A program made the translations under genes and the position numbers. Shown here piece after piece: positions 1-64,000 of a DNA stretch of 64,000 nt. A model generated the notes under the pieces. The model did no database searches and was not told the origin of the DNA. It worked only from the letters and a program-made list of their open reading frames with translations. Every line of letters begins with the position of its first letter. The stretch's first letter is position 1. Source of the DNA: Acidovorax sp. A79 (GTDB lineage: Bacteria > Pseudomonadota > Gammaproteobacteria > Burkholderiales > Burkholderiaceae_C); NCBI RefSeq assembly GCF_041154505.1, contig NZ_AP028672.1, positions 5,124,501 through 5,188,500 on the forward strand. Reading direction: 5' to 3'.

Positions 1-213
1 TAGTCAAGTGTTGCGTTGCGGCCCCCCAGAACTGCGCAAAGCCGCACATCTCAATCTAGCCCTTCATTCCTTGAGCAGTGCCGGGCGAATCGCTGTTATT
101 TGCCAGAAAGGGAAGGAGGAGATTGCCCTGATCAATCTCCCTCCTTCGCTGCTCTCCTACGGTATGCCTGTAGTGCAAGGGAGGTGGACCTGATGAGAGT
201 TCAGATCTGCCGC

Positions 214-1185
214 TCAAGCCTTCAGCTTGCACAGCTTGGCCAGTCGCTCACCGAATAGAGGGTTTTCTTTCGCCCAGCGGGGGAGGTTTCGGATGACGCC
301 TTCCGCAGTTATGCCGAAGGCGTAGCTCGATGGGACTTTCTCTCCCCGCTTCTGACGCTCATGCAACTCCTGTCTGTGTGTGGCAAGGACCGTCTCTATC
401 TCTGCTGGGTAGGCGTGGCCCAAGGCGGTTGGGCTTTGGTACATCTTCCCTTTGCATGCTGACTCGAGGCATCGAATGACCACTTCCTGCACGGCTTCCA
501 TGCCACGGTTCGCGCCCCGACCACCCTTGGAGCCACGGTCTTGGCGGACTGCTAGTGCCAAGGGAACACCTTTGGGTATTTCGAGATGCTTTCGCAGAAA
601 GGCTGCCTCCAGCTGCAGGGCGAAGAATGGTGAGACAACCCGGTCCAGGAAGGCTTTTTCCTTGAGGTTGTCTGCGGTAAGCAGGCGTTTCATCAAGGCC
701 TCATCGGGTTCCTCGTTGTGCAGTGGGGCGTTCGGTGGATGCAAGTCGTAGAAGGCATCATGGATCCGCTGGACAAGTGCCAATGCGCGGAAGTATGCGT
801 ATTCGAGAACCTGATAGGCGTCAAGGTTCAGCGATTCTTTGCTCTTTGCCAGCGCAGCACGTTTCAGCACAGAAAAATCTTTTTCTGTCGGGCTTTTATC
901 GCCCCAGACTTTTTGCAGTCGGGGCGCGTGTTTTTCTTCTGTGCGCTTCAACTGTTCAACAGCCTCGTCCCAAATTGCCCCCAATGTTGGGAGCAGTGCG
1001 GGAGGAGGGCTGGTAAGCGCCATTGCGGCTTGAACGACTTTGAGGTCGAAAGGAGGTTTTTGGTTGGCGTCTGCACTCATGGTGAGGTAATGAATTCGGT
1101 TGATGTCTATGTCTGCTTGCGCAGGCGACCAGCGATCATGCAAATCCGATGGCACGAATGCCGTCGGACTCTTGAGCATTCCCAA
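214..1185 (-). CDS. Hypothetical protein, 323 aa
   Basis: Long uninterrupted reading frame on the minus strand. I do not recognise a family. The protein is soluble-looking, with no signal peptide or membrane segment, many charged residues and a basic middle part with a Gly/Arg-rich stretch (RGSKGGRGANRG, about residues 218-229). The first in-frame start is a TTG; ATG codons at about 1179 (MLKSP) and 1077 (MSADA) are better candidates, and no strong ribosome binding site decides between them. It lies about 985 bases downstream of the NlpC/P60-like gene, too far to assume one operon. It could be the far end of the accessory block or an independent cargo gene. Confidence 0.6.
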   Translation of the reverse strand: MGMLKSPTAFVPSDLHDRWSPAQADIDINRIHYLTMSADANQKPPFDLKVVQAAMALTSPPPALLPTLGAIWDEAVEQLKRTEEKHAPRLQKVWGDKSPTEKDFSVLKRAALAKSKESLNLDAYQVLEYAYFRALALVQRIHDAFYDLHPPNAPLHNEEPDEALMKRLLTADNLKEKAFLDRVVSPFFALQLEAAFLRKHLEIPKGVPLALAVRQDRGSKGGRGANRGMEAVQEVVIRCLESACKGKMYQSPTALGHAYPAEIETVLATHRQELHERQKRGEKVPSSYAFGITAEGVIRNLPRWAKENPLFGERLAKLCKLKA

Positions 1186-2170
1186 GGATTGCTCGGATGT
1201 GATTGCTGGAGACTCCCAGCGAGTGACGACAGCGTCCCTGGGTTCAACCAGCGTCGAGGTTGGCGTAAGCAGCCTACTCGAGCAGGGCGTGCACCAATTT
1301 CTTAGCTACGAAGCCCCGGGCTGCCGTAGTAGTTAGTGCTGTATGTTCAATGGAGCTACGAAGCTTGTCGCAATTCCAACCTCAAATTTGCATTCTTGGC
1401 GTCGAGGCCAGTTTCGTCTTGAGGTCACCCGGTCCATTTTCCTAGTGGACACATGGCAGATGACGGAGCCACATCGCAGCTGTAATGCAATCGTGACTGC
1501 TCCAACTCTTTTGCCCATGTTTGTACTTGGCTGCACTAAGGATAGCAGGTCTGAAAAAGAAAGTCTCCTGGCCGGAAAGTGATCTGCGCTACACAAGCGG
1601 TCACAAACGTCGTGCCGATGTACCCGTTCGCTCGGGCTCCATTGGACCTCTATAGATCACGGCTGTCGATGGATCTGGAGCATTCCCGCGCAATTGGAGG
1701 GAAGATCGCATAGGCAGAGGGCTGGATCGAATAGATCATGAAGCAATTTTTCTTGTATCGAAAGATCGCTGCCATTCTGGACGGAGGGGCGATGACGGCA
1801 TCGGTTATGGGGTTAGCAAGTGCAAGGTAGTGGCACTGCTCAATCAGAAGTAAACAGTATTGGTCGGCAGGGGTGCCCCCGCCATGCACTCAGCGCCGAC
1901 GGCAAACATGGGCAGAGGAGGTGCGGTGGGCTGCTTTAGGCTGGTTGCAGTCGGTCAACTCAACATAGCCAATGACTGCTGCCTCCCAAAGCAGTCATTG
2001 CGCCAAAGCTTCCACGGAGGTCTGCTTCAATGCTCAAAGCTGTCACCGGCGTATGACCCATTCCGAATGGCCGCTTTGCATTTGTTGAAGTGGTGCTATT
2101 GACCCAAGGCAGTCATTCAGGTCGTCCAGAAGCAGTCGCTTGGCATATTTGGCCGATGCCGAGCGTTGAA
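1186..2170. other. Gene-poor stretch, no convincing gene
   Basis: About 985 bases in which only short, mutually overlapping frames without family features or ribosome binding sites occur. It contains one copy of a degenerate dispersed repeat (1938-2004). I see nothing else I can name. Confidence 0.5.
1938..2004. repeat. Degenerate dispersed intergenic repeat, copy 1
   Basis: A stretch of about 67 bases beginning AGGCTGGTTGCAGTC and ending near CGCC aligns with 37088-37157 (AGGCTGGTTGCGGTC ... AATCGCC). Shared blocks are GGCTGGTTGC, GTC, GAC, CTGC, AAAGC and CGCC. Both lie between genes. Shorter, more distant relatives may be the elements at 6548-6591 and 11769-11813. Confidence 0.5.
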
Positions 2171-2788
2171 CTAAACGCTGCTCTTGAAGTAGTCTGCATC
2201 TGGAACGACGTACCCAGGATGTGATCTCACGTAGCCGCAGAAGAATCCAAAAACCTTGTCCATGGCGATGTCGCTCGGTGAAAAAGTTTCCGGCGTGAAT
2301 ACCACCGCTGCTGACTTCTCGATTATTCCGACATGAATGAAGGCGGACGTGGTGAGCTCGGAGCAAAAGTAAACGCCACGCGCGCTGGTGACTTCAGGCT
2401 CTGTGCCCTCAAAGTAACCTTCAACTCGCTCCATGAGGTCAGCTTGGTACTGTTCCTTTCGTTCGGGAAACTTCTTCAAGCCCAAGTAATTGAATTTCTT
2501 GCCAGAGACTTGGGCAGCAAAGTCCTCCAGCGACTGCAACCTAGACTGGTCCCAAAGTTCAGTATTCCGAAGCACAGCAATGTGATCGTAGTCGTCAAGG
2601 AGACTCGCCAGCGAGATGACGCGAACGCCCATGTTGGATGCCTCAAGCGCTCTCTGCCCGGTTAGGGCAATCGCCGTGTGCGAGTAGCCCGTCCCATTGG
2701 CCAGTTCCTCTTCCGCAGTCATGTTTGAAAAGCATAACAATACGTCGCCAGCCCGAACGTCTGCAATTTCCAACTCCAACGCCATCAT
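2171..2788 (-). CDS. YiiX-like permuted NlpC/P60 (papain-like) hydrolase
   Basis: A 205-aa protein with the layout of the permuted NlpC/P60 superfamily (YaeF/YiiX type): an early GDVLLCFS strand (residues 14-21), then YSHTAIAL (about 35-42) carrying the presumed catalytic His, and a later YFCSELT (about 140-146) carrying the presumed Cys nucleophile. Family members are peptidases, amidases or acyl-transferring enzymes; the substrate cannot be told here. Two adjacent ATG codons open the frame (2788 and 2785); GGGGAG upstream is better spaced for the second. There is no signal peptide, so it probably acts in the cytoplasm. It lies 100 bases downstream of the NUDIX gene on the same strand and may be part of the same unit, for example as its effector. 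Confidence 0.7.
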   Translation of the reverse strand: MMALELEIADVRAGDVLLCFSNMTAEEELANGTGYSHTAIALTGQRALEASNMGVRVISLASLLDDYDHIAVLRNTELWDQSRLQSLEDFAAQVSGKKFNYLGLKKFPERKEQYQADLMERVEGYFEGTEPEVTSARGVYFCSELTTSAFIHVGIIEKSAAVVFTPETFSPSDIAMDKVFGFFCGYVRSHPGYVVPDADYFKSSV

Positions 2789-2888
2789 TTGCTCCCCGTT
2801 TGAATGTCTGATTTGGCCGGTCGGCCATGGTAGGCGCCTTTCGGGCGGGCTAATTGGTCTACAAGCGGACCTTGATGGTGCTAACGCT

Positions 2889-4547
2889 TCAGCGTGCTAG
2901 CTTGATGCGACGAATACCTTCGACTAGGGTAGAGGTGCCCTGCCGAGTGGTCCAGAGCCGCCGAAGGCCGATACGTCTGAGTTCGCTGAGCAACTGCTCG
3001 CGCAGGTTCTTCTCCCAGTCCGCAGCTCGGATGCCGTCGGCTACCGATGGTTCATCGCCACGTTCGAGTTCGCGCAGGATACGGATGGCATTTGCATTGA
3101 GAGTGCGCTCGATATAGTCCCCTTCAAGGCGGCCCAATGGCGTATCCACGGGAACTCTACGCACAGTGATGTGCCCGCCAGAGCTGGAACTTCCCTGAAT
3201 GTCATACCCGAACCATTCGGGTGCAAACAGCAAGGCGTCGGGGTGGGCATTGAGGCGGACATAGGCCGCTTCCCGGATTTCAAGCAAGCCTGGGAAATGC
3301 TTGCTCAGAACCTCCTGAAGCTCGATCGCCAAGGCTAGCAGCTGCTCGTTGGCAATCTTCATCCAGCCACGTCCGAGCACCGCAAGACCCTGCGCATCGC
3401 TGATTTTCCACCCCTTGGCGTGCCCTCCTAGCAGCAGCAGCAAGTACCACGCCGTCTCGCCTAACGAAACGGGGCATCGCCGCTCCTTTCCGGGCTTTCC
3501 AAAGTTGATGCCTGATGTAGGCGAGGCCGGTAGATCGAGCGGCTCGGCGGCCCCAAGGCCTGGGGTCGCGTCAATGGATTGCGGAAATGCCAGCAATTGC
3601 TGGCGCAACTCGGAGCCCCAGGCGGCATGCAAGGCATCCACGTATGCAGCATCACCGTTAGCCCGCTGCTGCGCGGCAATCTCGTCCGCGGTGAACCAAG
3701 TAGGCCGCAGCGCACCTGCTAGCTCCTGTTCCAGCAGTCGAGTATCGCCTGCTGGTGTGAGCCGGATAGCAAAGAGGCGGAAACTGTATTCCGTGTAGAC
3801 ATGGCGGTTACCTGCCCCGCTGACACGCCGATAGGGTTTCAGGTCTTGCAGAGGTTCAGCCGAGTAGTGGGTGTCTGGCAGTAGCTCCAGTTCCTCACGT
3901 AGTTCGCGCACAAGTGTGGCATGCAGGTTGTCACGAGCGGAAGATGCTTGAGGGTTCAATAGCTGGCGCAACACATCCGGTTCCGCACGGGTATCGTTCG
4001 GCAGGTCGTTGACATTAAGTCGGCCACCTGGCAGCACATGGGTCTTCTCGCCGGGCCGTGCGATGTCCTCGCGGCGGCACAGCAGGAAACGGTCCTGCAC
4101 GCGGATCACGGCCCAGGCCACATGCACAACCCGGATCGGACGTGCAACCGGGTTGGTTAGTACGCGTTCGTTCTCAAGGCACTGCAGCAGGCGGCGTTGC
4201 TCCTCCTTGAGCGCCAGTGGACGGTGGTCGCCCTCCTCCCAATAGTCGGCCGGTAAGAAAGACTGCCCGGGGGTTCTTAGGGTTTCGAGCAGGCTTCGGC
4301 CAAGCAGGGAGGCCGGGAATGAGACAAATGCCCAGCGACCGGCTGACAGTTCTACAGGGTCAAGCAAAGCCAGCGCCTGCAAGATGCGGCGCAGCAGCGC
4401 GGCAAGCAGTGCGGCTGTTTCCGGAGTGCTGCCTTCGGCTGCGGCCAAGCGCGCCACCAGAGTGGCCTCCAGCATCGATTCGCGCTGCGTGCCTTCTTCA
4501 GCGTGCAGAGGCAGCGCCTGTAGCGAGATTTCCAACAGCGCCTTCAT
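2889..4547 (-). CDS. NUDIX-domain protein, 552 aa
   Basis: A long protein with a central NUDIX hydrolase domain at about residues 140-310: a hydrophobic strand (VAWAVIRVQDRFLLCRRED), a LPGGRLN turn, and the helix LVRELREELELLP that matches the REUXEE part of the NUDIX box. The loop between the G and the REUXEE helix is longer than usual. About 140 residues of helical N-terminus and about 220 residues of C-terminus flank it; I recognise neither. NUDIX enzymes hydrolyse or bind nucleoside diphosphates linked to another group, so a nucleotide-derived ligand or substrate is plausible. The start ATG overlaps the stop of the upstream LOTUS/DUF3825 gene by four bases, which implies translational coupling and a joint role. 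The fold call is good; the biological role is unknown. Confidence 0.7.
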   Translation of the reverse strand: MKALLEISLQALPLHAEEGTQRESMLEATLVARLAAAEGSTPETAALLAALLRRILQALALLDPVELSAGRWAFVSFPASLLGRSLLETLRTPGQSFLPADYWEEGDHRPLALKEEQRRLLQCLENERVLTNPVARPIRVVHVAWAVIRVQDRFLLCRREDIARPGEKTHVLPGGRLNVNDLPNDTRAEPDVLRQLLNPQASSARDNLHATLVRELREELELLPDTHYSAEPLQDLKPYRRVSGAGNRHVYTEYSFRLFAIRLTPAGDTRLLEQELAGALRPTWFTADEIAAQQRANGDAAYVDALHAAWGSELRQQLLAFPQSIDATPGLGAAEPLDLPASPTSGINFGKPGKERRCPVSLGETAWYLLLLLGGHAKGWKISDAQGLAVLGRGWMKIANEQLLALAIELQEVLSKHFPGLLEIREAAYVRLNAHPDALLFAPEWFGYDIQGSSSSGGHITVRRVPVDTPLGRLEGDYIERTLNANAIRILRELERGDEPSVADGIRAADWEKNLREQLLSELRRIGLRRLWTTRQGTSTLVEGIRRIKLAR

Positions 4548-5797
4548 ACCGTCGGGATCAGCCAGTCGCTCTCTGGCCTGGCAATGAGGCGCGCGTTTTT
4601 GTACGCCCAGTGGATTGGGTAGATGGTGTGCCCCTGGTAGTTACCGGAGAGAGGTTGGCGTTCGACGACCAGAGCAAGATCGACGGTATCGGCAGACAGT
4701 AGCGACAGTGGTAGCAGCATGCTCATGCTGTTGCGGGCCGGGTGATAAACGGGAATCGCCGTCTTATAGTTCCACAGCGCCTTCTTGCTGGCCAGGGCCA
4801 GGGCGCCCTCGAATGCCTGGATCAGCATTCGGTAGGCGAAGTCGTCATTCCTAATGTAGGCGGCAAAGGCCTGCTTGTAGGCAAAGGCACCCTCTTCCGA
4901 TAGACCTTCCAGCGCTTTCACCTCGAAGCCCTGCGTGGTTCGTTCGAGCAGCCTGACGGGAATGCGCTCGACGTTTTCCTCTATCACGTGCTCCCAGTCC
5001 ACATGGACTTCCGCGCGGGCGTCGAAGACAGCGTCCGCCGGGTTGTCAAAGTAATAGGCCGATTCGGGCAGCGGCTTGAATGCGTTGACGAGCTGTTTGC
5101 CCAGGCGATTTTCTCCAGCCACGCAGAAGCCCTCCAAGTACCAGAGTCGCCGTCCGGGAACCTTGACGATCTTGTTGGGAACCAGCAGCGCGTAGATGGG
5201 CCGGAACCGGCGGTCTACCAAACCCGTGTTGAATGACGCCAAAGGCCCTGAATCGGGCTTAGCAAAGGCGATCTTTTTCTCGTGAACTAAGCGCGAGAAG
5301 GTGTACTTTAGGTAATTGGTGAGGATAGAGAGTTGGTCGTCGCCGTCCCAGTTTTCTGCGCGCGCTAAGTCCGCCAGATTTTCCCAATTTTCGTCGTGAA
5401 TGTAGGCGAAGTCGTACAGATCGTTCGTTAGAGCAGTGGACTCATTGGTGATGGTCCTCGGGAATTCTTGTGGCGTACGTGAAATTGGGGCCTTATCAGA
5501 GGTGCTGCCGTCGAGGCGACTTGCAAAAAACCGTGGTGGGTAGACTGCGTCATCCTTGACCAGCTGCACATGGTTAGGAAATTGTTCAATCAGATGACGT
5601 AGCGTCGTGGCCCCGTAGCGTTGATGCGAGAAGGAATCGTCGGCTTTGCGTAGATATGAGCCAAGCCTGGCCAGATCCATCGGTTGGGCAACCTCGTCTT
5701 GAGCAGCCAAGTCAAAGGCCTCGTTGAGAAGCGGAACGAGGTTTGCGAAGGTATCAGTCATGTTGCTGGCGCGGTTTGGGTCGAATTGATTTTCCAT
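4544..5797 (-). CDS. LOTUS (OST-HTH)-DUF3825-like protein
   Basis: The N-terminal part (about 40-80 residues after the start) reads LARLGSYLRKADDSFSHQRY, then GATTLRHLIEQFPNHVQLVKDD, the spacing and hydrophobic pattern of an OST-HTH/LOTUS domain, a winged-helix fold that binds RNA. A linker leads into about 250 residues resembling the DUF3825 domain that I associate with bacterial LOTUS proteins (segments such as DFAYIHDENWENLADLA, RFRPIYALLVPN, and PAYYFD-like blocks). I chose the ATG at 5797 (MENQFDPN); earlier ATG 5830 and GTG 5845 are possible, as is ATG 5761. It lies 16 bases after the small Gly/Ala-rich gene and overlaps the NUDIX gene by four bases. An RNA-sensing role in a conflict system is inference. 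Confidence 0.6.
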   Translation of the reverse strand: MENQFDPNRASNMTDTFANLVPLLNEAFDLAAQDEVAQPMDLARLGSYLRKADDSFSHQRYGATTLRHLIEQFPNHVQLVKDDAVYPPRFFASRLDGSTSDKAPISRTPQEFPRTITNESTALTNDLYDFAYIHDENWENLADLARAENWDGDDQLSILTNYLKYTFSRLVHEKKIAFAKPDSGPLASFNTGLVDRRFRPIYALLVPNKIVKVPGRRLWYLEGFCVAGENRLGKQLVNAFKPLPESAYYFDNPADAVFDARAEVHVDWEHVIEENVERIPVRLLERTTQGFEVKALEGLSEEGAFAYKQAFAAYIRNDDFAYRMLIQAFEGALALASKKALWNYKTAIPVYHPARNSMSMLLPLSLLSADTVDLALVVERQPLSGNYQGHTIYPIHWAYKNARLIARPESDWLIPTV

Positions 5798-5860
5798 GCT
5801 ATTCGATACATAAGTTGCATAACAATACATCACCCGGCGGCGCACGCCGGGCGACTGCGA

Positions 5861-6121
5861 TCACTCAAACAGGCTGCAAAGACCCGCTATCGCTGCAGAG
5901 GCCAAAGCGACGGGGATCACAATCGGAGCTGCGGCGGTTGCGAGAGCCGTGGCGCCGAGGGCTCCAGCACCGATAGTCACAGCACCAGTTGCGGCGGCCC
6001 CCAGCATTCCGCCAGCGCCCACGGCGACAGTGGTGCGGCCGACGCTGACTTCGTCAGTGCCCGTGATGGTGCGTGAGAGTTTGTCTCCCGCGATACCGGC
6101 AGGAATAACTTTGTCGAACAT
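5861..6121 (-). CDS. Small Gly/Ala-rich hydrophobic protein, 86 aa
   Basis: The start is decided by an excellent ribosome binding site (AAGGAG, then seven bases, then ATG at 6121). After a polar 30-residue N-terminus the protein is almost entirely Gly, Ala, Val, Thr and Ile (for example GAGGMLGAAATGAVTIGAGAL and TAAAPIVIPVALASAAIAGL), long enough for two membrane passes in a glycine-zipper style. There is no signal peptide or lipobox. It heads the minus-strand unit with the LOTUS/DUF3825 and NUDIX genes. I do not recognise a family. It could be a small membrane or pore-forming protein, a secreted peptide precursor, or a chaperone-like partner. Confidence 0.6.
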   Translation of the reverse strand: MFDKVIPAGIAGDKLSRTITGTDEVSVGRTTVAVGAGGMLGAAATGAVTIGAGALGATALATAAAPIVIPVALASAAIAGLCSLFE

Positions 6122-7063
6122 GTCAAATCTCCTTCTGGGTTTTTTGCCGGCACGACTGTCATGCCGGTGTCGTCAGTATTTGGCGGGTGGGCAAAAATCA
6201 ACAGGAGATCTGGGGGAGAGTTTGCCTAATCAGGGTTGCGCCTGCCGATTCAGGGCGAGCGAGATCAGTACGGCGTATGTGACCTCTGGGTCGAGGCTGA
6301 ACTTGGCCCGCTGAAGATTGACGGTCCGCTTGTGGACGGTCAATTCCGCCTGCTTCAAGTCCGCAATGGGTCGACAGTGTGAGATCGGTCTGAACAGAAG
6401 CAGTCAGCGACGAGGTGCTGATGACGTCGCGAAGGGTCTCCGGCCGCTGCACCCCGCATACCTGACCTTCACGCCGCCTGAGGTCACCAGTCACAGCAGC
6501 CGCTTGTATACCGTCAGCGTAAGTTCGCCACTCGAAGGCCATCGTCGGCAACCGCTGCAGAACCGACCTCGGTGTTGCAGCTTCAGGCTGGATGCCGACG
6601 CTCGGTACAAATACCTCCAACAGCATCTATGCGCCCATACCTGTCGCTGACAGTGAAGCAATTACGACGGTCGGAGGGGGGCTGCATCGGGTCTAAAGCT
6701 AACCCCCGGAGCCATCACCCAGCTATCGAGAGACTTTAGATTGGTGCCCCGCTAGTGCCGCCTCTCCTGCCTGTCGTGTAGTGGCGAGGCAGTGCATCAA
6801 GGACCCTTTGCGTGCATTTTCAGATCGGAATGAACGCGAGCGCCTGCTTAAAAAGATGTCGTTCAGAAGACCTTTGACTACTGTGTTTTTTCACATTACC
6901 ATTGTGTAGGAGCCCCATATTTGGCGGAAATTCGAGGTCGAAGCGCTAGCTATAGTGGTTGTGCTTGGCTGAGGATATTCATCGCTCTCGGCCCTTGTGA
7001 TATCCAAGTGTTCGAAGTTCGCCCACTACGGTTTGCTTCTGTACCGGCGAGAAAGGTCTGGCA
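6122..7063. other. Intergenic stretch upstream of CBASS
   Basis: About 940 bases between the divergent small-protein gene and the CBASS operon. Frames here (for example a minus-strand frame 6198-6626 and a plus-strand frame 6318-6650) overlap each other and show no family features. The stretch holds a repeat copy (6548-6591), and its last few hundred bases must contain the CBASS promoter; no strong -35/-10 pair stood out by eye. Confidence 0.5.
6548..6591 (+). repeat. Direct-repeat copy left of CBASS
   Basis: The 20-mer GCAACCGCTGCAGAACCGAC is followed by nine variable bases and then GCAGCTTCAGGCTGG. The same two blocks, in the same orientation with ten bases between them, occur at 11769-11813 on the other side of the CBASS genes. 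Confidence 0.7.
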
Positions 7064-8239
7064 ATGCTGAATCTGAGTGCACTGTTCTACACCGAGGAAG
7101 AAGGTCAGCCTTGTTTCTTATCCAACCTCAACCTATCCGACTGGGAGCGTTCTAGCATTCGGGAGGCAAGAACGGAAGTCCGCCGCACGCTCAAGCGCAA
7201 CGTACCACGTATCTACAAGGAAAAAGGCTACGACGGGGTTCCCGAGCCTCGCTTTTTCACCCAAGGGTCCTGGGCATACAAGACTTTGAATGGTCCGAGT
7301 CAGGTGCCGCAGCAGGCGGACATCGACGATGGCTGCTACCTGCCCATTGGCTTTCTCTCGATGACAAAGCGGCCAAAAGTGGCCGCGAATGTTTTCTTCG
7401 AGGTCGTACTTGAGGCGCTGGAACCGCTTACGAAAGAGCGCGGGTGGCCAATAGCAACGAAGCCTACGTGCATACGTATCGAGATCAGTTCAACAGCGCA
7501 CCTCGACCTGCCGCTCTATGCCATCCCAGACGACGAGTTTGAGACTTTGGCGAAGGCTGCACTGACCGCAGATTTCTCAGACGCGCTGAGTGAAGAGCAA
7601 GAGAGAGACCTGTGGGAAAAGTTACCCACGGAAAAGGTGATGCTGGCGCACCGCGACCTCGGCTGGCTCCACTCCGATCCTCGTCCCATAAAAGATTGGT
7701 TCCTCGACCAGGTCGGCGTGAAGGGCGAACAGTTCCGTCGCGTGGTTCGTTATCTCAAAGCTTGGCGCGACTGGAATTGGGACGAGGGCGGCCCAAGCTC
7801 GATTCTGCTTATGGCGGCAGCTGCGCCGCTCTTCGAGCGCATGGTGCGGCGGGAGGACGAGGCTCTGCTTAATGTTGTTCGCCAAATGCCTTTGAGGCTT
7901 CGCCAAGGTGTGTTGAATCCGGTCAATCCCACAGAGAGCTTCACAGAACGGCTCCGTCGGTCCAACAAAGAAAAGGACTTGCTGGAAGAAGCCGCCGAGA
8001 AGTTCCAGGAGTTCAGCAATAACCTCTCGGCGACTTTGGCAGCTGGCAATGCTTCGCAAGGCTGCACTTGGATGCGGCAGATGGTCGGAGGACGTTTTCC
8101 TGATCGCCCAGACATGGTCAAGGTCACACCAGCTGCAGCCGCAGCCGCTGGGGCATCCGCATCCATCGCTGCCGCCATTGCGTCCTCGCCAGCTATGGCG
8201 GGCCCTGAAGAGATTCCTGACCGGACTCGAGCCGGATGA
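7064..8239 (+). CDS. cdnA: CBASS cyclic-oligonucleotide synthase (CD-NTase, DncV/CdnA-like)
   Basis: A 391-aa nucleotidyltransferase that makes the cyclic nucleotide second messenger of a CBASS anti-phage system on phage infection. The signature is GSWAYKT (residues 68-74) followed by D86-I-D88 in QQADIDDGCYLP, with a third acidic residue near D148 in AHLDLPLY; together these are the metal-binding residues of this superfamily. It resembles the DncV-like clade used in type II CBASS. The C-terminus is an Ala-rich flexible tail ending TRAG with a terminal Gly, which fits the known conjugation of CD-NTase C-termini by Cap2. The stop overlaps the cap2 start (ATGA). The exact nucleotide product cannot be read from the sequence. 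Confidence 0.93.
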   Translation: MLNLSALFYTEEEGQPCFLSNLNLSDWERSSIREARTEVRRTLKRNVPRIYKEKGYDGVPEPRFFTQGSWAYKTLNGPSQVPQQADIDDGCYLPIGFLSMTKRPKVAANVFFEVVLEALEPLTKERGWPIATKPTCIRIEISSTAHLDLPLYAIPDDEFETLAKAALTADFSDALSEEQERDLWEKLPTEKVMLAHRDLGWLHSDPRPIKDWFLDQVGVKGEQFRRVVRYLKAWRDWNWDEGGPSSILLMAAAAPLFERMVRREDEALLNVVRQMPLRLRQGVLNPVNPTESFTERLRRSNKEKDLLEEAAEKFQEFSNNLSATLAAGNASQGCTWMRQMVGGRFPDRPDMVKVTPAAAAAAGASASIAAAIASSPAMAGPEEIPDRTRAG

Positions 8240-9870
8240 GGTATTCCGGCGTTGAGTTGCCGGACCTCGCCGAAGCGCTCAAACGCAAGGGGTTTGACTA
8301 CGTTCGCCCCCTTCCGTCGTCAGCGGAGCTAGAGTTCATCGGCACTTTGAAGGCGAATGGGCAAGAACACCCTTGTCGGCTGCTCGTGCCAAAGGCATTA
8401 GATGATGTACCCACCATCTGGTTGACCCATATGGAGGCGCGTCTCCCGTTGCTTCGTCCACATCTGAGCGCGTCGGGCTATCTTTGCTACATCGCACATG
8501 GTGCTCACCCATTTGACTCATTCAGCCCGATCGGCCAGATACTCGGCTGCATAGTTCGGGCAGAGCGGGTTTTGAGCTCCATCTTGCGCGGCGAGATGGT
8601 TGAAGACCTTGCTGATGAGTTTCATGCGCACTGGGGAGAGCTCTTCTGCCTATCAGACGTACAACCGAACAGCGGAAAGCGGGAGTACGTTTTTGAGGTG
8701 TCGAAGAATGGAAGGAGCTGGTACGTTCTTTCCGACGATAAAGATCGAACTGATGCCAAGATAAAGTTGACACTAGGTACCTCGCTTGAGCTCAAGACGG
8801 GTCTTCTTTTGAACCGAGCCAAGACGGCAAGTCGACCGATTCCGTATCAGCAAGACTGGCCTCCAAAGACTGTCGGGGAGCTACTGAATTGGCAGAAATC
8901 GCTTGACCTGGATTGCGCTAAAGACATCGAGCGTAGCCTCACGGCAATGACTCGCGTTGGAGCAAAAAAGGCGGTCTTCACCATCGAATCTCCGAAGCTC
9001 ACCTACGGGTTCTCGACGACTATTCCTCAGCTAGTCCGGCGCAAAAAGAAGCCTGTTCCGGTTAGGGCTGAACTTTATCGTCAGAAGATTGTTCCGCTGC
9101 TCCTCTACCGCATCGACAACGAGTACATCGCGGAGAGGAATCTTCCGGCGGGGAAGACGCTGATTGGTATGGAAATTCTCCTCGTCGGATGTGGGACGAT
9201 TGGCGGGTACTTGGCGGACATGTTGGTCAAGGCTGGCGCAGGGACAGGTGGCGGGCGGCTGGTTTTGGTTGACAAAGACAGACTAGGCCCTCAGAACATC
9301 GGCCGTCATCGACTGGGCCTGGATGCTGTCTTTTTTCCCAAGGTTCACGCACTAGGAACAGAACTTTCGCGCATCTCGCCAGGGGCGCGGATTGAAGGCG
9401 CATTCGATGACATAAAGAGGGTCAATCCGGGCAAGGTGTCTCTAGTGATAGACGCCACAGGTGAGCAAGCTTTATCCGATTGGGTGACTTGGAAATACCT
9501 GCGAGAGGCTGTCGTACTAACTGTCTGGGTCGAGGGTGCTGGACTTGCTGTTCGAGGGCTTTTGAAAGACAAAGCGAATCACGCCTGCACGCGTTGTATC
9601 AGCAAGCTCCCCTTGGCCAGGCAGGTGCAGGTGTTCAAAGAGCCGACAGAGGTGCTGTTGAAAGGGCAAGGGTGCGAAGGGCTTTACGTGCCATTTCCCG
9701 CTTCAGTGTCGTTGCAAGCCGCCGCGCTGGGTATGGAGATGGTCCAAGCTTGGGTCGATGGTGTTGCTGCCCCCACTTTGCGAACGCGAGTTTTGGTTCC
9801 AGGTCGCGAACTCATGACCCCTGACTGCACTCCGTTGAAAGTAGAAGGCTGTCCGGTGTGCGACACTTAA
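8236..9870 (+). CDS. cap2: Cap2, E2-E1 fusion ubiquitin-transfer-like enzyme
   Basis: A 544-aa protein of type II CBASS that activates the C-terminus of the CD-NTase and conjugates it to a target, priming the synthase. The N-terminal E2-like part has a Cys (about C84, in SASGYLCYIAHG) in the expected place. The C-terminal E1/ThiF adenylation domain carries LLVGCGTIGGYLADML (glycine-rich ATP site), LVDKDRLGPQNIGRH, and a CTRC segment that may hold the E1 catalytic Cys. A further Cys pair (CPVC) ends the protein. Length and domain order fit Cap2. It overlaps cdnA by four bases and cap3 by thirteen, so the three genes form one transcription unit. Confidence 0.93.
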   Translation: MRYSGVELPDLAEALKRKGFDYVRPLPSSAELEFIGTLKANGQEHPCRLLVPKALDDVPTIWLTHMEARLPLLRPHLSASGYLCYIAHGAHPFDSFSPIGQILGCIVRAERVLSSILRGEMVEDLADEFHAHWGELFCLSDVQPNSGKREYVFEVSKNGRSWYVLSDDKDRTDAKIKLTLGTSLELKTGLLLNRAKTASRPIPYQQDWPPKTVGELLNWQKSLDLDCAKDIERSLTAMTRVGAKKAVFTIESPKLTYGFSTTIPQLVRRKKKPVPVRAELYRQKIVPLLLYRIDNEYIAERNLPAGKTLIGMEILLVGCGTIGGYLADMLVKAGAGTGGGRLVLVDKDRLGPQNIGRHRLGLDAVFFPKVHALGTELSRISPGARIEGAFDDIKRVNPGKVSLVIDATGEQALSDWVTWKYLREAVVLTVWVEGAGLAVRGLLKDKANHACTRCISKLPLARQVQVFKEPTEVLLKGQGCEGLYVPFPASVSLQAAALGMEMVQAWVDGVAAPTLRTRVLVPGRELMTPDCTPLKVEGCPVCDT

Positions 9871-10340
9871 GCGACTGGTCAAACTTGGACGGTAGCCTGC
9901 TGCTTCACTTCGACCCAGCGGTTATGCAGATTTTCGCTGCTCACGTTCAGTTGCGCGGCCGCCCAGAAAGCGGCGGCATCTTGCTCGGAACCGTGCACGA
10001 CAATGGACTGCTTGTGCGGATAGCCACGCAACCTTCACGTCACGACAAGCAGTCCGCATACCTCTTTGAACGCATGGCGTTTGGGCACCGCGCTGCCGCA
10101 AGAAGGCATTGGAGGTCCAGCGGCGGAATCGTTCGATATCTGGGTGATTGGCACACGCATCCACAAGATTTTCCGACTCCTTCCGGCCTTGACCTTGAAG
10201 AATGGCAGAAGCTCGCGCGAGCAAGAAAGGATGAGCGTCCCACTCTCTCTGTCATCGTCGGTCGTAAGGCCCTTCATGTGGAGATGATGGACAAACGAGG
10301 AAAGCGCAGCCCGCTATCGGCTACCCATGAGAACTTGTAG
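9858..10340 (+). CDS. cap3: Cap3, JAMM-type deconjugating peptidase
   Basis: A 160-aa zinc isopeptidase of the JAB/JAMM family that removes the conjugate made by Cap2. The motif is complete: E37 (PESGGILLG) and H99-T-H101-P with S109 and D112 in DWHTHPQDFPTPSGLD. The first start is a GTG inside the end of cap2 (13-base overlap); an internal ATG at residue 23 would leave the motif intact. The plus-strand operon ends here, 23 bases before the stop of the convergent capV gene. Confidence 0.92.
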   Translation: MRHLSDWSNLDGSLLLHFDPAVMQIFAAHVQLRGRPESGGILLGTVHDNGLLVRIATQPSRHDKQSAYLFERMAFGHRAAARRHWRSSGGIVRYLGDWHTHPQDFPTPSGLDLEEWQKLARARKDERPTLSVIVGRKALHVEMMDKRGKRSPLSATHENL

Positions 10341-10349
10341 CTCCGAAAC

Positions 10350-10378
10350 GAATTGCCGACACATCATCGGAACAATTC
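10350..10378. terminator. Hairpin between convergent cap3 and capV
   Basis: GAATTGCCGA and TCGG-AA-CAATTC form an imperfect ten-pair stem around a seven-base loop. It lies in the convergent gap and runs into the last codons of capV. There is no clear T tract on either side, so termination is plausible but not certain. Confidence 0.4.
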
Positions 10379-11392
10379 AACTTGAGGCTCGTGCGCCAGA
10401 AATGGCTGAAGGTCGGTGCCCAGGATGTCTGATGTTGCCTTAGCGGCGAGTGCGAGCAAGGTTTTTTGCGCGGTCTCTGAAGCGATGTCCAGCCCGAGGT
10501 CCGAGGCCTGAGCATCGGAAGGCTCTTTATCCAAGCGAACGTAGTTGGCCTGAAGCTTGTGTCTCATGAGCTGGTCGACGAGTTGTTGCTGGGCAGAGAT
10601 GGTCACAGAGAACAACCTAGCATCGTCCATCCAATCCATGACGCCAAACTGCTGTCCCGCTGAAAACGAGACAGAGTAGCTCTTGGTAGTAGTGCCAACG
10701 CTCAGCAGCCGAAATTCGCCTTCGCCTGGCCGGACGTTGAAATAGTTCTCTGCCTCATGCAGCGCCAACAGGTCGGGCGCGTTTGCGAAGAGTCCACCAT
10801 CCGCATAGAGGTCATCACCAACTTTGGCCAATTCAAAGAATGTTGGCGCGGCTGCCGTCGCTACGCCAACGTCTACTGCGTTGAATTTCCAGTCTCTCGT
10901 CCAATGCTTCTGGTGGCGAGTCTTGAACACTTGCGGCCTGCCTTGGGTGACGTTGACGGCCGGGACGCAACAAGGATGAAGAGCGTCGTTGAGCGTTGCG
11001 TCGGCGGGGAGTAGCTTTGAAATGACGTCCCGCAATACAGCCGCTTGGTAGCGCGGCTTGTTGCGATGGGCATATAGGTCCAAACCTTTAGCCAATCCCC
11101 CGCGGGGAGGCTCATGGGGCGGAAAAATATCCTGCCCATGTGAAACGAAAGTCTCTACTACTTTCCGCATCGGGACCTCGAACGCGACGGCTAGGGCAAT
11201 GATCCCGCCGATGGAAGTGCCGTACGTCAGGTCAAAGCGTCTGCCAATCGGCATTTCGAGATGGTCCTCTATCTCTTGCAATGCTCGAGCGGTGAAAAGG
11301 CCTCGGTAGCCACCACCTGTTAGGGCAAGTGCTTGGAACGGTCGCTGACGGGTCCACTGCATGGGCATCTCGCTGTTTGGTATGTTTGTCAC
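10364..11392 (-). CDS. capV: CapV-like patatin phospholipase, CBASS effector
   Basis: A 342-aa patatin-like phospholipase. GGGYRGLF (about 26-33) forms the oxyanion hole, YGTSIGG holds nucleophile S60, and YADGGLFANAP holds the catalytic Asp of the Ser-Asp dyad. In CBASS such effectors are switched on by the cyclic nucleotide and degrade the membrane, killing the infected cell. Length and motifs fit CapV; there is no signal peptide. Unusually it is not co-directional with cdnA-cap2-cap3 but convergent with them, 23 bases away, so it needs its own promoter near 11400. A stand-alone patatin is possible, but the position argues for the effector role, since no other effector is present. Confidence 0.85.
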   Translation of the reverse strand: MTNIPNSEMPMQWTRQRPFQALALTGGGYRGLFTARALQEIEDHLEMPIGRRFDLTYGTSIGGIIALAVAFEVPMRKVVETFVSHGQDIFPPHEPPRGGLAKGLDLYAHRNKPRYQAAVLRDVISKLLPADATLNDALHPCCVPAVNVTQGRPQVFKTRHQKHWTRDWKFNAVDVGVATAAAPTFFELAKVGDDLYADGGLFANAPDLLALHEAENYFNVRPGEGEFRLLSVGTTTKSYSVSFSAGQQFGVMDWMDDARLFSVTISAQQQLVDQLMRHKLQANYVRLDKEPSDAQASDLGLDIASETAQKTLLALAAKATSDILGTDLQPFLAHEPQVELFR

Positions 11393-11904
11393 GGCTCGAG
11401 GCGGAAAATGCTAACTCAAAGTTGGCAGTCCTAATGCAGATGAAGGCCGGACTACCGCGCGGGGCAAGGGTTACCGCAGACAAGCTTCGCCGCTTATGGT
11501 TCGCCACGGACCCGTCCAACATCAGCTGTCACGCTATGACCTGTATTCCAACGACTGCGCGGGCCAGATTGCCTTGATGGCGAGCCCGACTCGGAGTCGG
11601 GCCAAACGCTGCCGGTGGTTATGAAGTAGGTTCCCGAAGGGCTAAGGTGGTTGGATTAGATCACCGAATTCCTGAAAGACAGGAGCATTTGAACGCCGTG
11701 ACGAGCCAATGACCGTGCGCCCGCTCCTGACACCATAGCTGCCACTGGAACCTTGCACGCGAGAGGCCGCAACCGCTGCAGAACCGACGTCTGCCGTGGC
11801 AGCTTCAGGCTGGTTGTGACCCTTAGCTCCTGTTCCGGCGAACGGCAGCTTACGGCCATTGCAGTCATACGAGGGGACGATCTTGTTGCGCTATTGGGGG
11901 GTAC
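11393..11904. other. Intergenic stretch between capV and aphS
   Basis: About 510 bases with no convincing gene. It must contain the capV promoter near its left end and holds the second copy of the CBASS-flanking repeat (11769-11813). It marks the junction between the lower-GC accessory region and the GC-rich catabolic cluster. Confidence 0.5.
11769..11813 (+). repeat. Direct-repeat copy right of CBASS
   Basis: GCAACCGCTGCAGAACCGAC, ten variable bases, then GCAGCTTCAGGCTGG: the partner of 6548-6591 in the same orientation. The distance between copies is about 5.2 kb and brackets the CBASS genes. Confidence 0.7.
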
Positions 11905-12672
11905 TCAGTTCCGCATCAGTTGTACGGTACCCGGCAAGAATGCTCGACCTTCACGGAGCGCCTTGATCAGCAAATCTGGCGTGGCGCGGATGTGCGCCTC
12001 CAGCGCGAGCGCCGCGCGCGCGTCCTGGCCTGCCATGGCCAGCTCGTAAATCTCGGTATGCTCGATGTGCACGTCTCGCACGCTGCCAGGCAACCCCATG
12101 GCGCAGAAGCGGTACCGTTCGCTGTGGCGCGATAGCAGGCGCAGTACACGCAGTGTCCAGGGAGAGGCATGACCTGACAGCAGTGCTTCATGAAAGCGCA
12201 CATTCAACGCCTCCCACTGCCGTCGGCGCGGGGGCGTGATGGGCTGCTCTTCGGCCGACAGTGCGGTGAAGGCTTCGGCCAGCGCAGCGCGCCACTGCGC
12301 GTCGCCTCCGCGGATGGATTGGCGCAACGCATCGATCTCGATGTGTATGCGCAGGCTGGTGATGTCCTGCAGTTCCTCCAGCGCTATGGGCGCCACACGA
12401 AAGCCGCGCTGCCCTTCCACTGTCACGAGGGCGTCGCTCACCAGCCGCGTGACAGCCTCGCGCAGCGTGCCTGCGCCGACCTGGTACTGCGTGCGCAGGT
12501 GCTCGATGCGCAGCTTGCCGCCGGGGGGGAGGCGCCCTTCGACAATGTCGTCGCGCAGGGTGGCGTAGGTGTGTTCAATGAGGGTGCGCGAGGGGTCCCC
12601 TGGGGGGGGGGCGCCCTCGGCTGTGTACCCGCCCGGCAGTGCGATCAGGGGGGTAAAGCTGCGTTTGGCCAT
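11905..12672 (-). CDS. aphS: GntR/FCD-family repressor of phenol genes (AphS/PhcS-like)
   Basis: A 255-aa regulator with an N-terminal GntR winged helix (YATLRDDIVEGRLPPGGKLRIEHL ... GAGTLREAVTRLVSDALV, split here by the recognition helix) and a C-terminal FCD ligand-binding domain containing RFHEALLSGHASPW and HTEIYELAMAGQDARAA. In Comamonas testosteroni a GntR protein in this place represses the phenol genes until inducer or mutation relieves it. It follows dmpR on the same strand with a 26-base gap, so the two are probably co-transcribed. The assignment to AphS rests on family and position. Confidence 0.82.
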   Translation of the reverse strand: MAKRSFTPLIALPGGYTAEGAPPPGDPSRTLIEHTYATLRDDIVEGRLPPGGKLRIEHLRTQYQVGAGTLREAVTRLVSDALVTVEGQRGFRVAPIALEELQDITSLRIHIEIDALRQSIRGGDAQWRAALAEAFTALSAEEQPITPPRRRQWEALNVRFHEALLSGHASPWTLRVLRLLSRHSERYRFCAMGLPGSVRDVHIEHTEIYELAMAGQDARAALALEAHIRATPDLLIKALREGRAFLPGTVQLMRN

Positions 12673-12698
12673 GGCAATGTGGTGTGGTGGCGTTTACG

Positions 12699-14429
12699 TT
12701 ACGGGGCCGTTTGCCGACGCTCCTGCAGGCGCGACAGGCGGTAGCTGAGCTGTGGACGGGTCAGGCCCAGCGCGCGCGCCGCCGCCGCAAGGTTGCCACC
12801 CGCGCGCGCCACGGCTTCGCGGATCAGGGTGTCTTCCAGCGCGTCCAGCGTCAGGCCGCTGGCCTGCAGCGTGTCGTACAAGTTGGCGCTTTGCTGGGTG
12901 TGCGACTCGCTCTCCAGCGCACCGGCCGCGTTCACGGTGTGCGCTGTGGGTATGGCCGACGTAGGAAACAGCATTGAGGCATCCACCAGGTCGTCCTGCG
13001 GCGCCAGGATCACGCCGCGCTCGACGAGGTTTTCCAGCTCGCGCACGTTGCCGGGCCATTCATGCTGGCGCATGGCGGTCATGGCCAGGTCGGTGAAGCC
13101 CGCCAAGCGCTTGCCGTGCATGGCGGCGTAGCGCTGCAGCAGGTGCATTGCCAGCAGCTCGATGTCGTCCACTCGATCACGCAGCGCCGGGATGCGGATG
13201 GGATAGACGTTCAGCCGGTACAGCAGGTCGCGCCGAAAGCTCCCTTCCTCCACGGCTTTTTCCAGATCCACGTTGGTGGCGGCCACCACGCGCACGTCCA
13301 CCTTGCGCGGCTGCGTGCCACCCAGGCGTTCTACCTCGCCCTGTTGCAGCACCCGCAGCAGCTTAGCCTGTGCGGGCAGAGGCAGCTCGCCCAGTTCGTC
13401 CAGCAACAGCGTGCCGCCGTGCGCGCGCTCGAAGCGGCCCACGCGTGCGGCGGTGGCGCCGGTGTAGGCGCCCTTCTCGGCTCCGAACAGCTCGCTCTCG
13501 ATCAGCTCGGCGGGCAGCGCCGCGCAGTTCACGGCCACGAAGGGCTTGTCGGCCCGCGGTCCCATGGCGTGCAGGGCGCGCGCAAAGCGTTCCTTGCCCA
13601 CGCCCGTTTCGCCGGTCAGCAGCACCGTGACCTGCGTGGGGGCGGCCTTGCGCAGCAGCTCCACCGTGTCGTTGAACGCGCGTGAGTGGCCCAGCAAAGG
13701 TCCCTGGTCGTCCACGGGCTGCAGCTGGGTGCGCAGCGCCTCCACCTGGGACTGCAGCTCGTCCAGGCGCACGAGCATCGAGTCGGGATCGTAGTCGCGC
13801 GCCAGCTGTTCGCCGTCGGGCCACTCGTGCACGAAGCGGCCTTCGATCAGGCAATGCGCGTGGCCGCAGGCCGTGCACTGCACTTCCTTGAACAGGGTGG
13901 GGCGGCGAAAGAACGCGCTGGTATAGCCCGAGGCATAGCCCAGCAGCATCCAGCACACGGGTTCGTCCTGCGGGCCCCAGGCACGCTGGTGCACCTCGGC
14001 CTCCCAGCTGTGGTCCCACTGGAAGATGCCGTGAAAGTGGTCTGCAGCCTCGTCCAGCTCGAACACCTGCGGCTGCACGCGCACCGCGCCTTCCAGCATG
14101 TGCAACTGTGGCCCCACGGCAAAGGTGTCGAACAGCGACGCGCCCGGCCGCACCTGGCGCGCCAGCAGCGCGTCGCGCTCGCCGGAGGCATACCCCGCGC
14201 GCATCAGCAGGCGGCGCGTGTGCACCGCCCCCAGGCTGGCGACCAATTCGCGTCGCAGCGCCTGGAAGGCCGCCGCGTGCACCAGCAGCATGCGCTGGTC
14301 CGCCAGCCAGATGCGGCCATCGACGGGGGAAAAGTGCACCAAGCGGCGCAGGTCCGCGTCGGAGGGGAAGGGCGGCAGGGCGGTCGCGGGCATAAGGAAA
14401 GTATCGATAAACAGGGTTTCTGTGTCCAT
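12699..14429 (-). CDS. dmpR: DmpR/AphR-type sigma-54-dependent activator
   Basis: A 576-aa NtrC-class activator in four parts: an N-terminal XylR_N sensor domain that binds phenols (about 25-130), a V4R-type segment ending in the Cys-containing VQCTACGHAHCLIEGR, the AAA+ domain (Walker A GETGVGKE, sigma-54 contact loop GAYTGA, Walker B GTLLLDELGELP), and a Fis-type helix-turn-helix at the end (LAAAARALGLTRPQLSYRL). Phenol binding frees the ATPase to remodel sigma-54 polymerase at the dmpK promoter. It is divergent from dmpK; binding sites should lie in 14430-14630. The contact loop has Tyr in place of the usual Phe, a known tolerated variant. Confidence 0.95.
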   Translation of the reverse strand: MDTETLFIDTFLMPATALPPFPSDADLRRLVHFSPVDGRIWLADQRMLLVHAAAFQALRRELVASLGAVHTRRLLMRAGYASGERDALLARQVRPGASLFDTFAVGPQLHMLEGAVRVQPQVFELDEAADHFHGIFQWDHSWEAEVHQRAWGPQDEPVCWMLLGYASGYTSAFFRRPTLFKEVQCTACGHAHCLIEGRFVHEWPDGEQLARDYDPDSMLVRLDELQSQVEALRTQLQPVDDQGPLLGHSRAFNDTVELLRKAAPTQVTVLLTGETGVGKERFARALHAMGPRADKPFVAVNCAALPAELIESELFGAEKGAYTGATAARVGRFERAHGGTLLLDELGELPLPAQAKLLRVLQQGEVERLGGTQPRKVDVRVVAATNVDLEKAVEEGSFRRDLLYRLNVYPIRIPALRDRVDDIELLAMHLLQRYAAMHGKRLAGFTDLAMTAMRQHEWPGNVRELENLVERGVILAPQDDLVDASMLFPTSAIPTAHTVNAAGALESESHTQQSANLYDTLQASGLTLDALEDTLIREAVARAGGNLAAAARALGLTRPQLSYRLSRLQERRQTAP

Positions 14430-14460
14430 CAGGGCGGACCCTTGGCCACTTCTTCATCAT

Positions 14461-14476
14461 TTCATCAATTGGCCGA
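14461..14476. promoter_or_regulatory. Possible upstream activating site for DmpR
   Basis: TTCATCAATTGGCCGA matches the palindromic site that I recall for DmpR/XylR-type activators (TTGATCAATTGATCAA) at 12 of 16 positions, about 160 bases upstream of the -24/-12 promoter, the usual distance. Read by eye only. Confidence 0.35.
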
Positions 14477-14632
14477 TAGCGGTGGTGAGCAAAACATCAT
14501 GCTGCTGTGCAGCAATCGCATGTACCGCCACTCGGGCAGACGCGGCGACGGGGTCCAGCAGGGCCGGATGGAGTGGGTTTTGTAGGGACTAACCCTGAAT
14601 TTATCGAGATTTTTGCGATAGATGGCATGCGT

Positions 14633-14648
14633 TGGCACGGCCCGTGCA
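14633..14648 (+). promoter_or_regulatory. Sigma-54 (-24/-12) promoter of the phenol hydroxylase operon
   Basis: TGGCACGGCCCGTGCA fits the sigma-54 consensus TGGCAC-N5-TTGCA with one mismatch and exact spacing of the GG and GC elements. The start site would fall near 14660, about 23 bases upstream of the dmpK ATG. It fits control by the divergent DmpR-type activator. Confidence 0.88.
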
Positions 14649-14682
14649 AAACGGTGCATGCAAAGCCGCACAGGAGATCACC

Positions 14683-14898
14683 ATGCACCGCCCCGCCAAC
14701 GCCGAACTGCACGCTACCGCGCAACCCGTCTGCGATCTGTCGCAGCGATTCGTGCGCGTGCTGGGGCGCCGTGACAACGGCTTTGTCGAGTTCGCGTTCT
14801 CGGTCGGATGGCCCGAGCTGACCGTGGAGCTTCTGCTCCCGGAGATGGCGTTCGAGGCCTTCTGCGTGGACCACCGCGTGCGCCGCCTGGACGACTGA
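14683..14898 (+). CDS. dmpK: Phenol hydroxylase assembly protein DmpK
   Basis: A 71-aa protein, first gene of the multicomponent phenol hydroxylase operon. DmpK-type proteins are not needed for catalysis itself but help assemble the iron centre of the oxygenase. The ATG at 14683 has AGGAGA five bases upstream; the frame stays open further upstream into the sigma-54 promoter, so a longer start is excluded. Segments LSQRFVRVLGRRDNGFVEFAFS and ELTVELLLPEMAFEAFC (each shown only in part) match the family pattern. It is followed 38 bases later by dmpL. Confidence 0.88.
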   Translation: MHRPANAELHATAQPVCDLSQRFVRVLGRRDNGFVEFAFSVGWPELTVELLLPEMAFEAFCVDHRVRRLDD

Positions 14899-14936
14899 GC
14901 CGGGTTCCCATAAACACCAACAGGAGACAAGCCCCC

Positions 14937-15929
14937 ATGAACATCGACCTGCAGGCGCGTGAGATCCAACCGCTGCGCCACACTTTTGCCCGCGTGGCGG
15001 CCCATACGGGCGACAAGCCTTCGTCGCGCTACCTGGAAGCCACGGTGGGCGTGCAGCCCACCGCGAACTTCCATTACCGCCCGACCTGGGAGCCAGAGTT
15101 CGAGTTGTTCGACACCGCTCGCACGGCCGTCAAGATGGCCGACTGGGACGCGTTACGCGATCCGCGCCAGTTCTATTACGCCAACTGGACCATGGCGCGG
15201 GCCCGTCAGCAGGAGGCGATGGAGGCCAATTACCAGTTCGTGGAATCACGCGGGCTGATCGACAAGATTCCGGACACGCAGCGCGCTGCCGCCTGCGAAG
15301 TGCTTATGCCGCTGCGCCACGCGGCCTGGGGCGCGAACATGAACAACTGCACCATCTGCTCACGCGGTTATGGCACGGCGTTCACGGCGCCGGCCATGTT
15401 CCACGCCATGGATCACCTGGCCGTGGCGCAGTACATCACGCGCCTGGGGCTGGCCCTGGGCGAGCCCGGCGCACTCGACGCGGGCCAGAACGACTGGCTG
15501 CACGACCCGCGCTGGCAGGTGCTGCGCCGGCTGGTGGAGGACACGCTGGTGGTCCAGGACCCGTTCGAGTTGTTCGTGGCACAGAACCTGGCGCTCGATG
15601 GCCTGCAGTACCCACTGATCTACACGCATTTTGTGGACGACCACCTGGCAGTGCAGGGCGGCACGGCGGTCGCCATGCTGACCGCCTTCATGCCCGAGTG
15701 GCATGACGAGAGCGCGCGCTGGGTGGACGCGGTCATCAAGGTGGCCGCTGCAGTATCGGACGACAACCGGGCGCTGATCACCGATTGGTTCAAGACCTAT
15801 GCCGATCTGGCGCAGGCCGCGCTGGCACCGGTGGCGGACCGCGCACTGGGTGCGCAAGGCGCCGAGGCCCTGGCCGATGTGCGCACAGCGCTGGACGCGC
15901 GGGCTCGCAAGTCCGGCTTGGTCGTCTAG
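14937..15929 (+). CDS. dmpL: Phenol hydroxylase oxygenase beta subunit DmpL
   Basis: A 330-aa ferritin-like subunit that pairs with DmpN in the dimeric hydroxylase of the soluble diiron monooxygenase family. Typical segments are NFHYRPTWEPEFELFD and QFYYANWTMARARQQEAMEAN. The ATG at 14937 with CAGGAGA upstream gives the family length; the open frame extends upstream through dmpK but without reason to use it. It is a structural subunit and carries no iron ligands. Confidence 0.94.
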   Translation: MNIDLQAREIQPLRHTFARVAAHTGDKPSSRYLEATVGVQPTANFHYRPTWEPEFELFDTARTAVKMADWDALRDPRQFYYANWTMARARQQEAMEANYQFVESRGLIDKIPDTQRAAACEVLMPLRHAAWGANMNNCTICSRGYGTAFTAPAMFHAMDHLAVAQYITRLGLALGEPGALDAGQNDWLHDPRWQVLRRLVEDTLVVQDPFELFVAQNLALDGLQYPLIYTHFVDDHLAVQGGTAVAMLTAFMPEWHDESARWVDAVIKVAAAVSDDNRALITDWFKTYADLAQAALAPVADRALGAQGAEALADVRTALDARARKSGLVV

Positions 15930-15943
15930 AGGAAGTCATCACC

Positions 15944-16237
15944 ATGAACGCATCTACCGTTTCCGCCGTCTCCAGCGTCTTCATTGCCTTTCAGGACAAC
16001 GAAGAGTCCCGCCCGGTCGTGGACGCCATCCTGGCGGACAACGCCCAGGCCAGCGCCACCTATCCACCGGGGCTCGTGAAGATCAACGCGCCCGGCCGCC
16101 TCGTGATCCGCCGCGAAACCATCGAAGAGCAGACCGGCCAGCGCTTCAACCTGCAGCAGCTGCACGTCAACCTCGTGACGCTGTCCGGTTACATCGACGA
16201 AGACGACGACGAGTTTTCACTGAGCTGGCAGCACTGA
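15944..16237 (+). CDS. dmpM: Phenol hydroxylase regulatory (effector) protein DmpM
   Basis: A 97-aa cofactorless effector protein of the MmoB/DmpM family that binds the hydroxylase and couples electron use to substrate oxidation. Visible features are VFIAFQDNEESRPVVDAI and the acidic C-terminus GYIDEDDDEFSLSW. It starts 14 bases after dmpL; the ATG at 15944 gives the normal family length. Confidence 0.93.
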   Translation: MNASTVSAVSSVFIAFQDNEESRPVVDAILADNAQASATYPPGLVKINAPGRLVIRRETIEEQTGQRFNLQQLHVNLVTLSGYIDEDDDEFSLSWQH

Positions 16238-16277
16238 GCCTGCAGGTCATTGCACGAAACCAATAGGAGACAACACC

Positions 16278-17861
16278 ATGGACGCACCTGTCATCAAGAA
16301 GAAACTGGGCCTCAAGGACCGCTACGCCGCCATGACGCGCGGCCTGGCCTGGGATACGACCTACCAGCCAATGGAAAAGGTCTTTCCGTTCGACCAGTAT
16401 GAAGGCATCAAGATCCACGACTGGGACAAATGGGAAGACCCGTTTCGCCTGACCATGGACGCCTACTGGAAGTACCAGGGCGAGAAGGAAAAGAAGCTCT
16501 ATGCCGTGATCGAAGCCTTTGCGCAGAACAACGGCCAGCTCGGCATCTCGGATGCGCGCTACGTGAACGCGCTCAAGCTGTTCATCCAGGGCGTGACACC
16601 GCTGGAGTACTACGCGCACCGCGGCTTTGCGCATGTGGGCCGGCACTTCACAGGCGCCGGGGCCCGCGTGGCGGCGCAGATGCAGTCCATTGACGAACTG
16701 CGCCACTACCAGACCGAGACACACGCGCTGTCGCACTACAACAAGTACTTCAACGGCATGCACCAGCCGACCCAATGGTTCGACCGCGTGTGGTACCTGT
16801 CGGTGCCCAAGTCGTTCTTCGAGGATGCGCTGTCGGGTGGGCCCTTTGAGTTCCTCACGGCTGTGAGCTTCTCGTTTGAGTATGTGCTGACCAACCTGCT
16901 GTTCGTGCCCTTCATGTCGGGTGCTGCGCACAACGGCGATATGTCCACGGTGACGTTTGGTTTCTCGGCGCAATCCGACGAATCACGCCACATGACGCTG
17001 GGCATCGAGTGCATCAAGTTCATGCTGGAGCAGGACCCTGCCAACGTGCCCATCGTGCAGAAGTGGATCGACAAGTGGTTCTGGCGCGGCTACCGCCTGC
17101 TCACCCTGGTAGCCATGATGCAGGACTACATGCTGCCCAAGCGCGTGATGAGCTGGAAGGAAAGCTGGGAGATGTATGTCGAGGAAAACGGCGGCGCGCT
17201 GTTCCGCGACCTGGCGCGCTACGGTATCCGCGAGCCCAAGGGCTGGAAAGAGGCCTGTGAGGGCAAGGACCACATCAGCCACCAGGCCTGGAACACGTTC
17301 TACAGCTACGGCGCTGCAGCCCCCTTCCACACCTGGATCCCCAAGGAAGACGAGCTGCAGTGGCTCAGCGAGAAGTACCCCGACACCTTCGACAAGTACT
17401 ACCGCCCACGCTTCGAGCACCTGCGCGAAGAGCAAAAAGCCGGCCGGCGCATTTACAACAAGACGCTGCCGATGCTGTGCAACACCTGCCAGATTCCGCT
17501 GCTCTTCACCGAGCCGGGCGACCCCACCAAGATCTGCCACCGCGAGACCGAATACAAGGGCGAAAAGTACCACTTCTGCAGCGACGGCTGTCAGCACGTG
17601 TTCGAGGACGAGCCCGAGAAATACGTGCAGTCGTGGCTGCCGGTGCAGCAGATTTACCAGGGCCACTGCTTCAAGCCCGGTGTGGATCCCACCGCCGAAG
17701 GCTTTGACCCGCTGCTGGCCGTGCTGGACTGGTACGGCATGAACGTGGGGCGTGACAACTTCGACTTCGAAGGCTCGGAAGACCAGAAGAACTTTGCCAC
17801 CTGGCGTGGCGACCCCGCGCCGGTGAGCGCCACCGCAGCGCAGCAAGGAGCCCAGTCATGA
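16278..17861 (+). CDS. dmpN: Phenol hydroxylase oxygenase alpha subunit DmpN
   Basis: A 527-aa catalytic subunit that hydroxylates phenol to catechol at a diiron centre. The two iron motifs are present: IDELRH in the first helix pair and SDESRH in the second. The C-terminal part has a YHS-type segment with Cys residues (LCNTCQIPL, CHRETEYKGEKYHFCSDGC). TAGGAGA precedes the ATG. The stop overlaps the dmpO start (ATGA). Confidence 0.96.
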   Translation: MDAPVIKKKLGLKDRYAAMTRGLAWDTTYQPMEKVFPFDQYEGIKIHDWDKWEDPFRLTMDAYWKYQGEKEKKLYAVIEAFAQNNGQLGISDARYVNALKLFIQGVTPLEYYAHRGFAHVGRHFTGAGARVAAQMQSIDELRHYQTETHALSHYNKYFNGMHQPTQWFDRVWYLSVPKSFFEDALSGGPFEFLTAVSFSFEYVLTNLLFVPFMSGAAHNGDMSTVTFGFSAQSDESRHMTLGIECIKFMLEQDPANVPIVQKWIDKWFWRGYRLLTLVAMMQDYMLPKRVMSWKESWEMYVEENGGALFRDLARYGIREPKGWKEACEGKDHISHQAWNTFYSYGAAAPFHTWIPKEDELQWLSEKYPDTFDKYYRPRFEHLREEQKAGRRIYNKTLPMLCNTCQIPLLFTEPGDPTKICHRETEYKGEKYHFCSDGCQHVFEDEPEKYVQSWLPVQQIYQGHCFKPGVDPTAEGFDPLLAVLDWYGMNVGRDNFDFEGSEDQKNFATWRGDPAPVSATAAQQGAQS

Positions 17862-18214
17862 GCGTGACCGCCCTCAAACCCTACGACTTCCCCGCCAAGG
17901 ACGTGCGCGAGAACTTCCCTGCGCCGCTGCTCTTCATCGGCTGGGAGGAGCACCTCATGTTCCCCTGCCCGGTGGCGCTGCCCCTGCCTGCCGATATGCC
18001 CTTTGGCGCCATCGGCCAGGTGGTGCTGCCCGGCGTGTATGGCGTGCACCCCGACTTTGCCCGCATCGACTGGAACACCACGCAGTGGTTCAAGTCGGGC
18101 CAGCCCTGGACGCCCGACCCGGCCAAGAGCCTGGCCGACAACGGCCTGGGCCACAAGGACATGATCAGCTTCCGCACGCCGGGCCTGACGGGCATCCAGG
18201 GGTCCTTCAGCTAA
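17858..18214 (+). CDS. dmpO: Phenol hydroxylase oxygenase gamma subunit DmpO
   Basis: A 118-aa small subunit of the hydroxylase oligomer. The family pattern is clear: NFPAPLLFIGWEEHLMFPCP, PFGAIGQVVLPGVYG and HPDFARIDW. It overlaps dmpN by four bases, keeping the subunits stoichiometric, and is followed by a 63-base gap with a hairpin before dmpP. Confidence 0.93.
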   Translation: MSVTALKPYDFPAKDVRENFPAPLLFIGWEEHLMFPCPVALPLPADMPFGAIGQVVLPGVYGVHPDFARIDWNTTQWFKSGQPWTPDPAKSLADNGLGHKDMISFRTPGLTGIQGSFS

Positions 18215-18219
18215 CTATC

Positions 18220-18246
18220 GCAGCCCGCACCGACGGCGGGTGCTGC
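18220..18246 (+). other. Intercistronic hairpin between dmpO and dmpP
   Basis: GCAGCCCGC and GCGGGTGCTGC can pair around a short loop (with a two-base bulge). No T tract follows. It could slow decay of the upstream message or reduce the amount of reductase relative to oxygenase. Confidence 0.4.
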
Positions 18247-18277
18247 CTTTGCGCAGCCCCGTCGTCCAGGACAAGCC

Positions 18278-19342
18278 ATGAGCTACCAACTGACTCTCGA
18301 ACCCCTGGGCGCCACCATCGAGGTGGAAGAAGGCCAGACCCTGCTAGATGCCGCCCTGCGCCAGGGCATCTACATACCGCATGCATGTGGCCACGGCCTG
18401 TGCGGCACCTGCAAGGTGCAGGTGACTGACGGCGAGGTGGACCATGGCGCAGCCAACCCGTTCGCCTTGATGGAAATGGAGCGTGACGACGGCAAGACGC
18501 TGGCCTGCTGTGCCACGCTGCAGTCGGACGCCACCGTCGAGGCCGACTTTGACGACGACCCCGACGCCCAAGTGATTCCGGTGCGTGACTTCACCGCCAC
18601 GGTGGCGCGCATCGAGCAGCTCACTCCGACCATCAAGGCCCTGCACCTGCACCTGGACCAGCCCATCCATTACCAGGCCGGGCAGTATGTGCAGGTGCAG
18701 ATTCCGGGCGTTGAAGGCGGGCGCGCCTTCTCGATTGCCAATGCGCCCGGTGCCGACGGCTTGAGCAGCGAGATCGAGCTGAACGTGCGCCAGGTGCCCG
18801 GCGGCGCTGGCACCACCTGGTTGCACCAGTCGCTGCAACCAGGCGACCGGCTGCTGCTGACCGGGCCGTACGGTCGCTTCTTCGTGCGCCGCTCGGCGGC
18901 CATGCCCATGGTGTTCATGGCCGGAGGTTCGGGCCTGTCGAGTCCGCGCGCCATGATTCTGGAGTTGCTGGCCAGCGGCTGCACGCAGCCCATCACGCTG
19001 GTGTACGGGCAGCGCAGTGCGCAGGAGCTGTACTACGACGCCGAGTTCCGTGACCTCGCAGCGCGCCATCCGCATTTCACCTACGTACCGGCGCTGTCGA
19101 ACGCAGCCGAGGGCGATGGCTGGAACGGTGCGCGCGGCTTCGTTCACGAAGCAGCCAAGGCGCACTTTGGTGGCAGCTTTGTCGGCCACAAGGCCTACCT
19201 GTGCGGGCCACCGCCCATGATTGAAGCCTGCATCGGCACGCTGATGCAGGGGCGCCTGTTCGAGCGCGACATCTACACCGAGAAATTCCTTTCGGCCGCC
19301 GATGCGCAGCAGGCACGCAGCCCCTTGTTCAAGACGATTTAG
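18278..19342 (+). CDS. dmpP: Phenol hydroxylase NADH reductase component DmpP
   Basis: A 354-aa electron-transfer flavoprotein that passes electrons from NADH to DmpN. The N-terminal plant-type 2Fe-2S ferredoxin domain has the Cys set in PHACGHGLCGTCKV and LACCAT. The FAD domain carries RAFSIANAP and the NAD domain GGSGLSSPRAMI and LCGPPPMIEA. Domain order and length match the family. Confidence 0.95.
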   Translation: MSYQLTLEPLGATIEVEEGQTLLDAALRQGIYIPHACGHGLCGTCKVQVTDGEVDHGAANPFALMEMERDDGKTLACCATLQSDATVEADFDDDPDAQVIPVRDFTATVARIEQLTPTIKALHLHLDQPIHYQAGQYVQVQIPGVEGGRAFSIANAPGADGLSSEIELNVRQVPGGAGTTWLHQSLQPGDRLLLTGPYGRFFVRRSAAMPMVFMAGGSGLSSPRAMILELLASGCTQPITLVYGQRSAQELYYDAEFRDLAARHPHFTYVPALSNAAEGDGWNGARGFVHEAAKAHFGGSFVGHKAYLCGPPPMIEACIGTLMQGRLFERDIYTEKFLSAADAQQARSPLFKTI

Positions 19343-19350
19343 GAGCCGCC

Positions 19351-19707
19351 ATGGGAATCCACCCCTGTTCCAAAGTTCGCGTCAGCGTGTCGCAGACCGG
19401 CGACTGTTATGACTGCGCCACCACCGAAAGCCTGCTGGCCGGCATGTTGCGTCTGGGCCGCAAGGGAATCCCGGCCGGTTGCGTCAGCGGTGGCTGCGGA
19501 GTTTGCAAGGTGCGCATCGTGGAAGGGGCGGTGCAATCGCTCGGCCCCATCAGCCGCGCCCATGTCAGCAGCGAAGAAGAGGCCAACGGCTACACGCTGG
19601 CCTGCCGCGTGGCGCCCACCCAGGCCGTCTGCCTGGAAGTGGCCGCCCGATTGCGCAAGCCTTTCCTGGGCAGCGCCACCGCGGTGGTGCAACGCCCTGC
19701 CAGTTGA
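19351..19707 (+). CDS. dmpQ: 2Fe-2S ferredoxin DmpQ
   Basis: A 118-aa plant-type ferredoxin with the cluster ligands in GCVSGGCGVCKVRI and a final Cys in TLACRVAP. The role known for DmpQ/XylT ferredoxins is to reactivate catechol 2,3-dioxygenase by reducing oxidised iron, consistent with its position immediately before dmpB. Confidence 0.93.
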   Translation: MGIHPCSKVRVSVSQTGDCYDCATTESLLAGMLRLGRKGIPAGCVSGGCGVCKVRIVEGAVQSLGPISRAHVSSEEEANGYTLACRVAPTQAVCLEVAARLRKPFLGSATAVVQRPAS

Positions 19708-19756
19708 GTCAGCCAATTTGAATCAGTGAAGTTTTACCAACCGAAGGAGACATGAA

Positions 19757-20701
19757 ATGGGTGTACTGAGAATCGGCCACGTGAGCCTGCGGGTCATGGA
19801 CATGGCCGCTGCTGTGAAGCACTACGAAGAGGTCTTGGGCCTCAAGACCGCCATGAAGGACAACGCTGGTAACGTGTATCTGAAATGCTGGGACGAGTGG
19901 GACAAATACTCGATCATCCTCACGCCCAGCGACCGTGCGGGCCTGAACCACGTGGCCTACAAGGTGAAAAAGGACGAGGACCTGGACGCGCTGCAGGCCC
20001 GCATCGAAGCCTGGGGCATCAAGACCACGATGCTGGCGGAGGGCACGCTGCCCTCCACCGGCCGCATGCTGCAGTTCAACCTGCCCAGCGGCCATGAAAT
20101 GTGCCTGTACGCCATGAAGGAATACGTGGGCACCGACGTGGGCACCGTCAACCCCGACCCGTGGCCCGATGGCGTCCGGGGCGCGGGGGCGCACTGGCTC
20201 GACCATTTACTGCTGATGTGCGAGATGAACCCCGAGGCGGGCATCAATACCGTGCAGGACAACACGCGCTTCATGGCGGAGTGCCTGGAATTCTTCCTGA
20301 CCGAGCAGGTGCTGGTCGGCCCCCAGGGCGACATGCAGGCCGCCACCTGGATGGCGTGCACCACCACGCCGCACGACATTGCCTTTGTGGGCGGCCCCGT
20401 CAGCGGCCTGCACCACATCGCGTTCTTCCTGGATTCGTGGCACGACGTGCTCAAGGCTGCCGACGTCATGGCCAAGAAGAAGGTCAAGATCGACGTGGCG
20501 CCCACGCGCCACGGCATCACGCGCGGCGAGACCATCTACTTTTTCGACCCCAGCGGCAACCGCAACGAAACCTTTGCCGGGCTGGGTTACCTCGCACAGC
20601 CCGACCGCCCCGTAACCACCTGGAGCGAGGACAAGCTGGGTAGCGGAATCTTCTACCACACGGGGGAATTGGTGGCGTCTTTCACGGACGTGTACACCTG
20701 A
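19757..20701 (+). CDS. dmpB: Catechol 2,3-dioxygenase
   Basis: A 314-aa extradiol dioxygenase (type I, two-domain) that cleaves catechol to 2-hydroxymuconic semialdehyde. The three iron ligands of the family are visible: His in HWLDHLLLM, His in [10 protein letters not shown] and Glu in [23 protein letters not shown] precedes the start. The stop overlaps the next gene (TGATG). Confidence 0.96.
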
Positions 20702-21159
20702 TGCCAGGCGCTGCCCTGCCACCTGCCACGGCGCTCAGTGTTGCGCAGTCGGTCATCGACGCGGCGGCCGCGCTGCGTGCCGTACAGGCCGCCGTGGCGC
20801 GCGCCGCTGCGTTGGGCGTGTGCGTGAATGTGTCGGTGGTGGATGCTGCTGGCGTGCTGGCGGCCTTTGCTCGCATGCCGGGCGCACCACTGCATTCCGT
20901 GGACATTGCCCATGACAAGGCCTACACGGCCGCGAGCTTTGGCCTGCCGACGAGTGCATGGCATGCCGAACTGGCCTCGCACTCCGACGCAGTGCGCCAG
21001 GGGCTGGTGCTGCGGCCGCGCTTCGTCGCCTTTGGCGGCGGCCTGCCCATCGTGGAGGACGGTGTGCGCATCGGCGGCATCGGCGTGTCCGGCGGTAGCG
21101 AAGTGCAGGACGAGGCCATTGCGCGCGCTGGCTTGCAGGCGCTGGGCCTTGGCGCCTGA
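20701..21159 (+). CDS. GlcG/HbpS-family protein
   Basis: A 152-aa protein of the GlcG/HbpS (DUF336) family, recognised by NVSVVDAAGVLAAFARM, HDKAYTAASFG and the Gly-rich end FGGGLPIVEDGVRIGGIGVSGG. Members bind small ligands or haem and are often found in catabolic operons; the role in the meta pathway is not settled. It starts on the last base of dmpB, so it is translationally coupled. A function in iron or haem handling for the dioxygenase is a guess. Confidence 0.85.
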   Translation: MPGAALPPATALSVAQSVIDAAAALRAVQAAVARAAALGVCVNVSVVDAAGVLAAFARMPGAPLHSVDIAHDKAYTAASFGLPTSAWHAELASHSDAVRQGLVLRPRFVAFGGGLPIVEDGVRIGGIGVSGGSEVQDEAIARAGLQALGLGA

Positions 21160-21232
21160 TTCATTCCACGCGCGAAATCACACCCCGCATCCATACCTCG
21201 CATTCGCGCTTGATCCATACGAAAGCTGAAGC

Positions 21233-22093
21233 ATGTCAGTATCCCAACTAGAACGGCCAACCCTGAGCAACCCGGAGGTTGCGCACACCATCACGGCGGC
21301 CGGAATCCGCACAAACTATCACGACGTGGGCAGCGGCGACCCGGTGCTGCTGATCCATGGATCCGGCCCGGGCGTGTCGGCCTGGGCCAACTGGCGACTC
21401 GTGATGCCTGCGCTGTCCGAGCGTGCGCGCGTGATCGCGCCGGACATGGTGGGCTTCGGCTTCAGCGAGCGGCCGGCGGGCTTCCACTACGGGATGGACG
21501 CCTGGGTGCGCCAGGCCGTGGGCCTGCTCGACGCGCTGGGCATCGAGCGCGCCGACCTCGTGGGCAACTCGTTCGGCGGCGGGCTGGCGCTGGCGCTGGC
21601 CATCCGCCACCCTGAGCGCGTGCGCCGCCTGGTGCTGATGGGCAGCGTGGGCGTGCCGTTCCCGATCACGCGCGGGCTGGACGCGGTCTGGGGCTACACC
21701 CCCTCGGTGCAGAACATGCGCGCCATCATGGATTACTTCGCCTTCAACCGCGACTTGATGAGCGATGACCTGGCCCGCATGCGCTACGAGGCCAGCATCC
21801 GCCCGGGCTTTCAGGAATCGTTCTCGGCAATGTTCCCCGCGCCGCGCCAGCGCTGGGTCGATACGCTGGCCAGCGCCGAGCAGGACATCCGCGCCATCCC
21901 GCATGAAACCCTGATCGTCCACGGCCGCGAGGATCAGGTGATCCCGCTGTCCAACTCCTACACGCTGGCCGAGTGGATCGGGAACGCGCAGATGCATGTG
22001 TACGGCCATTGCGGCCACTGGACGCAGATCGAGCACGCGGCGCGTTTTGCCCGCCTGGTCGGCGACTTCCTGGCAGAGGCCGCGAAGGACTGA
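21233..22093 (+). CDS. dmpD: 2-hydroxymuconic semialdehyde hydrolase
   Basis: A 286-aa alpha/beta hydrolase that cleaves the ring-fission product (most important for methyl-substituted substrates) to 2-hydroxypenta-2,4-dienoate and an acid. The motifs are HGSGPGVSAW (oxyanion region), GNSFGGGLAL (Ser nucleophile), HGREDQVIPL (Asp) and GHCGHWTQIEHA (His). It follows the GlcG-like gene after 73 bases and ends convergent with aphT. The exact substrate range cannot be read from sequence. Confidence 0.9.
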   Translation: MSVSQLERPTLSNPEVAHTITAAGIRTNYHDVGSGDPVLLIHGSGPGVSAWANWRLVMPALSERARVIAPDMVGFGFSERPAGFHYGMDAWVRQAVGLLDALGIERADLVGNSFGGGLALALAIRHPERVRRLVLMGSVGVPFPITRGLDAVWGYTPSVQNMRAIMDYFAFNRDLMSDDLARMRYEASIRPGFQESFSAMFPAPRQRWVDTLASAEQDIRAIPHETLIVHGREDQVIPLSNSYTLAEWIGNAQMHVYGHCGHWTQIEHAARFARLVGDFLAEAAKD

Positions 22094-22140
22094 TCCCATG
22101 TGCGTTGCTCCACCGCTCCACGACGACGCTGCGGCCTGCG

Positions 22141-23046
22141 CTATGTGCCGCCGTTGCTCTGCCGCGCGGCAAATGAGCGCACCACTTGCAGGAAGGCAGT
22201 CAGTACCGGTGAGCTGTCTTCGGTGCGGTACAGACAGCACAGCGCGATATCACGCAGGTAGCGCGAGCGCAGCGGTCGGTAGGCCACGCCCGGCAAGCGC
22301 AGGCTCATGGCGGACTGGGTCGTGATGCAGCAGCCAAAGCCACTTGCCACCAGGGCTACGCAGGTCAGCACGTCTTCGACCTCCTGCGCCACCTCCAGCC
22401 GTGCGCCCTCGCGCACGAAGGCGGTGGTCACCTCCTGCGCCAGGCCGGGCAGGGGCGCATTGGGGTACAGGATCATCGGCACGCCGCTCAGGTCGCGCAG
22501 GTCGATCTGGGCGCGTTCGCACAGAGGGTGGGTTTCGGGCAGGCCGACCACCAGCGGCTCGCGTAGCACGATCTCCACACCCAGGCCCGGCTCCGCCTGC
22601 ACCAGCCGGTTGAAGCCCACGGTGACGCGGCGCTCGCGCAGCGCCTGCAGCTGCTCGGCCTTGGTCATGTTGTGCAGCTTCAGGCGCACGGCAGGGCGTT
22701 CGCGGTGGAAGTCCGCCAGCAGCCGCGGAATCACGTCGAGCACGCCCGAGCCGAAGATGCCCACATCGAGTCGGCCGATCAGCCCCTCACCCGCCATGCG
22801 GGTGCGTTCGCTGGCGCGCTCGGCCAGCGAGAGGATGTTGGGCACCTCATCTAGCAATGCCTGGCCCGCTGCCGTCAACTCCACGCCCTTGGGCGTGCGC
22901 AGAAACAGTGGCGTACCCAGTTCTTCCTCCAGCCCGCGGATCTGCCGCGTGAGTGGCGGCTGGGCCATGTGCAGCCGCTGCGCAGCCCGGCCGAAGTTCA
23001 GCTCCTGGGCCAGAGCCAAAAAGTATTTCATCTGTCGCAGGTCCAT
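22141..23046 (-). CDS. aphT: LysR-type regulator of the meta pathway (AphT-like)
   Basis: A 301-aa LysR regulator: N-terminal helix-turn-helix (MDLRQMKYFLALAQELNFGR, AQRLHMAQPPLTRQI) and a C-terminal inducer-binding domain of the CatM/BenM type. It is divergent from dmpC with a 150-base gap that contains a perfect interrupted palindrome with the T-N11-A shape (23064-23078). In Comamonas testosteroni a LysR gene sits at this place between the hydroxylase and meta-pathway parts; activation of dmpC onward is the likely role. Confidence 0.88.
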   Translation of the reverse strand: MDLRQMKYFLALAQELNFGRAAQRLHMAQPPLTRQIRGLEEELGTPLFLRTPKGVELTAAGQALLDEVPNILSLAERASERTRMAGEGLIGRLDVGIFGSGVLDVIPRLLADFHRERPAVRLKLHNMTKAEQLQALRERRVTVGFNRLVQAEPGLGVEIVLREPLVVGLPETHPLCERAQIDLRDLSGVPMILYPNAPLPGLAQEVTTAFVREGARLEVAQEVEDVLTCVALVASGFGCCITTQSAMSLRLPGVAYRPLRSRYLRDIALCCLYRTEDSSPVLTAFLQVVRSFAARQSNGGT

Positions 23047-23063
23047 GGCTGCCTCTTTTTTAA

Positions 23064-23078
23064 ATACCTTGAAGGTAT
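23064..23078. promoter_or_regulatory. LysR-type operator between aphT and dmpC
   Basis: ATACCTTGAAGGTAT is a perfect seven-base inverted repeat around a single G and contains the T-N11-A core of LysR sites. It lies 18 bases upstream of the aphT start codon and about 120 bases upstream of dmpC, fitting autoregulation plus activation. Confidence 0.7.
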
Positions 23079-23196
23079 CAATTTTAGAAAATTCGGTATT
23101 GGACAGTATGGCGCCTGCGACCTATCGTTGCCCCTATCGCTGCAAGGACAACGTGAACCATCACCCCCTGACAGCCCATCCGGAAATGAGAGAGAC

Positions 23197-24657
23197 ATGC
23201 TAGCCAACCAGATTTTGAATTTCATCAACGGCGAATTCGTGGCCACGGACAAGTGGTTCGACAACCGCACGCCGACCTCCAACGCGGTCATCGGCCAGGT
23301 GGCCGAAGCTGGCAAGGCCGAGGTGGACGCCGCCGTGGCCGCCGCGCGCGCGGCGCTCAAGGGGCCGTGGGGCTCCATGCCCCTGGCCAAGCGGGTGGAG
23401 CTGCTCGAAGCCCTGGTGGCCGAGATCACGCGCCGCTTCGACGAGTTCCTGGAGGCCGAGTGCGCCGACACCGGCAAGCCCATGAGCCTGGCCTCGCACA
23501 TCGACATCCCGCGCGGTGCGGCCAACTTCAAGGTGTTCGCCGACGTGGTGAAGAACGTGCCCACCGAGTTCTTCGAGATGGCCACGCCCGACGGCCGTGG
23601 CGCCATCAACTACGGCTTTCGCAAGCCTGTGGGCGTGGTCGGTGTGATCTGCCCGTGGAACCTGCCGCTGCTGCTCATGACCTGGAAGGTCGGCCCGGCG
23701 CTGGCCTGCGGCAACACGGTGGTGGTCAAGCCATCCGAGGAGACCCCGCGCACCGCCGCCCTGCTGGGCGAGGTGATGAACCAGGTGGGCATCCCTAAGG
23801 GCGTGTACAACGTGGTGCACGGCTTCGGCCCCGGCTCGGCGGGCGAGTTCGTGACCACGCACCCCTGCATTGACGCCATCACCTTCACGGGCGAGACGCG
23901 CACCGGCGAGGTCATCATGAAGGCCGCCGCCAAGGGCGCTCGCCCCGTGAGCTTGGAGATGGGCGGCAAGAACGCCGCCATCGTGTTCGCCGACGCCGAC
24001 TTCGACGCGGCCATCGAAGGCACTCTGCGCTCCGCGTTCGCCAACTGCGGCCAGGTCTGCCTGGGCACCGAGCGCGTCTATGTCGAGCGCCCGATCTTCG
24101 ACAAATTCGTGGCCGCGCTGAAGGCTGGCGCCGAGCAGATGAAGATCGGCGTGCCCCAGGACAAGGACACCGGCATGGGCCCGCTGATCAGCAAGGAGCA
24201 CCAGGCCAAGGTGCTGTCGTACTACCGGCTGGCGGTGCAGGAGGGCGCCACGGTGGTCACCGGCGGCGGCGCGCCCGATATGCCCGGCGACTTGAAGGAC
24301 GGCTGCTGGGTGCAGCCTACCATCTGGACCGGCCTGCCCGAGACCGCGCGCGTCATCAAGGAAGAGATCTTCGGCCCCTGCTGCCACATCGCCCCGTTCG
24401 ACACCGAAGAAGAGGTGCTGGCCAAGGCCAACGACAACGAATACGGCCTGGCCACCGCCATCTGGACGCGCGACGTGTCGCGCGCGCACCGCGTGGCGCA
24501 GCGCATGGAGGTCGGCATCTCGTGGGTCAACAGCTGGTTCCTGCGCGACCTGCGCACGCCGTTCGGCGGCTCCAAGCAGTCCGGCATCGGCCGCGAGGGC
24601 GGCGTGCATTCGCTGGAGTTCTACACCGAGCTCAAGAACGTCTGCATCAAGCTCTGA
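23197..24657 (+). CDS. dmpC: 2-hydroxymuconic semialdehyde dehydrogenase
   Basis: A 486-aa aldehyde dehydrogenase that oxidises the ring-fission product to 4-oxalocrotonate (2-hydroxymuconate) with NAD. Visible are VGVICPWNLPLLLMTWK, LEMGGKNAAIVFADAD (catalytic Glu region) and FANCGQVCLGTERVY (catalytic Cys). The frame is open further upstream, but the ATG at 23197 with GAGAGA gives the standard length. Confidence 0.95.
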   Translation: MLANQILNFINGEFVATDKWFDNRTPTSNAVIGQVAEAGKAEVDAAVAAARAALKGPWGSMPLAKRVELLEALVAEITRRFDEFLEAECADTGKPMSLASHIDIPRGAANFKVFADVVKNVPTEFFEMATPDGRGAINYGFRKPVGVVGVICPWNLPLLLMTWKVGPALACGNTVVVKPSEETPRTAALLGEVMNQVGIPKGVYNVVHGFGPGSAGEFVTTHPCIDAITFTGETRTGEVIMKAAAKGARPVSLEMGGKNAAIVFADADFDAAIEGTLRSAFANCGQVCLGTERVYVERPIFDKFVAALKAGAEQMKIGVPQDKDTGMGPLISKEHQAKVLSYYRLAVQEGATVVTGGGAPDMPGDLKDGCWVQPTIWTGLPETARVIKEEIFGPCCHIAPFDTEEEVLAKANDNEYGLATAIWTRDVSRAHRVAQRMEVGISWVNSWFLRDLRTPFGGSKQSGIGREGGVHSLEFYTELKNVCIKL

Positions 24658-24662
24658 TTTCC

Positions 24663-24726
24663 AGCAAAACCTGCCTCTGGTGCTTATTGATGAAGCACTG
24701 ATAGCTACTCTTTCAATAGCAAAACC
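24663..24726. repeat. Comamonadaceae-type short intergenic repeat
   Basis: The gap between dmpC and dmpE is almost wholly made of the motif GTGCTTATTGATGAAGCACT followed by GATAGCTACT...AATAGCAAAA. I recognise this as a short dispersed element common between genes in Comamonadaceae. The core is an imperfect palindrome (GTGCTT/AAGCAC). A related core is at 36753-36783. Confidence 0.6.
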
Positions 24727-25515
24727 ATGACCATGAACTCTCAACAGATCGAGCAGCTCGGCGATGAGCTGTACCAGGCCCTCGCGGGCTGCCAGGTGGT
24801 AGAGCCACTGACCTCGCGCCATTCCGACATCACCATCGACGACGCCTACGCCATCCAGCAGCGCATGATGGCCCGGCGTCTGGCTGCCGGCGAGAAAGTC
24901 GTCGGCAAGAAGATCGGCGTGACCTCCAAGGCCGTGATGGACATGCTGGGCGTGTTTCAGCCCGACTTTGGCTGGCTCACCGACGCCATGGTCTACAACG
25001 AAGGCCAGGCCATCCCTGCCAACACGTTGATCCAACCCAAGGCCGAGGGCGAGATCGCCTTCGTGCTGAAGAAGACGCTGAAGGGCCCAGGCGTGACTGC
25101 CGCCGACGTGCTGGCCGCCACCGACGGCGTGATGGCGTGCTTCGAGATCGTCGATTCACGCATTCGCGACTGGAAGATCAAGATCCAGGACACCGTGGCC
25201 GACAACGCCAGCTGCGGCGTGTTCGTGCTGGGCGACCGCCTGGTGGACGTGCGCGACGTGGACCTGGGCACCTGCGGCATGGTGTTGGAAAAGAACGGAG
25301 ACATCGTGGCCACCGGCGCGGGCGCTGCGGCCCTGGGCCACCCGGCCAACGCCGTGGCCTGGCTGGCCAACACGCTGGGCACCCACGGCATTGCACTGGA
25401 GGCGGGCGAGGTGATCCTGTCGGGCTCGCTGGGCATCATGGTGCCGGTGGTGGCGGGCGACAACCTGCGCGTGACGATCGGTGGCATCGGCGGCTGCTCG
25501 GTGCGTTTCGTCTGA
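24727..25515 (+). CDS. dmpE: 2-hydroxypenta-2,4-dienoate hydratase (2-keto-4-pentenoate hydratase)
   Basis: A 262-aa hydratase of the fumarylacetoacetase-related/MhpD family that adds water to 2-hydroxypenta-2,4-dienoate, giving 4-hydroxy-2-oxovalerate. The signatures are VGKKIGVTSKAVMDMLGV, PKAEGEIAFVLKK and the Asp-rich VDSRIRDWKIKIQDTVADNAS. It is a paralogue of dmpH in this operon. Start at 24727 or at the second ATG six bases later; no strong ribosome binding site is visible because the short repeat occupies the gap. Confidence 0.93.
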   Translation: MTMNSQQIEQLGDELYQALAGCQVVEPLTSRHSDITIDDAYAIQQRMMARRLAAGEKVVGKKIGVTSKAVMDMLGVFQPDFGWLTDAMVYNEGQAIPANTLIQPKAEGEIAFVLKKTLKGPGVTAADVLAATDGVMACFEIVDSRIRDWKIKIQDTVADNASCGVFVLGDRLVDVRDVDLGTCGMVLEKNGDIVATGAGAAALGHPANAVAWLANTLGTHGIALEAGEVILSGSLGIMVPVVAGDNLRVTIGGIGGCSVRFV

Positions 25516-25525
25516 GGAGCGCCGT

Positions 25526-26320
25526 ATGGACCTGCAACTGGCGGGCAAGCGGGCCCTGGTGACGGGGTCGACGGCCGGCATCGGCTTTGCCATCGCCACC
25601 GAACTGGCGCGCGAGGGCGTAGCGGTGGTGCTCAATGGCCGCACGGCCGAGCGCGTGGCACAGGCGGTGCAGCGCCTGCGCGCCCTGGTGCCGCGGGCCG
25701 ATGTGCTAGGCCACGCAGCCGATGTCGCCACGCGGATTGGCTGCGAGCACCTGGCGCAGGCCAGTGCGGGCGTTGACATCCTGGTCAACAACTTCGGCAC
25801 CTTCGACCCGCAGCCGTTTCAAGCCATTGACGACGCGCAGTGGCAGCGGTTCTTCGAGGCCAATGTTCTGAGCGGCGTGCGCCTGACCCGTGCCCTGCTG
25901 CCTGCGATGCAGGCTGCAGGCTGGGGCCGGGTGGTGTTCATCAACAGCGAGTCCGGCGTGAACCCACCCACCGAGATGCTGCACTACGGCATGACCAAGG
26001 CGGCGCAGCTGTCCCTCTCCCGGGGCCTGGCGCAAAGCTGCGTGGGCACCGGCGTGACGGTGAATGCCGTGCTGCCCGGCCCCACCCGTACCGAAGGGGT
26101 GGCGGACTTCTTCGCCAAGCTTGCCGTCGAACAGGGTGTGGGCCTGGCCGAGGCAGAGCGCCGCTTCTTCGCGCAGTCACGCCCCACCTCGCTGCTGCAA
26201 CGGTTCATTGAGCCGCCCGAAGTGGCAGCCCTGGTCGCTTACGTCTGCAGCCCCCGCTCGTCCGCCACCCATGGCGCAGCGCTGCGGGTGGAGGGCGGAA
26301 TCCTGTCTTCGATGTGTTGA
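25526..26320 (+). CDS. Short-chain dehydrogenase/reductase
   Basis: A 264-aa SDR with the NAD(P) site GSTAGIGFAIA, an NNFG-type motif (LVNNFGTF), Ser in INSESG and the catalytic Tyr-x3-Lys in HYGMTKAAQL. It lies ten bases after dmpE and 25 before dmpF, inside the meta operon, but is not part of the canonical dmp pathway. Related genes occur in other Comamonadaceae and Burkholderiales meta clusters. It may reduce or oxidise an aromatic side product; the substrate is unknown. Confidence 0.87.
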   Translation: MDLQLAGKRALVTGSTAGIGFAIATELAREGVAVVLNGRTAERVAQAVQRLRALVPRADVLGHAADVATRIGCEHLAQASAGVDILVNNFGTFDPQPFQAIDDAQWQRFFEANVLSGVRLTRALLPAMQAAGWGRVVFINSESGVNPPTEMLHYGMTKAAQLSLSRGLAQSCVGTGVTVNAVLPGPTRTEGVADFFAKLAVEQGVGLAEAERRFFAQSRPTSLLQRFIEPPEVAALVAYVCSPRSSATHGAALRVEGGILSSMC

Positions 26321-26345
26321 ATCCTTTTTTTGAGAGAGATTTCCC

Positions 26346-27260
26346 ATGAAACGAAAAATCAAGTGCGCCCTGATCGGGCCCGGCAACATCGGCACTGACC
26401 TGCTGGCCAAGCTGCAGCGCAGCCCCGTGCTGGAGCCGGTGTGGATGGTGGGCATCGACCCCGAGTCCGACGGCCTCAAGCGTGCCCGTGAGATGGGCAT
26501 CAAGACCACCGCCGAAGGCGTGGACGGCCTGGTGCCGCACATGAAGGCCGATGGCGTGCAGATCGTGTTCGACGCCACCAGCGCCTATGTACACGCTGAG
26601 AACTCGCGCAAGGTCAATGCCGAGGGCGCGATGATGATCGACCTCACGCCCGCGGCCATTGGCCCGTTCTGCGTGCCGCCCGTGAACCTGAAGGAACACA
26701 TCGGCAAGCGCGAGATGAACGTCAACATGGTCACCTGCGGTGGCCAGGCCACCATCCCCATGGTGGCTGCGGTGAGCCGGGTGCAGCCGGTGGCGTATGG
26801 CGAAATCGTCGCCACCGTCTCCAGCAAGTCGGCGGGCCCGGGCACGCGCAAGAACATCGACGAGTTCACCCGCACCACAGCGGGCGCCATCGAGCGCGTG
26901 GGCGGAGCCAAGAAGGGCAAGGCCATCATCGTCATCAACCCGGCCGAGCCACCGCTCATCATGCGCGACACCGTGCACTGCCTGACCGAGGGCGAGCCCG
27001 ACCGCGAGGCCATCATCCGGTCCATCCACACCATGATCGCCGAGGTGCAGAAGTACGTGCCGGGCTACAAGCTGGTGAACGGCCCGGTGTTCGACGGTAA
27101 CCGCGTCTCGGTCTTTCTGGAAGTCGAAGGCCTGGGTGATTACCTGCCCAAGTACGCCGGCAACCTGGACATCATGACCGCCGCCGCCGCACGCACCGCC
27201 GAGATGTTTGCCGAGGAAATCCTCGCGGGCAATCTCCAACTCCAACACGTCGCCGCCTGA
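26346..27260 (+). CDS. dmpF: Acetaldehyde dehydrogenase (acylating)
   Basis: A 304-aa enzyme that converts acetaldehyde, channelled from DmpG, to acetyl-CoA with NAD and CoA. Visible are the Rossmann start [14 protein letters not shown] and the catalytic Cys in [14 protein letters not shown]. Length and tight spacing to dmpG (14 bases) fit the DmpFG complex. Confidence 0.96.
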
Positions 27261-27274
27261 AGGAGCAGCACGCC

Positions 27275-28312
27275 ATGACACTCAACGGCAAAAAAATCAC
27301 CCTGCATGACATGACGCTGCGCGACGGCATGCACCCCAAGCGCCACCTGATGACGCTGGAGCAGATGAAGAGCGTGGCCCAGGGCCTGGATCAGGCGGGC
27401 GTGCCGCTGATCGAGGTGACCCACGGCGACGGCCTGGGCGGCGCATCGGTCAACTACGGCTTTCCGGCGCACAGCGACGAAGAGTACCTGGGCACCGTCA
27501 TCCCCCTGATGAAGCAGGCCAAGGTCTCGGCCCTGCTGATCCCCGGCATCGGTACCGTGGATCACCTGAAGATGGCGCACGGCCTGGGCGTGCACACCAT
27601 CCGCGTGGCCACGCACTGCACAGAGGCCGATGTGAGCGAGCAGCACATCACCATGGCGCGCAAGCTGGACATGGACACCGTGGGCTTCTTGATGATGGCG
27701 CACATGAACGACGCCGTCGGCCTGGTCAAGCAGGCCAAGCTGATGGAAGGCTACGGCGCCAACTGCATCTACGTGACTGACTCGGCCGGTTACCTGCTGC
27801 CCGACCAGGTCAAGGAGCGCGTGGCCGCCGTGCGCGCCGCCCTCAAGCCAGAGACCGAGCTGGGCTTTCACGGCCACCACAACCTGGCCATGGGTGTGGC
27901 CAACTCCATCGCCGCCATCGAGGCAGGTGCCAACCGCATCGACGCGGCCGCCGCTGGCCTGGGCGCGGGCGCAGGCAACACCCCCCTGGAAGTGCTGGTG
28001 GCCGTGTGCGACCGCATGGGCATCCAGACGGGCGTGGACGTCTGGAAGATCCAGGACGTGGCCGACGACCTAGTGGTGCCGCTGATGGACTTCCCCATCC
28101 GCATCGACCGCGATGCGCTGACGCTGGGCTACGCCGGTGTGTATGGCAGCTTCTTGCTGTTTGCCAAGCGCGCCGAAAAGAAATACGGCGTGCCCGCACG
28201 CGACCTGCTCGTCGAACTGGGCCGCCGCGGCATGGTGGGCGGCCAGGAAGACATGATCGAAGACACCGCACTGACCATGGCCCGCGCACGCGGCCTGCAG
28301 ATCAGCGCCTGA
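27275..28312 (+). CDS. dmpG: 4-hydroxy-2-oxovalerate aldolase
   Basis: A 345-aa class II aldolase that splits 4-hydroxy-2-oxovalerate to pyruvate and acetaldehyde. The HMGL-like signature [14 protein letters not shown] at the N-terminus and the metal-binding [13 protein letters not shown] are present. AAGGAG precedes the ATG. It forms a channelling complex with DmpF, encoded immediately upstream. Confidence 0.96.
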
Positions 28313-28326
28313 ATGGAGCCGCACCC

Positions 28327-29115
28327 ATGGCACTCGCACAAAGCACCATTGCACAACTGGCCGAGCACCTGGAGAACTGCCAGCTGCAAGCCAAGGACAC
28401 CCCCAAGATCACCGACGACCACCCAGAGATGGACTGGGACGATGCCTACGCCATCCAGGACGCCATCCTGGCGCGCAAGCTGGCGCGCGGCGCACGCTTG
28501 GTGGGCCTGAAGGCGGGCCTCACCTCGCACGCCAAGATGCGCCAGATGGGCGTGACTGACCCGGTGTTCGGCTTCCTGGTGGACGACTACACCGTGGCCG
28601 AGGGCGCGGCAGTCAAGACGTCCGAACTGATTCACCCCAAGGTGGAGCCCGAGATCGCCTTCGTGCTCAAGCGCGCGCTCAAAGGGCCGGGCTGCCACAT
28701 CGGCGCTGTGCTCGCCGCTACCGACTTCGTGATGCCTGGCATCGAGGTGATCGACAGCCGCTACCGCGACTTCAAGTTCGACCTGAAAAGCGTGGTGGCC
28801 GACAACACCTCGGCTGCGCGCTTCGTCGTCGGCGGCCGCGCAATGCGCCCCGAGGACGTGGACCTGCGCACCGTGGGCCTGGTGCTGGAGAAGAACGGCC
28901 AGCCCGTGGCCCTGGGCGCCGGCGCGGCCGTGCTGGGCCACCCCGCCGCAGCCATTGCCATGCTGGCCAATCATCTGGGCCGGCGCGGGCAGGAGATTCC
29001 CGCCGGCAGCGTGATCCTGTCGGGCGGCGCCACCGAGGCTGTGGCCGTGGCGGCGGGCGACAGCGTATGCCTGCGCGTGCAGGGCATGGGCAGCGTGTCG
29101 CTGCGCTTTGCCTGA
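28327..29115 (+). CDS. dmpH: 4-oxalocrotonate decarboxylase
   Basis: A 262-aa member of the same family as DmpE, which decarboxylates 4-oxalocrotonate to 2-hydroxypenta-2,4-dienoate. The segments VGLKAGLTSHAKMRQMGV, PKVEPEIAFVLKR and VIDSRYRDFKFDLKSVVADN are typical. The ATG at 28327 (14 bases after dmpG) gives the family length; the frame extends upstream inside dmpG without support. It is usually complexed with DmpE. Confidence 0.94.
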   Translation: MALAQSTIAQLAEHLENCQLQAKDTPKITDDHPEMDWDDAYAIQDAILARKLARGARLVGLKAGLTSHAKMRQMGVTDPVFGFLVDDYTVAEGAAVKTSELIHPKVEPEIAFVLKRALKGPGCHIGAVLAATDFVMPGIEVIDSRYRDFKFDLKSVVADNTSAARFVVGGRAMRPEDVDLRTVGLVLEKNGQPVALGAGAAVLGHPAAAIAMLANHLGRRGQEIPAGSVILSGGATEAVAVAAGDSVCLRVQGMGSVSLRFA

Positions 29116-29157
29116 GCCGCCGGGCCTTTCACACAGAACGACAACAGGAGGCAAACC

Positions 29158-30141
29158 ATGCAACGACGAGACTTCATCACGGCAAGCGCCCTGACCGCAC
29201 TGGGCGCAGCCCTGCCGGCAGGCGCCTGGGCGCAGGCCAGCTACCCCGCCAAGCCGGTGCGCATGATCGTGCCCTTCCCGCCAGGTGGGCCCACCGATGT
29301 GATGGGGCGCACGGCTGCCAAGGCCATGGGCGACAAGCTAGGCCAGCAGTTGGTGGTCGAGAACAAGGCGGGTGCGGGCGGCAACATCGGCACCGACGCA
29401 GTGGCCAAGGCCGCGCCCGACGGCTACACCATCGGCCTCACGGCCATCAGCAGCTTGGCCATTGCGCCGCACCTGTACGCCAGCGTGCCCTTCAATATCG
29501 AGAAGGACTTTGCGCCGATCTCGCTGGTCGGCACAACTCCCTGCGCGCTGGTCGTGCACCCCAGCGTGCCGTTTAACGACCTCAAGGGCATGGTGGCCTA
29601 CGCCAAGGCCCATCCCGGCAAGCTCAACTACGCCACCTCGGGCATCGGCACCAGCAACCACCTGGCGACCGAACTGCTGCAGTCGGTGGCGGGTATTCAG
29701 CTCACCAACGTGCCGTACAAGGGCTCCAGCCAGATCGTGCCCGACCTGCTGGCCGGCACCATCACTATGAGCATGGAAAGCTCGCTGGCCACCACCTTGC
29801 AGCACATCAAGGCGGGCAAACTCAAGGCCATTGCCGTCACCTCGCCGCAGCGCGCCAAGGCGTTGCCCGAGGTACCGACGATCGCTGAGTCCGGCTACCC
29901 CGGCTTCAGCGTGGAGACCTGGTTCGGCCTAGTGGCCCCCGCGGGCACACCCCAGGCCATCGTGGCCAGACTGCACGACGCCTGGGAGGCCGGGGCCAAG
30001 TCGCCTGAGGCGCAGCAGGCGTTCGACAACATCTCAGGCAACCTGCGGGTCACGTCGCCGCAGGAGTTCGCTGATTTCATCCGCGCGGAGAATCGCCGCT
30101 GGGGCGAGCTGATCCGCAAGTTGGCCATCAAGGCGGACTGA
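29158..30141 (+). CDS. Bug-family (TctC-like) periplasmic solute-binding protein
   Basis: A 327-aa tripartite tricarboxylate transporter-type receptor of the Bug family. The N-terminus is a twin-arginine signal peptide (QRRDFITASALTALGAALPA, cleavage after AWA), followed by YPAKPVRMIVPFPPGGPTDVMGR and VVENKAGAGGNIG, which are diagnostic. The ligand is likely a carboxylate, perhaps an aromatic or pathway intermediate. It lies between dmpH and dmpI with AGGAGG before the start, so it is an extra gene within the meta operon. No membrane partner genes are next to it, as is common for Bug proteins. Confidence 0.93.
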   Translation: MQRRDFITASALTALGAALPAGAWAQASYPAKPVRMIVPFPPGGPTDVMGRTAAKAMGDKLGQQLVVENKAGAGGNIGTDAVAKAAPDGYTIGLTAISSLAIAPHLYASVPFNIEKDFAPISLVGTTPCALVVHPSVPFNDLKGMVAYAKAHPGKLNYATSGIGTSNHLATELLQSVAGIQLTNVPYKGSSQIVPDLLAGTITMSMESSLATTLQHIKAGKLKAIAVTSPQRAKALPEVPTIAESGYPGFSVETWFGLVAPAGTPQAIVARLHDAWEAGAKSPEAQQAFDNISGNLRVTSPQEFADFIRAENRRWGELIRKLAIKAD

Positions 30142-30165
30142 CCCTTTCTGACAGGACCAAGCACC

Positions 30166-30357
30166 ATGCCATTTGCGCAGATCTACATGATCGAGGGCCG
30201 CACCGAGGAGCAGAAGAAGGCCGTTATCGAGAAGGTGACGCAGGCCCTTGTCGATGCCGTGGGCGCGCCGCCGGCCAACGTGCGCGTCTGGATCCACGAC
30301 GTGCCCAAGGAAAACTGGGGCATCGCGGGGGTGAGCGCCAAGGAGCTGGGGCGCTGA
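30166..30357 (+). CDS. dmpI: 4-oxalocrotonate tautomerase
   Basis: A 63-aa tautomerase that converts the enol form of 4-oxalocrotonate to the keto form. After removal of Met the catalytic Pro1 is exposed (PFAQIYMIEGRTEEQKKA), with Arg11 in EGRT and Arg39 in NVRVWI, as in the family. It is the last gene of the meta operon; an IS3-type element begins 77 bases later. Confidence 0.94.
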   Translation: MPFAQIYMIEGRTEEQKKAVIEKVTQALVDAVGAPPANVRVWIHDVPKENWGIAGVSAKELGR

Positions 30358-30452
30358 CCCTTTCATGGCTAAACGCGCCTGCAGCGCTTGCACTTCAGAG
30401 GCCGATTTTTCTTTTAATTTCTTGTTGCATACGGTGAATCGCCCCGGATTCC

Positions 30453-31328
30453 CTAGACACTTTTGAGCCGTTGGAAATGGCGTCTTTCGAACTCTACCGG
30501 TGAAGTATCTCCGGCAGTGCCGTGGCGTCGCTTAGGGTTGTAAAACATCTCGATGTAATTGAAGACATCGGCTCTGGCTTGATCGCGGGTTGGGTAGATC
30601 TGGCGGCGGATTCGCTCTCGTTTCAAAAGTTGGAAGAAGCTTTCGGCCACGGCGTTGTCATGGCAATTGCCCCGACGGCTCATGCTGGAAACCAGGTTGT
30701 GAGCGCGCAGGAAGTCTTGCCATGCATGCCCAGTGAACTGACTGCCCTGATCAGAGTGGACGGTGACAGCGGCTTTGGGTTGCCGGCGCCAAAATGCCAT
30801 CAGCAGCGCGTTGAGCACTAACTCAGTGTCGATGCGGTGCCCCATGGACCAGCCGATCACCTGCCTGGAGAACAGGTCGATGACGGCGCTCAGGTACAAC
30901 CAGCCTTCATGGGTGCGGATGTAGGTGATGTCGGTCACCCATGACTGATTGGGCTCGCTGACATTGAACTGGCGCTGCAGATGGTTTGGTGCCACCACCG
31001 CTGGCTTGGCGCCACGCGGGCCAGGTCGGCGTCGATAGCCAGTCTGTGAACGCAGGCCTTCAAGCTTGAGCAATCGGGCCACGCGGTGCTTGCCGCAGCG
31101 CTCTCCCAGGTCGCGCATGTCCATCGTGAGCTTGCGATAGCCATAGACGCCGCCACTCTCCAGCCACGCGTGCTTGAGCAGGCCCAACAAGCGTTGATCG
31201 TCCTTGCCACGAGAACTCACCGCATCGCACTTCCAGGCGTAGTAGCCGCTGGGGTGCACGGTCATGAGCTTGCACATGCGGCGAACGCTGTGCTGGTGTT
31301 CATGCCGCTCGATGAATGCGTACCTCAC
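30453..31328 (-). CDS. IS3-family transposase OrfB (integrase domain)
   Basis: A 291-aa DDE transposase part with an N-terminal HTH_21 segment (YGYRKLTMDMRDLG) and the rve integrase core: WVTDITYIRTHEGWLYL (first Asp), VHSDQGSQFTG (second Asp) and NCHDNAVAESFF (Glu). The start is a GTG overlapping the orfA stop. Active OrfAB would come from a -1 frameshift at the A-AAA-AAG run near the end of orfA. Confidence 0.93.
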   Translation of the reverse strand: MRYAFIERHEHQHSVRRMCKLMTVHPSGYYAWKCDAVSSRGKDDQRLLGLLKHAWLESGGVYGYRKLTMDMRDLGERCGKHRVARLLKLEGLRSQTGYRRRPGPRGAKPAVVAPNHLQRQFNVSEPNQSWVTDITYIRTHEGWLYLSAVIDLFSRQVIGWSMGHRIDTELVLNALLMAFWRRQPKAAVTVHSDQGSQFTGHAWQDFLRAHNLVSSMSRRGNCHDNAVAESFFQLLKRERIRRQIYPTRDQARADVFNYIEMFYNPKRRHGTAGDTSPVEFERRHFQRLKSV

Positions 31329-31603
31329 CCGGACTGCTTGGCAAAGTACGCTGCGGCCTTTTTTAGGATGTCGCGCTCCTCGGTCACACGTTTGAGCTTG
31401 GCCTTCAGTTTGCGCAGCTCATCCGCCTGTGACCCCTGCGCTTGCCGTTGTGCCGCGGGCATTCGATGGGCCTTGATCCACTGATACAGGCTGTGCTGGC
31501 TAACACCAAGCCTGGCGGATACGTCGGCCACCTTGTGGCCACGCTCGGTGATCTGTTTGACCGCTTCGGTCTTGAATTCTTCGGGGTATCTTTGCTTACT
31601 CAT
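31325..31603 (-). CDS. IS3-family transposase OrfA (helix-turn-helix)
   Basis: A 92-aa DNA-binding protein: RYPEEFKTEAVKQITERGH, LGVSQHSLYQWIKAH (helix-turn-helix) and a C-terminal leucine-zipper-like helix (LRKLKAKLKRVTEERDILKK). A slippery TAAAAAAG run lies in the ILKK codons, as expected for programmed frameshifting in IS3 elements. Confidence 0.92.
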   Translation of the reverse strand: MSKQRYPEEFKTEAVKQITERGHKVADVSARLGVSQHSLYQWIKAHRMPAAQRQAQGSQADELRKLKAKLKRVTEERDILKKAAAYFAKQSG

Positions 31604-31699
31604 GGCACCTCCTATTGGGCCTCAGGTTTGAGGCTCAGAGGTGTCTAGAAAACCCGGAGATGGCATGGTCCGCCCACCTCTGCCACTGCTGCTGACGTG

Positions 31700-32925
31700 T
31701 GGTCGTCATCCCGTAAAGCCGGGGTAGATGTCGCAAGTTCAGCTGCAAAGTGCCAGAGTGGCCGCTCTTGCAACCACTGATCCTGGAGGCCACCATGCAA
31801 TCGACTCTCAATCTGCCCGTCATTGGTCTTGACTTGGCAAAGTCGGTGTTTCAACTGCACATCGTTGATGTGGAGTCGGGCGAGATACAGCGACGCCAAA
31901 TCAAACGCGCCAAACTCACGGAATTCTTCGCCAAATGCAACCGCAGCCTGGTGGCGATGGAAGCTTGTGGGTCATCGCATTACTGGGCCAGGACGATCCA
32001 GGCGCTGGGACATGAGGTCAAGCTGTTGCCTGCCCAGCATGTCAAAGCCTTCTTGCTCCGTGACAAGACCGATGCGATGGATGCACAGGCAATCTGGGTG
32101 GCCGCACAACAGCCGCACATCTTGCCGGTCCCCGTGAAATCGGAGCGCCAGCAAGCTTGTCTGGCACTGCACGGCATGCGTCGTCAGATGATGAAGATGC
32201 GCATCATGCAAACCAATGCCCTGCGAGGCATCCTGGCCGAGTTCGGCATTGCCATGCCCGTGGGGCACAACCAGTTGCTCAAGATGATTCTTGCCGAAAT
32301 CGCCGAGGCCCAGGAGAAGGGCCACCTGCCTGCTGATCTGGTCATCTGCATCCAGGAGCAGCTCAAACGCATCGATGGATTGCAAGATGACATCGACCAC
32401 ATTGGCCAGCGGCTGGGCGCCATAATTCGAGAGGACCGCCAGATGCAGGCCATTCAGCAAATTCCTGGTGTCGGAGACCTGACAGCCTCGGCGCTGGTGG
32501 CGGCGGTCGGAGACTTCTGCGCATTCAAATCCGCGCGGCAGTTCGCCTCATGGGTAGGGTTGGTTCCTCGTCACGTGGGCACCGGCGGGAAGACGCAGCA
32601 GTTGGGTATCTCCAAGCGCGGAGACACCTACTTGCGAACCTTGTTGATCGCGGGTGCCAGGGCCGTGATTGCCCGATCCGGAAAATCTGACTGGATTGAA
32701 CGGTTGCTGCAGCGGCGACATTACAACGTCGTGGTGGTGGCGTTGGCCAACAAGATGGCGCGCACCGCGTGGGCGGTTCTAGCCAGGGGTATGGCCTTCG
32801 ATCGCACCCGTTGGAATCCGCTTGAGACGGTAACTGCCTGATCCGTCAGCGCGGAGCGCCTCAGACCTACAACACCGATTTGAAGGAGAACCTGCACAAA
32901 GCGTATTGATGGAATGACGGTCAAA
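31700..32925 (+). mobile_element. IS110-family element, approximate limits
   Basis: Limits are uncertain. A candidate imperfect inverted repeat is CGTCATCCCGTAAA near 31713 versus the reverse of the segment around 32907-32920 (GGAATGACGG). IS110/IS1111 elements often lack clear ends. The left side directly abuts the right end of the IS3 element. Confidence 0.45.
31795..32841 (+). CDS. IS110-family transposase (IS1111-like)
   Basis: A 348-aa DEDD transposase. The N-terminal RuvC-like domain has GLDLAKSVFQLH and LRDKTDAMDAQAIW (acidic residues); the C-terminal transposase_20 domain has IQQIPGVGDLTASALVAAVGD and LRTLLIAGARAV. TGGAGG lies upstream of the ATG at 31795; a further-upstream start is possible but lacks a ribosome binding site. 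Apparently intact. Confidence 0.92.
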   Translation: MQSTLNLPVIGLDLAKSVFQLHIVDVESGEIQRRQIKRAKLTEFFAKCNRSLVAMEACGSSHYWARTIQALGHEVKLLPAQHVKAFLLRDKTDAMDAQAIWVAAQQPHILPVPVKSERQQACLALHGMRRQMMKMRIMQTNALRGILAEFGIAMPVGHNQLLKMILAEIAEAQEKGHLPADLVICIQEQLKRIDGLQDDIDHIGQRLGAIIREDRQMQAIQQIPGVGDLTASALVAAVGDFCAFKSARQFASWVGLVPRHVGTGGKTQQLGISKRGDTYLRTLLIAGARAVIARSGKSDWIERLLQRRHYNVVVVALANKMARTAWAVLARGMAFDRTRWNPLETVTA

Positions 32926-33191
32926 CCGGGTTGGGAAATTCCGATGAATCGCCAGTACCTTGAGTACATCCCGGAGTACATCCCGGAGATAGGAACCCCA
33001 GCCGCGAATAGCCATCATGGGCAGCCGCAACCACTGCGTCAACAGCCCGGATGTAAGGCAGCAAACCCTTCAGACCATCACGACGCAAAAGCTTGTTCTC
33101 CTTGGGCGGACCATGTAGGCGATTCAGCGGACGTCAGTCTGCTGTAAAGCTGGTATGACCTCGATCGGGTGATCAACCTAACAGCTTGACT
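32926..33191. other. Gap with small tandem repeat
   Basis: No gene seen. It contains GAGTACATCCCG twice in direct succession at about 32963-32986. It separates the IS110 element from the large repeat-protein gene. Confidence 0.5.
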
Positions 33192-36100
33192 TCACTTTCT
33201 GATCAGCGGTGCGCAACCACAGCTCAACGCCCGGCGACGCACCGCCACCAGACCCGCCGCCAGCAGCGAAAGCAGCGCCAGCGCCCAGGGGCCGAGTGCG
33301 GGGATGGCCTGCGGGGCCAGCAGCACTGGCATGCCGGGGTCGGTGATCTGGTGGGGCACGGAGTCGCTGTCGCCCACGCCGCCATCGGCCAGGGTGAAGG
33401 TCACGCTCAGGCCGCCGGGCGCAAACTGCGCGCCGGGCAGCGCATACCAGTGCGGCTGCGCGCAGGCAGCGCCGGTGCAGCCCAGCCCGTCGGGGCTGGG
33501 GCCGTATTTGTAATAAATGGCCCCCTGCGGCACTGGTGTGGTGAAGTGCACGGTCACCTGCGCATCGCCATTGCCAGCGACACGCCCTAGCACCAGCCCC
33601 AGCGGCGCATGCACCGCCCGCACATGGGACGGCAAGGGCGCGGGCAAGGTGGAGGCAAAGGCGGCGCTGCTGATCTCCCAGCCGTTCGCGCTGTCCACCT
33701 CCACCGCCCCCAGATTGCCGTTGCCGCCCGCACCCTGCCACGGTGCGCTGCACTGCTGCGCTGCGCCGCCATATTCACCGCTGCACTGCCATTGGTATTG
33801 GCCGCTGGCGGATAGCACGGTCCCTGGCGTGCCCGTGGCGCACAGATTCGCGCTGGGCTTGAAGGCCGCAGCGCCGTTGGCCGCTGAGCCGCAGGTGGCA
33901 TCGACCGGGTCGTGGGTGAAAGCGGCCGAAACGCTGCGCGGGCTGGTCACATTGGTGAGCTGACATGCACCCGTGCCCGCGCAATCGCCTGACCAACTGG
34001 TGAAGTGATAGCCCGTATCGGGCGTGGCGGTACAGCTTGCGTCCTGCCCATGGTTAACGGGGTTGGGTGCGCAGGTGACCGTGCCGTTGGTGGTGACGGG
34101 GGTGATGCTGATGGGGTAGGTGTTCAGCGCGAAGGTGGCGCTCACGCTGCGCGGCGCGGTCACGTTGGTGAGCTGGCAGGTGCCCATGCCCGAGCAATCG
34201 CCCGTCCAGCCTGTGAAGTGATAGCCCGTATCGGGCGTGGCGGTACAGCTTGCGTCCTGCCCATGGTTAACGGGGTTGGGTGCGCAGGTGACCGTGCCGT
34301 TGGTGGTGACGGGGGTGATGCTGATGGGGTAGGTGTTCAGCGCGAAGGTGGCGCTCACGCTGCGCGGCGCGGTCACGTTGGTGAGCTGGCAGGTGCCCAT
34401 GCCCGAGCAATCGCCCGTCCAGCCTGTGAAGTGGTAGCCCGTATCGGGCGTGGCGGTGCAGTTTGCATTCTGGCGGTGGGTGACGGGGTTGGGCGTGCAG
34501 GTGACTGCGCCGTTGGCGGGGGAGGGAACGATGCCGATGGAATAGGTGTTGAGCACAAACGTGGCACTCACGCTGCGCGGCGCGGTCACGTTGGTGAGCT
34601 GGCATGCACCCGTGCCCGCGCAATCGCCTGACCACCTGGTGAAGTGATAGCCCGTATCAGGCGTGGCGGTGCAGCCTGCGTCCTGCCCATGGTTAATGGG
34701 GTTGGGTGCGCAGGTGACCGTGCCGTTGACGGCGGCGGGGGTGGCGATGGAGTGGGTGTTTGGCGTGAAGGTGGCCGAGACAGTGCGCGACGCGGTCACG
34801 TTGGTGAACTGGCATGCACCCGTGCCCGTGCAATCGCCCGACCAACTGGTGAAGTGGTAACCCGCATCGGGCGTGGCGGTGCAGCTTGCATGCTGGCCGT
34901 GGGTGACGGGGTTGGGCGTGCAGGTGACTGTGCCGTTGGCCGGGGCGGGGACGATGCCGATGGAATAGGTGTTGAGCACAAATGTGGCACTCACGCTGCG
35001 CGGGCTGGTCACGTTGTAGAGAATGCACGCGCTGGCAGAGCCCGAGCAATCGCCCGACCAATGGGTGAAGTGATAGCCCATAGCGGGCGAGGCGACGCAG
35101 ATCGTGTCTTTCCCATGGTGCACGGGGTTGGGCGTGCAGTTCACGCTGCCGCCGGTCACGGCGGGGGTGGCGACGGCGTAGGTAATCGGCGCGAAGGTGG
35201 CTCGCACGCTGTGCGCGCTGGTCACGTTGGTGAGCTGGCATGCACCCGTGCCCGCGCAATCGCCCGTCCAGCCGGTGAACTGAAAGCCCGTTTGCGGCGT
35301 GACAGTGCAGCTAGCGCTCTGGCCGTGGGGCACGGGGTTGGGCGTGCACGACATGCTCCCGCCCGTGGTGGCAGTGGTGGTGATGGCGTAGGTGATGAGC
35401 GTCGTGTTGGCAGAGACGGTGGTAGTCCCTAGAACCACGGGCTGGCAAGCCCCCGTGCCGCTGCATGCGCCGCCCCAGCCGCTGAAGGGGCGGGCGACTG
35501 GGTCGTGCACCGTGGCCGTGCAGGTGGCGCTGGAGCCATGGGTCACGGGGTTCGGGGTGCACTGTGCGCTGGCAATGCCAGCATCCGTGTTGAGTGTCAC
35601 CATGTATTGGCGCGGTGCCAGGCAAGCGGCCGTGGTGCCGCCGCTGATGCCCGCGCAATCCCAGCGGAAGGCATCGGCCGCGGCAGACTGGTTGGTGGCC
35701 GAACCGGCTCTGCACAAGGGGGCGGGCCAGCTGAGCGAAGGCGCAGTGCTGCCACACGCGCCGTTGGTGGTCGGCGGGGCGAAGGTGGCGCTGATGGTGC
35801 AATTGCCGGTAATGGTCGCAGTGGTGTAGGTGTTGCCCGCAAGCGATCCGCCACAGCCGCTGACCTGCACCGTGTAGCCCGGTGGCGTGGTGAGCGTGAA
35901 GCTGGCCTGCTGCCCCGCCGCAACATCGCGCCCCGCCTCGATGCTGCCGCCGCCCGTGGCCTGGGAGGTAACAAGGTGGGAGCGAGGCACGGAGCATTGC
36001 GGCGAAGGGTTGCCGCCGTAGCTGCTCTGGCACACCCAGGAGAAGGAGTAGGTATCACCCATCACGCCGCTGGTCGTGCCCACGCTGCACAGCAAGGCGT

Positions 36101-36692
36101 CTGGCGGATAGCGGCGAGGCGTGGTGCTGCTGGCACTGCCGCACACGCCATCGAGCTGCACGGAACCGGCCTCGACCGTCATGCCGATGGAGGTCTGCGG
36201 CTCGGCCACCCAGGCTGGGTTGTGGCTCGCGCCTGAATACCAGGTCAGCCCGTCGTTGGTGGCCGTGGTGATCTGGCGGCGGATCATGGTCTGGCCGATG
36301 CTGCGCACCACCACCCAGGCAAAGTCGCCCGCCGCCACGATGCGGTCGCCCGTGAAAACGCGCACGCCTGGCGTGGCCGCGTCGGCGGTGAAGGGGGCGC
36401 AGGCCGTCATGTCCACGAACGGCGTGGCGGCGCTGGCGTCGGTTGCGCACACTTGCAGCTCGAACCGGTCGATCTGGGTGAGATTCATCTTCACCTGCGT
36501 GATGCGCAGCGACTGGCTGCCAATCGGGATGCGGTTGGCCACCCACAGGTTGGTGTGGTAGCTGGAGTTGTGCTGGATGAGCCACGGGTCATTGGCGGCT
36601 GCCAGGTTGTCGAATACCGTGACTGCACTAGCAGACACTGAAGCCGCCGCCGTCAGCAGTAGCATGGCAATTCGAAGGGCAAGGGTTTTCAT
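33192..36692 (-). CDS. Large secreted repeat protein with IPTL-type C-terminal sorting signal
   Basis: A 1166-aa exported protein. The N-terminal signal peptide MKTLALRIAMLLLTAAASVS is followed by a globular Cys-containing domain of about 300 residues, then eight tandem units of about 71 residues of the divergent InlB-B/Listeria-Bacteroides repeat kind. Each has a core such as CTPNPV.HGQ.ASCTATPDTGYHFT, then W.GDC.GTG.CQLTNV and SATF (two Cys pairs per unit). A further Cys-rich domain and IPALGPWALALLSLLAAGL then VAVRRR end the protein, an IPTL-CTERM-type sorting segment seen in Comamonadaceae. It is likely surface-anchored and may act in adhesion. Two central units are identical in DNA (34005-34430). 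Transcribed leftward from near 36700. Confidence 0.85.
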   Translation of the reverse strand: MKTLALRIAMLLLTAAASVSASAVTVFDNLAAANDPWLIQHNSSYHTNLWVANRIPIGSQSLRITQVKMNLTQIDRFELQVCATDASAATPFVDMTACAPFTADAATPGVRVFTGDRIVAAGDFAWVVVRSIGQTMIRRQITTATNDGLTWYSGASHNPAWVAEPQTSIGMTVEAGSVQLDGVCGSASSTTPRRYPPDALLCSVGTTSGVMGDTYSFSWVCQSSYGGNPSPQCSVPRSHLVTSQATGGGSIEAGRDVAAGQQASFTLTTPPGYTVQVSGCGGSLAGNTYTTATITGNCTISATFAPPTTNGACGSTAPSLSWPAPLCRAGSATNQSAAADAFRWDCAGISGGTTAACLAPRQYMVTLNTDAGIASAQCTPNPVTHGSSATCTATVHDPVARPFSGWGGACSGTGACQPVVLGTTTVSANTTLITYAITTTATTGGSMSCTPNPVPHGQSASCTVTPQTGFQFTGWTGDCAGTGACQLTNVTSAHSVRATFAPITYAVATPAVTGGSVNCTPNPVHHGKDTICVASPAMGYHFTHWSGDCSGSASACILYNVTSPRSVSATFVLNTYSIGIVPAPANGTVTCTPNPVTHGQHASCTATPDAGYHFTSWSGDCTGTGACQFTNVTASRTVSATFTPNTHSIATPAAVNGTVTCAPNPINHGQDAGCTATPDTGYHFTRWSGDCAGTGACQLTNVTAPRSVSATFVLNTYSIGIVPSPANGAVTCTPNPVTHRQNANCTATPDTGYHFTGWTGDCSGMGTCQLTNVTAPRSVSATFALNTYPISITPVTTNGTVTCAPNPVNHGQDASCTATPDTGYHFTGWTGDCSGMGTCQLTNVTAPRSVSATFALNTYPISITPVTTNGTVTCAPNPVNHGQDASCTATPDTGYHFTSWSGDCAGTGACQLTNVTSPRSVSAAFTHDPVDATCGSAANGAAAFKPSANLCATGTPGTVLSASGQYQWQCSGEYGGAAQQCSAPWQGAGGNGNLGAVEVDSANGWEISSAAFASTLPAPLPSHVRAVHAPLGLVLGRVAGNGDAQVTVHFTTPVPQGAIYYKYGPSPDGLGCTGAACAQPHWYALPGAQFAPGGLSVTFTLADGGVGDSDSVPHQITDPGMPVLLAPQAIPALGPWALALLSLLAAGLVAVRRRALSCGCAPLIRK
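34005..34430 (-). repeat. Perfect 213-bp tandem duplication inside the repeat protein
   Basis: 34005-34217 and 34218-34430 are identical by eye, including codon use. The period is 71 codons, one protein repeat unit. A third, slightly diverged unit continues from 34431. This points to recent duplication and possible length variation. Confidence 0.9.
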
Positions 36693-36752
36693 GGCGATGT
36701 GGTGGGTGGGTGGAGCGGTGTTCCACCCAGCCGCGATCGGCCATGAAAAGTG

Positions 36753-36783
36753 CTTTCAGCGCTTGTGTATCAAGCGCTGAAAG
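36753..36783. repeat. Perfect inverted repeat upstream of the repeat-protein gene
   Basis: CTTTCAGCGCTTG and CAAGCGCTGAAAG form a 13-base perfect stem with a 5-base loop (TGTAT), 61 bases upstream of the start of the large gene. The core resembles the dispersed element at 24663-24726 (GCTT...AAGC.CTGA). It may be a degenerate repeat copy rather than an operator. Confidence 0.6.
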
Positions 36784-37304
36784 GCATGTTTATGGAAGCA
36801 TGTGGCACGGGTGGATGCGCACTGCCGGCCATCTTGCGGGCGCGCAGCCCTGGCGGCTTGACTGTGCGTTCGTGCAGCGCTTGACTGGACGTTTCAGACG
36901 TGCAGGCTGAGCAGCCAGTCGGCGTACTCGACCGACGCGGGTGTGGAGGGCGTGGGCGGCGCCATGCCGGTGGCACGCGCTTCAGCTCTCGCTATCGTCA
37001 CAAATGGTGTTGGCGTCGGTGGGAATATATCTTTCAGGATCGACTGACTATGCCGCTGCTGAGTCGGCGGTACGGGAGTCCTGTTGGAGGCTGGTTGCGG
37101 TCAATCAGCCCAGCAAGCGCGACGTCTGCTTTCGCTGCAAAGCGGAAGTCAATCGCCTTTGGCTACGGGTATGGTCCACGAAAAATCGCCAAAAAAGAAA
37201 CCCTAGACAATCGGTCCACACGCCCTAGGGCGTGCAGGCCAGACATACTGTCCAGGGCTTCTTGATGCGGTACGCTGACGCCAACTGTCAGCCCCAAGAT
37301 GACC
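36784..37304. other. Gene-poor stretch
   Basis: About 520 bases without a convincing gene. It contains dispersed repeat copy 2 (37088-37157) and a small palindrome near 37220 (ACGCCCTAGGGCGT). Nothing else recognised. Confidence 0.5.
37088..37157. repeat. Degenerate dispersed intergenic repeat, copy 2
   Basis: AGGCTGGTTGCGGTC through AATCGCC; aligns over about 70 bases with 1938-2004. Both copies lie in gene-free DNA. Confidence 0.5.
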
Positions 37305-38072
37305 CTACAGATTCCCAGCCACCATCCATCCATTGTCCGTCTTGATCATCTGCCGCTCGCCTTCGATGGAAGTCTCCACCCCGGCGTAGTAGTCGTCAGA
37401 CGAACCTTTGCCATCCATCACCGCCCGGTACAGGATCCCCAATGGCTTTCGAGGGTCCCGATAGCCAAAACATGCCAGCGGGATCTCCGGCTTGGAGGGC
37501 TGGGCATACGTCCGGACCTTGCCCGAGCTGGTCGCGTACAGCAGGTTCGCGGCCCGGTCTGTGTACTTGTCAAAGACTCCGTTGGATGCTGAAAGCCACT
37601 CCTTGCCGAGAGCCTCTTTCTGGCTGTACAACTCGTGCATTTCCGCACTGTGCTTTTGCCTGTCGCCAATGAGGTAGCCCCGCTCATCCTCCTGAGCCAA
37701 GTACTTGTCCTGTGCAGCTTTGCGCACCGCATCGACGGCGTCTATCTGCTCTTTGTAGCTGCGATCGAGCTCCACCATTTCCTTCTCATATTCAGAAAAC
37801 AGTGCCGAAGCAATGCGGAACTTCTGCAAATCCTGAGCCAATTTGCCCTCGATCTTCACCCTGACGGTGGCGGTGAATTTCACGTTGGCAATGTTCTTGT
37901 TGTCCGAGTTCGGAAAAAACGTGTTCGTGATCTGCGCGTTGTCGACGCTTGCATATTCGCAGGCCTTTTGCAGCTCACTGGTCATCGAGCTTGCAAGCTC
38001 AGACCCCGACGGGCTGTTGGAACATGCCGCCAGCAAGCAGGCCACGCCGCAGAGAGACAGTTTTGTTTTCAT
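37305..38072 (-). CDS. Putative lipoprotein, 255 aa
   Basis: The N-terminus MKTKLSLCGVACLLAACSNS is a lipoprotein signal with lipobox LAAC. The mature part has a conserved-looking start (ELQKACEYASVDNAQITNTF), a long charged helical segment (about 95-150) that may form a coiled coil, and a C-terminal globular end. I do not recognise a family. It is followed on the same strand by no further gene; the next upstream gene is another small lipoprotein, so the two may be one envelope unit carried by the mobile region. Confidence 0.7.
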   Translation of the reverse strand: MKTKLSLCGVACLLAACSNSPSGSELASSMTSELQKACEYASVDNAQITNTFFPNSDNKNIANVKFTATVRVKIEGKLAQDLQKFRIASALFSEYEKEMVELDRSYKEQIDAVDAVRKAAQDKYLAQEDERGYLIGDRQKHSAEMHELYSQKEALGKEWLSASNGVFDKYTDRAANLLYATSSGKVRTYAQPSKPEIPLACFGYRDPRKPLGILYRAVMDGKGSSDDYYAGVETSIEGERQMIKTDNGWMVAGNL

Positions 38073-38153
38073 GGTGATTGGAGGGTGTAAAAAAATGATG
38101 TGGATAGCTCTAGGAAGGGCAGGGGAGAGGCAGGGACAGGCCGGGGACAGGCA

Positions 38154-38432
38154 TCAAAGCCCGTTCTCCCTGATGCACTGAACCACAGCGGCTGCGAAGG
38201 CCACCTGAATCTTTCGGTGCTGCTCCGTGCCCAGGATTTCCCCAAAATTGATGTCATCGAGCTTGTGTGTGGCTTGGACCTTTTTGTAGGCACAAGAGCA
38301 GTTCTCGCGACTGGCGCCCATGCCCACGCAGCCCCCCACAAACGCCCGCTCGTTCTTGGAACTGCAGGCCGACAGCGATGCCGCGAACAGGACTGCCAGG
38401 GCGGTGGTCCTGACCATTGCTTCAAACTTCAT
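38154..38432 (-). CDS. Putative small lipoprotein, 92 aa
   Basis: The signal sequence MVRTTALAVLFAASLSACSS (starting at Met 1 or 6) has lipobox LSAC. The mature part contains four Cys around GGCVGMGASRENCSCAYKKV, which may form disulphides or bind metal. Not recognised. It is 81 bases upstream of the 255-aa lipoprotein gene and downstream of two tiny membrane-protein genes on the same strand. Confidence 0.65.
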   Translation of the reverse strand: MKFEAMVRTTALAVLFAASLSACSSKNERAFVGGCVGMGASRENCSCAYKKVQATHKLDDINFGEILGTEQHRKIQVAFAAAVVQCIRENGL

Positions 38433-38520
38433 AAAACACTTTCATGGATAAGGCCGGGGGAGGGCGCCAGAACGGGTCCGCAGGACCGTCTGGCCATCTC
38501 CCGGGCCGTGTTGGTGTTGT

Positions 38521-38652
38521 CTATCTCTTGCCAGCTGCGATGTGGACCAGCATCCACAACACCAGGAAACCGACCATTTCCCAGGAGCTGAAAATCAAGA
38601 AAAACAGATAGATCCCGAACAGCGTCAGGATCACGCGGGCGATGAAAGCCAT
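38521..38652 (-). CDS. Small membrane protein, 43 aa
   Basis: A short frame reading MAFIARVILTLFGIYLFFLI then FSSWEMVGFLVLWMLVHIAA and ending GKR: two hydrophobic stretches with a positively charged end. It fits exactly between its neighbours on the same strand, which supports it as real, but no family is recognised. Confidence 0.5.
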   Translation of the reverse strand: MAFIARVILTLFGIYLFFLIFSSWEMVGFLVLWMLVHIAAGKR

Positions 38653-38688
38653 TGGCGGTCCTCGGTAGGCTGGCAAGTACTCCAGGCA

Positions 38689-38901
38689 CTACGAGCTCAT
38701 CAGCACGGCCACAAAGACCAAAACCACAATCCCCGCGATCACAGGGCCCAGACTCGGAAACAAGGCAACCGGCCACAACACGCCTTGCCCCAGATGGAAC
38801 GCAAAGCTGCGAAACGGCTCCGGACCCCAGAAATGCGCATAGACCGCGTACAGCAGTCCGACCAAGAAATACCCCGCGATCAAGATACGACCGAGCTTCA
38901 T
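38689..38901 (-). CDS. Small membrane protein, 70 aa
   Basis: Two to three hydrophobic segments (LGRILIAGYFLVGLLYAVYA, FHLGQGVLWPVALF, VIAGIVVLVFVAVLM). The ATG at 38901 has GAGGGAG nine bases upstream; the frame is open further upstream without a better start. It starts the small minus-strand group of envelope genes and is divergent from the XRE-type regulator gene. Confidence 0.6.
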   Translation of the reverse strand: MKLGRILIAGYFLVGLLYAVYAHFWGPEPFRSFAFHLGQGVLWPVALFPSLGPVIAGIVVLVFVAVLMSS

Positions 38902-39028
38902 TGCAACAACTCCCTCAAAATGGAACGCCCCGCGTTCCGTGGTTAAAAACAAAAACACTTACGGATCAGCTTGCAATTGAGATGCAAACTCCGTAGATAC
39001 AAATAAAGCAGAACCGCATCCTTGCGCG

Positions 39029-39328
39029 GTGCCTGCCAAACCCACTCCACCCACACGGCTGCCCGATCCGACCAACCTGCGCGAAGTCCTCGCGTACTGG
39101 GTGCGGCTGTTGCGTGTGCAGAAAGAGTGGTCCCAGGAGCGCCTGGCCCACGAGTGCGACCTCGACCGCACCTATGTGTCGGCCATCGAGCGCTGCAAGT
39201 GGAACGTCTCGCTGTCCAACATCGAGCGCCTGGCCCATGTTCTGGGTGTCGCACCATGGGCTCTGCTCAAGCCGCCCGAGGTGCCAGTGCCCGTCAAGCG
39301 CCGGGCGAGCCAGGCACAGGCCCAGTAA
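39029..39328 (+). CDS. XRE-family transcriptional regulator
   Basis: A 99-aa protein with a single Cro/C1-type helix-turn-helix: LREVLAYWVRLLRVQKEWSQ, ERLAHECDLDRTYVSAIERC and SLSNIERLAHVLGVAP. The start is a GTG; no good ribosome binding site is visible. It is divergent from the small membrane-protein genes. The 11-mer GATGCAAACTC lies 38 bases upstream of the start and recurs at 39417-39427, which may mark operators. Confidence 0.85.
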   Translation: MPAKPTPPTRLPDPTNLREVLAYWVRLLRVQKEWSQERLAHECDLDRTYVSAIERCKWNVSLSNIERLAHVLGVAPWALLKPPEVPVPVKRRASQAQAQ

Positions 39329-39405
39329 AAGGCCGGAGCCAGCAGCGCCTCACTGTCCAACCAATCTTTCGGCTCAAACCGCCATCCATCCTCCTCTTGG
39401 GTTTG

Positions 39406-39427
39406 TCACATTATGTGATGCAAACTC
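39406..39427. promoter_or_regulatory. Palindrome plus shared 11-mer, possible XRE operator
   Basis: TCACATTATGTGA (39406-39418) is a perfect palindrome. It runs into GATGCAAACTC (39417-39427), which also occurs at 38981-38991 upstream of the XRE gene. Position before the zinc-ribbon gene suggests control by the XRE protein. Confidence 0.45.
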
Positions 39428-39590
39428 ATCAAATCAACGCAGCCACAGGGCAGCGGTTGACGCCACCGTGGCAAAGTTGGCAGGAGTGCGGTGCCGGCGC
39501 AGTGATGCCCTTTGGGGAACCGGGTCCCTATCAGGTTGCTACCATTGTGCTACCCACCGACAACACCCCGCTGCAAGCCCTTTCCGAGAC

Positions 39591-39794
39591 ATGCCCCCGA
39601 ATCCGCCTGCCACTGTCAACCGCTGCGGCTACTGCGGCGCCAGCAGCTACCACCGGGTGGTTGCGCGCGACGAGACGGGCGCCATGCGCTACACCGAAAC
39701 CCTTCAATGCACTGGATGCGGCCGTGAATTCACCGATCTGCGGGACTGGCGTCGGGGCGGGCAGGCGGCACAATCCACTGCTGCGGCCCAATAG
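39591..39794 (+). CDS. Small zinc-ribbon protein, 67 aa
   Basis: Two CxxC pairs, NRCGYCGASSYHR and LQCTGCGREFTDLRDW, define a zinc ribbon. The ATG at 39591 is preceded by only a weak ribosome binding site; the open frame extends upstream without a credible protein. Such small ribbon proteins are frequent in integrative elements; the role is unknown. Confidence 0.6.
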   Translation: MPPNPPATVNRCGYCGASSYHRVVARDETGAMRYTETLQCTGCGREFTDLRDWRRGGQAAQSTAAAQ

Positions 39795-39886
39795 CTGTGC
39801 CTGAGCCGGAGCGTTGAGGCCGACCGCCACACCCCTCTGACTCGTTGCCATCGTCGCATTCTTCTTCTTCGTTTCCCTGCTATTCC

Positions 39887-40162
39887 ATGCCCAGCTACTC
39901 CGAACTCCTTGCCCAGAAAAAATCCCTCGACGCGCAAATCGCCCAGGCGCAGAAGGAAGAATCCGTGCAGGCGCTGGCCACCGTCCATGAATTGATCAAG
40001 GAGTTCGGCTTCACGGCCCAGCAGGTGTTCCCCTGGAAGCCGCAGCCCAAGAAAGTCGCCGCCAAATACCGCGATCCCGATACCGGCGCCACCTGGTCCG
40101 GCCGGGGCAAGCCGCCCCAGTGGATTGCGGGCAAGGACCGCGGGCCTTTTGTGATCGCCTGA
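39887..40162 (+). CDS. H-NS family nucleoid-associated protein
   Basis: A 91-aa protein with an N-terminal coiled-coil dimerisation helix (SYSELLAQKKSLDAQIAQAQ) and the H-NS DNA-binding motif in YRDPDTGATWSGRGKPPQWI. Proteins of this kind silence AT-rich foreign DNA and are often carried by plasmids and integrative elements. The ATG at 39887 gives the usual length. Convergent with the minus-strand block. Confidence 0.9.
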   Translation: MPSYSELLAQKKSLDAQIAQAQKEESVQALATVHELIKEFGFTAQQVFPWKPQPKKVAAKYRDPDTGATWSGRGKPPQWIAGKDRGPFVIA

Positions 40163-40171
40163 TCGGCACTG

Positions 40172-40204
40172 AAAAAGAGCCAGACAGTGTGGATGCACTG
40201 TCTG
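40172..40204 (-). terminator. Terminator at the end of the minus-strand block
   Basis: CAGACAGTG and CACTGTCTG form a perfect nine-pair stem with loop TGGATG. Read on the minus strand it is followed by GCTCTTTTTC. It sits after the stop of the 40218-40931 gene and between convergent genes. Confidence 0.85.
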
Positions 40205-40217
40205 AGCGCCCGCCAGA

Positions 40218-40931
40218 TCACTGGGCGCCCTGGCCCTTGCCGGGAGACAGTGTGATCGCCGAGAGGACCAGCCCACAGTCCAGTCCCCCCTCCACAGTAC
40301 GCGCCGACCAAACCCCACGGAACTCCGCCACCCGTACGGCTGCCTCATGGTGCGGATAGGCCCCAGGGACCAGACACTGGTTGTGCCCCAAGCCCCATCC
40401 AGGATGCACCTGGGTATCCAGGATCAGAAGCCCGGTGGCCTCCGTGCGCACCGCGCTGCCAGATCCATCACCCGCCGGACTCCAAGGCCCCTCCACCCCG
40501 ACCACCAGCATCCATTGAGGCGCAGGGCAGGGTTGTCTGGTAGCCCCCCGTACCTCCCTGGCTATCGACTGCCAGAGCAGCAGCACCAGACCTCCGTGGT
40601 GAATTGCGTCGTGGCACAGCGCCAGCAAGTCCGAAGGTGCTTGCTCCCAGACCCACTGTGCATGGAATCCAGGAAGTAAGCGCTGCGCATGGCGCAACAC
40701 CCCGGCCGCACTGGTCACTGAGGGCACGGCCACCCGCTCGCCAGTGAGCAAGGTCACTGCCTGCTGCAGTGCCACCGCCCCCGTGCGATGTGGCGGCGCT
40801 CGATGCCTCACCAGAATCCCCGGAAGCACCTTGGCACCAGGTTCTGAATCCGGACCACATCTGTAGCACGGCACCGTCTCCATCACCAGGCCCACGGCAT
40901 AGCGCCGGACCAGCCCCTCAGGTGCCCGCAT
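40218..40931 (-). CDS. Hypothetical protein of the integrative element, 237 aa
   Basis: I start the gene at the ATG at 40931 (MRAPEGLVRRYAVGL), which overlaps the preceding gene by 14 bases; a longer open frame reaches 41243 but its extra part is Arg/Trp-rich shadow of the neighbour. The protein contains a CYRCG pair early, HDAIHHGGLVLLLWQSIA and a His-rich end region (HPGWGLGHNQCLVPGAYPHHEAA). No family recognised. It is the last gene before the terminator. Confidence 0.6.
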   Translation of the reverse strand: MRAPEGLVRRYAVGLVMETVPCYRCGPDSEPGAKVLPGILVRHRAPPHRTGAVALQQAVTLLTGERVAVPSVTSAAGVLRHAQRLLPGFHAQWVWEQAPSDLLALCHDAIHHGGLVLLLWQSIAREVRGATRQPCPAPQWMLVVGVEGPWSPAGDGSGSAVRTEATGLLILDTQVHPGWGLGHNQCLVPGAYPHHEAAVRVAEFRGVWSARTVEGGLDCGLVLSAITLSPGKGQGAQ

Positions 40932-41913
40932 GGGAAGCCCCCGGATCACCTGTTGCGGTGGCTCGTGCTCCCAGCGCCTCCTGCTTGCGATGCAGCTTGC
41001 CCCGTAGCGAAATCGGAGGAGATGGCGCTCTGGCCCTGCGTGTACCCAAGTCGTCACCATCCCCCGGATGCGCTCCCCCCATACCAGGCTCTGGATAGAA
41101 CTCCTCGACAACCTCCACACCTTCCTCTTCCGATTCCTCGAACTCCCCCAGCGCCAAGCCTTGCCGTGCTGCTTCGTCCAGCGCCGCCTGATCAAGGCCC
41201 AGCGCAGCTTGCTGCTCGCGCTCCTGCCGTGCCAACGCCACAACCTGGGCTAGGCTGCTTCCGGCTCTCAGCGTCAGATCCACGTAGTAGATCGGCGTGC
41301 GGTGCGACAGCGTGGTGGACTTGCCCCGCAGCCGAAGCTCCAAAGGCAGTCCCGCCAGCAACCCACCCGACACCGCAAACAGATATCGCAGGCGTGCCGA
41401 CAACGTCCGGATGCTGTTGAACCCCGTCGTCCGAAACACAAAGCTGCCCAGCTCATCACCAGCCGTGCCTGTTTCGGTACTGCCATCCGCCTCCACCCGC
41501 ACATGCAACCGCCCATACGGCTTGCAGTTCCCGTCCTGGGCCAGCGCACACACCGCAGGCGAAGGGCAGGGCAGGGACTGCATCCCCGACAGAGTCACCC
41601 GCTTGCAGCTCTCCCCATCTCCCACGCACAGCGGCCTTCCTGTGGCCCGGTCAAACATCGTGTAGTTCGCCCTGAGGCTCAGATCCGGGTCATCAAACAG
41701 CAGCCGCACTGGAATGCTGCGCAGCTTGGCTCCCGGGTCCTTGCGAAGCTGTGCATCCACGGGATGCAACACCCACCCCTCCTTGTTCTGCACCTGGCTG
41801 GTCAGCGTGAACTCATCGTCCTTCTCGGGCAGGCGACGCCCGTTCTTCTCCATCACCCGCCCAATCGCAATGCGCCCGATCACAGGCGGTGTCAAAGCCA
41901 AACCTTTGAGCAT
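40918..41913 (-). CDS. Gp3-like / recombination-directionality-factor-like protein
   Basis: A 331-aa protein; the ATG at 41913 (MLKGLALTPPVIGRI) has AAGGAG upstream. The middle has a Cys cluster (CVGDGESCKRV ... PCPSPAVCALAQDGNCKPYGRL) like that of phage Gp3-like proteins, often annotated as hydrolase or metal-binding protein in integrative elements. The C-terminus has an acidic helix (EEGVEVVEEFYPEP). A role in element excision or recombination is inferred from the family and the YqaJ and DUF932 neighbours. Confidence 0.65.
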   Translation of the reverse strand: MLKGLALTPPVIGRIAIGRVMEKNGRRLPEKDDEFTLTSQVQNKEGWVLHPVDAQLRKDPGAKLRSIPVRLLFDDPDLSLRANYTMFDRATGRPLCVGDGESCKRVTLSGMQSLPCPSPAVCALAQDGNCKPYGRLHVRVEADGSTETGTAGDELGSFVFRTTGFNSIRTLSARLRYLFAVSGGLLAGLPLELRLRGKSTTLSHRTPIYYVDLTLRAGSSLAQVVALARQEREQQAALGLDQAALDEAARQGLALGEFEESEEEGVEVVEEFYPEPGMGGAHPGDGDDLGTRRARAPSPPISLRGKLHRKQEALGARATATGDPGASHAGT

Positions 41914-41947
41914 GTGAATCTCCTTGTTGAATGTAAAAACACCCCCC

Positions 41948-41987
41948 AAAACAGAACGGGCCTCACCGTCACCGATGAAGCCCGTCT
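41948..41987 (-). terminator. Minus-strand hairpin between YqaJ and Gp3-like genes
   Basis: On the minus strand AGACGGGC pairs with GCCCGTTCT (one bulged base), followed by GTTTTG. It lies in the gap of about 105 bases and would reduce read-through into the Gp3-like gene. Confidence 0.65.
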
Positions 41988-42018
41988 GGGGAATGCGTTG
42001 AATGACAATGAACCCACC

Positions 42019-43032
42019 TCAGGTCTGCACCAGAAACCTCCGACTCCCAGGTTTGGGCACCGTGTAGGCCTTGATGATCTCCGGCTGCTCCTTGGCCAGC
42101 CGCGCTGTATCGAGCTGAGTCCCATCCCGGCTGCGTTTGAAGCTGACCTCACCGTTCTCAAACACCGCCCGGCTGGAATCCCCCATGCGCTGCTGAATGG
42201 CTTGCTTGAGCTGGGCTTCCAGGGCGGTATTGGTTGCCAGCACCTCCCGCACCGCCAACAGGTCCGAAAACACCGCCCCCATCACCAGGTCATGTTTGAG
42301 GTTCAGCGTGAAACCCGTGTCCCGGGGATACAGCGCCCGCAAAGCCCGGTCTGCCGAATCCGACCCATCGGCCGGAGGCGCCTGGCCCCGCTCCACATAG
42401 CCCCAGAACTCCCGCTCCAAGGTGATGAGCTGGGCGATCAGCTCCTCATCCCGCTCGATCCGGAAAATCTGCAGTTCCTGGCCTCCAAGCAACACAGCCA
42501 CATCCGCTCCCTGTTTGCCCGTCACGGCCAACTGGTGCTGGACTTGCAGCTGCACATACTCCGGCACCCCATCCCGCCAGAGCCAGGCCCCCTGAATGCC
42601 TGCGGTCTTGCACTCCAGCAACTGGACATCGGGGGCTCCCAGCACCTCCCGGTCGATATTGGCCAGCATCCATGGGTGCTCGGGATGCTGCAGCACCGCA
42701 TTGATACGCCGCACCCGGTTGCCGGTACGGCGGGTGTAGTGGGCTGCAACGATGGGCTCCAGCAGCGAACCCCAGTACATCGGACTCAGATCGTCCGCAC
42801 CCCCGTCACCCGGCGGGGCGACAGGGGCACGTCCGGTCTTCTCCATCCATAGCTCCAGCTGCGACTGGTAGGGATTGAGCCCGACAGCAGCAGCCGCATC
42901 GGAACTGCCAATGCCACCCTTGCGCACCTGCAACCACTGACCGCGATCCAGGTCCTGGGTCTTGACCAGCCGAAGGGCAGGGCGGGGATGCGGTGACGCC
43001 TCAGACCCTGGTGAAACAACAGGACGAACCAT
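42019..43032 (-). CDS. YqaJ-family viral recombinase/exonuclease
   Basis: A 337-aa nuclease of the lambda exonuclease/YqaJ fold. Visible are VRKGGIGSSDAAAAVGLNPY, WGSLLEPIVAAHYTRRTG (Glu), LANIDREVLGAPDVQLLECK (Asp and Glu-x-Lys of the PD-(D/E)XK core) and VQLQVQHQLAVTG. Start at ATG 43032 with AAGGAG. In integrative elements and phages this enzyme resects DNA ends for single-strand annealing recombination; no Bet/RecT partner is seen in this window. Confidence 0.88.
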   Translation of the reverse strand: MVRPVVSPGSEASPHPRPALRLVKTQDLDRGQWLQVRKGGIGSSDAAAAVGLNPYQSQLELWMEKTGRAPVAPPGDGGADDLSPMYWGSLLEPIVAAHYTRRTGNRVRRINAVLQHPEHPWMLANIDREVLGAPDVQLLECKTAGIQGAWLWRDGVPEYVQLQVQHQLAVTGKQGADVAVLLGGQELQIFRIERDEELIAQLITLEREFWGYVERGQAPPADGSDSADRALRALYPRDTGFTLNLKHDLVMGAVFSDLLAVREVLATNTALEAQLKQAIQQRMGDSSRAVFENGEVSFKRSRDGTQLDTARLAKEQPEIIKAYTVPKPGSRRFLVQT

Positions 43033-43095
43033 GCTGACTCCTTGAAGTGAAAACAACAACAACGACAACCACCACGCCACACCGCCCCCAAAAGC

Positions 43096-43129
43096 AAAAG
43101 ACCTCGGTCCACTGAAGGAGCCGGGGTCT
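43096..43129 (-). terminator. Minus-strand hairpin between DUF932 and YqaJ genes
   Basis: On the minus strand AGACCCCGG pairs with CCGAGGTCT (one G-T pair) around a 13-base loop, followed by TTTTGC. Lies between the two genes. Confidence 0.7.
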
Positions 43130-43185
43130 ATGCCGTGAAGGGCGGTGAGGTTGGATGGATAAACCGCAAAGAACGGCAGACACCG

Positions 43186-44187
43186 TCACGACGCCAACTG
43201 CAACGCCTGCTCCAGCGCCCGCTGCTTGAGGTTGGCCCCCTGACCAAACCAGGCACTGTCCAGGCGGTACTCCTGACTGCGCGCCCGGCGCTCGTGGTCC
43301 ACGAACTCGGTGACGGCGCACAGCAGACCCCAGGCCGTGCCCTTGGCGGCTGCCAGCTCTGCGCCCCGGCCCTGACCCTCATACATGGCCTGTACCTTCT
43401 TGAGCGCGCGTTCGTTGGTCAGGCCTGCCGATGCATCGGCATGCCCATCCGTCTGGCAGAGCACCTTGAGAAAATAGTTCATGGACTCATGGCTCTTGAC
43501 CTTGCGCTCGGACAGGGTCTTCATGCGGTACATGAAACCGTCCCATTGGGAGACGGCAATACCCAACTGCTTCTTGACCGCCTGCGCATCAAAGCTGGTG
43601 CTGTGGGGCACCTTGATCGCACTCGATGTTCCGGACAGGGCAATCGAGAGGGTGTTGTTGCAGACCACCCGAACGGTGGTGGGCGTGGCCGTGGTCGCCA
43701 AGGTCCCATCGCAGGAAGTGGCCAGTAGCAGATAGCCGTTGACCACATCGTTGCCCTTGAGCGCCGAGGACTTGCCGGTCCGGGCCAAGGCCCAGAACTT
43801 GCGCCCAGCCTTGAGAACCCCGGCGGTCTCCAGCTCATACCCAGAGACTTCCGTCAGATCCCGGTAGAACTCCAACACCTGCTTGGGCTGCACGACCTGG
43901 TAGCGGGCACTGACCACCGACAAAGGGGCCTTGGTATCGCTGCGGTACAGCACCTTCTGGTCGGGAAACTCCATGGGTTCGGCATACAGCGCGGAGACGG
44001 AAGAGGGGGCCTGGCCAGCCGGGCCGGATTCCGTGGCCATGTAGCGCACGGGGGCCTCACGGATGGTCCAGTCCATGCCCGCTTCACGGGCCCAGACATC
44101 GATGGGTTGTTTGGCGGGAAGTTGCTGACCCAGGTTGTGCCATGGGGTCTCGCCGACATAGGCCATGGTTTGAACGAGATGTGCCAT
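43186..44187 (-). CDS. DUF932-family protein
   Basis: A 333-aa protein with the DUF932 signature: the start MAHLVQTMAYVGETPWHNLG, VVSARYQVVQPKQVLEFYRD, VNGYLLLATSCDGTLATTAT and TTVRVVCNNTL. Members are common on plasmids, phages and integrative elements; function unknown. ATG at 44187 with AAGGAG. It follows the zinc-ribbon/glycine-zipper gene after about 100 bases. Confidence 0.9.
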   Translation of the reverse strand: MAHLVQTMAYVGETPWHNLGQQLPAKQPIDVWAREAGMDWTIREAPVRYMATESGPAGQAPSSVSALYAEPMEFPDQKVLYRSDTKAPLSVVSARYQVVQPKQVLEFYRDLTEVSGYELETAGVLKAGRKFWALARTGKSSALKGNDVVNGYLLLATSCDGTLATTATPTTVRVVCNNTLSIALSGTSSAIKVPHSTSFDAQAVKKQLGIAVSQWDGFMYRMKTLSERKVKSHESMNYFLKVLCQTDGHADASAGLTNERALKKVQAMYEGQGRGAELAAAKGTAWGLLCAVTEFVDHERRARSQEYRLDSAWFGQGANLKQRALEQALQLAS

Positions 44188-44287
44188 TGGAATGCTCCTT
44201 GATAAATGAATGAAAAGAGAACGAGGGGAGGGAAGTGAGAAAAGTGACAAGCCTGAAGAGCGCGAAAAGGGCAAAAAGGGCGAGCGC

Positions 44288-44617
44288 TCAGGCGTACGGA
44301 TCCCGGAAGCGGTACCCGCACTCCAGGCAGTGGTGGTTCTTGAGACAGTTCTGATCGACGGCCTTGCCGATCTGGCTGCCGATCTCGCAGCCGACGGCGC
44401 CGCCGCTCAGGCCGCCCATGGCGGCTCCGGCGACGGCACCGAGGACAGTTCCAGCGGGGCCGACGAGCGAGCCATAGGTGGCTCCGAGTTGAGCGGTCCG
44501 CAGGGCGGCTGCGGCGCCGCTGGCTGCACCGGCAACAGCACCGATGGCGGCGCCTGTGGTGCGGCCGCGGTCGAGGGTTTCGATGCGAGGGGATTGGCAT
44601 TGGGGGCAACTGGGCAC
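44288..44617 (-). CDS. Zinc-ribbon protein with glycine-zipper segment, 109 aa
   Basis: An N-terminal CPQC pair and C-terminal CLKNHHCLECGYRF Cys pair could make a split zinc ribbon. Between them lies a Gly/Ala-rich stretch (GAAIGAVAGAASGAAAAL; GPAGTVLGAVAGAAMGGLSG) of glycine-zipper type. The start is a GTG at 44617, decided by AAGGAG eight bases upstream. First gene of the minus-strand block. Function unknown. Confidence 0.7.
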   Translation of the reverse strand: MPSCPQCQSPRIETLDRGRTTGAAIGAVAGAASGAAAALRTAQLGATYGSLVGPAGTVLGAVAGAAMGGLSGGAVGCEIGSQIGKAVDQNCLKNHHCLECGYRFRDPYA

Positions 44618-44679
44618 GGGGAAATCTCCTTGGGGTGTGTGATGTGAAGGACGGAAGAACGAGGAACGAACGGCCAAAG

Positions 44680-44711
44680 AAAAAGCCCCGGGTGGTGAAC
44701 ACGCGGGGCTT
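44680..44711 (-). terminator. Minus-strand terminator upstream of the integrative-element block
   Basis: On the minus strand AAGCCCCG and CGGGGCTT flank a 13-base loop and are followed by TTTCTTT. It would stop transcripts coming from further right before the 44288-44617 gene. Confidence 0.75.
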
Positions 44712-45070
44712 GGAGTAGGGGATGCGGACCGTTCTGGCGCTACCGAGACGGCATAGCGCCCGGCAGCGCTGCTGGGGCGTGCCGGGTGGGGAGGGTGTCA
44801 GACCGGGGCAATGCAGAGGTCATTCAGTTGGCAGTTCGAGGGGGTGATATGTGATTGAACAAATCTGGGATCGGATTTGGGTGGATGGGTGTTTGCACGG
44901 CAACAGGCTGGTCCCAGAGGAACTGAGACGGGAGCGTGATCTATTTCATCCAAGAGCAAAGAGCTGTGTTGGGGGGCGGAGTTGCTTTGATCCGACATTG
45001 CAAGGCGATTGATAGATTGCTTTCCGCCCACTCGATTGATGCGGCACACCCTGCAAAAAGAGCCTGAACT
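44712..45070. other. Gap between integrative-element block and biosynthetic cluster
   Basis: About 360 bases. Only short frames without family features. The terminator at its left edge suggests that another minus-strand gene once lay here. No attachment site recognised. Confidence 0.45.
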
Positions 45071-45976
45071 TTATGCTGAAGCTTGTGGCCAGCTCGCTCC
45101 TGATAGCAGTCGTCGAATGCACTCCCGCAGCCACCGGTGCGCCGAATCTGAATTGAAACGTGCATGCCAAGCAAGCACGACTTGCTCGACTTCGAACTTC
45201 AACGGCAATTGAAATGTCCTGAGTTGAAGTGGCCCCTGAACGCTTGAGGCGAAGCGTGCGGGAGCTGTTGCAACCAGATTGGAGCGCGCAGCAGCCATCA
45301 GCGCGGCATAGGGGCTTGGAACGGTCAGCAGAACGAAGCGACGATAGCCCATTTCCGCGAGAGCTGAGTCGATCGGATTGGACATCCGTCCTCGCTGGCG
45401 CACGGCGACGTGACATTCAGCTGCGAATCTCTTGGCAGTGATCGGCACCGAAAGCATCGGGTGCTGCTCACGCACGACGCCAACAACTTTCTGCGAAAAC
45501 AACGGCACGGACTGGATATCGGAAGTCTGCTCCCCAAGCGCGCCAATATCTAAGTCGACGTGTGCCTCTCTCAGATCGGAGAGATCTCCTTCCGAGTCGG
45601 GGATGAATTGCAGCTTTGCGCGCGGCATCTCCTTGTGCAGCGCATCGGCGAGCGCTGCGCCAAAAACGATCGCAACCCCATCAGGAGCGCGGATGACAAA
45701 GGTGCGAGCTACATGGTTCAGTCCTCCATCGCCGGGCGTCAACAATGAGGCGGCCTCTTCAACGAGCTTGCGCACTCGCTCACGCATCTCCTGTGCGCGA
45801 GGCGTAGGGACTAGTTGTCGCCCCGCGCGTACCAAAATTTCATCGCCTGTCACCTCACGAATTCTTGCAAGAGTGTGACTCATTGCCGGCGTGCTGATAT
45901 GCATCCGTCGAGCGGCACCGCCCACACTTCCTTCCGACAGAAGAGCATCTAGAGCCGACAGCAAATTTAGATTCAT
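45071..45976 (-). CDS. LysR-type regulator of the biosynthetic cluster
   Basis: A 301-aa LysR regulator of the NodD/PcpR-like type: helix-turn-helix NLLSALDALLSEGSVGGAAR and MHISTPAMSHTLARIREV, then the effector domain. It is divergent from the MFS gene across a 94-base gap that contains the perfect palindrome TTAGTTAACTAA, ten bases from its own start codon. By position it should control the cluster and itself. The inducer may be the product or a precursor; unknown. Confidence 0.9.
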   Translation of the reverse strand: MNLNLLSALDALLSEGSVGGAARRMHISTPAMSHTLARIREVTGDEILVRAGRQLVPTPRAQEMRERVRKLVEEAASLLTPGDGGLNHVARTFVIRAPDGVAIVFGAALADALHKEMPRAKLQFIPDSEGDLSDLREAHVDLDIGALGEQTSDIQSVPLFSQKVVGVVREQHPMLSVPITAKRFAAECHVAVRQRGRMSNPIDSALAEMGYRRFVLLTVPSPYAALMAAARSNLVATAPARFASSVQGPLQLRTFQLPLKFEVEQVVLAWHARFNSDSAHRWLRECIRRLLSGASWPQASA

Positions 45977-45985
45977 GATTAAATT

Positions 45986-45997
45986 TTAGTTAACTAA
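45986..45997. promoter_or_regulatory. Palindromic operator candidate in the LysR-MFS gap
   Basis: TTAGTTAACTAA is a perfect 12-base palindrome centred 16 bases from the LysR start and about 80 bases before the MFS start. LysR regulators bind such sites in divergent promoters. Confidence 0.6.
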
Positions 45998-46070
45998 CAG
46001 TTCTAAAGATTGCACTGTACTTTATGTGTGCATGCCTCGAAACTCCTGCATCAATGGAGAGAGGTGTTGC

Positions 46071-47498
46071 ATGCAAGGTAGAGAGACATGGGACCGGCCG
46101 GTTCTGGCGTCGTTAGTGATCGTGCTTGCGTTGGCAGCGCTGGATCAGACGATCGCGTCAACTGCGCTTCCCACGATTGCGGATGATTTGCAAGGTCACC
46201 GGCTGCTTAGCTGGATTTTTTCCGTCTACCTCATCGCTTCGACAGCCGTGATACCGCTGTATGGAAGGCTGGCGGATCGATACGGGACCCGCTCCACGCT
46301 TCTCTTTGCTGCAGGCATATTCGTCATGGGATCGGCCGCATGTGGTCTGAGTCAGCAAATCGAGGAACTCCTCCTGGCGCGTTGTCTGCAAGGTTTGGGC
46401 GGTGGTGGCTTGATGACGCTCTCGATGCTGGCTGCCAGGGACGCGGTTCCTCAGCGCCGTCTTGGCCAGGTTCAGGGCATGCTGGGTAGTGCCTACGGGC
46501 TGGCTGCACTCTTGGGCCCGCTGCTGGGTGGATGGCTTGCGCAAGAGTACTCCTGGCGCTGGGCGTTCTTGTTGAACGTACCCATTGGTCTGATGGCGCT
46601 TGCTGCGCTGTTCTGGATGTATCGCCCTCTCGCGAAAGCAGCAGCTATTGCCGTGGATTCGATTGGGTGCGGCTTACTTGCCGTTTTTCTCGCGCTTTTG
46701 CTTGTCGCAGCTCGAGGCTTTGGTATGGCGCACGGGGCTAGCGTACTGGAGACTGTGGTTGCGCCTGTCTTGGCCGTGGTGGCTGGGCTCCTCTTTGTCT
46801 GGCGCGAGCTTGTGGTCCCCAGGCCACTTCTACCTGTTCACATGTTTCGGCAGTGTGTGTTTTTGCTCAACGGAATTCTGAGCGTGTGTACAGGGGTTGC
46901 TCTCTTCTCGGTTGTAGTGTTCACGCCGCTGTATTGGCAATACGCCATGGGGATGACGGCTGTACAGGCGGGATTGCACATGCTTCCTTTGATGGCTGCC
47001 ATATCGTTGTCTTCCGTCATGGGCGGAAAGTGGCTGGCAAGCAGTGGACAGTTGCGCGCGATGGCCGCTGTCTCGGCACTACTGATGGCCGGAGGCTACA
47101 TGGGTCTCGCCCTGGGTGTGAACGCTGCCAGTGTGTCGGGAAGCCTCTACGCATTGAGTGTCCTCGGGGCGGGCATTGGCCTTGCGATACCGCTTTCGAT
47201 GATGACTGTGCAACGTTTGGCTCAGCCGCGGGATCAAGGGATCGCCACTGCGCTTCCCATCATGTTCCGCACCGCAGGGGGGGCGCTTGGGGTTTCGTTC
47301 CTGGGAGCTGTCCTCACGCAGCAATTGGAGGCCGTGCCCGGCGGAACGGGGTCGGCAGAGGGCGTTGCCGCAGCCTTTGCCTCTGCATCAGGCGCAATTT
47401 TTTGGATGTCTGCACTGCCGTGTGCCTTGGTGAGCCTGTCGATGCTGGCCATGCCGCGCACCTTGCCAGCCCCACAGGTTCTTATCGCCAATCACTAA
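46071..47498 (+). CDS. MFS efflux transporter, DHA2 (EmrB/QacA) type
   Basis: A 475-aa membrane transporter with about fourteen membrane segments. Motif A is GRLADRYGTRSTLL, and LDQTIASTALPTIADDL at the first segment is typical of DHA2 drug:proton antiporters, as is LGPLLGGWLAQEYSWRWAFL (motif C region). The ATG at 46071 with GGAGAGAGG gives this length. First gene of the cluster, probably exporting the product or conferring self-resistance across the inner membrane. Confidence 0.92.
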   Translation: MQGRETWDRPVLASLVIVLALAALDQTIASTALPTIADDLQGHRLLSWIFSVYLIASTAVIPLYGRLADRYGTRSTLLFAAGIFVMGSAACGLSQQIEELLLARCLQGLGGGGLMTLSMLAARDAVPQRRLGQVQGMLGSAYGLAALLGPLLGGWLAQEYSWRWAFLLNVPIGLMALAALFWMYRPLAKAAAIAVDSIGCGLLAVFLALLLVAARGFGMAHGASVLETVVAPVLAVVAGLLFVWRELVVPRPLLPVHMFRQCVFLLNGILSVCTGVALFSVVVFTPLYWQYAMGMTAVQAGLHMLPLMAAISLSSVMGGKWLASSGQLRAMAAVSALLMAGGYMGLALGVNAASVSGSLYALSVLGAGIGLAIPLSMMTVQRLAQPRDQGIATALPIMFRTAGGALGVSFLGAVLTQQLEAVPGGTGSAEGVAAAFASASGAIFWMSALPCALVSLSMLAMPRTLPAPQVLIANH

Positions 47499-47511
47499 AG
47501 GAGGGAGTTAT

Positions 47512-48831
47512 ATGAAATCGTCAGTTAGCGTTTCTGCAAGTTCGGCTGGAGTCCCACCACCCCCGCTTCGCGTTGTGAACAAAGGCAGTGTGCAGCGCGA
47601 GGAGATGGGTGCGGGATCCAGCACATGGTGGTTTGATGCTCGTGGCCTCGATGATGCAGCTCTGAGGCAGGCAGTGGAACGCTCCAACTGCACGCATTTG
47701 CTCGTCGACCACTCGGCGCTCAAGTCCATAACGAGTGCAAAAAAGCTAGTCGTTTGGGTCGACAAGGTCGGTGATCTGTCCGACTTAGCTCCGAGCGTTT
47801 CGGTGCTTACACCGCACGAAGAGGTTCGGAAAGCCGCTGTGGCTAGTGGAAGAGCTGCGGGCCTCTTCATCGAGGTTCGGGATCTCGAAGCGGAGTTCCC
47901 CTACTGCGTCATGGTGTGCGAACGCGGCGATGACTTTGTGGTGATTGACATCGAGCACGCAACGTACATTCCGTACGAACTTCTAATCGCAAAAACGATT
48001 GGAAAAAATACACAAGTGCTACGCAGCGTTCCAATCAAGGGGCTCGCCCGAGTGGTCGATGATATCCATCAGTCACTCAACGCCTTCGCCACCATGGAGC
48101 ACGGCATCGGTGTCGTCTTTCGCTCCAAGGATGTCGCGGCTGTTGACAGCCTGAGTAAGAACCTGCGGCACCGCCAAGCTTCGATCATGAACCTGCTGCC
48201 GGCTCGGGTCGAAGAAATTCAGCACACGGGGTTGGGACATCGCGTGTGCGTCGATACCACCTCGATGATGAGTGCGGAAGAGGGAATGGTGGTCGGGTCT
48301 ACCGGGTGGGGCGGCATTCTGGTTTGCTCTGAGACGCATCACTTACCACACATGAACCTGCGTGAGTTTCGGGTGAACGCGGGTGCCGTGCATTCGTATA
48401 TATGGGGACCTGATGGTTCAGCGTTCTACCTGAGCGAGATGCGTGCTGGCGCCGAGGTGATGTGCGTTGACTTGGCTGGACGGGCACGGGTCGTCTCGGT
48501 GGGTAGAGCCAAGATCGAGCGTCGGCCAATGTTGAAGATTCGTTGCAGCGTACCGCTTGAATCAGTTCCGCCTCAACTTCAAGCAAGAGTCGAAAGCATG
48601 CTCGAGATGCAAGAGCGAGTTACCCCCAAAGGGGAACGTGTCGGTAGTGGTGATCGTCGCGTCCACATCAATACCTTCCTGCAGAACGATTGGCATGTGC
48701 GAGTCATGGGAGCCGACGGGAAGGTGCGGCACTGCACCTTGCTGCAGCCTGGCGACGAGTTGTTGGCCCATGTCGACGACCCGGGGCGACACACGGGACT
48801 GCGAATCGAAGAAAACATCATCGAAAAATGA
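47512..48831 (+). CDS. 3-dehydroquinate synthase II family enzyme (GriH-like)
   Basis: A 439-aa protein of the archaeal-type dehydroquinate synthase II family. Segments DDFVVIDIEHATYIPYELLI, GIGVVFRSKDVAAVDSL, HRVCVDTTSMMSAEEGMVVG and FRVNAGAVHSYIWGPDG are characteristic. In Streptomyces GriH, a member of this family, forms 3-amino-4-hydroxybenzoate from the product of the aldolase GriI. The next gene is a GriI-like aldolase, which makes this role far likelier than archaeal-style dehydroquinate synthesis. AAAGGAGGG six bases before the ATG is one of the strongest ribosome binding sites in the window. About 50 extra residues precede the family core. Confidence 0.87.
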   Translation: MKSSVSVSASSAGVPPPPLRVVNKGSVQREEMGAGSSTWWFDARGLDDAALRQAVERSNCTHLLVDHSALKSITSAKKLVVWVDKVGDLSDLAPSVSVLTPHEEVRKAAVASGRAAGLFIEVRDLEAEFPYCVMVCERGDDFVVIDIEHATYIPYELLIAKTIGKNTQVLRSVPIKGLARVVDDIHQSLNAFATMEHGIGVVFRSKDVAAVDSLSKNLRHRQASIMNLLPARVEEIQHTGLGHRVCVDTTSMMSAEEGMVVGSTGWGGILVCSETHHLPHMNLREFRVNAGAVHSYIWGPDGSAFYLSEMRAGAEVMCVDLAGRARVVSVGRAKIERRPMLKIRCSVPLESVPPQLQARVESMLEMQERVTPKGERVGSGDRRVHINTFLQNDWHVRVMGADGKVRHCTLLQPGDELLAHVDDPGRHTGLRIEENIIEK

Positions 48832-48850
48832 GATAGGAAGGAGGGAAAAA

Positions 48851-49657
48851 ATGGCTTCTGGCCGCGAACTTAGATTGAATCGGCTCATCAACCCCGTTTC
48901 TCAGAAGGCACTTTTGGTACCCCTGGATCACGGTGCTACCGTGGGGCCCATTGAAGGTATTTCGAAGATTCGAAGAACCATCGCAGGAATTGGTTCAAGT
49001 GGTGCCAATATTCAGGGAATCATTGTGCACCGCGGTGTTGCACACAACAGCCGCAGTCCAGTGTGGGACGTTCCTGCGCCCCTGATTTTGCATCTATCCG
49101 CATCTACATCGCTTGCGCGGGATTCGACGCACAAAGTTCTTGTTGCTCAGGTCGAGGATGCCTTGGTGATGGGCGCTGATGCTGTCTCTATTCATGTGAA
49201 CCTTGGCTCCCTCGCGGAAGTCGGCATGCTGCGTGATATGGGATCCGTCGCGAGCCAGTGCGAGCGATGGGGCGTGCCCTTGTTGGCGATGGTTTATACG
49301 CATGGTGAATCGGCCTCAGCGTCATCCACCGCACGTATTGCGCATGCGGCAAGACTGGCTGCCGAGCTCGGAGCCGACTTGGTGAAGGTCAACTACCCCG
49401 GTTCGCCCGAAGCCATGGCGGAGGTCGTGGAAGGCTGTTTCGTGCCGGTGCTTGTCGCAGGAGGAGAACGCGCGACGACGGAGGCGCAGGTCCTCAGCGT
49501 GGTCGATGGCGCGTTGCAAGGAGGTGCCAGTGGGCTGTGCATGGGGCGAAACATATTCCAGCATGCCGACCCGGGAGCGTTTCTGGCACGGCTGTCCCGC
49601 CATGTACATGGCTTTGACGCCCATCGCCAAGCCGTTTCACTGGCCGCAGTGAGGTAA
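48851..49657 (+). CDS. DhnA/class I FBA-like aldolase (GriI-like)
   Basis: A 268-aa TIM-barrel aldolase of the 2-amino-3,7-dideoxy-threo-hept-6-ulosonate synthase/GriI family. LLVPLDHGATVGPIEGI at the start, DAVSIHVNLG, DLVKVNYPGSPEAMAE (Schiff-base Lys) and PVLVAGGERATTEA are typical. GriI joins aspartate-4-semialdehyde and dihydroxyacetone phosphate; GriH then closes the ring. The ATG at 48851 with AAGGAGGGA is chosen over the longer frame inside the previous gene. The pair thus predicts 3-amino-4-hydroxybenzoate as building block. Confidence 0.87.
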   Translation: MASGRELRLNRLINPVSQKALLVPLDHGATVGPIEGISKIRRTIAGIGSSGANIQGIIVHRGVAHNSRSPVWDVPAPLILHLSASTSLARDSTHKVLVAQVEDALVMGADAVSIHVNLGSLAEVGMLRDMGSVASQCERWGVPLLAMVYTHGESASASSTARIAHAARLAAELGADLVKVNYPGSPEAMAEVVEGCFVPVLVAGGERATTEAQVLSVVDGALQGGASGLCMGRNIFQHADPGAFLARLSRHVHGFDAHRQAVSLAAVR

Positions 49658-49660
49658 ACA

Positions 49661-50986
49661 ATGTCCTTTCTAGCCAAGAACTACCACCGCCCTTTGCCTG
49701 CGATCGTTCGGAAATACTTCGCGAACGGTAGTGAGCATGTCGACATCTGGCCCGAGGATCGGTTGAAAGCGTATCAGGCAGAGGCGTTACGCCGCATCCT
49801 CATGCACGCGTATGAGCGCAACGGCTTCTACCGCGAAAAGTTCCAGGCGGCAGGTGTCGTGCCTGCCAGGCTAAGTTTGCCTGACGACCTTGCTCGGATC
49901 CCCTTGACGACCAAGGACGAGATCCGAGGCAAGCCTTGGTTGCTGCTGTCGGTGCCTCGTCAGGCTGTATCGCAGATCCATGTGTCAACAGGAACGACGG
50001 GGGGTGAAGAGATCTACATACCCCATACCTGGGAGGACTTGCACGTCAACAACATGTCGCCAGCCATGCGTCTGCTCATTCCCGTGGGTGAGTCGGATGT
50101 AGTGATCAATGCTTTGCCCCACGAGATGAGTTCTTCTGGATTGGCGTTTCACCGCACATTTCAGAAGAGCTACGGTGCCATGGTCGTTCCAATGGGGAAG
50201 GGCGGGTATTACTCCACACCTGAGCGCACGCTCCGTGCTTCGGTGGATTTGGGGGCAACGGTTCTGATCACCACGCCATCCTATGCAGTGCTGCTGGCCG
50301 AAGTTGCGCAGCGTATGGACATCGACCTAGGTGCGCTACCTTTGCGCTTCATGTGGCTGACTGGCGAGGGCTGTTCCCCGGCGCTACGAGATCGCATCGA
50401 AAAGTTGTGGGGCCATCCAGCCTATTTCTACTACGGCTCCCTGGAGGCAGGCCCCATAGGCATCGAGTGCTCTGCACGCAATGGCTATCACATGGCAGGC
50501 GGGCATGTGCATGTAGAGGTAGTTGATCCAACTACCGGGGAGGCTGTGGCTCCAGGTGAGATCGGAGAGGTAGTGGTCACCGAGCTCACACGGATGGCTT
50601 CTCCGCTGATTCGCTATAGAACTGGCGACATCGGTTATGTCGAAAAGTCAAGGTGCTCTTGTGGCGTCACGCTGGACCGTCTCATTCTGAGAGGTCGGGC
50701 AGGTGATCAGGTTCGAATCGGAGAAAAGACATATGGCCCCTACTACTTGGAGCAGTTTCTCCTTGAGATTCCAGATGTTGGAAACTGGTATCAGTTCTTG
50801 CCTCAGGGAGATCAATTGCTGATACGTCTGGAGGCGAATCACGGATCAGAAGACAGGGACCGGCTGGCTCGCGCCATAGCGAGTCGGTTTGAATTCTCGA
50901 CGGGTATTAAAGCAACCGTTGAGTTCGTGGACAGCATTCCCCGCACCGGTGGGAAGACGATCCGAGTCATCCAGCCCGCCGCGTAA
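49661..50986 (+). CDS. PaaK-type adenylate-forming ligase 1
   Basis: A 441-aa enzyme of the phenylacetate-CoA ligase family. Features in order: P-loop STGTTGGEEIYIP, aromatic motif YYGSLEAGPIGIEC, RYRTGDIGY, then a C-terminal subdomain with GKTIRV. It is expected to activate an aryl acid as acyl-AMP (and perhaps CoA ester). It starts 3 bases after the aldolase gene. The CxC near the RYRTGD region (KSRCSCGV) is typical of the family's zinc-like pair. The likely substrate is the aminohydroxybenzoate made upstream or a second aryl acid. Confidence 0.88.
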   Translation: MSFLAKNYHRPLPAIVRKYFANGSEHVDIWPEDRLKAYQAEALRRILMHAYERNGFYREKFQAAGVVPARLSLPDDLARIPLTTKDEIRGKPWLLLSVPRQAVSQIHVSTGTTGGEEIYIPHTWEDLHVNNMSPAMRLLIPVGESDVVINALPHEMSSSGLAFHRTFQKSYGAMVVPMGKGGYYSTPERTLRASVDLGATVLITTPSYAVLLAEVAQRMDIDLGALPLRFMWLTGEGCSPALRDRIEKLWGHPAYFYYGSLEAGPIGIECSARNGYHMAGGHVHVEVVDPTTGEAVAPGEIGEVVVTELTRMASPLIRYRTGDIGYVEKSRCSCGVTLDRLILRGRAGDQVRIGEKTYGPYYLEQFLLEIPDVGNWYQFLPQGDQLLIRLEANHGSEDRDRLARAIASRFEFSTGIKATVEFVDSIPRTGGKTIRVIQPAA

Positions 50987-51001
50987 CTTCGAAAGAACCA
51001 A

Positions 51002-52273
51002 ATGCGTTTTCTTCATGAAAAGTTCAGGCCAACGACCAGCACGCTTCATCGGGTGGTCGCGCATGCCTATGACCGTAGCCCGATGTATCGAAAGAAGATG
51101 CAGAGTCGCGGCGTCGCTCCGCACCAAATTGACACGGAAAACGACCTGCCGCAGCTTCCTTTCACGACACGGGAAGAGCTCGGGTCGGATCCTTGGGCGT
51201 TGCTTTGTGTTCCCCGTTCGACCTTGGTGCAGGCCCATATGTCCACCGGCACAACAGGGCGCAATCCGCTGTATGTCGCTTACGACTGGGAGGATTTGTA
51301 CACGCGGGGGCTGATGCCCCTCAGTTCCGATAAATCCGTCCCACGGCTCCTTCGCATCGAGCCTGGCGAGATCGTCTTCAATGCACTGCCGTACGAAGTC
51401 AGCGTCACTGGCTTGGCCATCCACCGCTCCGTACAGGACGGGATCGGAGCATGTGTTGTGCCTTTGGGCAAAGGCGGTTTCTATTCCGAGCCACTGAAAG
51501 CCTTGAAGATGATGCGCGAGATTCGTGGCGACCATTTGTTCACTACTCCGTCTTATGCCGTGTACCTGGCGGAACTTGCAGGTGCACCCCAAGCGGGGTT
51601 GAAGGAGATGTTTGGTCTCAAGTCCATCTGGCTTGTTGGTGAACTTTGCTCAGACGCTTTGCGACGGCGTATCGAACAATTGTGGGGGGCGCCAGTGTTC
51701 CTCTACTACGGAACTATGGAGTGTGGGCCAGTGGGGGTGGAATGCGCTGAGCAGGATGGTTATCACCCCGCGACGAATTTCACAGCAGTGGAGATCGTGC
51801 CTCTCGACGAGCCAATAACCGATGCGATGGGAGCCGCGCTTGGCGAAATAGTAGTCACTACGCTCTGGCGCTACGCGACCCCACTGATTCGCTATAGGAC
51901 AGGCGATCTTGGCCGTTGGGATGAGCAGTCATCGGGTTCCGGCGGATGTGCTCGACGGCTGCGCGTGCATGGACGGTTGGAGGATGTTGTGCGCGTGGCG
52001 GGGAAAGTTCTCCACGTCCAGGACATTGAACAGGGCCTTCTGGATATTCCCGAAGTGAGTTCGTGGTTCCAATTGCGCCCCGAAGGGGATGTCTTGTGCA
52101 TTGTGCTACCTGCTCAGAAGGGAGTGGATGCAGCCGCTGTAGCTCGAAGGGTTCAGCATTGGGCAGTTACCTACCTGGGCCTTGATTGCAAGGTCGAGCA
52201 TGGTCCAGCCCGTTCTTACTCGGGTGGAAAGTTCATGCGCGTTGTTCGTGCAACACAAGGAGAAATTAGATGA
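51002..52273 (+). CDS. PaaK-type adenylate-forming ligase 2
   Basis: A 423-aa paralogue of the preceding ligase: STGTTGRNPLYVAYDWEDLY, YYGTMECGPVGVECAEQDGY, RYRTGDLGRWDE and GGKFMRV. N-terminal about 35 residues shorter than ligase 1. Two clearly diverged ligases side by side suggest two different activation steps, for example of donor and acceptor units, or one acting as a condensing enzyme as in nataxazole biosynthesis. The stop overlaps the amidohydrolase start (ATGA). Confidence 0.87.
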   Translation: MRFLHEKFRPTTSTLHRVVAHAYDRSPMYRKKMQSRGVAPHQIDTENDLPQLPFTTREELGSDPWALLCVPRSTLVQAHMSTGTTGRNPLYVAYDWEDLYTRGLMPLSSDKSVPRLLRIEPGEIVFNALPYEVSVTGLAIHRSVQDGIGACVVPLGKGGFYSEPLKALKMMREIRGDHLFTTPSYAVYLAELAGAPQAGLKEMFGLKSIWLVGELCSDALRRRIEQLWGAPVFLYYGTMECGPVGVECAEQDGYHPATNFTAVEIVPLDEPITDAMGAALGEIVVTTLWRYATPLIRYRTGDLGRWDEQSSGSGGCARRLRVHGRLEDVVRVAGKVLHVQDIEQGLLDIPEVSSWFQLRPEGDVLCIVLPAQKGVDAAAVARRVQHWAVTYLGLDCKVEHGPARSYSGGKFMRVVRATQGEIR

Positions 52274-53058
52274 TCATTGACGCTCATGCGCACGTGACTC
52301 GTGCGGACTACGGCTCTATCGATCGGCTATCTGCTTTGATGGACAAGCACGGCATTGACAAAGCTGTTCTTTTTCCGGGGGGCATGATCGATGTGCGTCA
52401 AATGTCGCAGTACGTGCGAGGCGCAGCCACTGCTGATACGGATCAGATCCCTAATGACTTGGTCGAATCCATTTTCACGAAGGACCGTGACCGGTATTTT
52501 GGCTTCTACTGTGTGAATCCCAATAGCGCGGGCGATAGCACTACGGCATTTCGAGCAGCGATCGCGAGAGGGTTTAGTGGGCTAAAGCTGGCCCCGATTG
52601 TTCACAAATTCGCACTGTGCTCCGAGGGAGTTTTCGAGTTGGCGCGAGCATGTGGCGAGCTTCGCGTTCCACTGTATTCGCACGTCGTCTTCAGCCCTGG
52701 CGCCACTACTGAAAAGTTTGGCGAACTCGCCAAGGCGTTTCCTGACACGCAGTTCATATTGGGGCACATGGGCTTCGGTCCAGCTGATGTGCAAGCCATT
52801 GAGGTGGCTGCGACCTGTGACAACGTCATGCTCGAGACATCCGGCGGATCTTTCATGATCATCAAGATGGCGCTGGAGCGGCTGGGAGCAGGGAAACTCA
52901 TCTATGGATCGGAGTTCCCCATGCAGCACCCCCACGTCGAACTCGAGAAAATCCGCATGACTGCTGGTGGCGAGGATTTCAAGAAGATTTCCTCTCGAAA
53001 TCTTTTGTCTCTTTTCGAGCAGCGCAAGCTGCCGCAAAGCGTGGAGCTTTCTCAATGA
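52270..53058 (+). CDS. Amidohydrolase_2-fold protein, possible heterocycle-forming cyclase
   Basis: A 262-aa TIM-barrel protein of the ACMSD-like amidohydrolase_2 family: HxH in IIDAHAHV, GLKLAPIVHKF, His in YSHVVFSPG, LGHMGFG and the strand-8 motif YGSEFPMQHP. The usual Asp of strand 8 (GSDFP) is Glu here. In nataxazole biosynthesis an amidohydrolase-fold enzyme closes the benzoxazole ring after ester formation by a CoA-ligase-like enzyme; the same neighbour logic applies here. Alternatively it is a decarboxylase or hydrolase acting on an aminophenol ring. Coupled to ligase 2 and the DUF2141 gene by four-base overlaps. Confidence 0.8.
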   Translation: MIIDAHAHVTRADYGSIDRLSALMDKHGIDKAVLFPGGMIDVRQMSQYVRGAATADTDQIPNDLVESIFTKDRDRYFGFYCVNPNSAGDSTTAFRAAIARGFSGLKLAPIVHKFALCSEGVFELARACGELRVPLYSHVVFSPGATTEKFGELAKAFPDTQFILGHMGFGPADVQAIEVAATCDNVMLETSGGSFMIIKMALERLGAGKLIYGSEFPMQHPHVELEKIRMTAGGEDFKKISSRNLLSLFEQRKLPQSVELSQ

Positions 53059-53483
53059 AGGCGGCTCACTTACTTGCACTCATGCTAGTCGCCCTTCTCA
53101 GTGAGCATGCGGCGTTCGCTGCTGATCTGGTGCTTGAGGTCAAAAGTTCGCAAGCCTCGGGGCGAGTCAATGTTGCGCTTTATGACAGTGCCACAAGCTT
53201 CCTTCGCAAGACGGTTGCTTCCAGCGGAGGTGACCTGAAGAACGGTGTCGCGATACTTAGTTTCCCGAACCTGGCACCTGGCAACTACGCAATCTCGGCT
53301 TATCTGGACGCCAATGGCAACAACAAGCTTGACACTAATTCGATGGGAATTCCTTCCGAACCCTATGCCTTCAGCCGCAGCGCCAAGGGTCGCATGGGAC
53401 CTCCAACCTTCGAAGACGCAGCTTTTGCGGTGGGTTCTTCCGGGACGAAACTCACGATCGAACTGTCGAAGGGACGGCCATGA
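53055..53483 (+). CDS. DUF2141 periplasmic protein
   Basis: A 142-aa exported protein: signal peptide MKAAHLLALMLVALLSEHAA (cleavage after AFA) and the DUF2141 pattern VALYDSATSF, SFPNLAPGNYAISAYLDANG, NNKLDTNSMGIPSEPYAFS, AKGRMGPPTFEDAAF. The family is a small beta-sandwich of unknown function found in the periplasm. Four-base overlaps at both ends tie it to the biosynthetic and transport genes. Confidence 0.9.
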   Translation: MKAAHLLALMLVALLSEHAAFAADLVLEVKSSQASGRVNVALYDSATSFLRKTVASSGGDLKNGVAILSFPNLAPGNYAISAYLDANGNNKLDTNSMGIPSEPYAFSRSAKGRMGPPTFEDAAFAVGSSGTKLTIELSKGRP

Positions 53484-54223
53484 CTGCGCTGCTACATGGC
53501 GAAGGGGTTGCAACCCCGGTCGCCGTACCAGCAAAGCCCTTGGTCGCAATCAGTGGATTGCACCGATCATTTTCACTTGGCCACACAACGGTTAAGGCGC
53601 TTCGGGGAGTGGATCTGAAGATCCATGCGGGTGAAATGCTAGCAGTCTGGGGACCCTCGGGGAGTGGTAAGTCCACTCTGATGAACATGATCGGATTGAT
53701 TGATAGACCAGATACCGGTAACGTTTGCTTCAAGGGCATTGAGGTGTTGGCACTTAGCGATGATGAACTCAGCGACTGCCGCAGCCGGAACATCGGCTTT
53801 GTGTTTCAGTCCTTCAATCTCGTTCCCGTCCTCACTGCGTTGGAGAACGTCATGCTTCCCCTTCAATTGCAGGGGGTCGGTGCGCAGGTGGCTCGTGCCA
53901 AGGCACAGGGACTTTTGGATGCCGTGGGATTGGGAGCCCATCTGAATCATCGACCGGATCGTATGAGTGGGGGGCAGCGCCAACGAACCGCCATCGCACG
54001 AGCTCTGGTGGCTGACCCAGAACTGGTGATCGCGGATGAGCCGACGGCGAACTTGGACTCCGAAAGCAGCCAGAACGTGATTTCTCTCATGCGGGAACTC
54101 AACCGGGACACGGGGACGACATTCGTGTTCTCTACGCACGACCAGCGTCTTTTGGACCACGTCCCACGAGCCGTGCAGCTAAGGGACGGGATCATCGAGC
54201 ATGATCAGGAGTGTGCCCAATGA
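53480..54223 (+). CDS. LolD/MacB-type ABC transporter ATP-binding protein
   Basis: A 247-aa ATPase: Walker A GPSGSGKST, Q-loop FQSFNLVPVLTALENVMLP, signature MSGGQRQRTAIARALV, Walker B LVIADEPTANLD and switch His in FSTHDQRLL. It belongs to the LolD/MacB/FtsE group that works with FtsX-type permeases by mechanotransmission rather than simple transport. Start ATG overlaps DUF2141 stop. Confidence 0.95.
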   Translation: MTALLHGEGVATPVAVPAKPLVAISGLHRSFSLGHTTVKALRGVDLKIHAGEMLAVWGPSGSGKSTLMNMIGLIDRPDTGNVCFKGIEVLALSDDELSDCRSRNIGFVFQSFNLVPVLTALENVMLPLQLQGVGAQVARAKAQGLLDAVGLGAHLNHRPDRMSGGQRQRTAIARALVADPELVIADEPTANLDSESSQNVISLMRELNRDTGTTFVFSTHDQRLLDHVPRAVQLRDGIIEHDQECAQ

Positions 54224-55446
54224 ATGTGCTGGAGTTGAGCGTACGAAATCTCCTGCGGAATCCGAGAAGGACAGCAGTGACTGCGTTGAGTTTGGCCGTG
54301 GGATTCGCAGCCATCGCCTTGTTTGCAGGCTATACGGCAACCGTCTACGAGAGTCTGAAATCCCAGGCCATCTATGGGGAGCTATTGGGTCATCTGACCA
54401 TAGCGCGCCCCGCCTACTTTGAGGCCAGTCGGCAGGAGCCGACAAGGTTCCTGTTGGGAAAGGAACAGGTCGGGAGCATTTCCTCTATCGTGAAGTCAGA
54501 ATTTCCTGGTTCTACCGTCGCCGTGCGATTGGGGTTCAGTGGACTGTTGTCTAACGGCCGGGCGAGCAGCATCTTTGTCGCCGAAAGCCTAGATCCAGAG
54601 GCAATGCGGGCCCTCCGAGGACCGCGCGCGCGGGCATCTGGAGGGCTTGATGAGAAGTCACCTCAGGGCGTGACATTGTCCCGCGGACTTGCCCAGATTC
54701 TGGATCTTCGCGATGGAAGTGATGGCGCGGTTCTGGTGAGCACGGTAACGGGGCAAGCAAATGCGTCGGATGTCCAGATCATTGATACCTTCAGTACAGG
54801 AAATGTCGCAACCAATGACAAATTCATGTTTGCGCCTCTTTCCTTGGCTCAGTCCCTTATGGATGTCCAGGGGCAGGCCGATCGGGTAACGGTGCTGTTG
54901 CCGGAGGGCACAGATGTGAACACCGCGAGGCACCAACTCGCCGACAGACTTGCCGCCAAGGAGGATGGCCTTGCCGTTGAAGTTTGGCAAGATCTTTCCA
55001 TTTTTTATGCGCAGGTCAAGGCCCTGTTCGACAGGGTATTTGCGTTTGTCCTGGCCATTGTGCTTGTCATCGTTGCGATGAGTGTGGCGAACGCGATGGG
55101 TATGAGTGTGATTGAACGCACGCGAGAGATCGGTACTCTTCGGGCGATGGGCTTACGTCGATCTGGAGTCATCCGCATCTTCATTGCAGAAGCCCTCGTA
55201 CTTGTCTCAGTGGGATGTCTGCTAGGTGCTGTACTGACTGTTGGCATTACCTACGGTGTGAACCAGCTCGAAATTTCCTATCGGCCGCCCAATGCGACCG
55301 AGGAGGTGCCATTGGTCATCGGCTTCGACTTGATCAAAGCAGGGTTTGGCGCGCTGGCGCTGACATGTATTGGCGCTTTGGCCTCGCTCTTTCCGGCGCG
55401 ACGTGCAGCGGCGCAGCCCATCGTCACCTCGTTGACACATGTTTAG
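54220..55446 (+). CDS. FtsX/LolE-type ABC transporter permease
   Basis: A 408-aa permease with one N-terminal membrane segment (TAVTALSLAVGFAAIALFAG), a large periplasmic domain of about 230 residues (MacB_PCD-like), and three C-terminal segments with the FtsX motif VIERTREIGTLRAMGLRRSG. It partners the preceding ATPase (ATGA overlap). With LolA-like and outer-membrane neighbours it probably extracts a lipid, lipoprotein or amphipathic product from the inner membrane. Confidence 0.93.
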   Translation: MNVLELSVRNLLRNPRRTAVTALSLAVGFAAIALFAGYTATVYESLKSQAIYGELLGHLTIARPAYFEASRQEPTRFLLGKEQVGSISSIVKSEFPGSTVAVRLGFSGLLSNGRASSIFVAESLDPEAMRALRGPRARASGGLDEKSPQGVTLSRGLAQILDLRDGSDGAVLVSTVTGQANASDVQIIDTFSTGNVATNDKFMFAPLSLAQSLMDVQGQADRVTVLLPEGTDVNTARHQLADRLAAKEDGLAVEVWQDLSIFYAQVKALFDRVFAFVLAIVLVIVAMSVANAMGMSVIERTREIGTLRAMGLRRSGVIRIFIAEALVLVSVGCLLGAVLTVGITYGVNQLEISYRPPNATEEVPLVIGFDLIKAGFGALALTCIGALASLFPARRAAAQPIVTSLTHV

Positions 55447-55455
55447 GACATCAGC

Positions 55456-56208
55456 ATGCGCAATTTCTGGATTGGATTGACCATCGTGCTTGGTGGAATC
55501 GTTGCAGCTATTTCCGCGGCCAATGCCACCGAGAATCCTGACGCGGCAGTGTTGCTAAAGCGTTCCGATGCAGCTCGTGGGGGGGGGGCTCCAGGACTGA
55601 CTTGGGAGGTGATTGTGCGAAGCACTGGAGGAGGGGCTCAGGACCAGGATATGCGCATGCGGATCAAGGCGGCCGAGACCGCCAGCCTGGCCGAGACTCT
55701 GGAACCACTCAAAAGCAAGGGCGCCAAAATGCTGCAGATGGATCGCAACATGTGGCTGAGCAAGCCGGGGCTTAAGAAGCCCATTGCGATCTCACCTCGC
55801 CAGCGTCTCTCGGGTCTGGCTGCAATCGGTGATATCGCAGCGACGAACTACGCCAAAGACTATCAGGCAGTGCTTCTCCGACAAGACGATTTCAAGGGGG
55901 AGCCTTGTCATGTTCTGGAGCTCTCCGCGCGGGAGCGCCAAGCTACTTACGATAAATTGATCTACTGGGTTTCCACCAAACGGGGTGTTGGGGTCTTTGC
56001 GGAATTCCTCTCACTGAGCGGAAAGCGCCTCAAGACGGCGGAGTTCTCCTACGAAAACAGCGTGGCCATTGAGGGCAAGACGACGCCGTTCATTAGCAAG
56101 ATGGTCATTTCTGACGCCCTCACGGATGCCAAGACTATTCTTGAGTACGGACAGACCAAGGTCCAGGCGATCCCCTCGTCCGAATTCGATGTTTCGCACC
56201 TGGAGTGA
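55456..56208 (+). CDS. LolA-like outer-membrane lipoprotein-sorting family protein
   Basis: A 250-aa exported protein with a signal peptide (MRNFWIGLTIVLGGIVAAIS, cleavage after AANA) and the COG2834 LolA-like pattern: an amphipathic RSDAARGGGAPG start, KMLQMDRNMWLSKPGLKKPI, and SPRQRLSGLAAIGDIAATNY. Such proteins have a LolA-like half-barrel that can carry a hydrophobic ligand across the periplasm. It contains a run of seven G in the DNA (55580s), within codons, so length change there would shift the frame. Confidence 0.87.
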   Translation: MRNFWIGLTIVLGGIVAAISAANATENPDAAVLLKRSDAARGGGAPGLTWEVIVRSTGGGAQDQDMRMRIKAAETASLAETLEPLKSKGAKMLQMDRNMWLSKPGLKKPIAISPRQRLSGLAAIGDIAATNYAKDYQAVLLRQDDFKGEPCHVLELSARERQATYDKLIYWVSTKRGVGVFAEFLSLSGKRLKTAEFSYENSVAIEGKTTPFISKMVISDALTDAKTILEYGQTKVQAIPSSEFDVSHLE

Positions 56209-56209
56209 T

Positions 56210-57454
56210 ATGCCGTGTCGCTGCATCAATCGGCGAGGCTTTAGGTATGCACTGGCTTCACTTTGTTTTGCCACCTCCACCGCTTTCGCTCAAGAGTCGC
56301 TAGTGCAGACGGCCACCAGTGGTAACGATTGGGAGAAATCGACATCGCTGCAGACGTGGACATATGCTACTCATTCGAGCCCCTTTGCGGACAGTGTCCT
56401 GAACCCCAGAAATTCAATACTGAAGATCGCTAGAACGCAGTATCTTTCCGACACGCGGTTGGACTTTTCTCTGAAGAGCAGCGCTGCTGATTTTGTACTC
56501 AAGCCGCGGCTGATCGGTGAGGTTCGAGAGGGAGACAGTGGGAAGTTATCTACTGCCGAAGGGTATCTCAGTCAAGCTTTCGGAAGATTCCGGATTCGCC
56601 CAGACTTAACGATGACGCTGGGAAGGGAACTGTTGACTTGGGGGCCCGCCAACTTCCGGTCACCCAGCAGTCCGTACTACTACGATTCCGGAAAAACGCG
56701 GCCGTTGGAGGACGTTCCCGGGGTGGACATCGCCCGGATAGACTGGTCGGCCGGGCGGTGGACATCCACCGTAGGTTTCGTTAGTGGGGGACGGCAGAAC
56801 GATGAAGAATGGCGTCAAAGCTCCTTGCTCAAGCTCACTTATCGGGGCAACGATTTTTTGGTTGGCGGCATATTCAGCAAACCAAGAAATAGGCGGAGCT
56901 TTGTGGGGGGGCATGCACAGTTTTCTATAGGAGATGCATGGCTCCTGTATGGGGAGCTGAGCTCGACTACGACCTCAAATATAACTACAACTTCGAGCAC
57001 ATTGGCTGCGGCTGCTCGAGCAACCGTAGGCACGATTGGTGCTGCGTACACATTCGAAGGTGGAGCTTCGCTCGGTGCTGAGTATCTGCATGATGGGCGT
57101 GGCTATAGCCGGGCTGCGCAGGCTGCATATTTTTCAGCTATCGAGGCGTCTTTGGCAAGTTCGCAAATTGCCGTCGATTTGCGACGGGGTGGTCAGTCGC
57201 GTCTGTTGGGTCGGGACTACCTCAACATTTTGCTGCAGAGCAATTTGCAAGATCCCTCGACTTACTGGCGGGTATCGCCAACCGTGAATCTGCAGGATCG
57301 AAGTCGCCAACTTCTTTTGTACGGTGAGCATAGTCTCCACCCAAGAATCGCTCTCTTTGGTAGTTTGCTCTGGAGCAGTGGAGGGCGTTCAACTGAGTTC
57401 GGCGCAGTAGTGCGATCCACCGCGACTTTGGGACTCAAGATTTTCTTGATGTGA
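56210..57454 (+). CDS. Putative outer-membrane beta-barrel protein
   Basis: A 414-aa protein. The ATG at 56210 follows the LolA-like stop by one base; the N-terminus RRGFRYALASLCFATSTAFA is a signal peptide. The mature part has alternating amphipathic strands (LDFSLKSSAADFVLKPRLIG, ARTQYLSDTR, FGRFRIRPDLTMTLGRELLTWG, LLLYGEHSL) and ends in FLM after LGLKIF, compatible with a beta barrel. It is similar in style to DUF1302/porin-like partners of LolA-like genes. Likely the last gene of the cluster, an exit or receptor at the outer membrane. Confidence 0.72.
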   Translation: MPCRCINRRGFRYALASLCFATSTAFAQESLVQTATSGNDWEKSTSLQTWTYATHSSPFADSVLNPRNSILKIARTQYLSDTRLDFSLKSSAADFVLKPRLIGEVREGDSGKLSTAEGYLSQAFGRFRIRPDLTMTLGRELLTWGPANFRSPSSPYYYDSGKTRPLEDVPGVDIARIDWSAGRWTSTVGFVSGGRQNDEEWRQSSLLKLTYRGNDFLVGGIFSKPRNRRSFVGGHAQFSIGDAWLLYGELSSTTTSNITTTSSTLAAAARATVGTIGAAYTFEGGASLGAEYLHDGRGYSRAAQAAYFSAIEASLASSQIAVDLRRGGQSRLLGRDYLNILLQSNLQDPSTYWRVSPTVNLQDRSRQLLLYGEHSLHPRIALFGSLLWSSGGRSTEFGAVVRSTATLGLKIFLM

Positions 57455-57499
57455 ACCTGTAGGGCTTGCTAACTAAGAAAACCATGGCGAGATGGTCGC

Positions 57500-57528
57500 G
57501 AGACGAATCGTCTCACGCCACATTTTTT
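57500..57528 (+). terminator. Terminator after the biosynthetic cluster
   Basis: GAGACG-AAT-CGTCTC forms a six-pair hairpin (seven with the A-T at the top); ACGCCACA then TTTTTT follows. It separates the biosynthetic operon from the QatABCD operon. Confidence 0.65.
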
Positions 57529-57573
57529 CGGAACTGTTGGTGCCACAGTGTGGCTTATGGGGAGATGAGGCTA

Positions 57574-59535
57574 ATGATCCTGACCGACAACGAAACCAAA
57601 GTTGACCTGCTCAACAACGAGGCGATTTCGAAGACCATCATCGAACTGCTGCGCGAAAACCCAGATCATCCAGTCACGATTGGCGTCCACGGTGACTGGG
57701 GGGCCGGGAAGTCCAGTGTTTTGGAGATGATCGAAGCGGGCTTCGCGGGTAAGGAGGACGTGCTGTGCCTCAAGTTTAACGGTTGGCGTTTTCAAGGTTT
57801 CGAGGATGCCAAGATCGCGTTGATCGAGGGAATCGTCACCGGTCTGGTCGAGAAGCGTCCGGCAATGACCAAAGCTGGTGGGGCACTCAAGGATGTCTTC
57901 AATCGTATCGATTGGTTGAAGGTCGCGAAGCGCGCAGGTGGCTTGGCGGTCACCGCATTCACTGGCATCCCGACACCGGATCAAATCAGCGCTGTCGTGG
58001 GGACGCTCGAAGGGATATTCGCCGACCCAGGCCAGCTGGCGACGAAAGAGAACCTCACGTCTGCCATTGAAGGCGTAAAGTCAATCTTGAAACCGGCAGA
58101 AACCAAGAATGTGCCGGAGGAGGTTGAGGCGTTTCGCAAGGCGTTCGACAAGCTCCTGAAGGATGCTGGCATCAAGCAGCTCATTGTGCTGATTGATGAC
58201 CTTGACCGCTGCTTGCCGGATACGGCCATAGACACACTCGAAGCGATCCGACTGTTTGTGTTTACCGCGCGCACGGCGTTTGTCGTTGCCGCGGATGAGG
58301 CAATGATTGAGTATGCGGTGCGTAAGCACTTCCCCGATCTACCTGAGACCACGGGGCCGCGCGATTACGCTAGAAGCTATCTGGAGAAGTTGATCCAGGT
58401 GCCATTCCGGATCCCGGCCTTGGGGGAGACGGAAACGCGCATGTACGTGACACTGTTGCTGACGGGCGCTGAGATAGGCGAAGGGGATGCTGACTACGCA
58501 AAGCTCGTTGCAGCAGCGCGGGAACGCCTAAAACGGCCTTGGGAAAACGCCGGTCTCGATGCTGCGGCCGTCAAGGCCGCACTTGGAGCAAAGGCAGATA
58601 AGGCCAACAACGCCCTCGCGCTCAGCGAGCAGATCGGCCCGATCCTGGCGAGCGGTGCCAAAGGCAATCCTCGCCAGATCAAGCGCTTCCTCAATACGTT
58701 GCTGCTGCGGGAGCGCACGGCGAACGCGCGCGGATTCGGTGCTGATATCACCTTGCCCGTGCTGGCGAAGCTGATGCTCGCCGAGCGCTTCATCCCCCGG
58801 CTCTTTGAGCAGATTGCTTTCGTCTCAGCCGTTCATCCCAAGGGGACTTGCGACGACTTGGAGCATCTTGAGAAGAGTTTTGCCGCCGAAGGCGCGAACG
58901 TCAAGGGCGATGGTAAGGCGGCGACGGACTTGCGCAAAGCGTCCAAGACCACGGAAACCGTTGCGTCGGAAGTGGAGAGCGCCGTCCTGTCGGAATGGAG
59001 GTTGTCGGAAACGGTTCGCGATTGGGCTCGGGTGCAGCCCTTGCTCTCCGGCATCGACCTACGTCCGTATCTCTTCGTGACGAAAGACAAGAAGGATTAC
59101 TTTGGCCCTGTGTCTATATTGGGGCACCTGGCCACAGTGGTGGAGAAACTGTTCGGTGGAAAGATGACCGTTCAGGGTTATGAGTCCGAGCTAAGGCAAT
59201 TGGCTCAACCGGAAGCCGACAAGGTGTTCGAGGCTGTGCGCATCAAGATCATGGGCACCGGTGCCCTTGAAACTCTACCCACGGGCGTCAATGGTCTCAT
59301 CGTGTTGGTAAAGGCGCAACCGGGGCTGCAGAGCAAGCTGCTGGACTTTCTAGAGGCTCTGCCAAGTAGCAAGTGCGGCCCGTGGGCGGTCAGTGGCTGG
59401 CAGGGTGTCGTTAAGGACGCGGACTGTGTCGGTCGCCTTACGGCATTGCTCACGGAATGGAGCAAAGTGACCAACAACCCCGCCCTCAAAGCAGCCGCCG
59501 AGCTGGCACTAAAGGATACGAAGGGAGCACGCTGA
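57574..59535 (+). CDS. qatA: QatA, KAP-family P-loop NTPase
   Basis: A 653-aa KAP NTPase. Walker A is GVHGDWGAGKSS (about residues 37-48) and Walker B IVLIDDLDRCLPDTAIDTLE; further KAP features are CLKFNGWRFQGFEDAK and AKGNPRQIKRFLNTLLL. I chose the ATG at 57574 (MILTDNE), nine bases after GGGGAG; earlier starts exist but add an unrelated stretch. First gene of a QatABCD anti-phage operon; it overlaps qatB (TGATG). The mechanism of Qat is not resolved. Confidence 0.9.
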   Translation: MILTDNETKVDLLNNEAISKTIIELLRENPDHPVTIGVHGDWGAGKSSVLEMIEAGFAGKEDVLCLKFNGWRFQGFEDAKIALIEGIVTGLVEKRPAMTKAGGALKDVFNRIDWLKVAKRAGGLAVTAFTGIPTPDQISAVVGTLEGIFADPGQLATKENLTSAIEGVKSILKPAETKNVPEEVEAFRKAFDKLLKDAGIKQLIVLIDDLDRCLPDTAIDTLEAIRLFVFTARTAFVVAADEAMIEYAVRKHFPDLPETTGPRDYARSYLEKLIQVPFRIPALGETETRMYVTLLLTGAEIGEGDADYAKLVAAARERLKRPWENAGLDAAAVKAALGAKADKANNALALSEQIGPILASGAKGNPRQIKRFLNTLLLRERTANARGFGADITLPVLAKLMLAERFIPRLFEQIAFVSAVHPKGTCDDLEHLEKSFAAEGANVKGDGKAATDLRKASKTTETVASEVESAVLSEWRLSETVRDWARVQPLLSGIDLRPYLFVTKDKKDYFGPVSILGHLATVVEKLFGGKMTVQGYESELRQLAQPEADKVFEAVRIKIMGTGALETLPTGVNGLIVLVKAQPGLQSKLLDFLEALPSSKCGPWAVSGWQGVVKDADCVGRLTALLTEWSKVTNNPALKAAAELALKDTKGAR

Positions 59536-60398
59536 TGGGAACGTCAACAGCATATGGTGGTCCAGGCGGTAGTACGCCGCTGGTACCTACATGGTTGGGA
59601 GATGCGGACGGCGGGGGAGCGTCGCCTTCACCTGGCGATGGCACGAACGGCGATGGCGCTGCACCGCCTGCCGCACCTATTCGGCCGGCCATTCCCGCTG
59701 CGGCCGATCCCCAACGCTTTTCCGGCGCGCGAAACAGCTTCACTCGATTCGCTGGCTCGGGGGGGGCTGACCGGGCTAGCCTCGGTCGAGCCGTCTCGCG
59801 ATACGTATCGACGTCCTCCGGGGGCGCGCGGCAAGCGGCTCAACGAATGGGCACATCGCGGGTATCGGGTGCAAAATTACTTGGTTTCTTGGCGGACGCA
59901 CAGGCCCGCGGCGTACGGGAAGCGTTGCGCGAGTTCAATCTGGAGGCGCTTGCGGGTCGCCCGATCGTAGAAATTTTCGTGGGATTGGCCGACGTCATAT
60001 GCCCTGGAGCTGGCACCGTTGACGAGGGCATCGCACGGGAAGCTTATATCGAGACGATCATCGAACTGACCACCGAAGGGTTGACCGACCTTTCGACCTT
60101 CACGCCAGATCAAATGCAAACTGTGTTTGAGCTGTATGTGACGCACGCGATTGAGGCGCGCATCTGCAACGATATCGGTACGAAGGCTGTGACGATGCCG
60201 ACTGACGTGCAGGCAGCGCATCGGGTGGAGGCGCAACTGCGCGACTTCATTCGGGGCGGTGTCAGTGATGCGCTCACGAAGGCGCGTTCCGAATCTCCGA
60301 ACCTGCCCCCCGAGCGCATCCAGTCGTTCGTGGACACGGTATATGAGTCCGCGTTTGCGATCCTGCAGTCTCTCGGGCAAGCGGAGGTGGATCAATGA
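59535..60398 (+). CDS. qatB: QatB protein
   Basis: A 287-aa protein. The first about 110 residues are low-complexity, rich in Gly, Ser, Pro and Ala; the rest is a helical domain (QARGVREALREFNLEALAGR, IVEIFVGLADVICPGAGTVDEGIAREAYI). AAGGGA precedes the ATG at 59535. The family has no known fold by eye; the identification comes from its place between qatA and qatC and its size. Overlaps qatC by four bases. Confidence 0.85.
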   Translation: MGTSTAYGGPGGSTPLVPTWLGDADGGGASPSPGDGTNGDGAAPPAAPIRPAIPAAADPQRFSGARNSFTRFAGSGGADRASLGRAVSRYVSTSSGGARQAAQRMGTSRVSGAKLLGFLADAQARGVREALREFNLEALAGRPIVEIFVGLADVICPGAGTVDEGIAREAYIETIIELTTEGLTDLSTFTPDQMQTVFELYVTHAIEARICNDIGTKAVTMPTDVQAAHRVEAQLRDFIRGGVSDALTKARSESPNLPPERIQSFVDTVYESAFAILQSLGQAEVDQ

Positions 60399-61762
60399 AA
60401 CGACAACTCCTGGCTGGGCGCCTTGGCCCTGACGATCAAGTAGACATCCCCACAAGCAAAGACGAACAACGTACCTTACTCCAGATGGTTTCCGGCGAGA
60501 AATCACTGGACCACGGCATCGGTGGCGCGCTGACGAGCTTGAAGAAGTTGGGTGTCTACCCCTCTGAATTTGGTATTGATCTGCTGGTGGTCGCTGCGCA
60601 TGTCCATGCGGCAGATACCCGTATTTCTCGCGCGGAACAGTCTCAGGACTCGTGGACGCGGGAGATCCGCTTGGTCGTTCCGGTCAGTGACCCGGTACGC
60701 TGGACTGGCGCGGCCTCAACGCTGACGAAAGCCCTGAATTTCTTGACTGGTGATCGCTGGACGATTGGGTTCCGGGCTCGACCGCCGAGGTTTGCGACCA
60801 TTGCCCAAGTTGCCCCACCTACTTTGATTGCGCCGCCGTTTGATACCGTGAGCTTGTTCTCGGGTGGCCTGGACAGTTTGATTGGTGCTATCGATCTCTT
60901 GGAAGCCGGAGCGACGCCATTGTTGGTCAGTCACTTTGGTGAAGGCGCGACTAGCGATGCGCAAGGCAAGCTCTTCGCCGCTTTGAAGAAGCACTACGAT
61001 AAGTCCTCGTTCGAGCGCTTGCGCGTCGGTATGACATTCGTCGACGGTCTGGTAAAGGACGTCGGATCAGAGAACAGTACGCGGGGGCGTTCGTTCCTGT
61101 TCTTTGCACTCGGTGTGTTCGCTGGGACCGGCCTGAATAAGGCCTTCATCCTGCGGGTACCCGAAAATGGACTGATCGCGTTGAATGTACCTCTTGACCC
61201 ATTGCGACTCGGTTCGAACAGCACACGTACCACGCACCCCTACTACATGGCGCGCTGGAATGAACTGCTGATAGAACTGGGCATCAACGGGCGTATCGAG
61301 AATCCGTGTTGGGACAAGACGAAGGGGGAGATGGCTGCTAGTTGTGGCAACCAGGCGCTGCTGACCAAGCTTGCACCGAATTCCCTGTCGTGTTCATCTC
61401 CGACAAAGGGGCGGTGGCAGGGGCTCGGCATCGAGCATTGCGGATACTGTTTGCCATGTCTGATTCGGCGTGCTGCCTTGGACAGCGCCTGGGGAGCAGG
61501 AGAGGACAAGACAACCTATACGGTGCAGGACCTTCGCGCCAAGGCTCTGGACACGCGAGAATCCATTGGAAAGCAGGTGCGATCCTTTCAGTATGCGATC
61601 GAACGCATGCGTGGTCGGCCACAGCTTGCAAACCTCCTGATCCACAAACCTGGCTCGCTTGCGGATGAGGTCACGCATCTCGATCAGCTCGCAGATGTTT
61701 ATCGCCGCGGTCTTGCAGAAGTTGCCGATTTGGTCGACGGTGTCGAGACAAGGCCAAGTTGA
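60395..61762 (+). CDS. qatC: QatC, QueC-like protein
   Basis: A 455-aa protein with a PP-loop ATPase domain: SLFSGGLDSLIGA (SGGLDS at 156-161) and LPLSCSSPTK-like segments, plus a zinc-site CGYCLPCLIRRAAL near residue 350. QueC makes 7-cyano-7-deazaguanine; the Qat version has about 145 extra N-terminal residues. It probably modifies a nucleobase or a protein end in the defence reaction. Overlaps both neighbours. Confidence 0.92.
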   Translation: MKRQLLAGRLGPDDQVDIPTSKDEQRTLLQMVSGEKSLDHGIGGALTSLKKLGVYPSEFGIDLLVVAAHVHAADTRISRAEQSQDSWTREIRLVVPVSDPVRWTGAASTLTKALNFLTGDRWTIGFRARPPRFATIAQVAPPTLIAPPFDTVSLFSGGLDSLIGAIDLLEAGATPLLVSHFGEGATSDAQGKLFAALKKHYDKSSFERLRVGMTFVDGLVKDVGSENSTRGRSFLFFALGVFAGTGLNKAFILRVPENGLIALNVPLDPLRLGSNSTRTTHPYYMARWNELLIELGINGRIENPCWDKTKGEMAASCGNQALLTKLAPNSLSCSSPTKGRWQGLGIEHCGYCLPCLIRRAALDSAWGAGEDKTTYTVQDLRAKALDTRESIGKQVRSFQYAIERMRGRPQLANLLIHKPGSLADEVTHLDQLADVYRRGLAEVADLVDGVETRPS

Positions 61763-62553
61763 TGTCTGGATCGAAAATGGTGACCACGAAAGGCCTCGTA
61801 GATTTTCACTGCCACCTGGACCTGTATCCCGATCATCAGGTCGCGGTTCAAGAGGCGGAGAATGCGGGGGTCTTTACGCTGGCAGTGACGACGACTCCAA
61901 GGGCGTGGCCTCGGAACCATGAACTCGCTCAGAGAACGCGTCACGTGCGCGCGGCGCTCGGACTGCATCCGCAGCTGGTTGCGGAACGGGCAGGCGAACT
62001 CGATCTTTGGGACCGATACCTGTCAGAGACACGGTACGTCGGGGAGGTGGGCCTTGATGCGGGGCCACGCTTCTATAAGTCCATCGACATTCAGAAGCGA
62101 GTCTTTCAGCATGTCCTGCAGCGGTGCGCAGAAGCTGGGGGCAAGGTCATCACAGTCCACAGTGTTCGCTCTGCCAAGATCGTGCTCGATCATATCGAGT
62201 CCTATCTCCCGCCAGCACGAGGCAAGGTTGTGCTCCATTGGTTTACGGGGACGAAGGCTGAGGCAACGCGTGCACTTGAGCTTGGGTGTTACTTTTCGAT
62301 CAATGCCGCGATGCTGGATACCCCGCGACATGTGGCTATGGTCACAGCGCTCCCTCTCAACAAGTTGCTGACGGAGACTGATGGTCCGTTCACCAAGACA
62401 GGCCTGAGGCCGTCGAGGCCAGAAGATGTAACGGTAGTCGTTGAGCTGTTGAGCCGCTTGCACAATGTTCTACCGGCGACGATCGCAGAGACAGTACGGT
62501 GCAACTTGCGCAGCTTGCTCGATCACGGTGAACAGATATCCCCGAGCGCCTAG
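61762..62553 (+). CDS. qatD: QatD, TatD-family nuclease
   Basis: A 263-aa TatD-like metal-dependent DNase: HxH in VDFHCHLDLYPDH, Glu in VGEVGLDAG, His in VITVHSVRSA and HWFTGTKAE, Asp in LTETDGPFT. It starts on the last base of qatC (TGATG); a TTG one codon earlier is possible. The full gene order qatA-qatB-qatC-qatD is intact with no visible frameshift. Confidence 0.92.
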   Translation: MSGSKMVTTKGLVDFHCHLDLYPDHQVAVQEAENAGVFTLAVTTTPRAWPRNHELAQRTRHVRAALGLHPQLVAERAGELDLWDRYLSETRYVGEVGLDAGPRFYKSIDIQKRVFQHVLQRCAEAGGKVITVHSVRSAKIVLDHIESYLPPARGKVVLHWFTGTKAEATRALELGCYFSINAAMLDTPRHVAMVTALPLNKLLTETDGPFTKTGLRPSRPEDVTVVVELLSRLHNVLPATIAETVRCNLRSLLDHGEQISPSA

Positions 62554-62613
62554 TGAAAGGCTGGACACCTTCACTTGTTCCCTTCCGATTGACCCACGAC
62601 GAGAAGTGAGACT

Positions 62614-62871
62614 ATGCCGCTGACAGAAAAAGAGATAGCCAACATGAAGCAGCTGATCAGAGACCAAATAGAAAACTACCCTGATTTGGGCGGTATGGTT
62701 GCTGAGGGAAAGCTGTCTTATAAATCCGGCTGGTATGAAGCGAATAGCAAGGAGGCTTTTGACGTCTTCATTCAACATGCCGCCTCGGTTCGAGTTAGCA
62801 AAAAAGGCAAGACTCAGATCAAAGTGCGTGGCCAGAGTAAACGACTCAAGGCGCTCGCCGAAAAGGTTTGA
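62614..62871 (+). CDS. Hypothetical protein after qatD, 85 aa
   Basis: A small basic protein (MPLTEKEIANMKQLIRDQIE, YPDLGGMVAEGKLSYKSGWYEA, KKGKTQIKVRGQSKRLK). GAGAAG lies upstream of the ATG at 62614. No family recognised. It follows qatD after 60 bases in the same direction and could be an extra, unassigned gene of the defence unit. Confidence 0.55.
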   Translation: MPLTEKEIANMKQLIRDQIENYPDLGGMVAEGKLSYKSGWYEANSKEAFDVFIQHAASVRVSKKGKTQIKVRGQSKRLKALAEKV

Positions 62872-63337
62872 ATGTTGATTGGATCGGATCCATAACCTAC
62901 GAGTGGTTGCAGCGCAACGCGCCGAAGTTTGGATTTGTCCGCACTGTAGGCAATTGGGCGCCCGATGAACCCAACGCACAAGTTGCACGGATCAATTGTC
63001 GGTATCAAGATACCTAACAGGCTGCTGAAATACCTCACCGCAGGCGTCTCCCAAAAGTTTTCGACCTCGTAGAACGCGCTACAAGCGACGTTTCTGATGC
63101 GGGCAAGGGGTAAGGCACCCTCAAACTGAACAAATTTTCGATCCGAAATCAGTATTTCAGCAGCCTGCTAACGCGACGACCTGAGATGGCCGCTACAGCG
63201 GGAGATTGTATTGTTGATGGTGTATTGGCAATGGAGTTACTTGCAGGGTGTCGGCGCAGTAGTCTGGCGGAGGGGCAGTGCCAACTTGCAACATTGTCGG
63301 GATTTGCTGTTCATTCTTGAATAGTCATAGGGGTCTT
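62872..63337. other. Gap with MITE
   Basis: About 465 bases without a convincing gene. It contains the 150-base MITE at 63018-63167. The rest shows nothing I can name. Confidence 0.5.
63018..63167. mobile_element. 150-bp MITE with 4-bp target duplication
   Basis: The ends are perfect 16-base inverted repeats, CAGGCTGCTGAAATAC and GTATTTCAGCAGCCTG. Both sides are flanked by CTAA (63014-63017 and 63168-63171), a 4-base target duplication. There is no coding sequence inside. CTAR-type duplications are known for part of the IS5 family, so that family is a candidate source of transposase. Confidence 0.8.
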
Positions 63338-64000
63338 ATGAAGAAGCTCATCACCTTTGCTCTATTGATTGCAGTCGTAGCATCATTTGCGGCCAGGGCG
63401 TCGCCCAGTGCAGTCATTGACGGATTTGAGCGGGCGGCAGCGTTCAATCCAGAGATTGCAACCAGCGTTACGGCTATTCGCCGACGACCTGTAGTCGTTC
63501 TAGTCCCGGGAATTCTTGGTTCAAAACTCACATCACCTACTGTCGGCGACATTTGGGGAAGCGGCATACCGGATCTTGCGAAGATTAAGCTGCCGCCTCA
63601 ACTCGTCGATGAGACCGCGCCGTCTGATGTTCAGGCCACATTGCTCGAGAATTACTTCGGTGATCAATACGGAGATGCCTTCGCTGCTATAAAAGATGCA
63701 GCGAAAAAGATTGGAATTGATGCGGTAGCCTGCGGTTATGACTGGCGTCGCGATCTTCGATCCGGCGCCGCTGACCTAGAAGCTTGTCTATATAGGACCT
63801 TTGGGACCACGCGGCGGACGCTCATTTTTGTATCGCACAGCATGGGTGGAGTTGTTACTGCGGTCTGGAATGCAAAGCATGATGCTCGGCAGTATTCCCG
63901 GCAACATCTGGTAGGCGGTATCGTGCTGCTAGGGTCTCCGCTGCAAGGCAGCTGCGAAGTTCTGCGAATGATTCACGAGGGATACAAACAACCGGTTGAA
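63338..64000 (+). CDS. Secreted LCAT-like alpha/beta hydrolase, partial
   Basis: The frame is open from the ATG at 63338 to the end of the window (221 codons). The signal peptide KKLITFALLIAVVASFAARA is followed by VVVLVPGILGSKLTSPTVGD, the hallmark of the lecithin:cholesterol acyltransferase-like family, CGYDWRRDLRSG, and the nucleophile elbow LIFVSHSMGGVVTA. The catalytic Asp and His lie beyond the window. It is probably exported and acts on lipids or phospholipids. No link to the Qat genes is evident. Confidence 0.8.
   Translation, partial: MKKLITFALLIAVVASFAARASPSAVIDGFERAAAFNPEIATSVTAIRRRPVVVLVPGILGSKLTSPTVGDIWGSGIPDLAKIKLPPQLVDETAPSDVQATLLENYFGDQYGDAFAAIKDAAKKIGIDAVACGYDWRRDLRSGAADLEACLYRTFGTTRRTLIFVSHSMGGVVTAVWNAKHDARQYSRQHLVGGIVLLGSPLQGSCEVLRMIHEGYKQPVE

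Follow-up and report, generated by a model that had tools for sequence, protein, structure and literature searches.

A run of 11 plus-strand genes and a divergent LysR gene in Acidovorax sp. A79 likely encodes a closoxazole-type pathway that would yield a 2-arylbenzoxazole from 3-amino-4-hydroxybenzoate (3,4-AHBA). A sequence-only reading of this DNA had proposed a 3,4-AHBA-derived benzoxazole cluster in a Comamonadaceae-like bacterium, with no requirement for an NRPS or PKS. The host is indeed an Acidovorax, neither NRPS nor PKS is present in the gene run, and the closoxazole-type gene set supports the benzoxazole as the best reading, the product itself being predicted from the genes. The operon and its regulator occupy positions 45071-57454 of the window, by which we mean the whole 64,000-nucleotide stretch analysed. 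All of the ORFs named in that reading are open and correctly placed, and spacing across the 11 genes, calculated from the coordinates, ranges from -13 to +19 bases. The features are as follows:

45071..45976, minus strand: LysR-type regulator, divergent to the operon (PF03466, 71 bits; PF00126, 51 bits)
45986..45997, no strand: candidate operator, a perfect 12-bp palindrome, TTAGTTAACTAA, between the LysR and MFS genes
46071..47498, plus strand: DHA2/EmrB-like MFS exporter (PF07690, 168 bits; TIGR00711, 209 bits against a cut-off of 230)
47512..48831, plus strand: DHQS-II, candidate 3,4-AHBA synthase in the GriH/PfxD/ClxB role (PF01959, 265 bits)
48851..49657, plus strand: DhnA-type class I aldolase in the GriI/PfxE/ClxE role (PF01791, 148 bits; NF005556, 290 bits, cut-off 241)
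49661..50986, plus strand: ligase 1, PfxA/ClxC-type PaaK-like adenylating ligase, clade C (PF00501, 45 bits)
51002..52273, plus strand: ligase 2, PaaK-like ligase of the separate clade B (171 bits to the NCBIfam PaaK model, under its cut-off)
52270..53058, plus strand: ClxD/PfxB-type condensing amidohydrolase, candidate benzoxazole cyclase (PF04909, 85 bits)
53055..53483, plus strand: DUF2141 protein with an N-terminal signal-like segment (PF09912, 102 bits)
53480..54223, plus strand: LolD-like ABC ATPase (PF00005, 108 bits; TIGR02211, 228 bits against a cut-off of 308)
54211..55446, plus strand: LolE/MacB-like FtsX-type permease (PF02687, 59 bits; PF12704, 32 bits)
55456..56208, plus strand: LolA-like periplasmic protein (PF17131, 111 bits)
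56210..57454, plus strand: putative outer-membrane beta-barrel protein with a signal-like N-terminus

For the MFS gene, the ATG at 46071 is preferred to that at 46026, and the SD-like sequence GAGAGAGG precedes 46071. The aldolase start at 48851 is an internal ATG of a longer ORF in the list. The palindrome occurs only once on the plus strand of the window and is retained in the Acidovorax benzenivorans copy of the cluster. The PF07690 and PF03466 matches bear out the exporter and divergent regulator of the sequence-only reading, and its GriH-like and GriI-like enzymes, two PaaK-type ligases and amidohydrolase all match the closoxazole pathway (clx/pfx; PMC12118335). A Qat anti-phage operon lies directly after the cluster, and phenol-hydroxylase-type aromatic catabolic genes are found upstream, at 12-19 kb of the window.

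The adjacent DhnA-type aldolase and DHQS-II genes form an AHBA pair, as in closoxazole-type clusters. The DHQS-II is the only one found in its own genome, scores above the cut-off of no NCBIfam model, and shares 60% identity with a Klebsiella plasmid protein but 42% or less with closoxazole-linked DHQS-IIs. Of the DHQS-II and aldolase sequences found, those of that plasmid are the nearest to the window pair; an adenylating enzyme accompanies them, and no amidohydrolase was detected near the plasmid's DHQS-II gene. The aldolase fits the general model (272 of 299) better than BagB/FevI (226 of 500) and has a lysine, K179, retained in at least 90% of 39 rows, which we take to be the Schiff-base residue.

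The amidohydrolase is composed of 262 residues with one PF04909 domain and scores 187 bits against the P. fallax ORF, placing it in the ClxD/PfxB family. A genome scan, a selection and not a census, took the best 80 of 272 confirmed relatives and gave 79 loci, 50 close and 29 distant. Within this best 80 of 272, H6, H8, H138, H166 and E215 are present in all 50 close rows, P. fallax included, and the metal-site Glu is common to the window protein and 49 of 49 close homologues, whereas the distant homologues have Asp in 24 of 29 cases and the Glu signature in 2 of 29. Asp also occupies this metal site in 3cjp and in a decarboxylase.

Ligase 1 scores 477 bits against the P. fallax ORF that we regard as PfxA and falls with PfxA in one clade of 47 (support 1.0), and ClxC has been tied to PfxA (PMC12118335). 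Judged by sequence, ligase 1 is a second ligase of the ClxC/PfxA type. Ligase 2 is another matter, with no Pfam match at 1e-3. A careful tree recovers clade B, to which it belongs, at 100/99, and clade A (ClxA/PfxC), without ligase 2, at 100/100. Clade B is placed on the PfxA side (98/97), although an AU test of clades A and B together does not reject that grouping (p 0.19), so the tree by itself gives no function for ligase 2. Clade B comprises 33 rows in the ligase tree, and we know of no characterised member. Ligase 2 is therefore, as far as the tree goes, outside the ClxA/PfxC clade that performs the first coupling elsewhere, and assignment of the two ligases as a ClxA plus ClxC pair was rejected. 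Besides the two ligases of the cluster, a PfxC search of the genome returned PaaK and two weak matches, and no ClxA/PfxC-type gene. Because a first ligase of that type was not found, the cluster would represent a closoxazole variant; the apparent placement of ligase 2 in a separate clade, together with this genome search, is what is new here.

The structural-zinc site of ligase 2 reads C-H-S-S in place of C-H-C-C, so that the CxC half, retained in 38 of 38 clade-A ligases, is lost. Three relatives, including one from Variovorax, share this loss, which is therefore old and tolerated. NatL2 requires its zinc, according to the accessible text of PMC7204872. When the ligase profile was run against 369 phylum genomes, 73 matched at 1e-50, with 688 and 592 bits in the cluster itself and 235 or less at every other place listed. 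Protein searches scored the best 7991 candidates for ligase 2 and the best 7994 for the barrel. Linkage of clade B outside Acidovorax is deduced from contigs of equal size (54,090 bp in Variovorax paradoxus, and 51,532, 61,221, 20,582 and 19,630 bp) that are shared by ligase 2, ligase 1 and amidohydrolase relatives among the best 120 of 252, 169 and 264 proteins.

In the neighbourhood comparison, the ligases and amidohydrolase are conserved with the AHBA genes. Among the best 80 of 272 relatives, close loci contain DHQS-II in 38 of 50, aldolase in 38 of 50 and ligases in 46 of 50 cases at 1e-8, against 0 of 29 distant loci for any of these genes, the distant loci offering somewhat less neighbourhood (at least 15 kb in 15 of 29, versus 35 of 50 close loci). 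Excluding L003, which is the window's own cluster, 29 of the 49 other close loci from these 80 of 272 share the enzyme set; 27 of them have one clade-A and one clade-C ligase with DHQS-II and aldolase, and two have three clade-C ligases. Three of the 49 (same best 80 of 272) combine amidohydrolase, DHQS-II and aldolase without such a ligase, and 12 have no clade-A ligase, several of these being truncated loci; the clade counts cover ORFs of at least 380 aa and leave out split or contig-cut ligases. The enzyme types are found together in other phyla too. Given this recurrence, and conservation of the DNA in two further Acidovorax genomes, the association is more than chance.

Those two genomes are A. 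benzenivorans, with 97% DNA identity over window positions 50574-64000 and 92% over 37289-50577, and G1160, with 94.9% over 41319-57588. All 12 ORFs are open in both the window and G1160. The A. benzenivorans copy is broken within ligase 1, at contig ends with IS3-like sequence. Searches with the amidohydrolase at 1e-20 identified 3 of 47 genus genomes, which carry the cluster, and 1 of 399 family genomes; at 1e-10 it matched in 4 of the 399 order genomes sampled (its own and three weak matches), and the A1 profile at 1e-30 matched in 2 of 369 class genomes. These samples overlap and the A79 genome is counted in each. Another genome of this species lacks the amidohydrolase, and no relatives of the protein were found in viral contigs. 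In PLSDB, 22 records match it, all below 60% identity, with 20 listed at 24-29%. The cluster is accessory DNA with a patchy distribution, and its third-position GC is lower than that of the aromatic catabolic genes of the window.

The sequence-only reading had the envelope module completing the unit. The genes are indeed present, but the module is not pathway-specific, as it is also seen without closoxazole genes in other Burkholderiales, and for that reason it was probably recruited to the cluster. A canonical Lol lipoprotein system was rejected, as scores fall below the cut-offs of both the LolD (228 of 308 bits) and LolCE (65 of 362 bits) models. The putative barrel itself matches neither Pfam nor any Omp85 model, and a search at E 1 found no relative in the PDB; within its alignment, 2 of the 26 sequences match Porin_4.

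In the pathway that we propose, the aldolase would join aspartate semialdehyde and dihydroxyacetone phosphate, and DHQS-II would close the ring to give 3,4-AHBA. A PaaK-type ligase would then adenylate one 3,4-AHBA and link it to the phenol oxygen or the amine of another. Of the two ligases, the second is more likely to perform this first coupling, because ligase 1 appears to be PfxA-type and the main role of PfxA is to attach the final unit. Next, the amidohydrolase, with a predicted metal site of His6, His8, His138, His166 and Glu215, would remove water to close the benzoxazole, and ligase 1 could add a further aryl acid onto the carboxyl group to give a three-unit product like closoxazole A. 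Expression would be controlled by the LysR protein, the MFS pump would carry the product across the inner membrane, and the Lol-like ABC, LolA-like and barrel proteins may take the product (or a lipophilic partner) onward to the outer membrane. A bolder idea, possible although somewhat doubtful, is that the clade-B ligase makes a coupling unlike that of any characterised closoxazole ligase, differing in partner acid, bond or regiochemistry. Clade-B clusters in Burkholderiales and Rokubacteria-like bacteria would then make an unseen benzoxazole class, and the Lol-like module would be a dedicated path by which this hydrophobic compound passes into or through the outer membrane.

The same genes could conceivably make an AHBA-derived amide or ester with no benzoxazole, the ligases building an oligo-AHBA or AHBA conjugate that the amidohydrolase trims or hydrolyses. 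From 3,4-AHBA, ClxA alone gives a dimeric and a trimeric amide, and from 4-hydroxybenzoate it gives esters (accessible text of PMC12519233); the AHBA-type genes of the Klebsiella plasmid are accompanied by an adenylating enzyme but by no amidohydrolase, and ligase 2 has only a tentative role. Nevertheless, cyclisation by PfxB has been demonstrated (PMC12118335) and the window amidohydrolase bears the ClxD/PfxB-family Glu signature seen in 50 of 50 close rows from the best 80 of 272 relatives, which makes this outcome unlikely. It is quite improbable that the cluster is decaying cargo from which this strain makes nothing: the split ligase 1 of A. benzenivorans, the zinc-site loss and the patchy distribution would fit, but the 12 ORFs are open in two genomes and the zinc-site loss extends to three relatives, Variovorax included.

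An aromatic-degradation operon, in which the ligases would be CoA ligases of the PaaK type and the amidohydrolase a decarboxylase of its family, would draw on families that do include catabolic enzymes (PaaK-like and PF04909) and would suit the catabolic genes at 12-19 kb. However, the aldolase and DHQS-II are biosynthetic, the metal-site residue is Glu and not the Asp of 3cjp and the decarboxylase, the genes co-occur with AHBA genes in other phyla, and third-position GC is below that of the catabolic genes, leaving only a very slight chance for degradation. Archaeal-type aromatic amino-acid synthesis, with DHQS-II replacing AroB at the entry to the shikimate pathway, has next to no chance, as an ordinary AroB-family gene is present elsewhere in the genome (C1:4323940) and the window genes are accessory and grouped with ligases and an amidohydrolase. 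The closoxazole-type benzoxazole pathway is thus the reading that we prefer.

The benzoxazole ring serves as a drug scaffold, and the closoxazole route provides it without an NRPS or PKS. Here the gene set is shown in a Gram-negative betaproteobacterium. The Glu/Asp mark sets closoxazole-type cyclases apart from most other PF04909 proteins and can be used in genome mining, while the cluster also points to a ligase clade of 33 rows for study and raises the idea of Lol-like machinery recruited for a small molecule. This pathway type was published in 2022 by Horch et al., who surveyed other phyla, as cited in PMC12118335. Our search found no literature on such a cluster in Burkholderiales, with subscription papers mostly outside its reach, and the 2022 survey may list the lineage.

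Several known systems invite comparison. The Borrelia BBJ23-BBJ29 locus, a proposed carrier of a non-polar ligand, likewise combines a MacB/Lol-type ABC pair, a LolA-like protein and an outer-membrane barrel, but its barrel is Omp85-type, unlike that of the window, and the accessible text of PMC13078400 describes no AHBA-type genes there. Nataxazole biosynthesis also relies on a PaaK-like ligase and an amidohydrolase-superfamily cyclase, NatL2 and NatAM, and the sequence-only reading had given it the same building block. That point does not hold, as NatL2 and NatAM use 3-hydroxyanthranilate and the cyclase differs (PMC12118335, PMC7204872, accessible text). NatAM is a two-domain protein of ~494 residues whose zinc is bound by H75, H77, H253 and, at a greater distance, D345 (PMC7204872, same text), and membership of the NatL2/NatAM type was rejected for the shorter, single-domain window cyclase with its Glu215. 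AHBA-type genes in place of a 3-hydroxyanthranilate supply also argue against a nataxazole-type building block. The clx locus of Clostridium cavendishii (PMC12118335; PMC12519233, accessible text), which was not among the best 80 of 272 relatives in our scan, shares the ClxA-ClxE enzyme set, but ClxA belongs to clade A and neither window ligase does. The identification of ClxA with PDB 9s3l is ours: the residue numbers given in the accessible text of PMC12519233 match those of the structure. Closoxazole A has been produced in vitro with the two ligases and the amidohydrolase of pfx, the cluster of Pyxidicoccus fallax DSM 14698 (PMC12118335; locus L047). Its five enzyme types are again adjacent, and the window matches it in having a PfxA-type ligase 1 and a PfxB-family amidohydrolase with identical H6, H8, H138, H166 and E215. 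The order is pfxA-B-C-D-E there and DHQS-aldolase-ligase 1-ligase 2-amidohydrolase in the window, position 106 is Met in PfxB and Lys in the window protein, a clade-B ligase stands where pfx has a PfxC-type ligase, and the window adds the LysR regulator, the MFS exporter and the Lol-like module.

Domain model searches agree with the domain content given by the sequence-only reading, whose observation of a biosynthetic gene cluster was right. The cluster is arranged as follows:

45071-45976, divergent from the 11-gene run: LysR gene
45986-45997: 12-bp perfect palindrome TTAGTTAACTAA, between the LysR and MFS genes
46071-57454, plus strand: 11-gene run with intergenic gaps of -13 to +19 bases, containing DHQS-II, a DhnA-type aldolase, ligases 1 and 2, the amidohydrolase and an envelope module

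The palindrome is retained in the copy of the cluster in Acidovorax benzenivorans D2M1 and is a candidate operator. GriI and GriH convert aspartate semialdehyde and DHAP into 3-amino-4-hydroxybenzoate (3,4-AHBA), and we refer to DHQS-II and the aldolase as the AHBA pair. In the closoxazole route of Clostridium cavendishii, as set out in PMC12118335, ClxE and ClxB supply 3,4-AHBA (PfxE and PfxD of Pyxidicoccus fallax being assumed equivalent), two units are joined by ClxA (PfxC), ClxD (PfxB) performs the cyclisation and ClxC (PfxA) adds a third unit. Open reading frames of the P. fallax cluster (L047) were named by gene order as in that source: PfxA (8566-9969), PfxB, PfxC (10754-12022), PfxD and PfxE.

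The amidohydrolase has 262 residues and matches PF04909. From a scan of named genomes, the best 80 of 272 relatives, at 79 loci, were grouped by score into 50 close loci (at least 170 bits) and 29 distant loci below that value. The window protein and 49 close rows, that of P. fallax included, all carry H6, H8, H138, H166 and E215. At position 215 the distant loci have Asp (24), Glu (2), Asn (2) or a gap (1), and Asp is also found in the solved relatives 3cjp and 4inf; NatAM relies on H75, H77, H253, D345 and H290 (PMC7204872). At 1e-8, hits near the close amidohydrolases include DHQS-II at 38 of 50 loci, the aldolase at 38 of 50 and a PaaK-type ligase at 46 of 50, whereas none of the three was detected at any of the 29 distant loci, a control that is somewhat generous because fewer distant loci reach 15 kb (15/29 versus 35/50). 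Three loci (L008, L015 and L041) carry the amidohydrolase, DHQS-II and aldolase with no PaaK-type ligase hit within the locus. In a genome of the same class (G912, locus L107), a 577-residue open frame contains an amidohydrolase of the window's kind, with ligase, DHQS-II and aldolase within approximately 10 kb.

A rooted FastTree of 137 ligase rows separates clade A (38 rows including ClxA and PfxC, support 1.0), clade B (33 rows including ligase 2, support 0.996) and clade C (64 rows including PfxA and ligase 1), with B and C grouped at 0.843. IQ-TREE analysis of 41 of these rows recovered A at 100/100, B at 100/99 and B with C at 98/97, with C not forming one clade. Judged from these trees, ligase 2 is outside the ClxA/PfxC clade; its sister may lie on the A side or the C side, as constraining A and B together was not rejected (AU test, p 0.19, 41 rows). 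The position of ClxA Thr222, a phosphate contact (PMC12519233), is Thr in 34 and Ala in 4 A rows, Leu in 18 and Met in 15 B rows, and Leu in 55, Thr in 8 and Met in 1 of the C rows. At the four positions matching the structural-zinc site of NatL2 (Cys248, His254, Cys308 and Cys310; PMC7204872), C-H-C-C is read in 38 of 38 A rows, 29 of 33 B rows and 60 of 64 C rows; these letters are altered in ligase 2, its Variovorax relative and two further B rows. Searching the host genome with PfxC returned PaaK and two weak hits besides the two cluster ligases.

Among the 49 other close loci, counting frames of at least 380 residues, both AHBA genes accompany one A and one C ligase in 27, 2 further loci have one A and three C ligases, two (L025 and L026) have a pair of C ligases but lack an A ligase, and none has a clade-B ligase. 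The four-ligase, closoxazole-like clusters are those of Sporosarcina luteola (L017) and a Neobacillus MAG (L024), and may make larger products. Relatives of ligase 2, ligase 1 and the amidohydrolase occur on equal-sized contigs in at least five cases among the matches listed (54,090, 51,532, 61,221, 20,582 and 19,630 bp), the first being Variovorax paradoxus. One B and one C ligase lie together on a 33,935-bp Rokubacteria contig.

The host genome has an AroB-family gene, and the window DHQS-II is the sole DHQS-II found in it (two matched pieces of one gene). The closest relatives found for the AHBA pair are on a Klebsiella michiganensis plasmid (NZ_CP048110.1), with 60% identity for DHQS-II and 52% for the aldolase, against at most 42% and 46%, respectively, for closoxazole-linked proteins. 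The two DHQS-II proteins pair at SH-aLRT 100 in a quick tree; the best curated model for the aldolase is the general one. The plasmid stretch encodes an adenylating enzyme, an MFS pump and an epimerase-like protein along with DHQS-II and aldolase, and gave no amidohydrolase hit. The AHBA pair may therefore have a history different from the rest of the cluster. The plasmid set (L135:15887-21820) belongs to strain BD177, from Bactrocera dorsalis, and shares its stretch with S-type pyocin and IS genes; we know of no work on it.

Several other features lie in the window:

2889-5845: NUDIX-domain protein next to a LOTUS/DUF3825 protein, close to the CBASS genes; the pair gave no match in PADLOC at 1e-5
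7064-11392: CBASS genes encoding a DncV-like cyclase, E1-E2 and JAB, plus a patatin-type effector in convergent orientation
12699-19342: genes resembling those of a multicomponent phenol/benzene hydroxylase, together with an XylR-type regulator, with high third-position GC (scan of some proteins); further catabolic-looking frames extend to approximately 28 kb
33192-36692: protein of 1166 residues carrying seven stretches of InlB-like repeats plus an IPTL-CTERM motif
40918-44187: backbone of an integrated element, with genes for a YqaJ recombinase, a DUF932 protein and a recombination-directionality-like protein
57574-62553, same strand, directly behind the cluster: complete Qat anti-phage operon (QatA 1040, QatB 452, QatC 702, QatD 407 bits), whose DNA adjoins the cluster in A. 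benzenivorans too

The window occupies C1:5124501-5188500 of a 5.87-Mb genome, and the cluster is accessory, horizontally acquired DNA in it, as indicated by several lines of evidence. The amidohydrolase is found in 3 of 47 genus genomes: Acidovorax sp. A79, A. benzenivorans and G1160, the last having frames for all 12 genes and aligning to 41319-57588 at 94.9%. Another genome of the species, G480, gave no amidohydrolase match, and its single match to 44001-64000 is 111 bases. Third-position GC is 0.60-0.63 in DHQS-II, both ligases and the amidohydrolase, and 0.78-0.94 in seven plus-strand frames listed at 14.8-21.2 kb. Recombination genes lie alongside, and genome G770 shares their backbone (86% over 39885-44215) but lacks the amidohydrolase and cluster. 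The ends of the accessory element were not found. The A. benzenivorans copy has its ligase 1 gene divided between two contig ends (L108 tail, L141, L110 head), with window positions 50574-50577 present on both sides and IS3-family-like sequence at the split ends, as read from translations.

The envelope module comprises DUF2141, a LolD-like ATPase, an FtsX-type permease, a LolA-like protein and a putative outer-membrane barrel. Barrel relatives occur in 14 of 399 order genomes at 1e-15, including the host, and the 8 best of the other 13 were compared by neighbourhood. The genes for permease, LolA-like protein and barrel are side by side in 8/8, the ATPase is adjacent in 7/8 (the eighth contig begins inside the permease) and DUF2141 is present in 1/8. 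No AHBA or amidohydrolase gene was detected at 1e-3 in these eight loci, indicating that the module exists independently of the cluster; one had a ligase-like hit of 43 bits. Module and cluster are linked in Acidovorax and, judging from equal contig size, in Variovorax (54,090 bp) and on the 61,221-bp contig; the 51,532-, 20,582- and 19,630-bp contigs are absent among the best 120 of 264 barrel rows. Most of the 50 close loci have no such module genes. In a spirochaete MAG (L013) a similar ABC pair scores 177 and 112 bits, with a LolA-like match that is faint (24 bits); the ABC pair of a Thermincola MAG (L041) scores 194 and 41 bits. For a Borrelia Lol-like locus, transport of a non-polar ligand has been proposed (PMC13078400), and a role for the module in benzoxazole movement is therefore plausible.

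Compared with known systems, the window holds one candidate for each of the five closoxazole functions. The benzoxazole product class proposed in the sequence-only reading is probably right, with closoxazole, and not nataxazole as had been suggested, the nearest known system. Four points are new: a ligase clade of its own, the unusual affinity of the AHBA pair, a Lol-like module that was probably recruited, and the signature of the cyclase.
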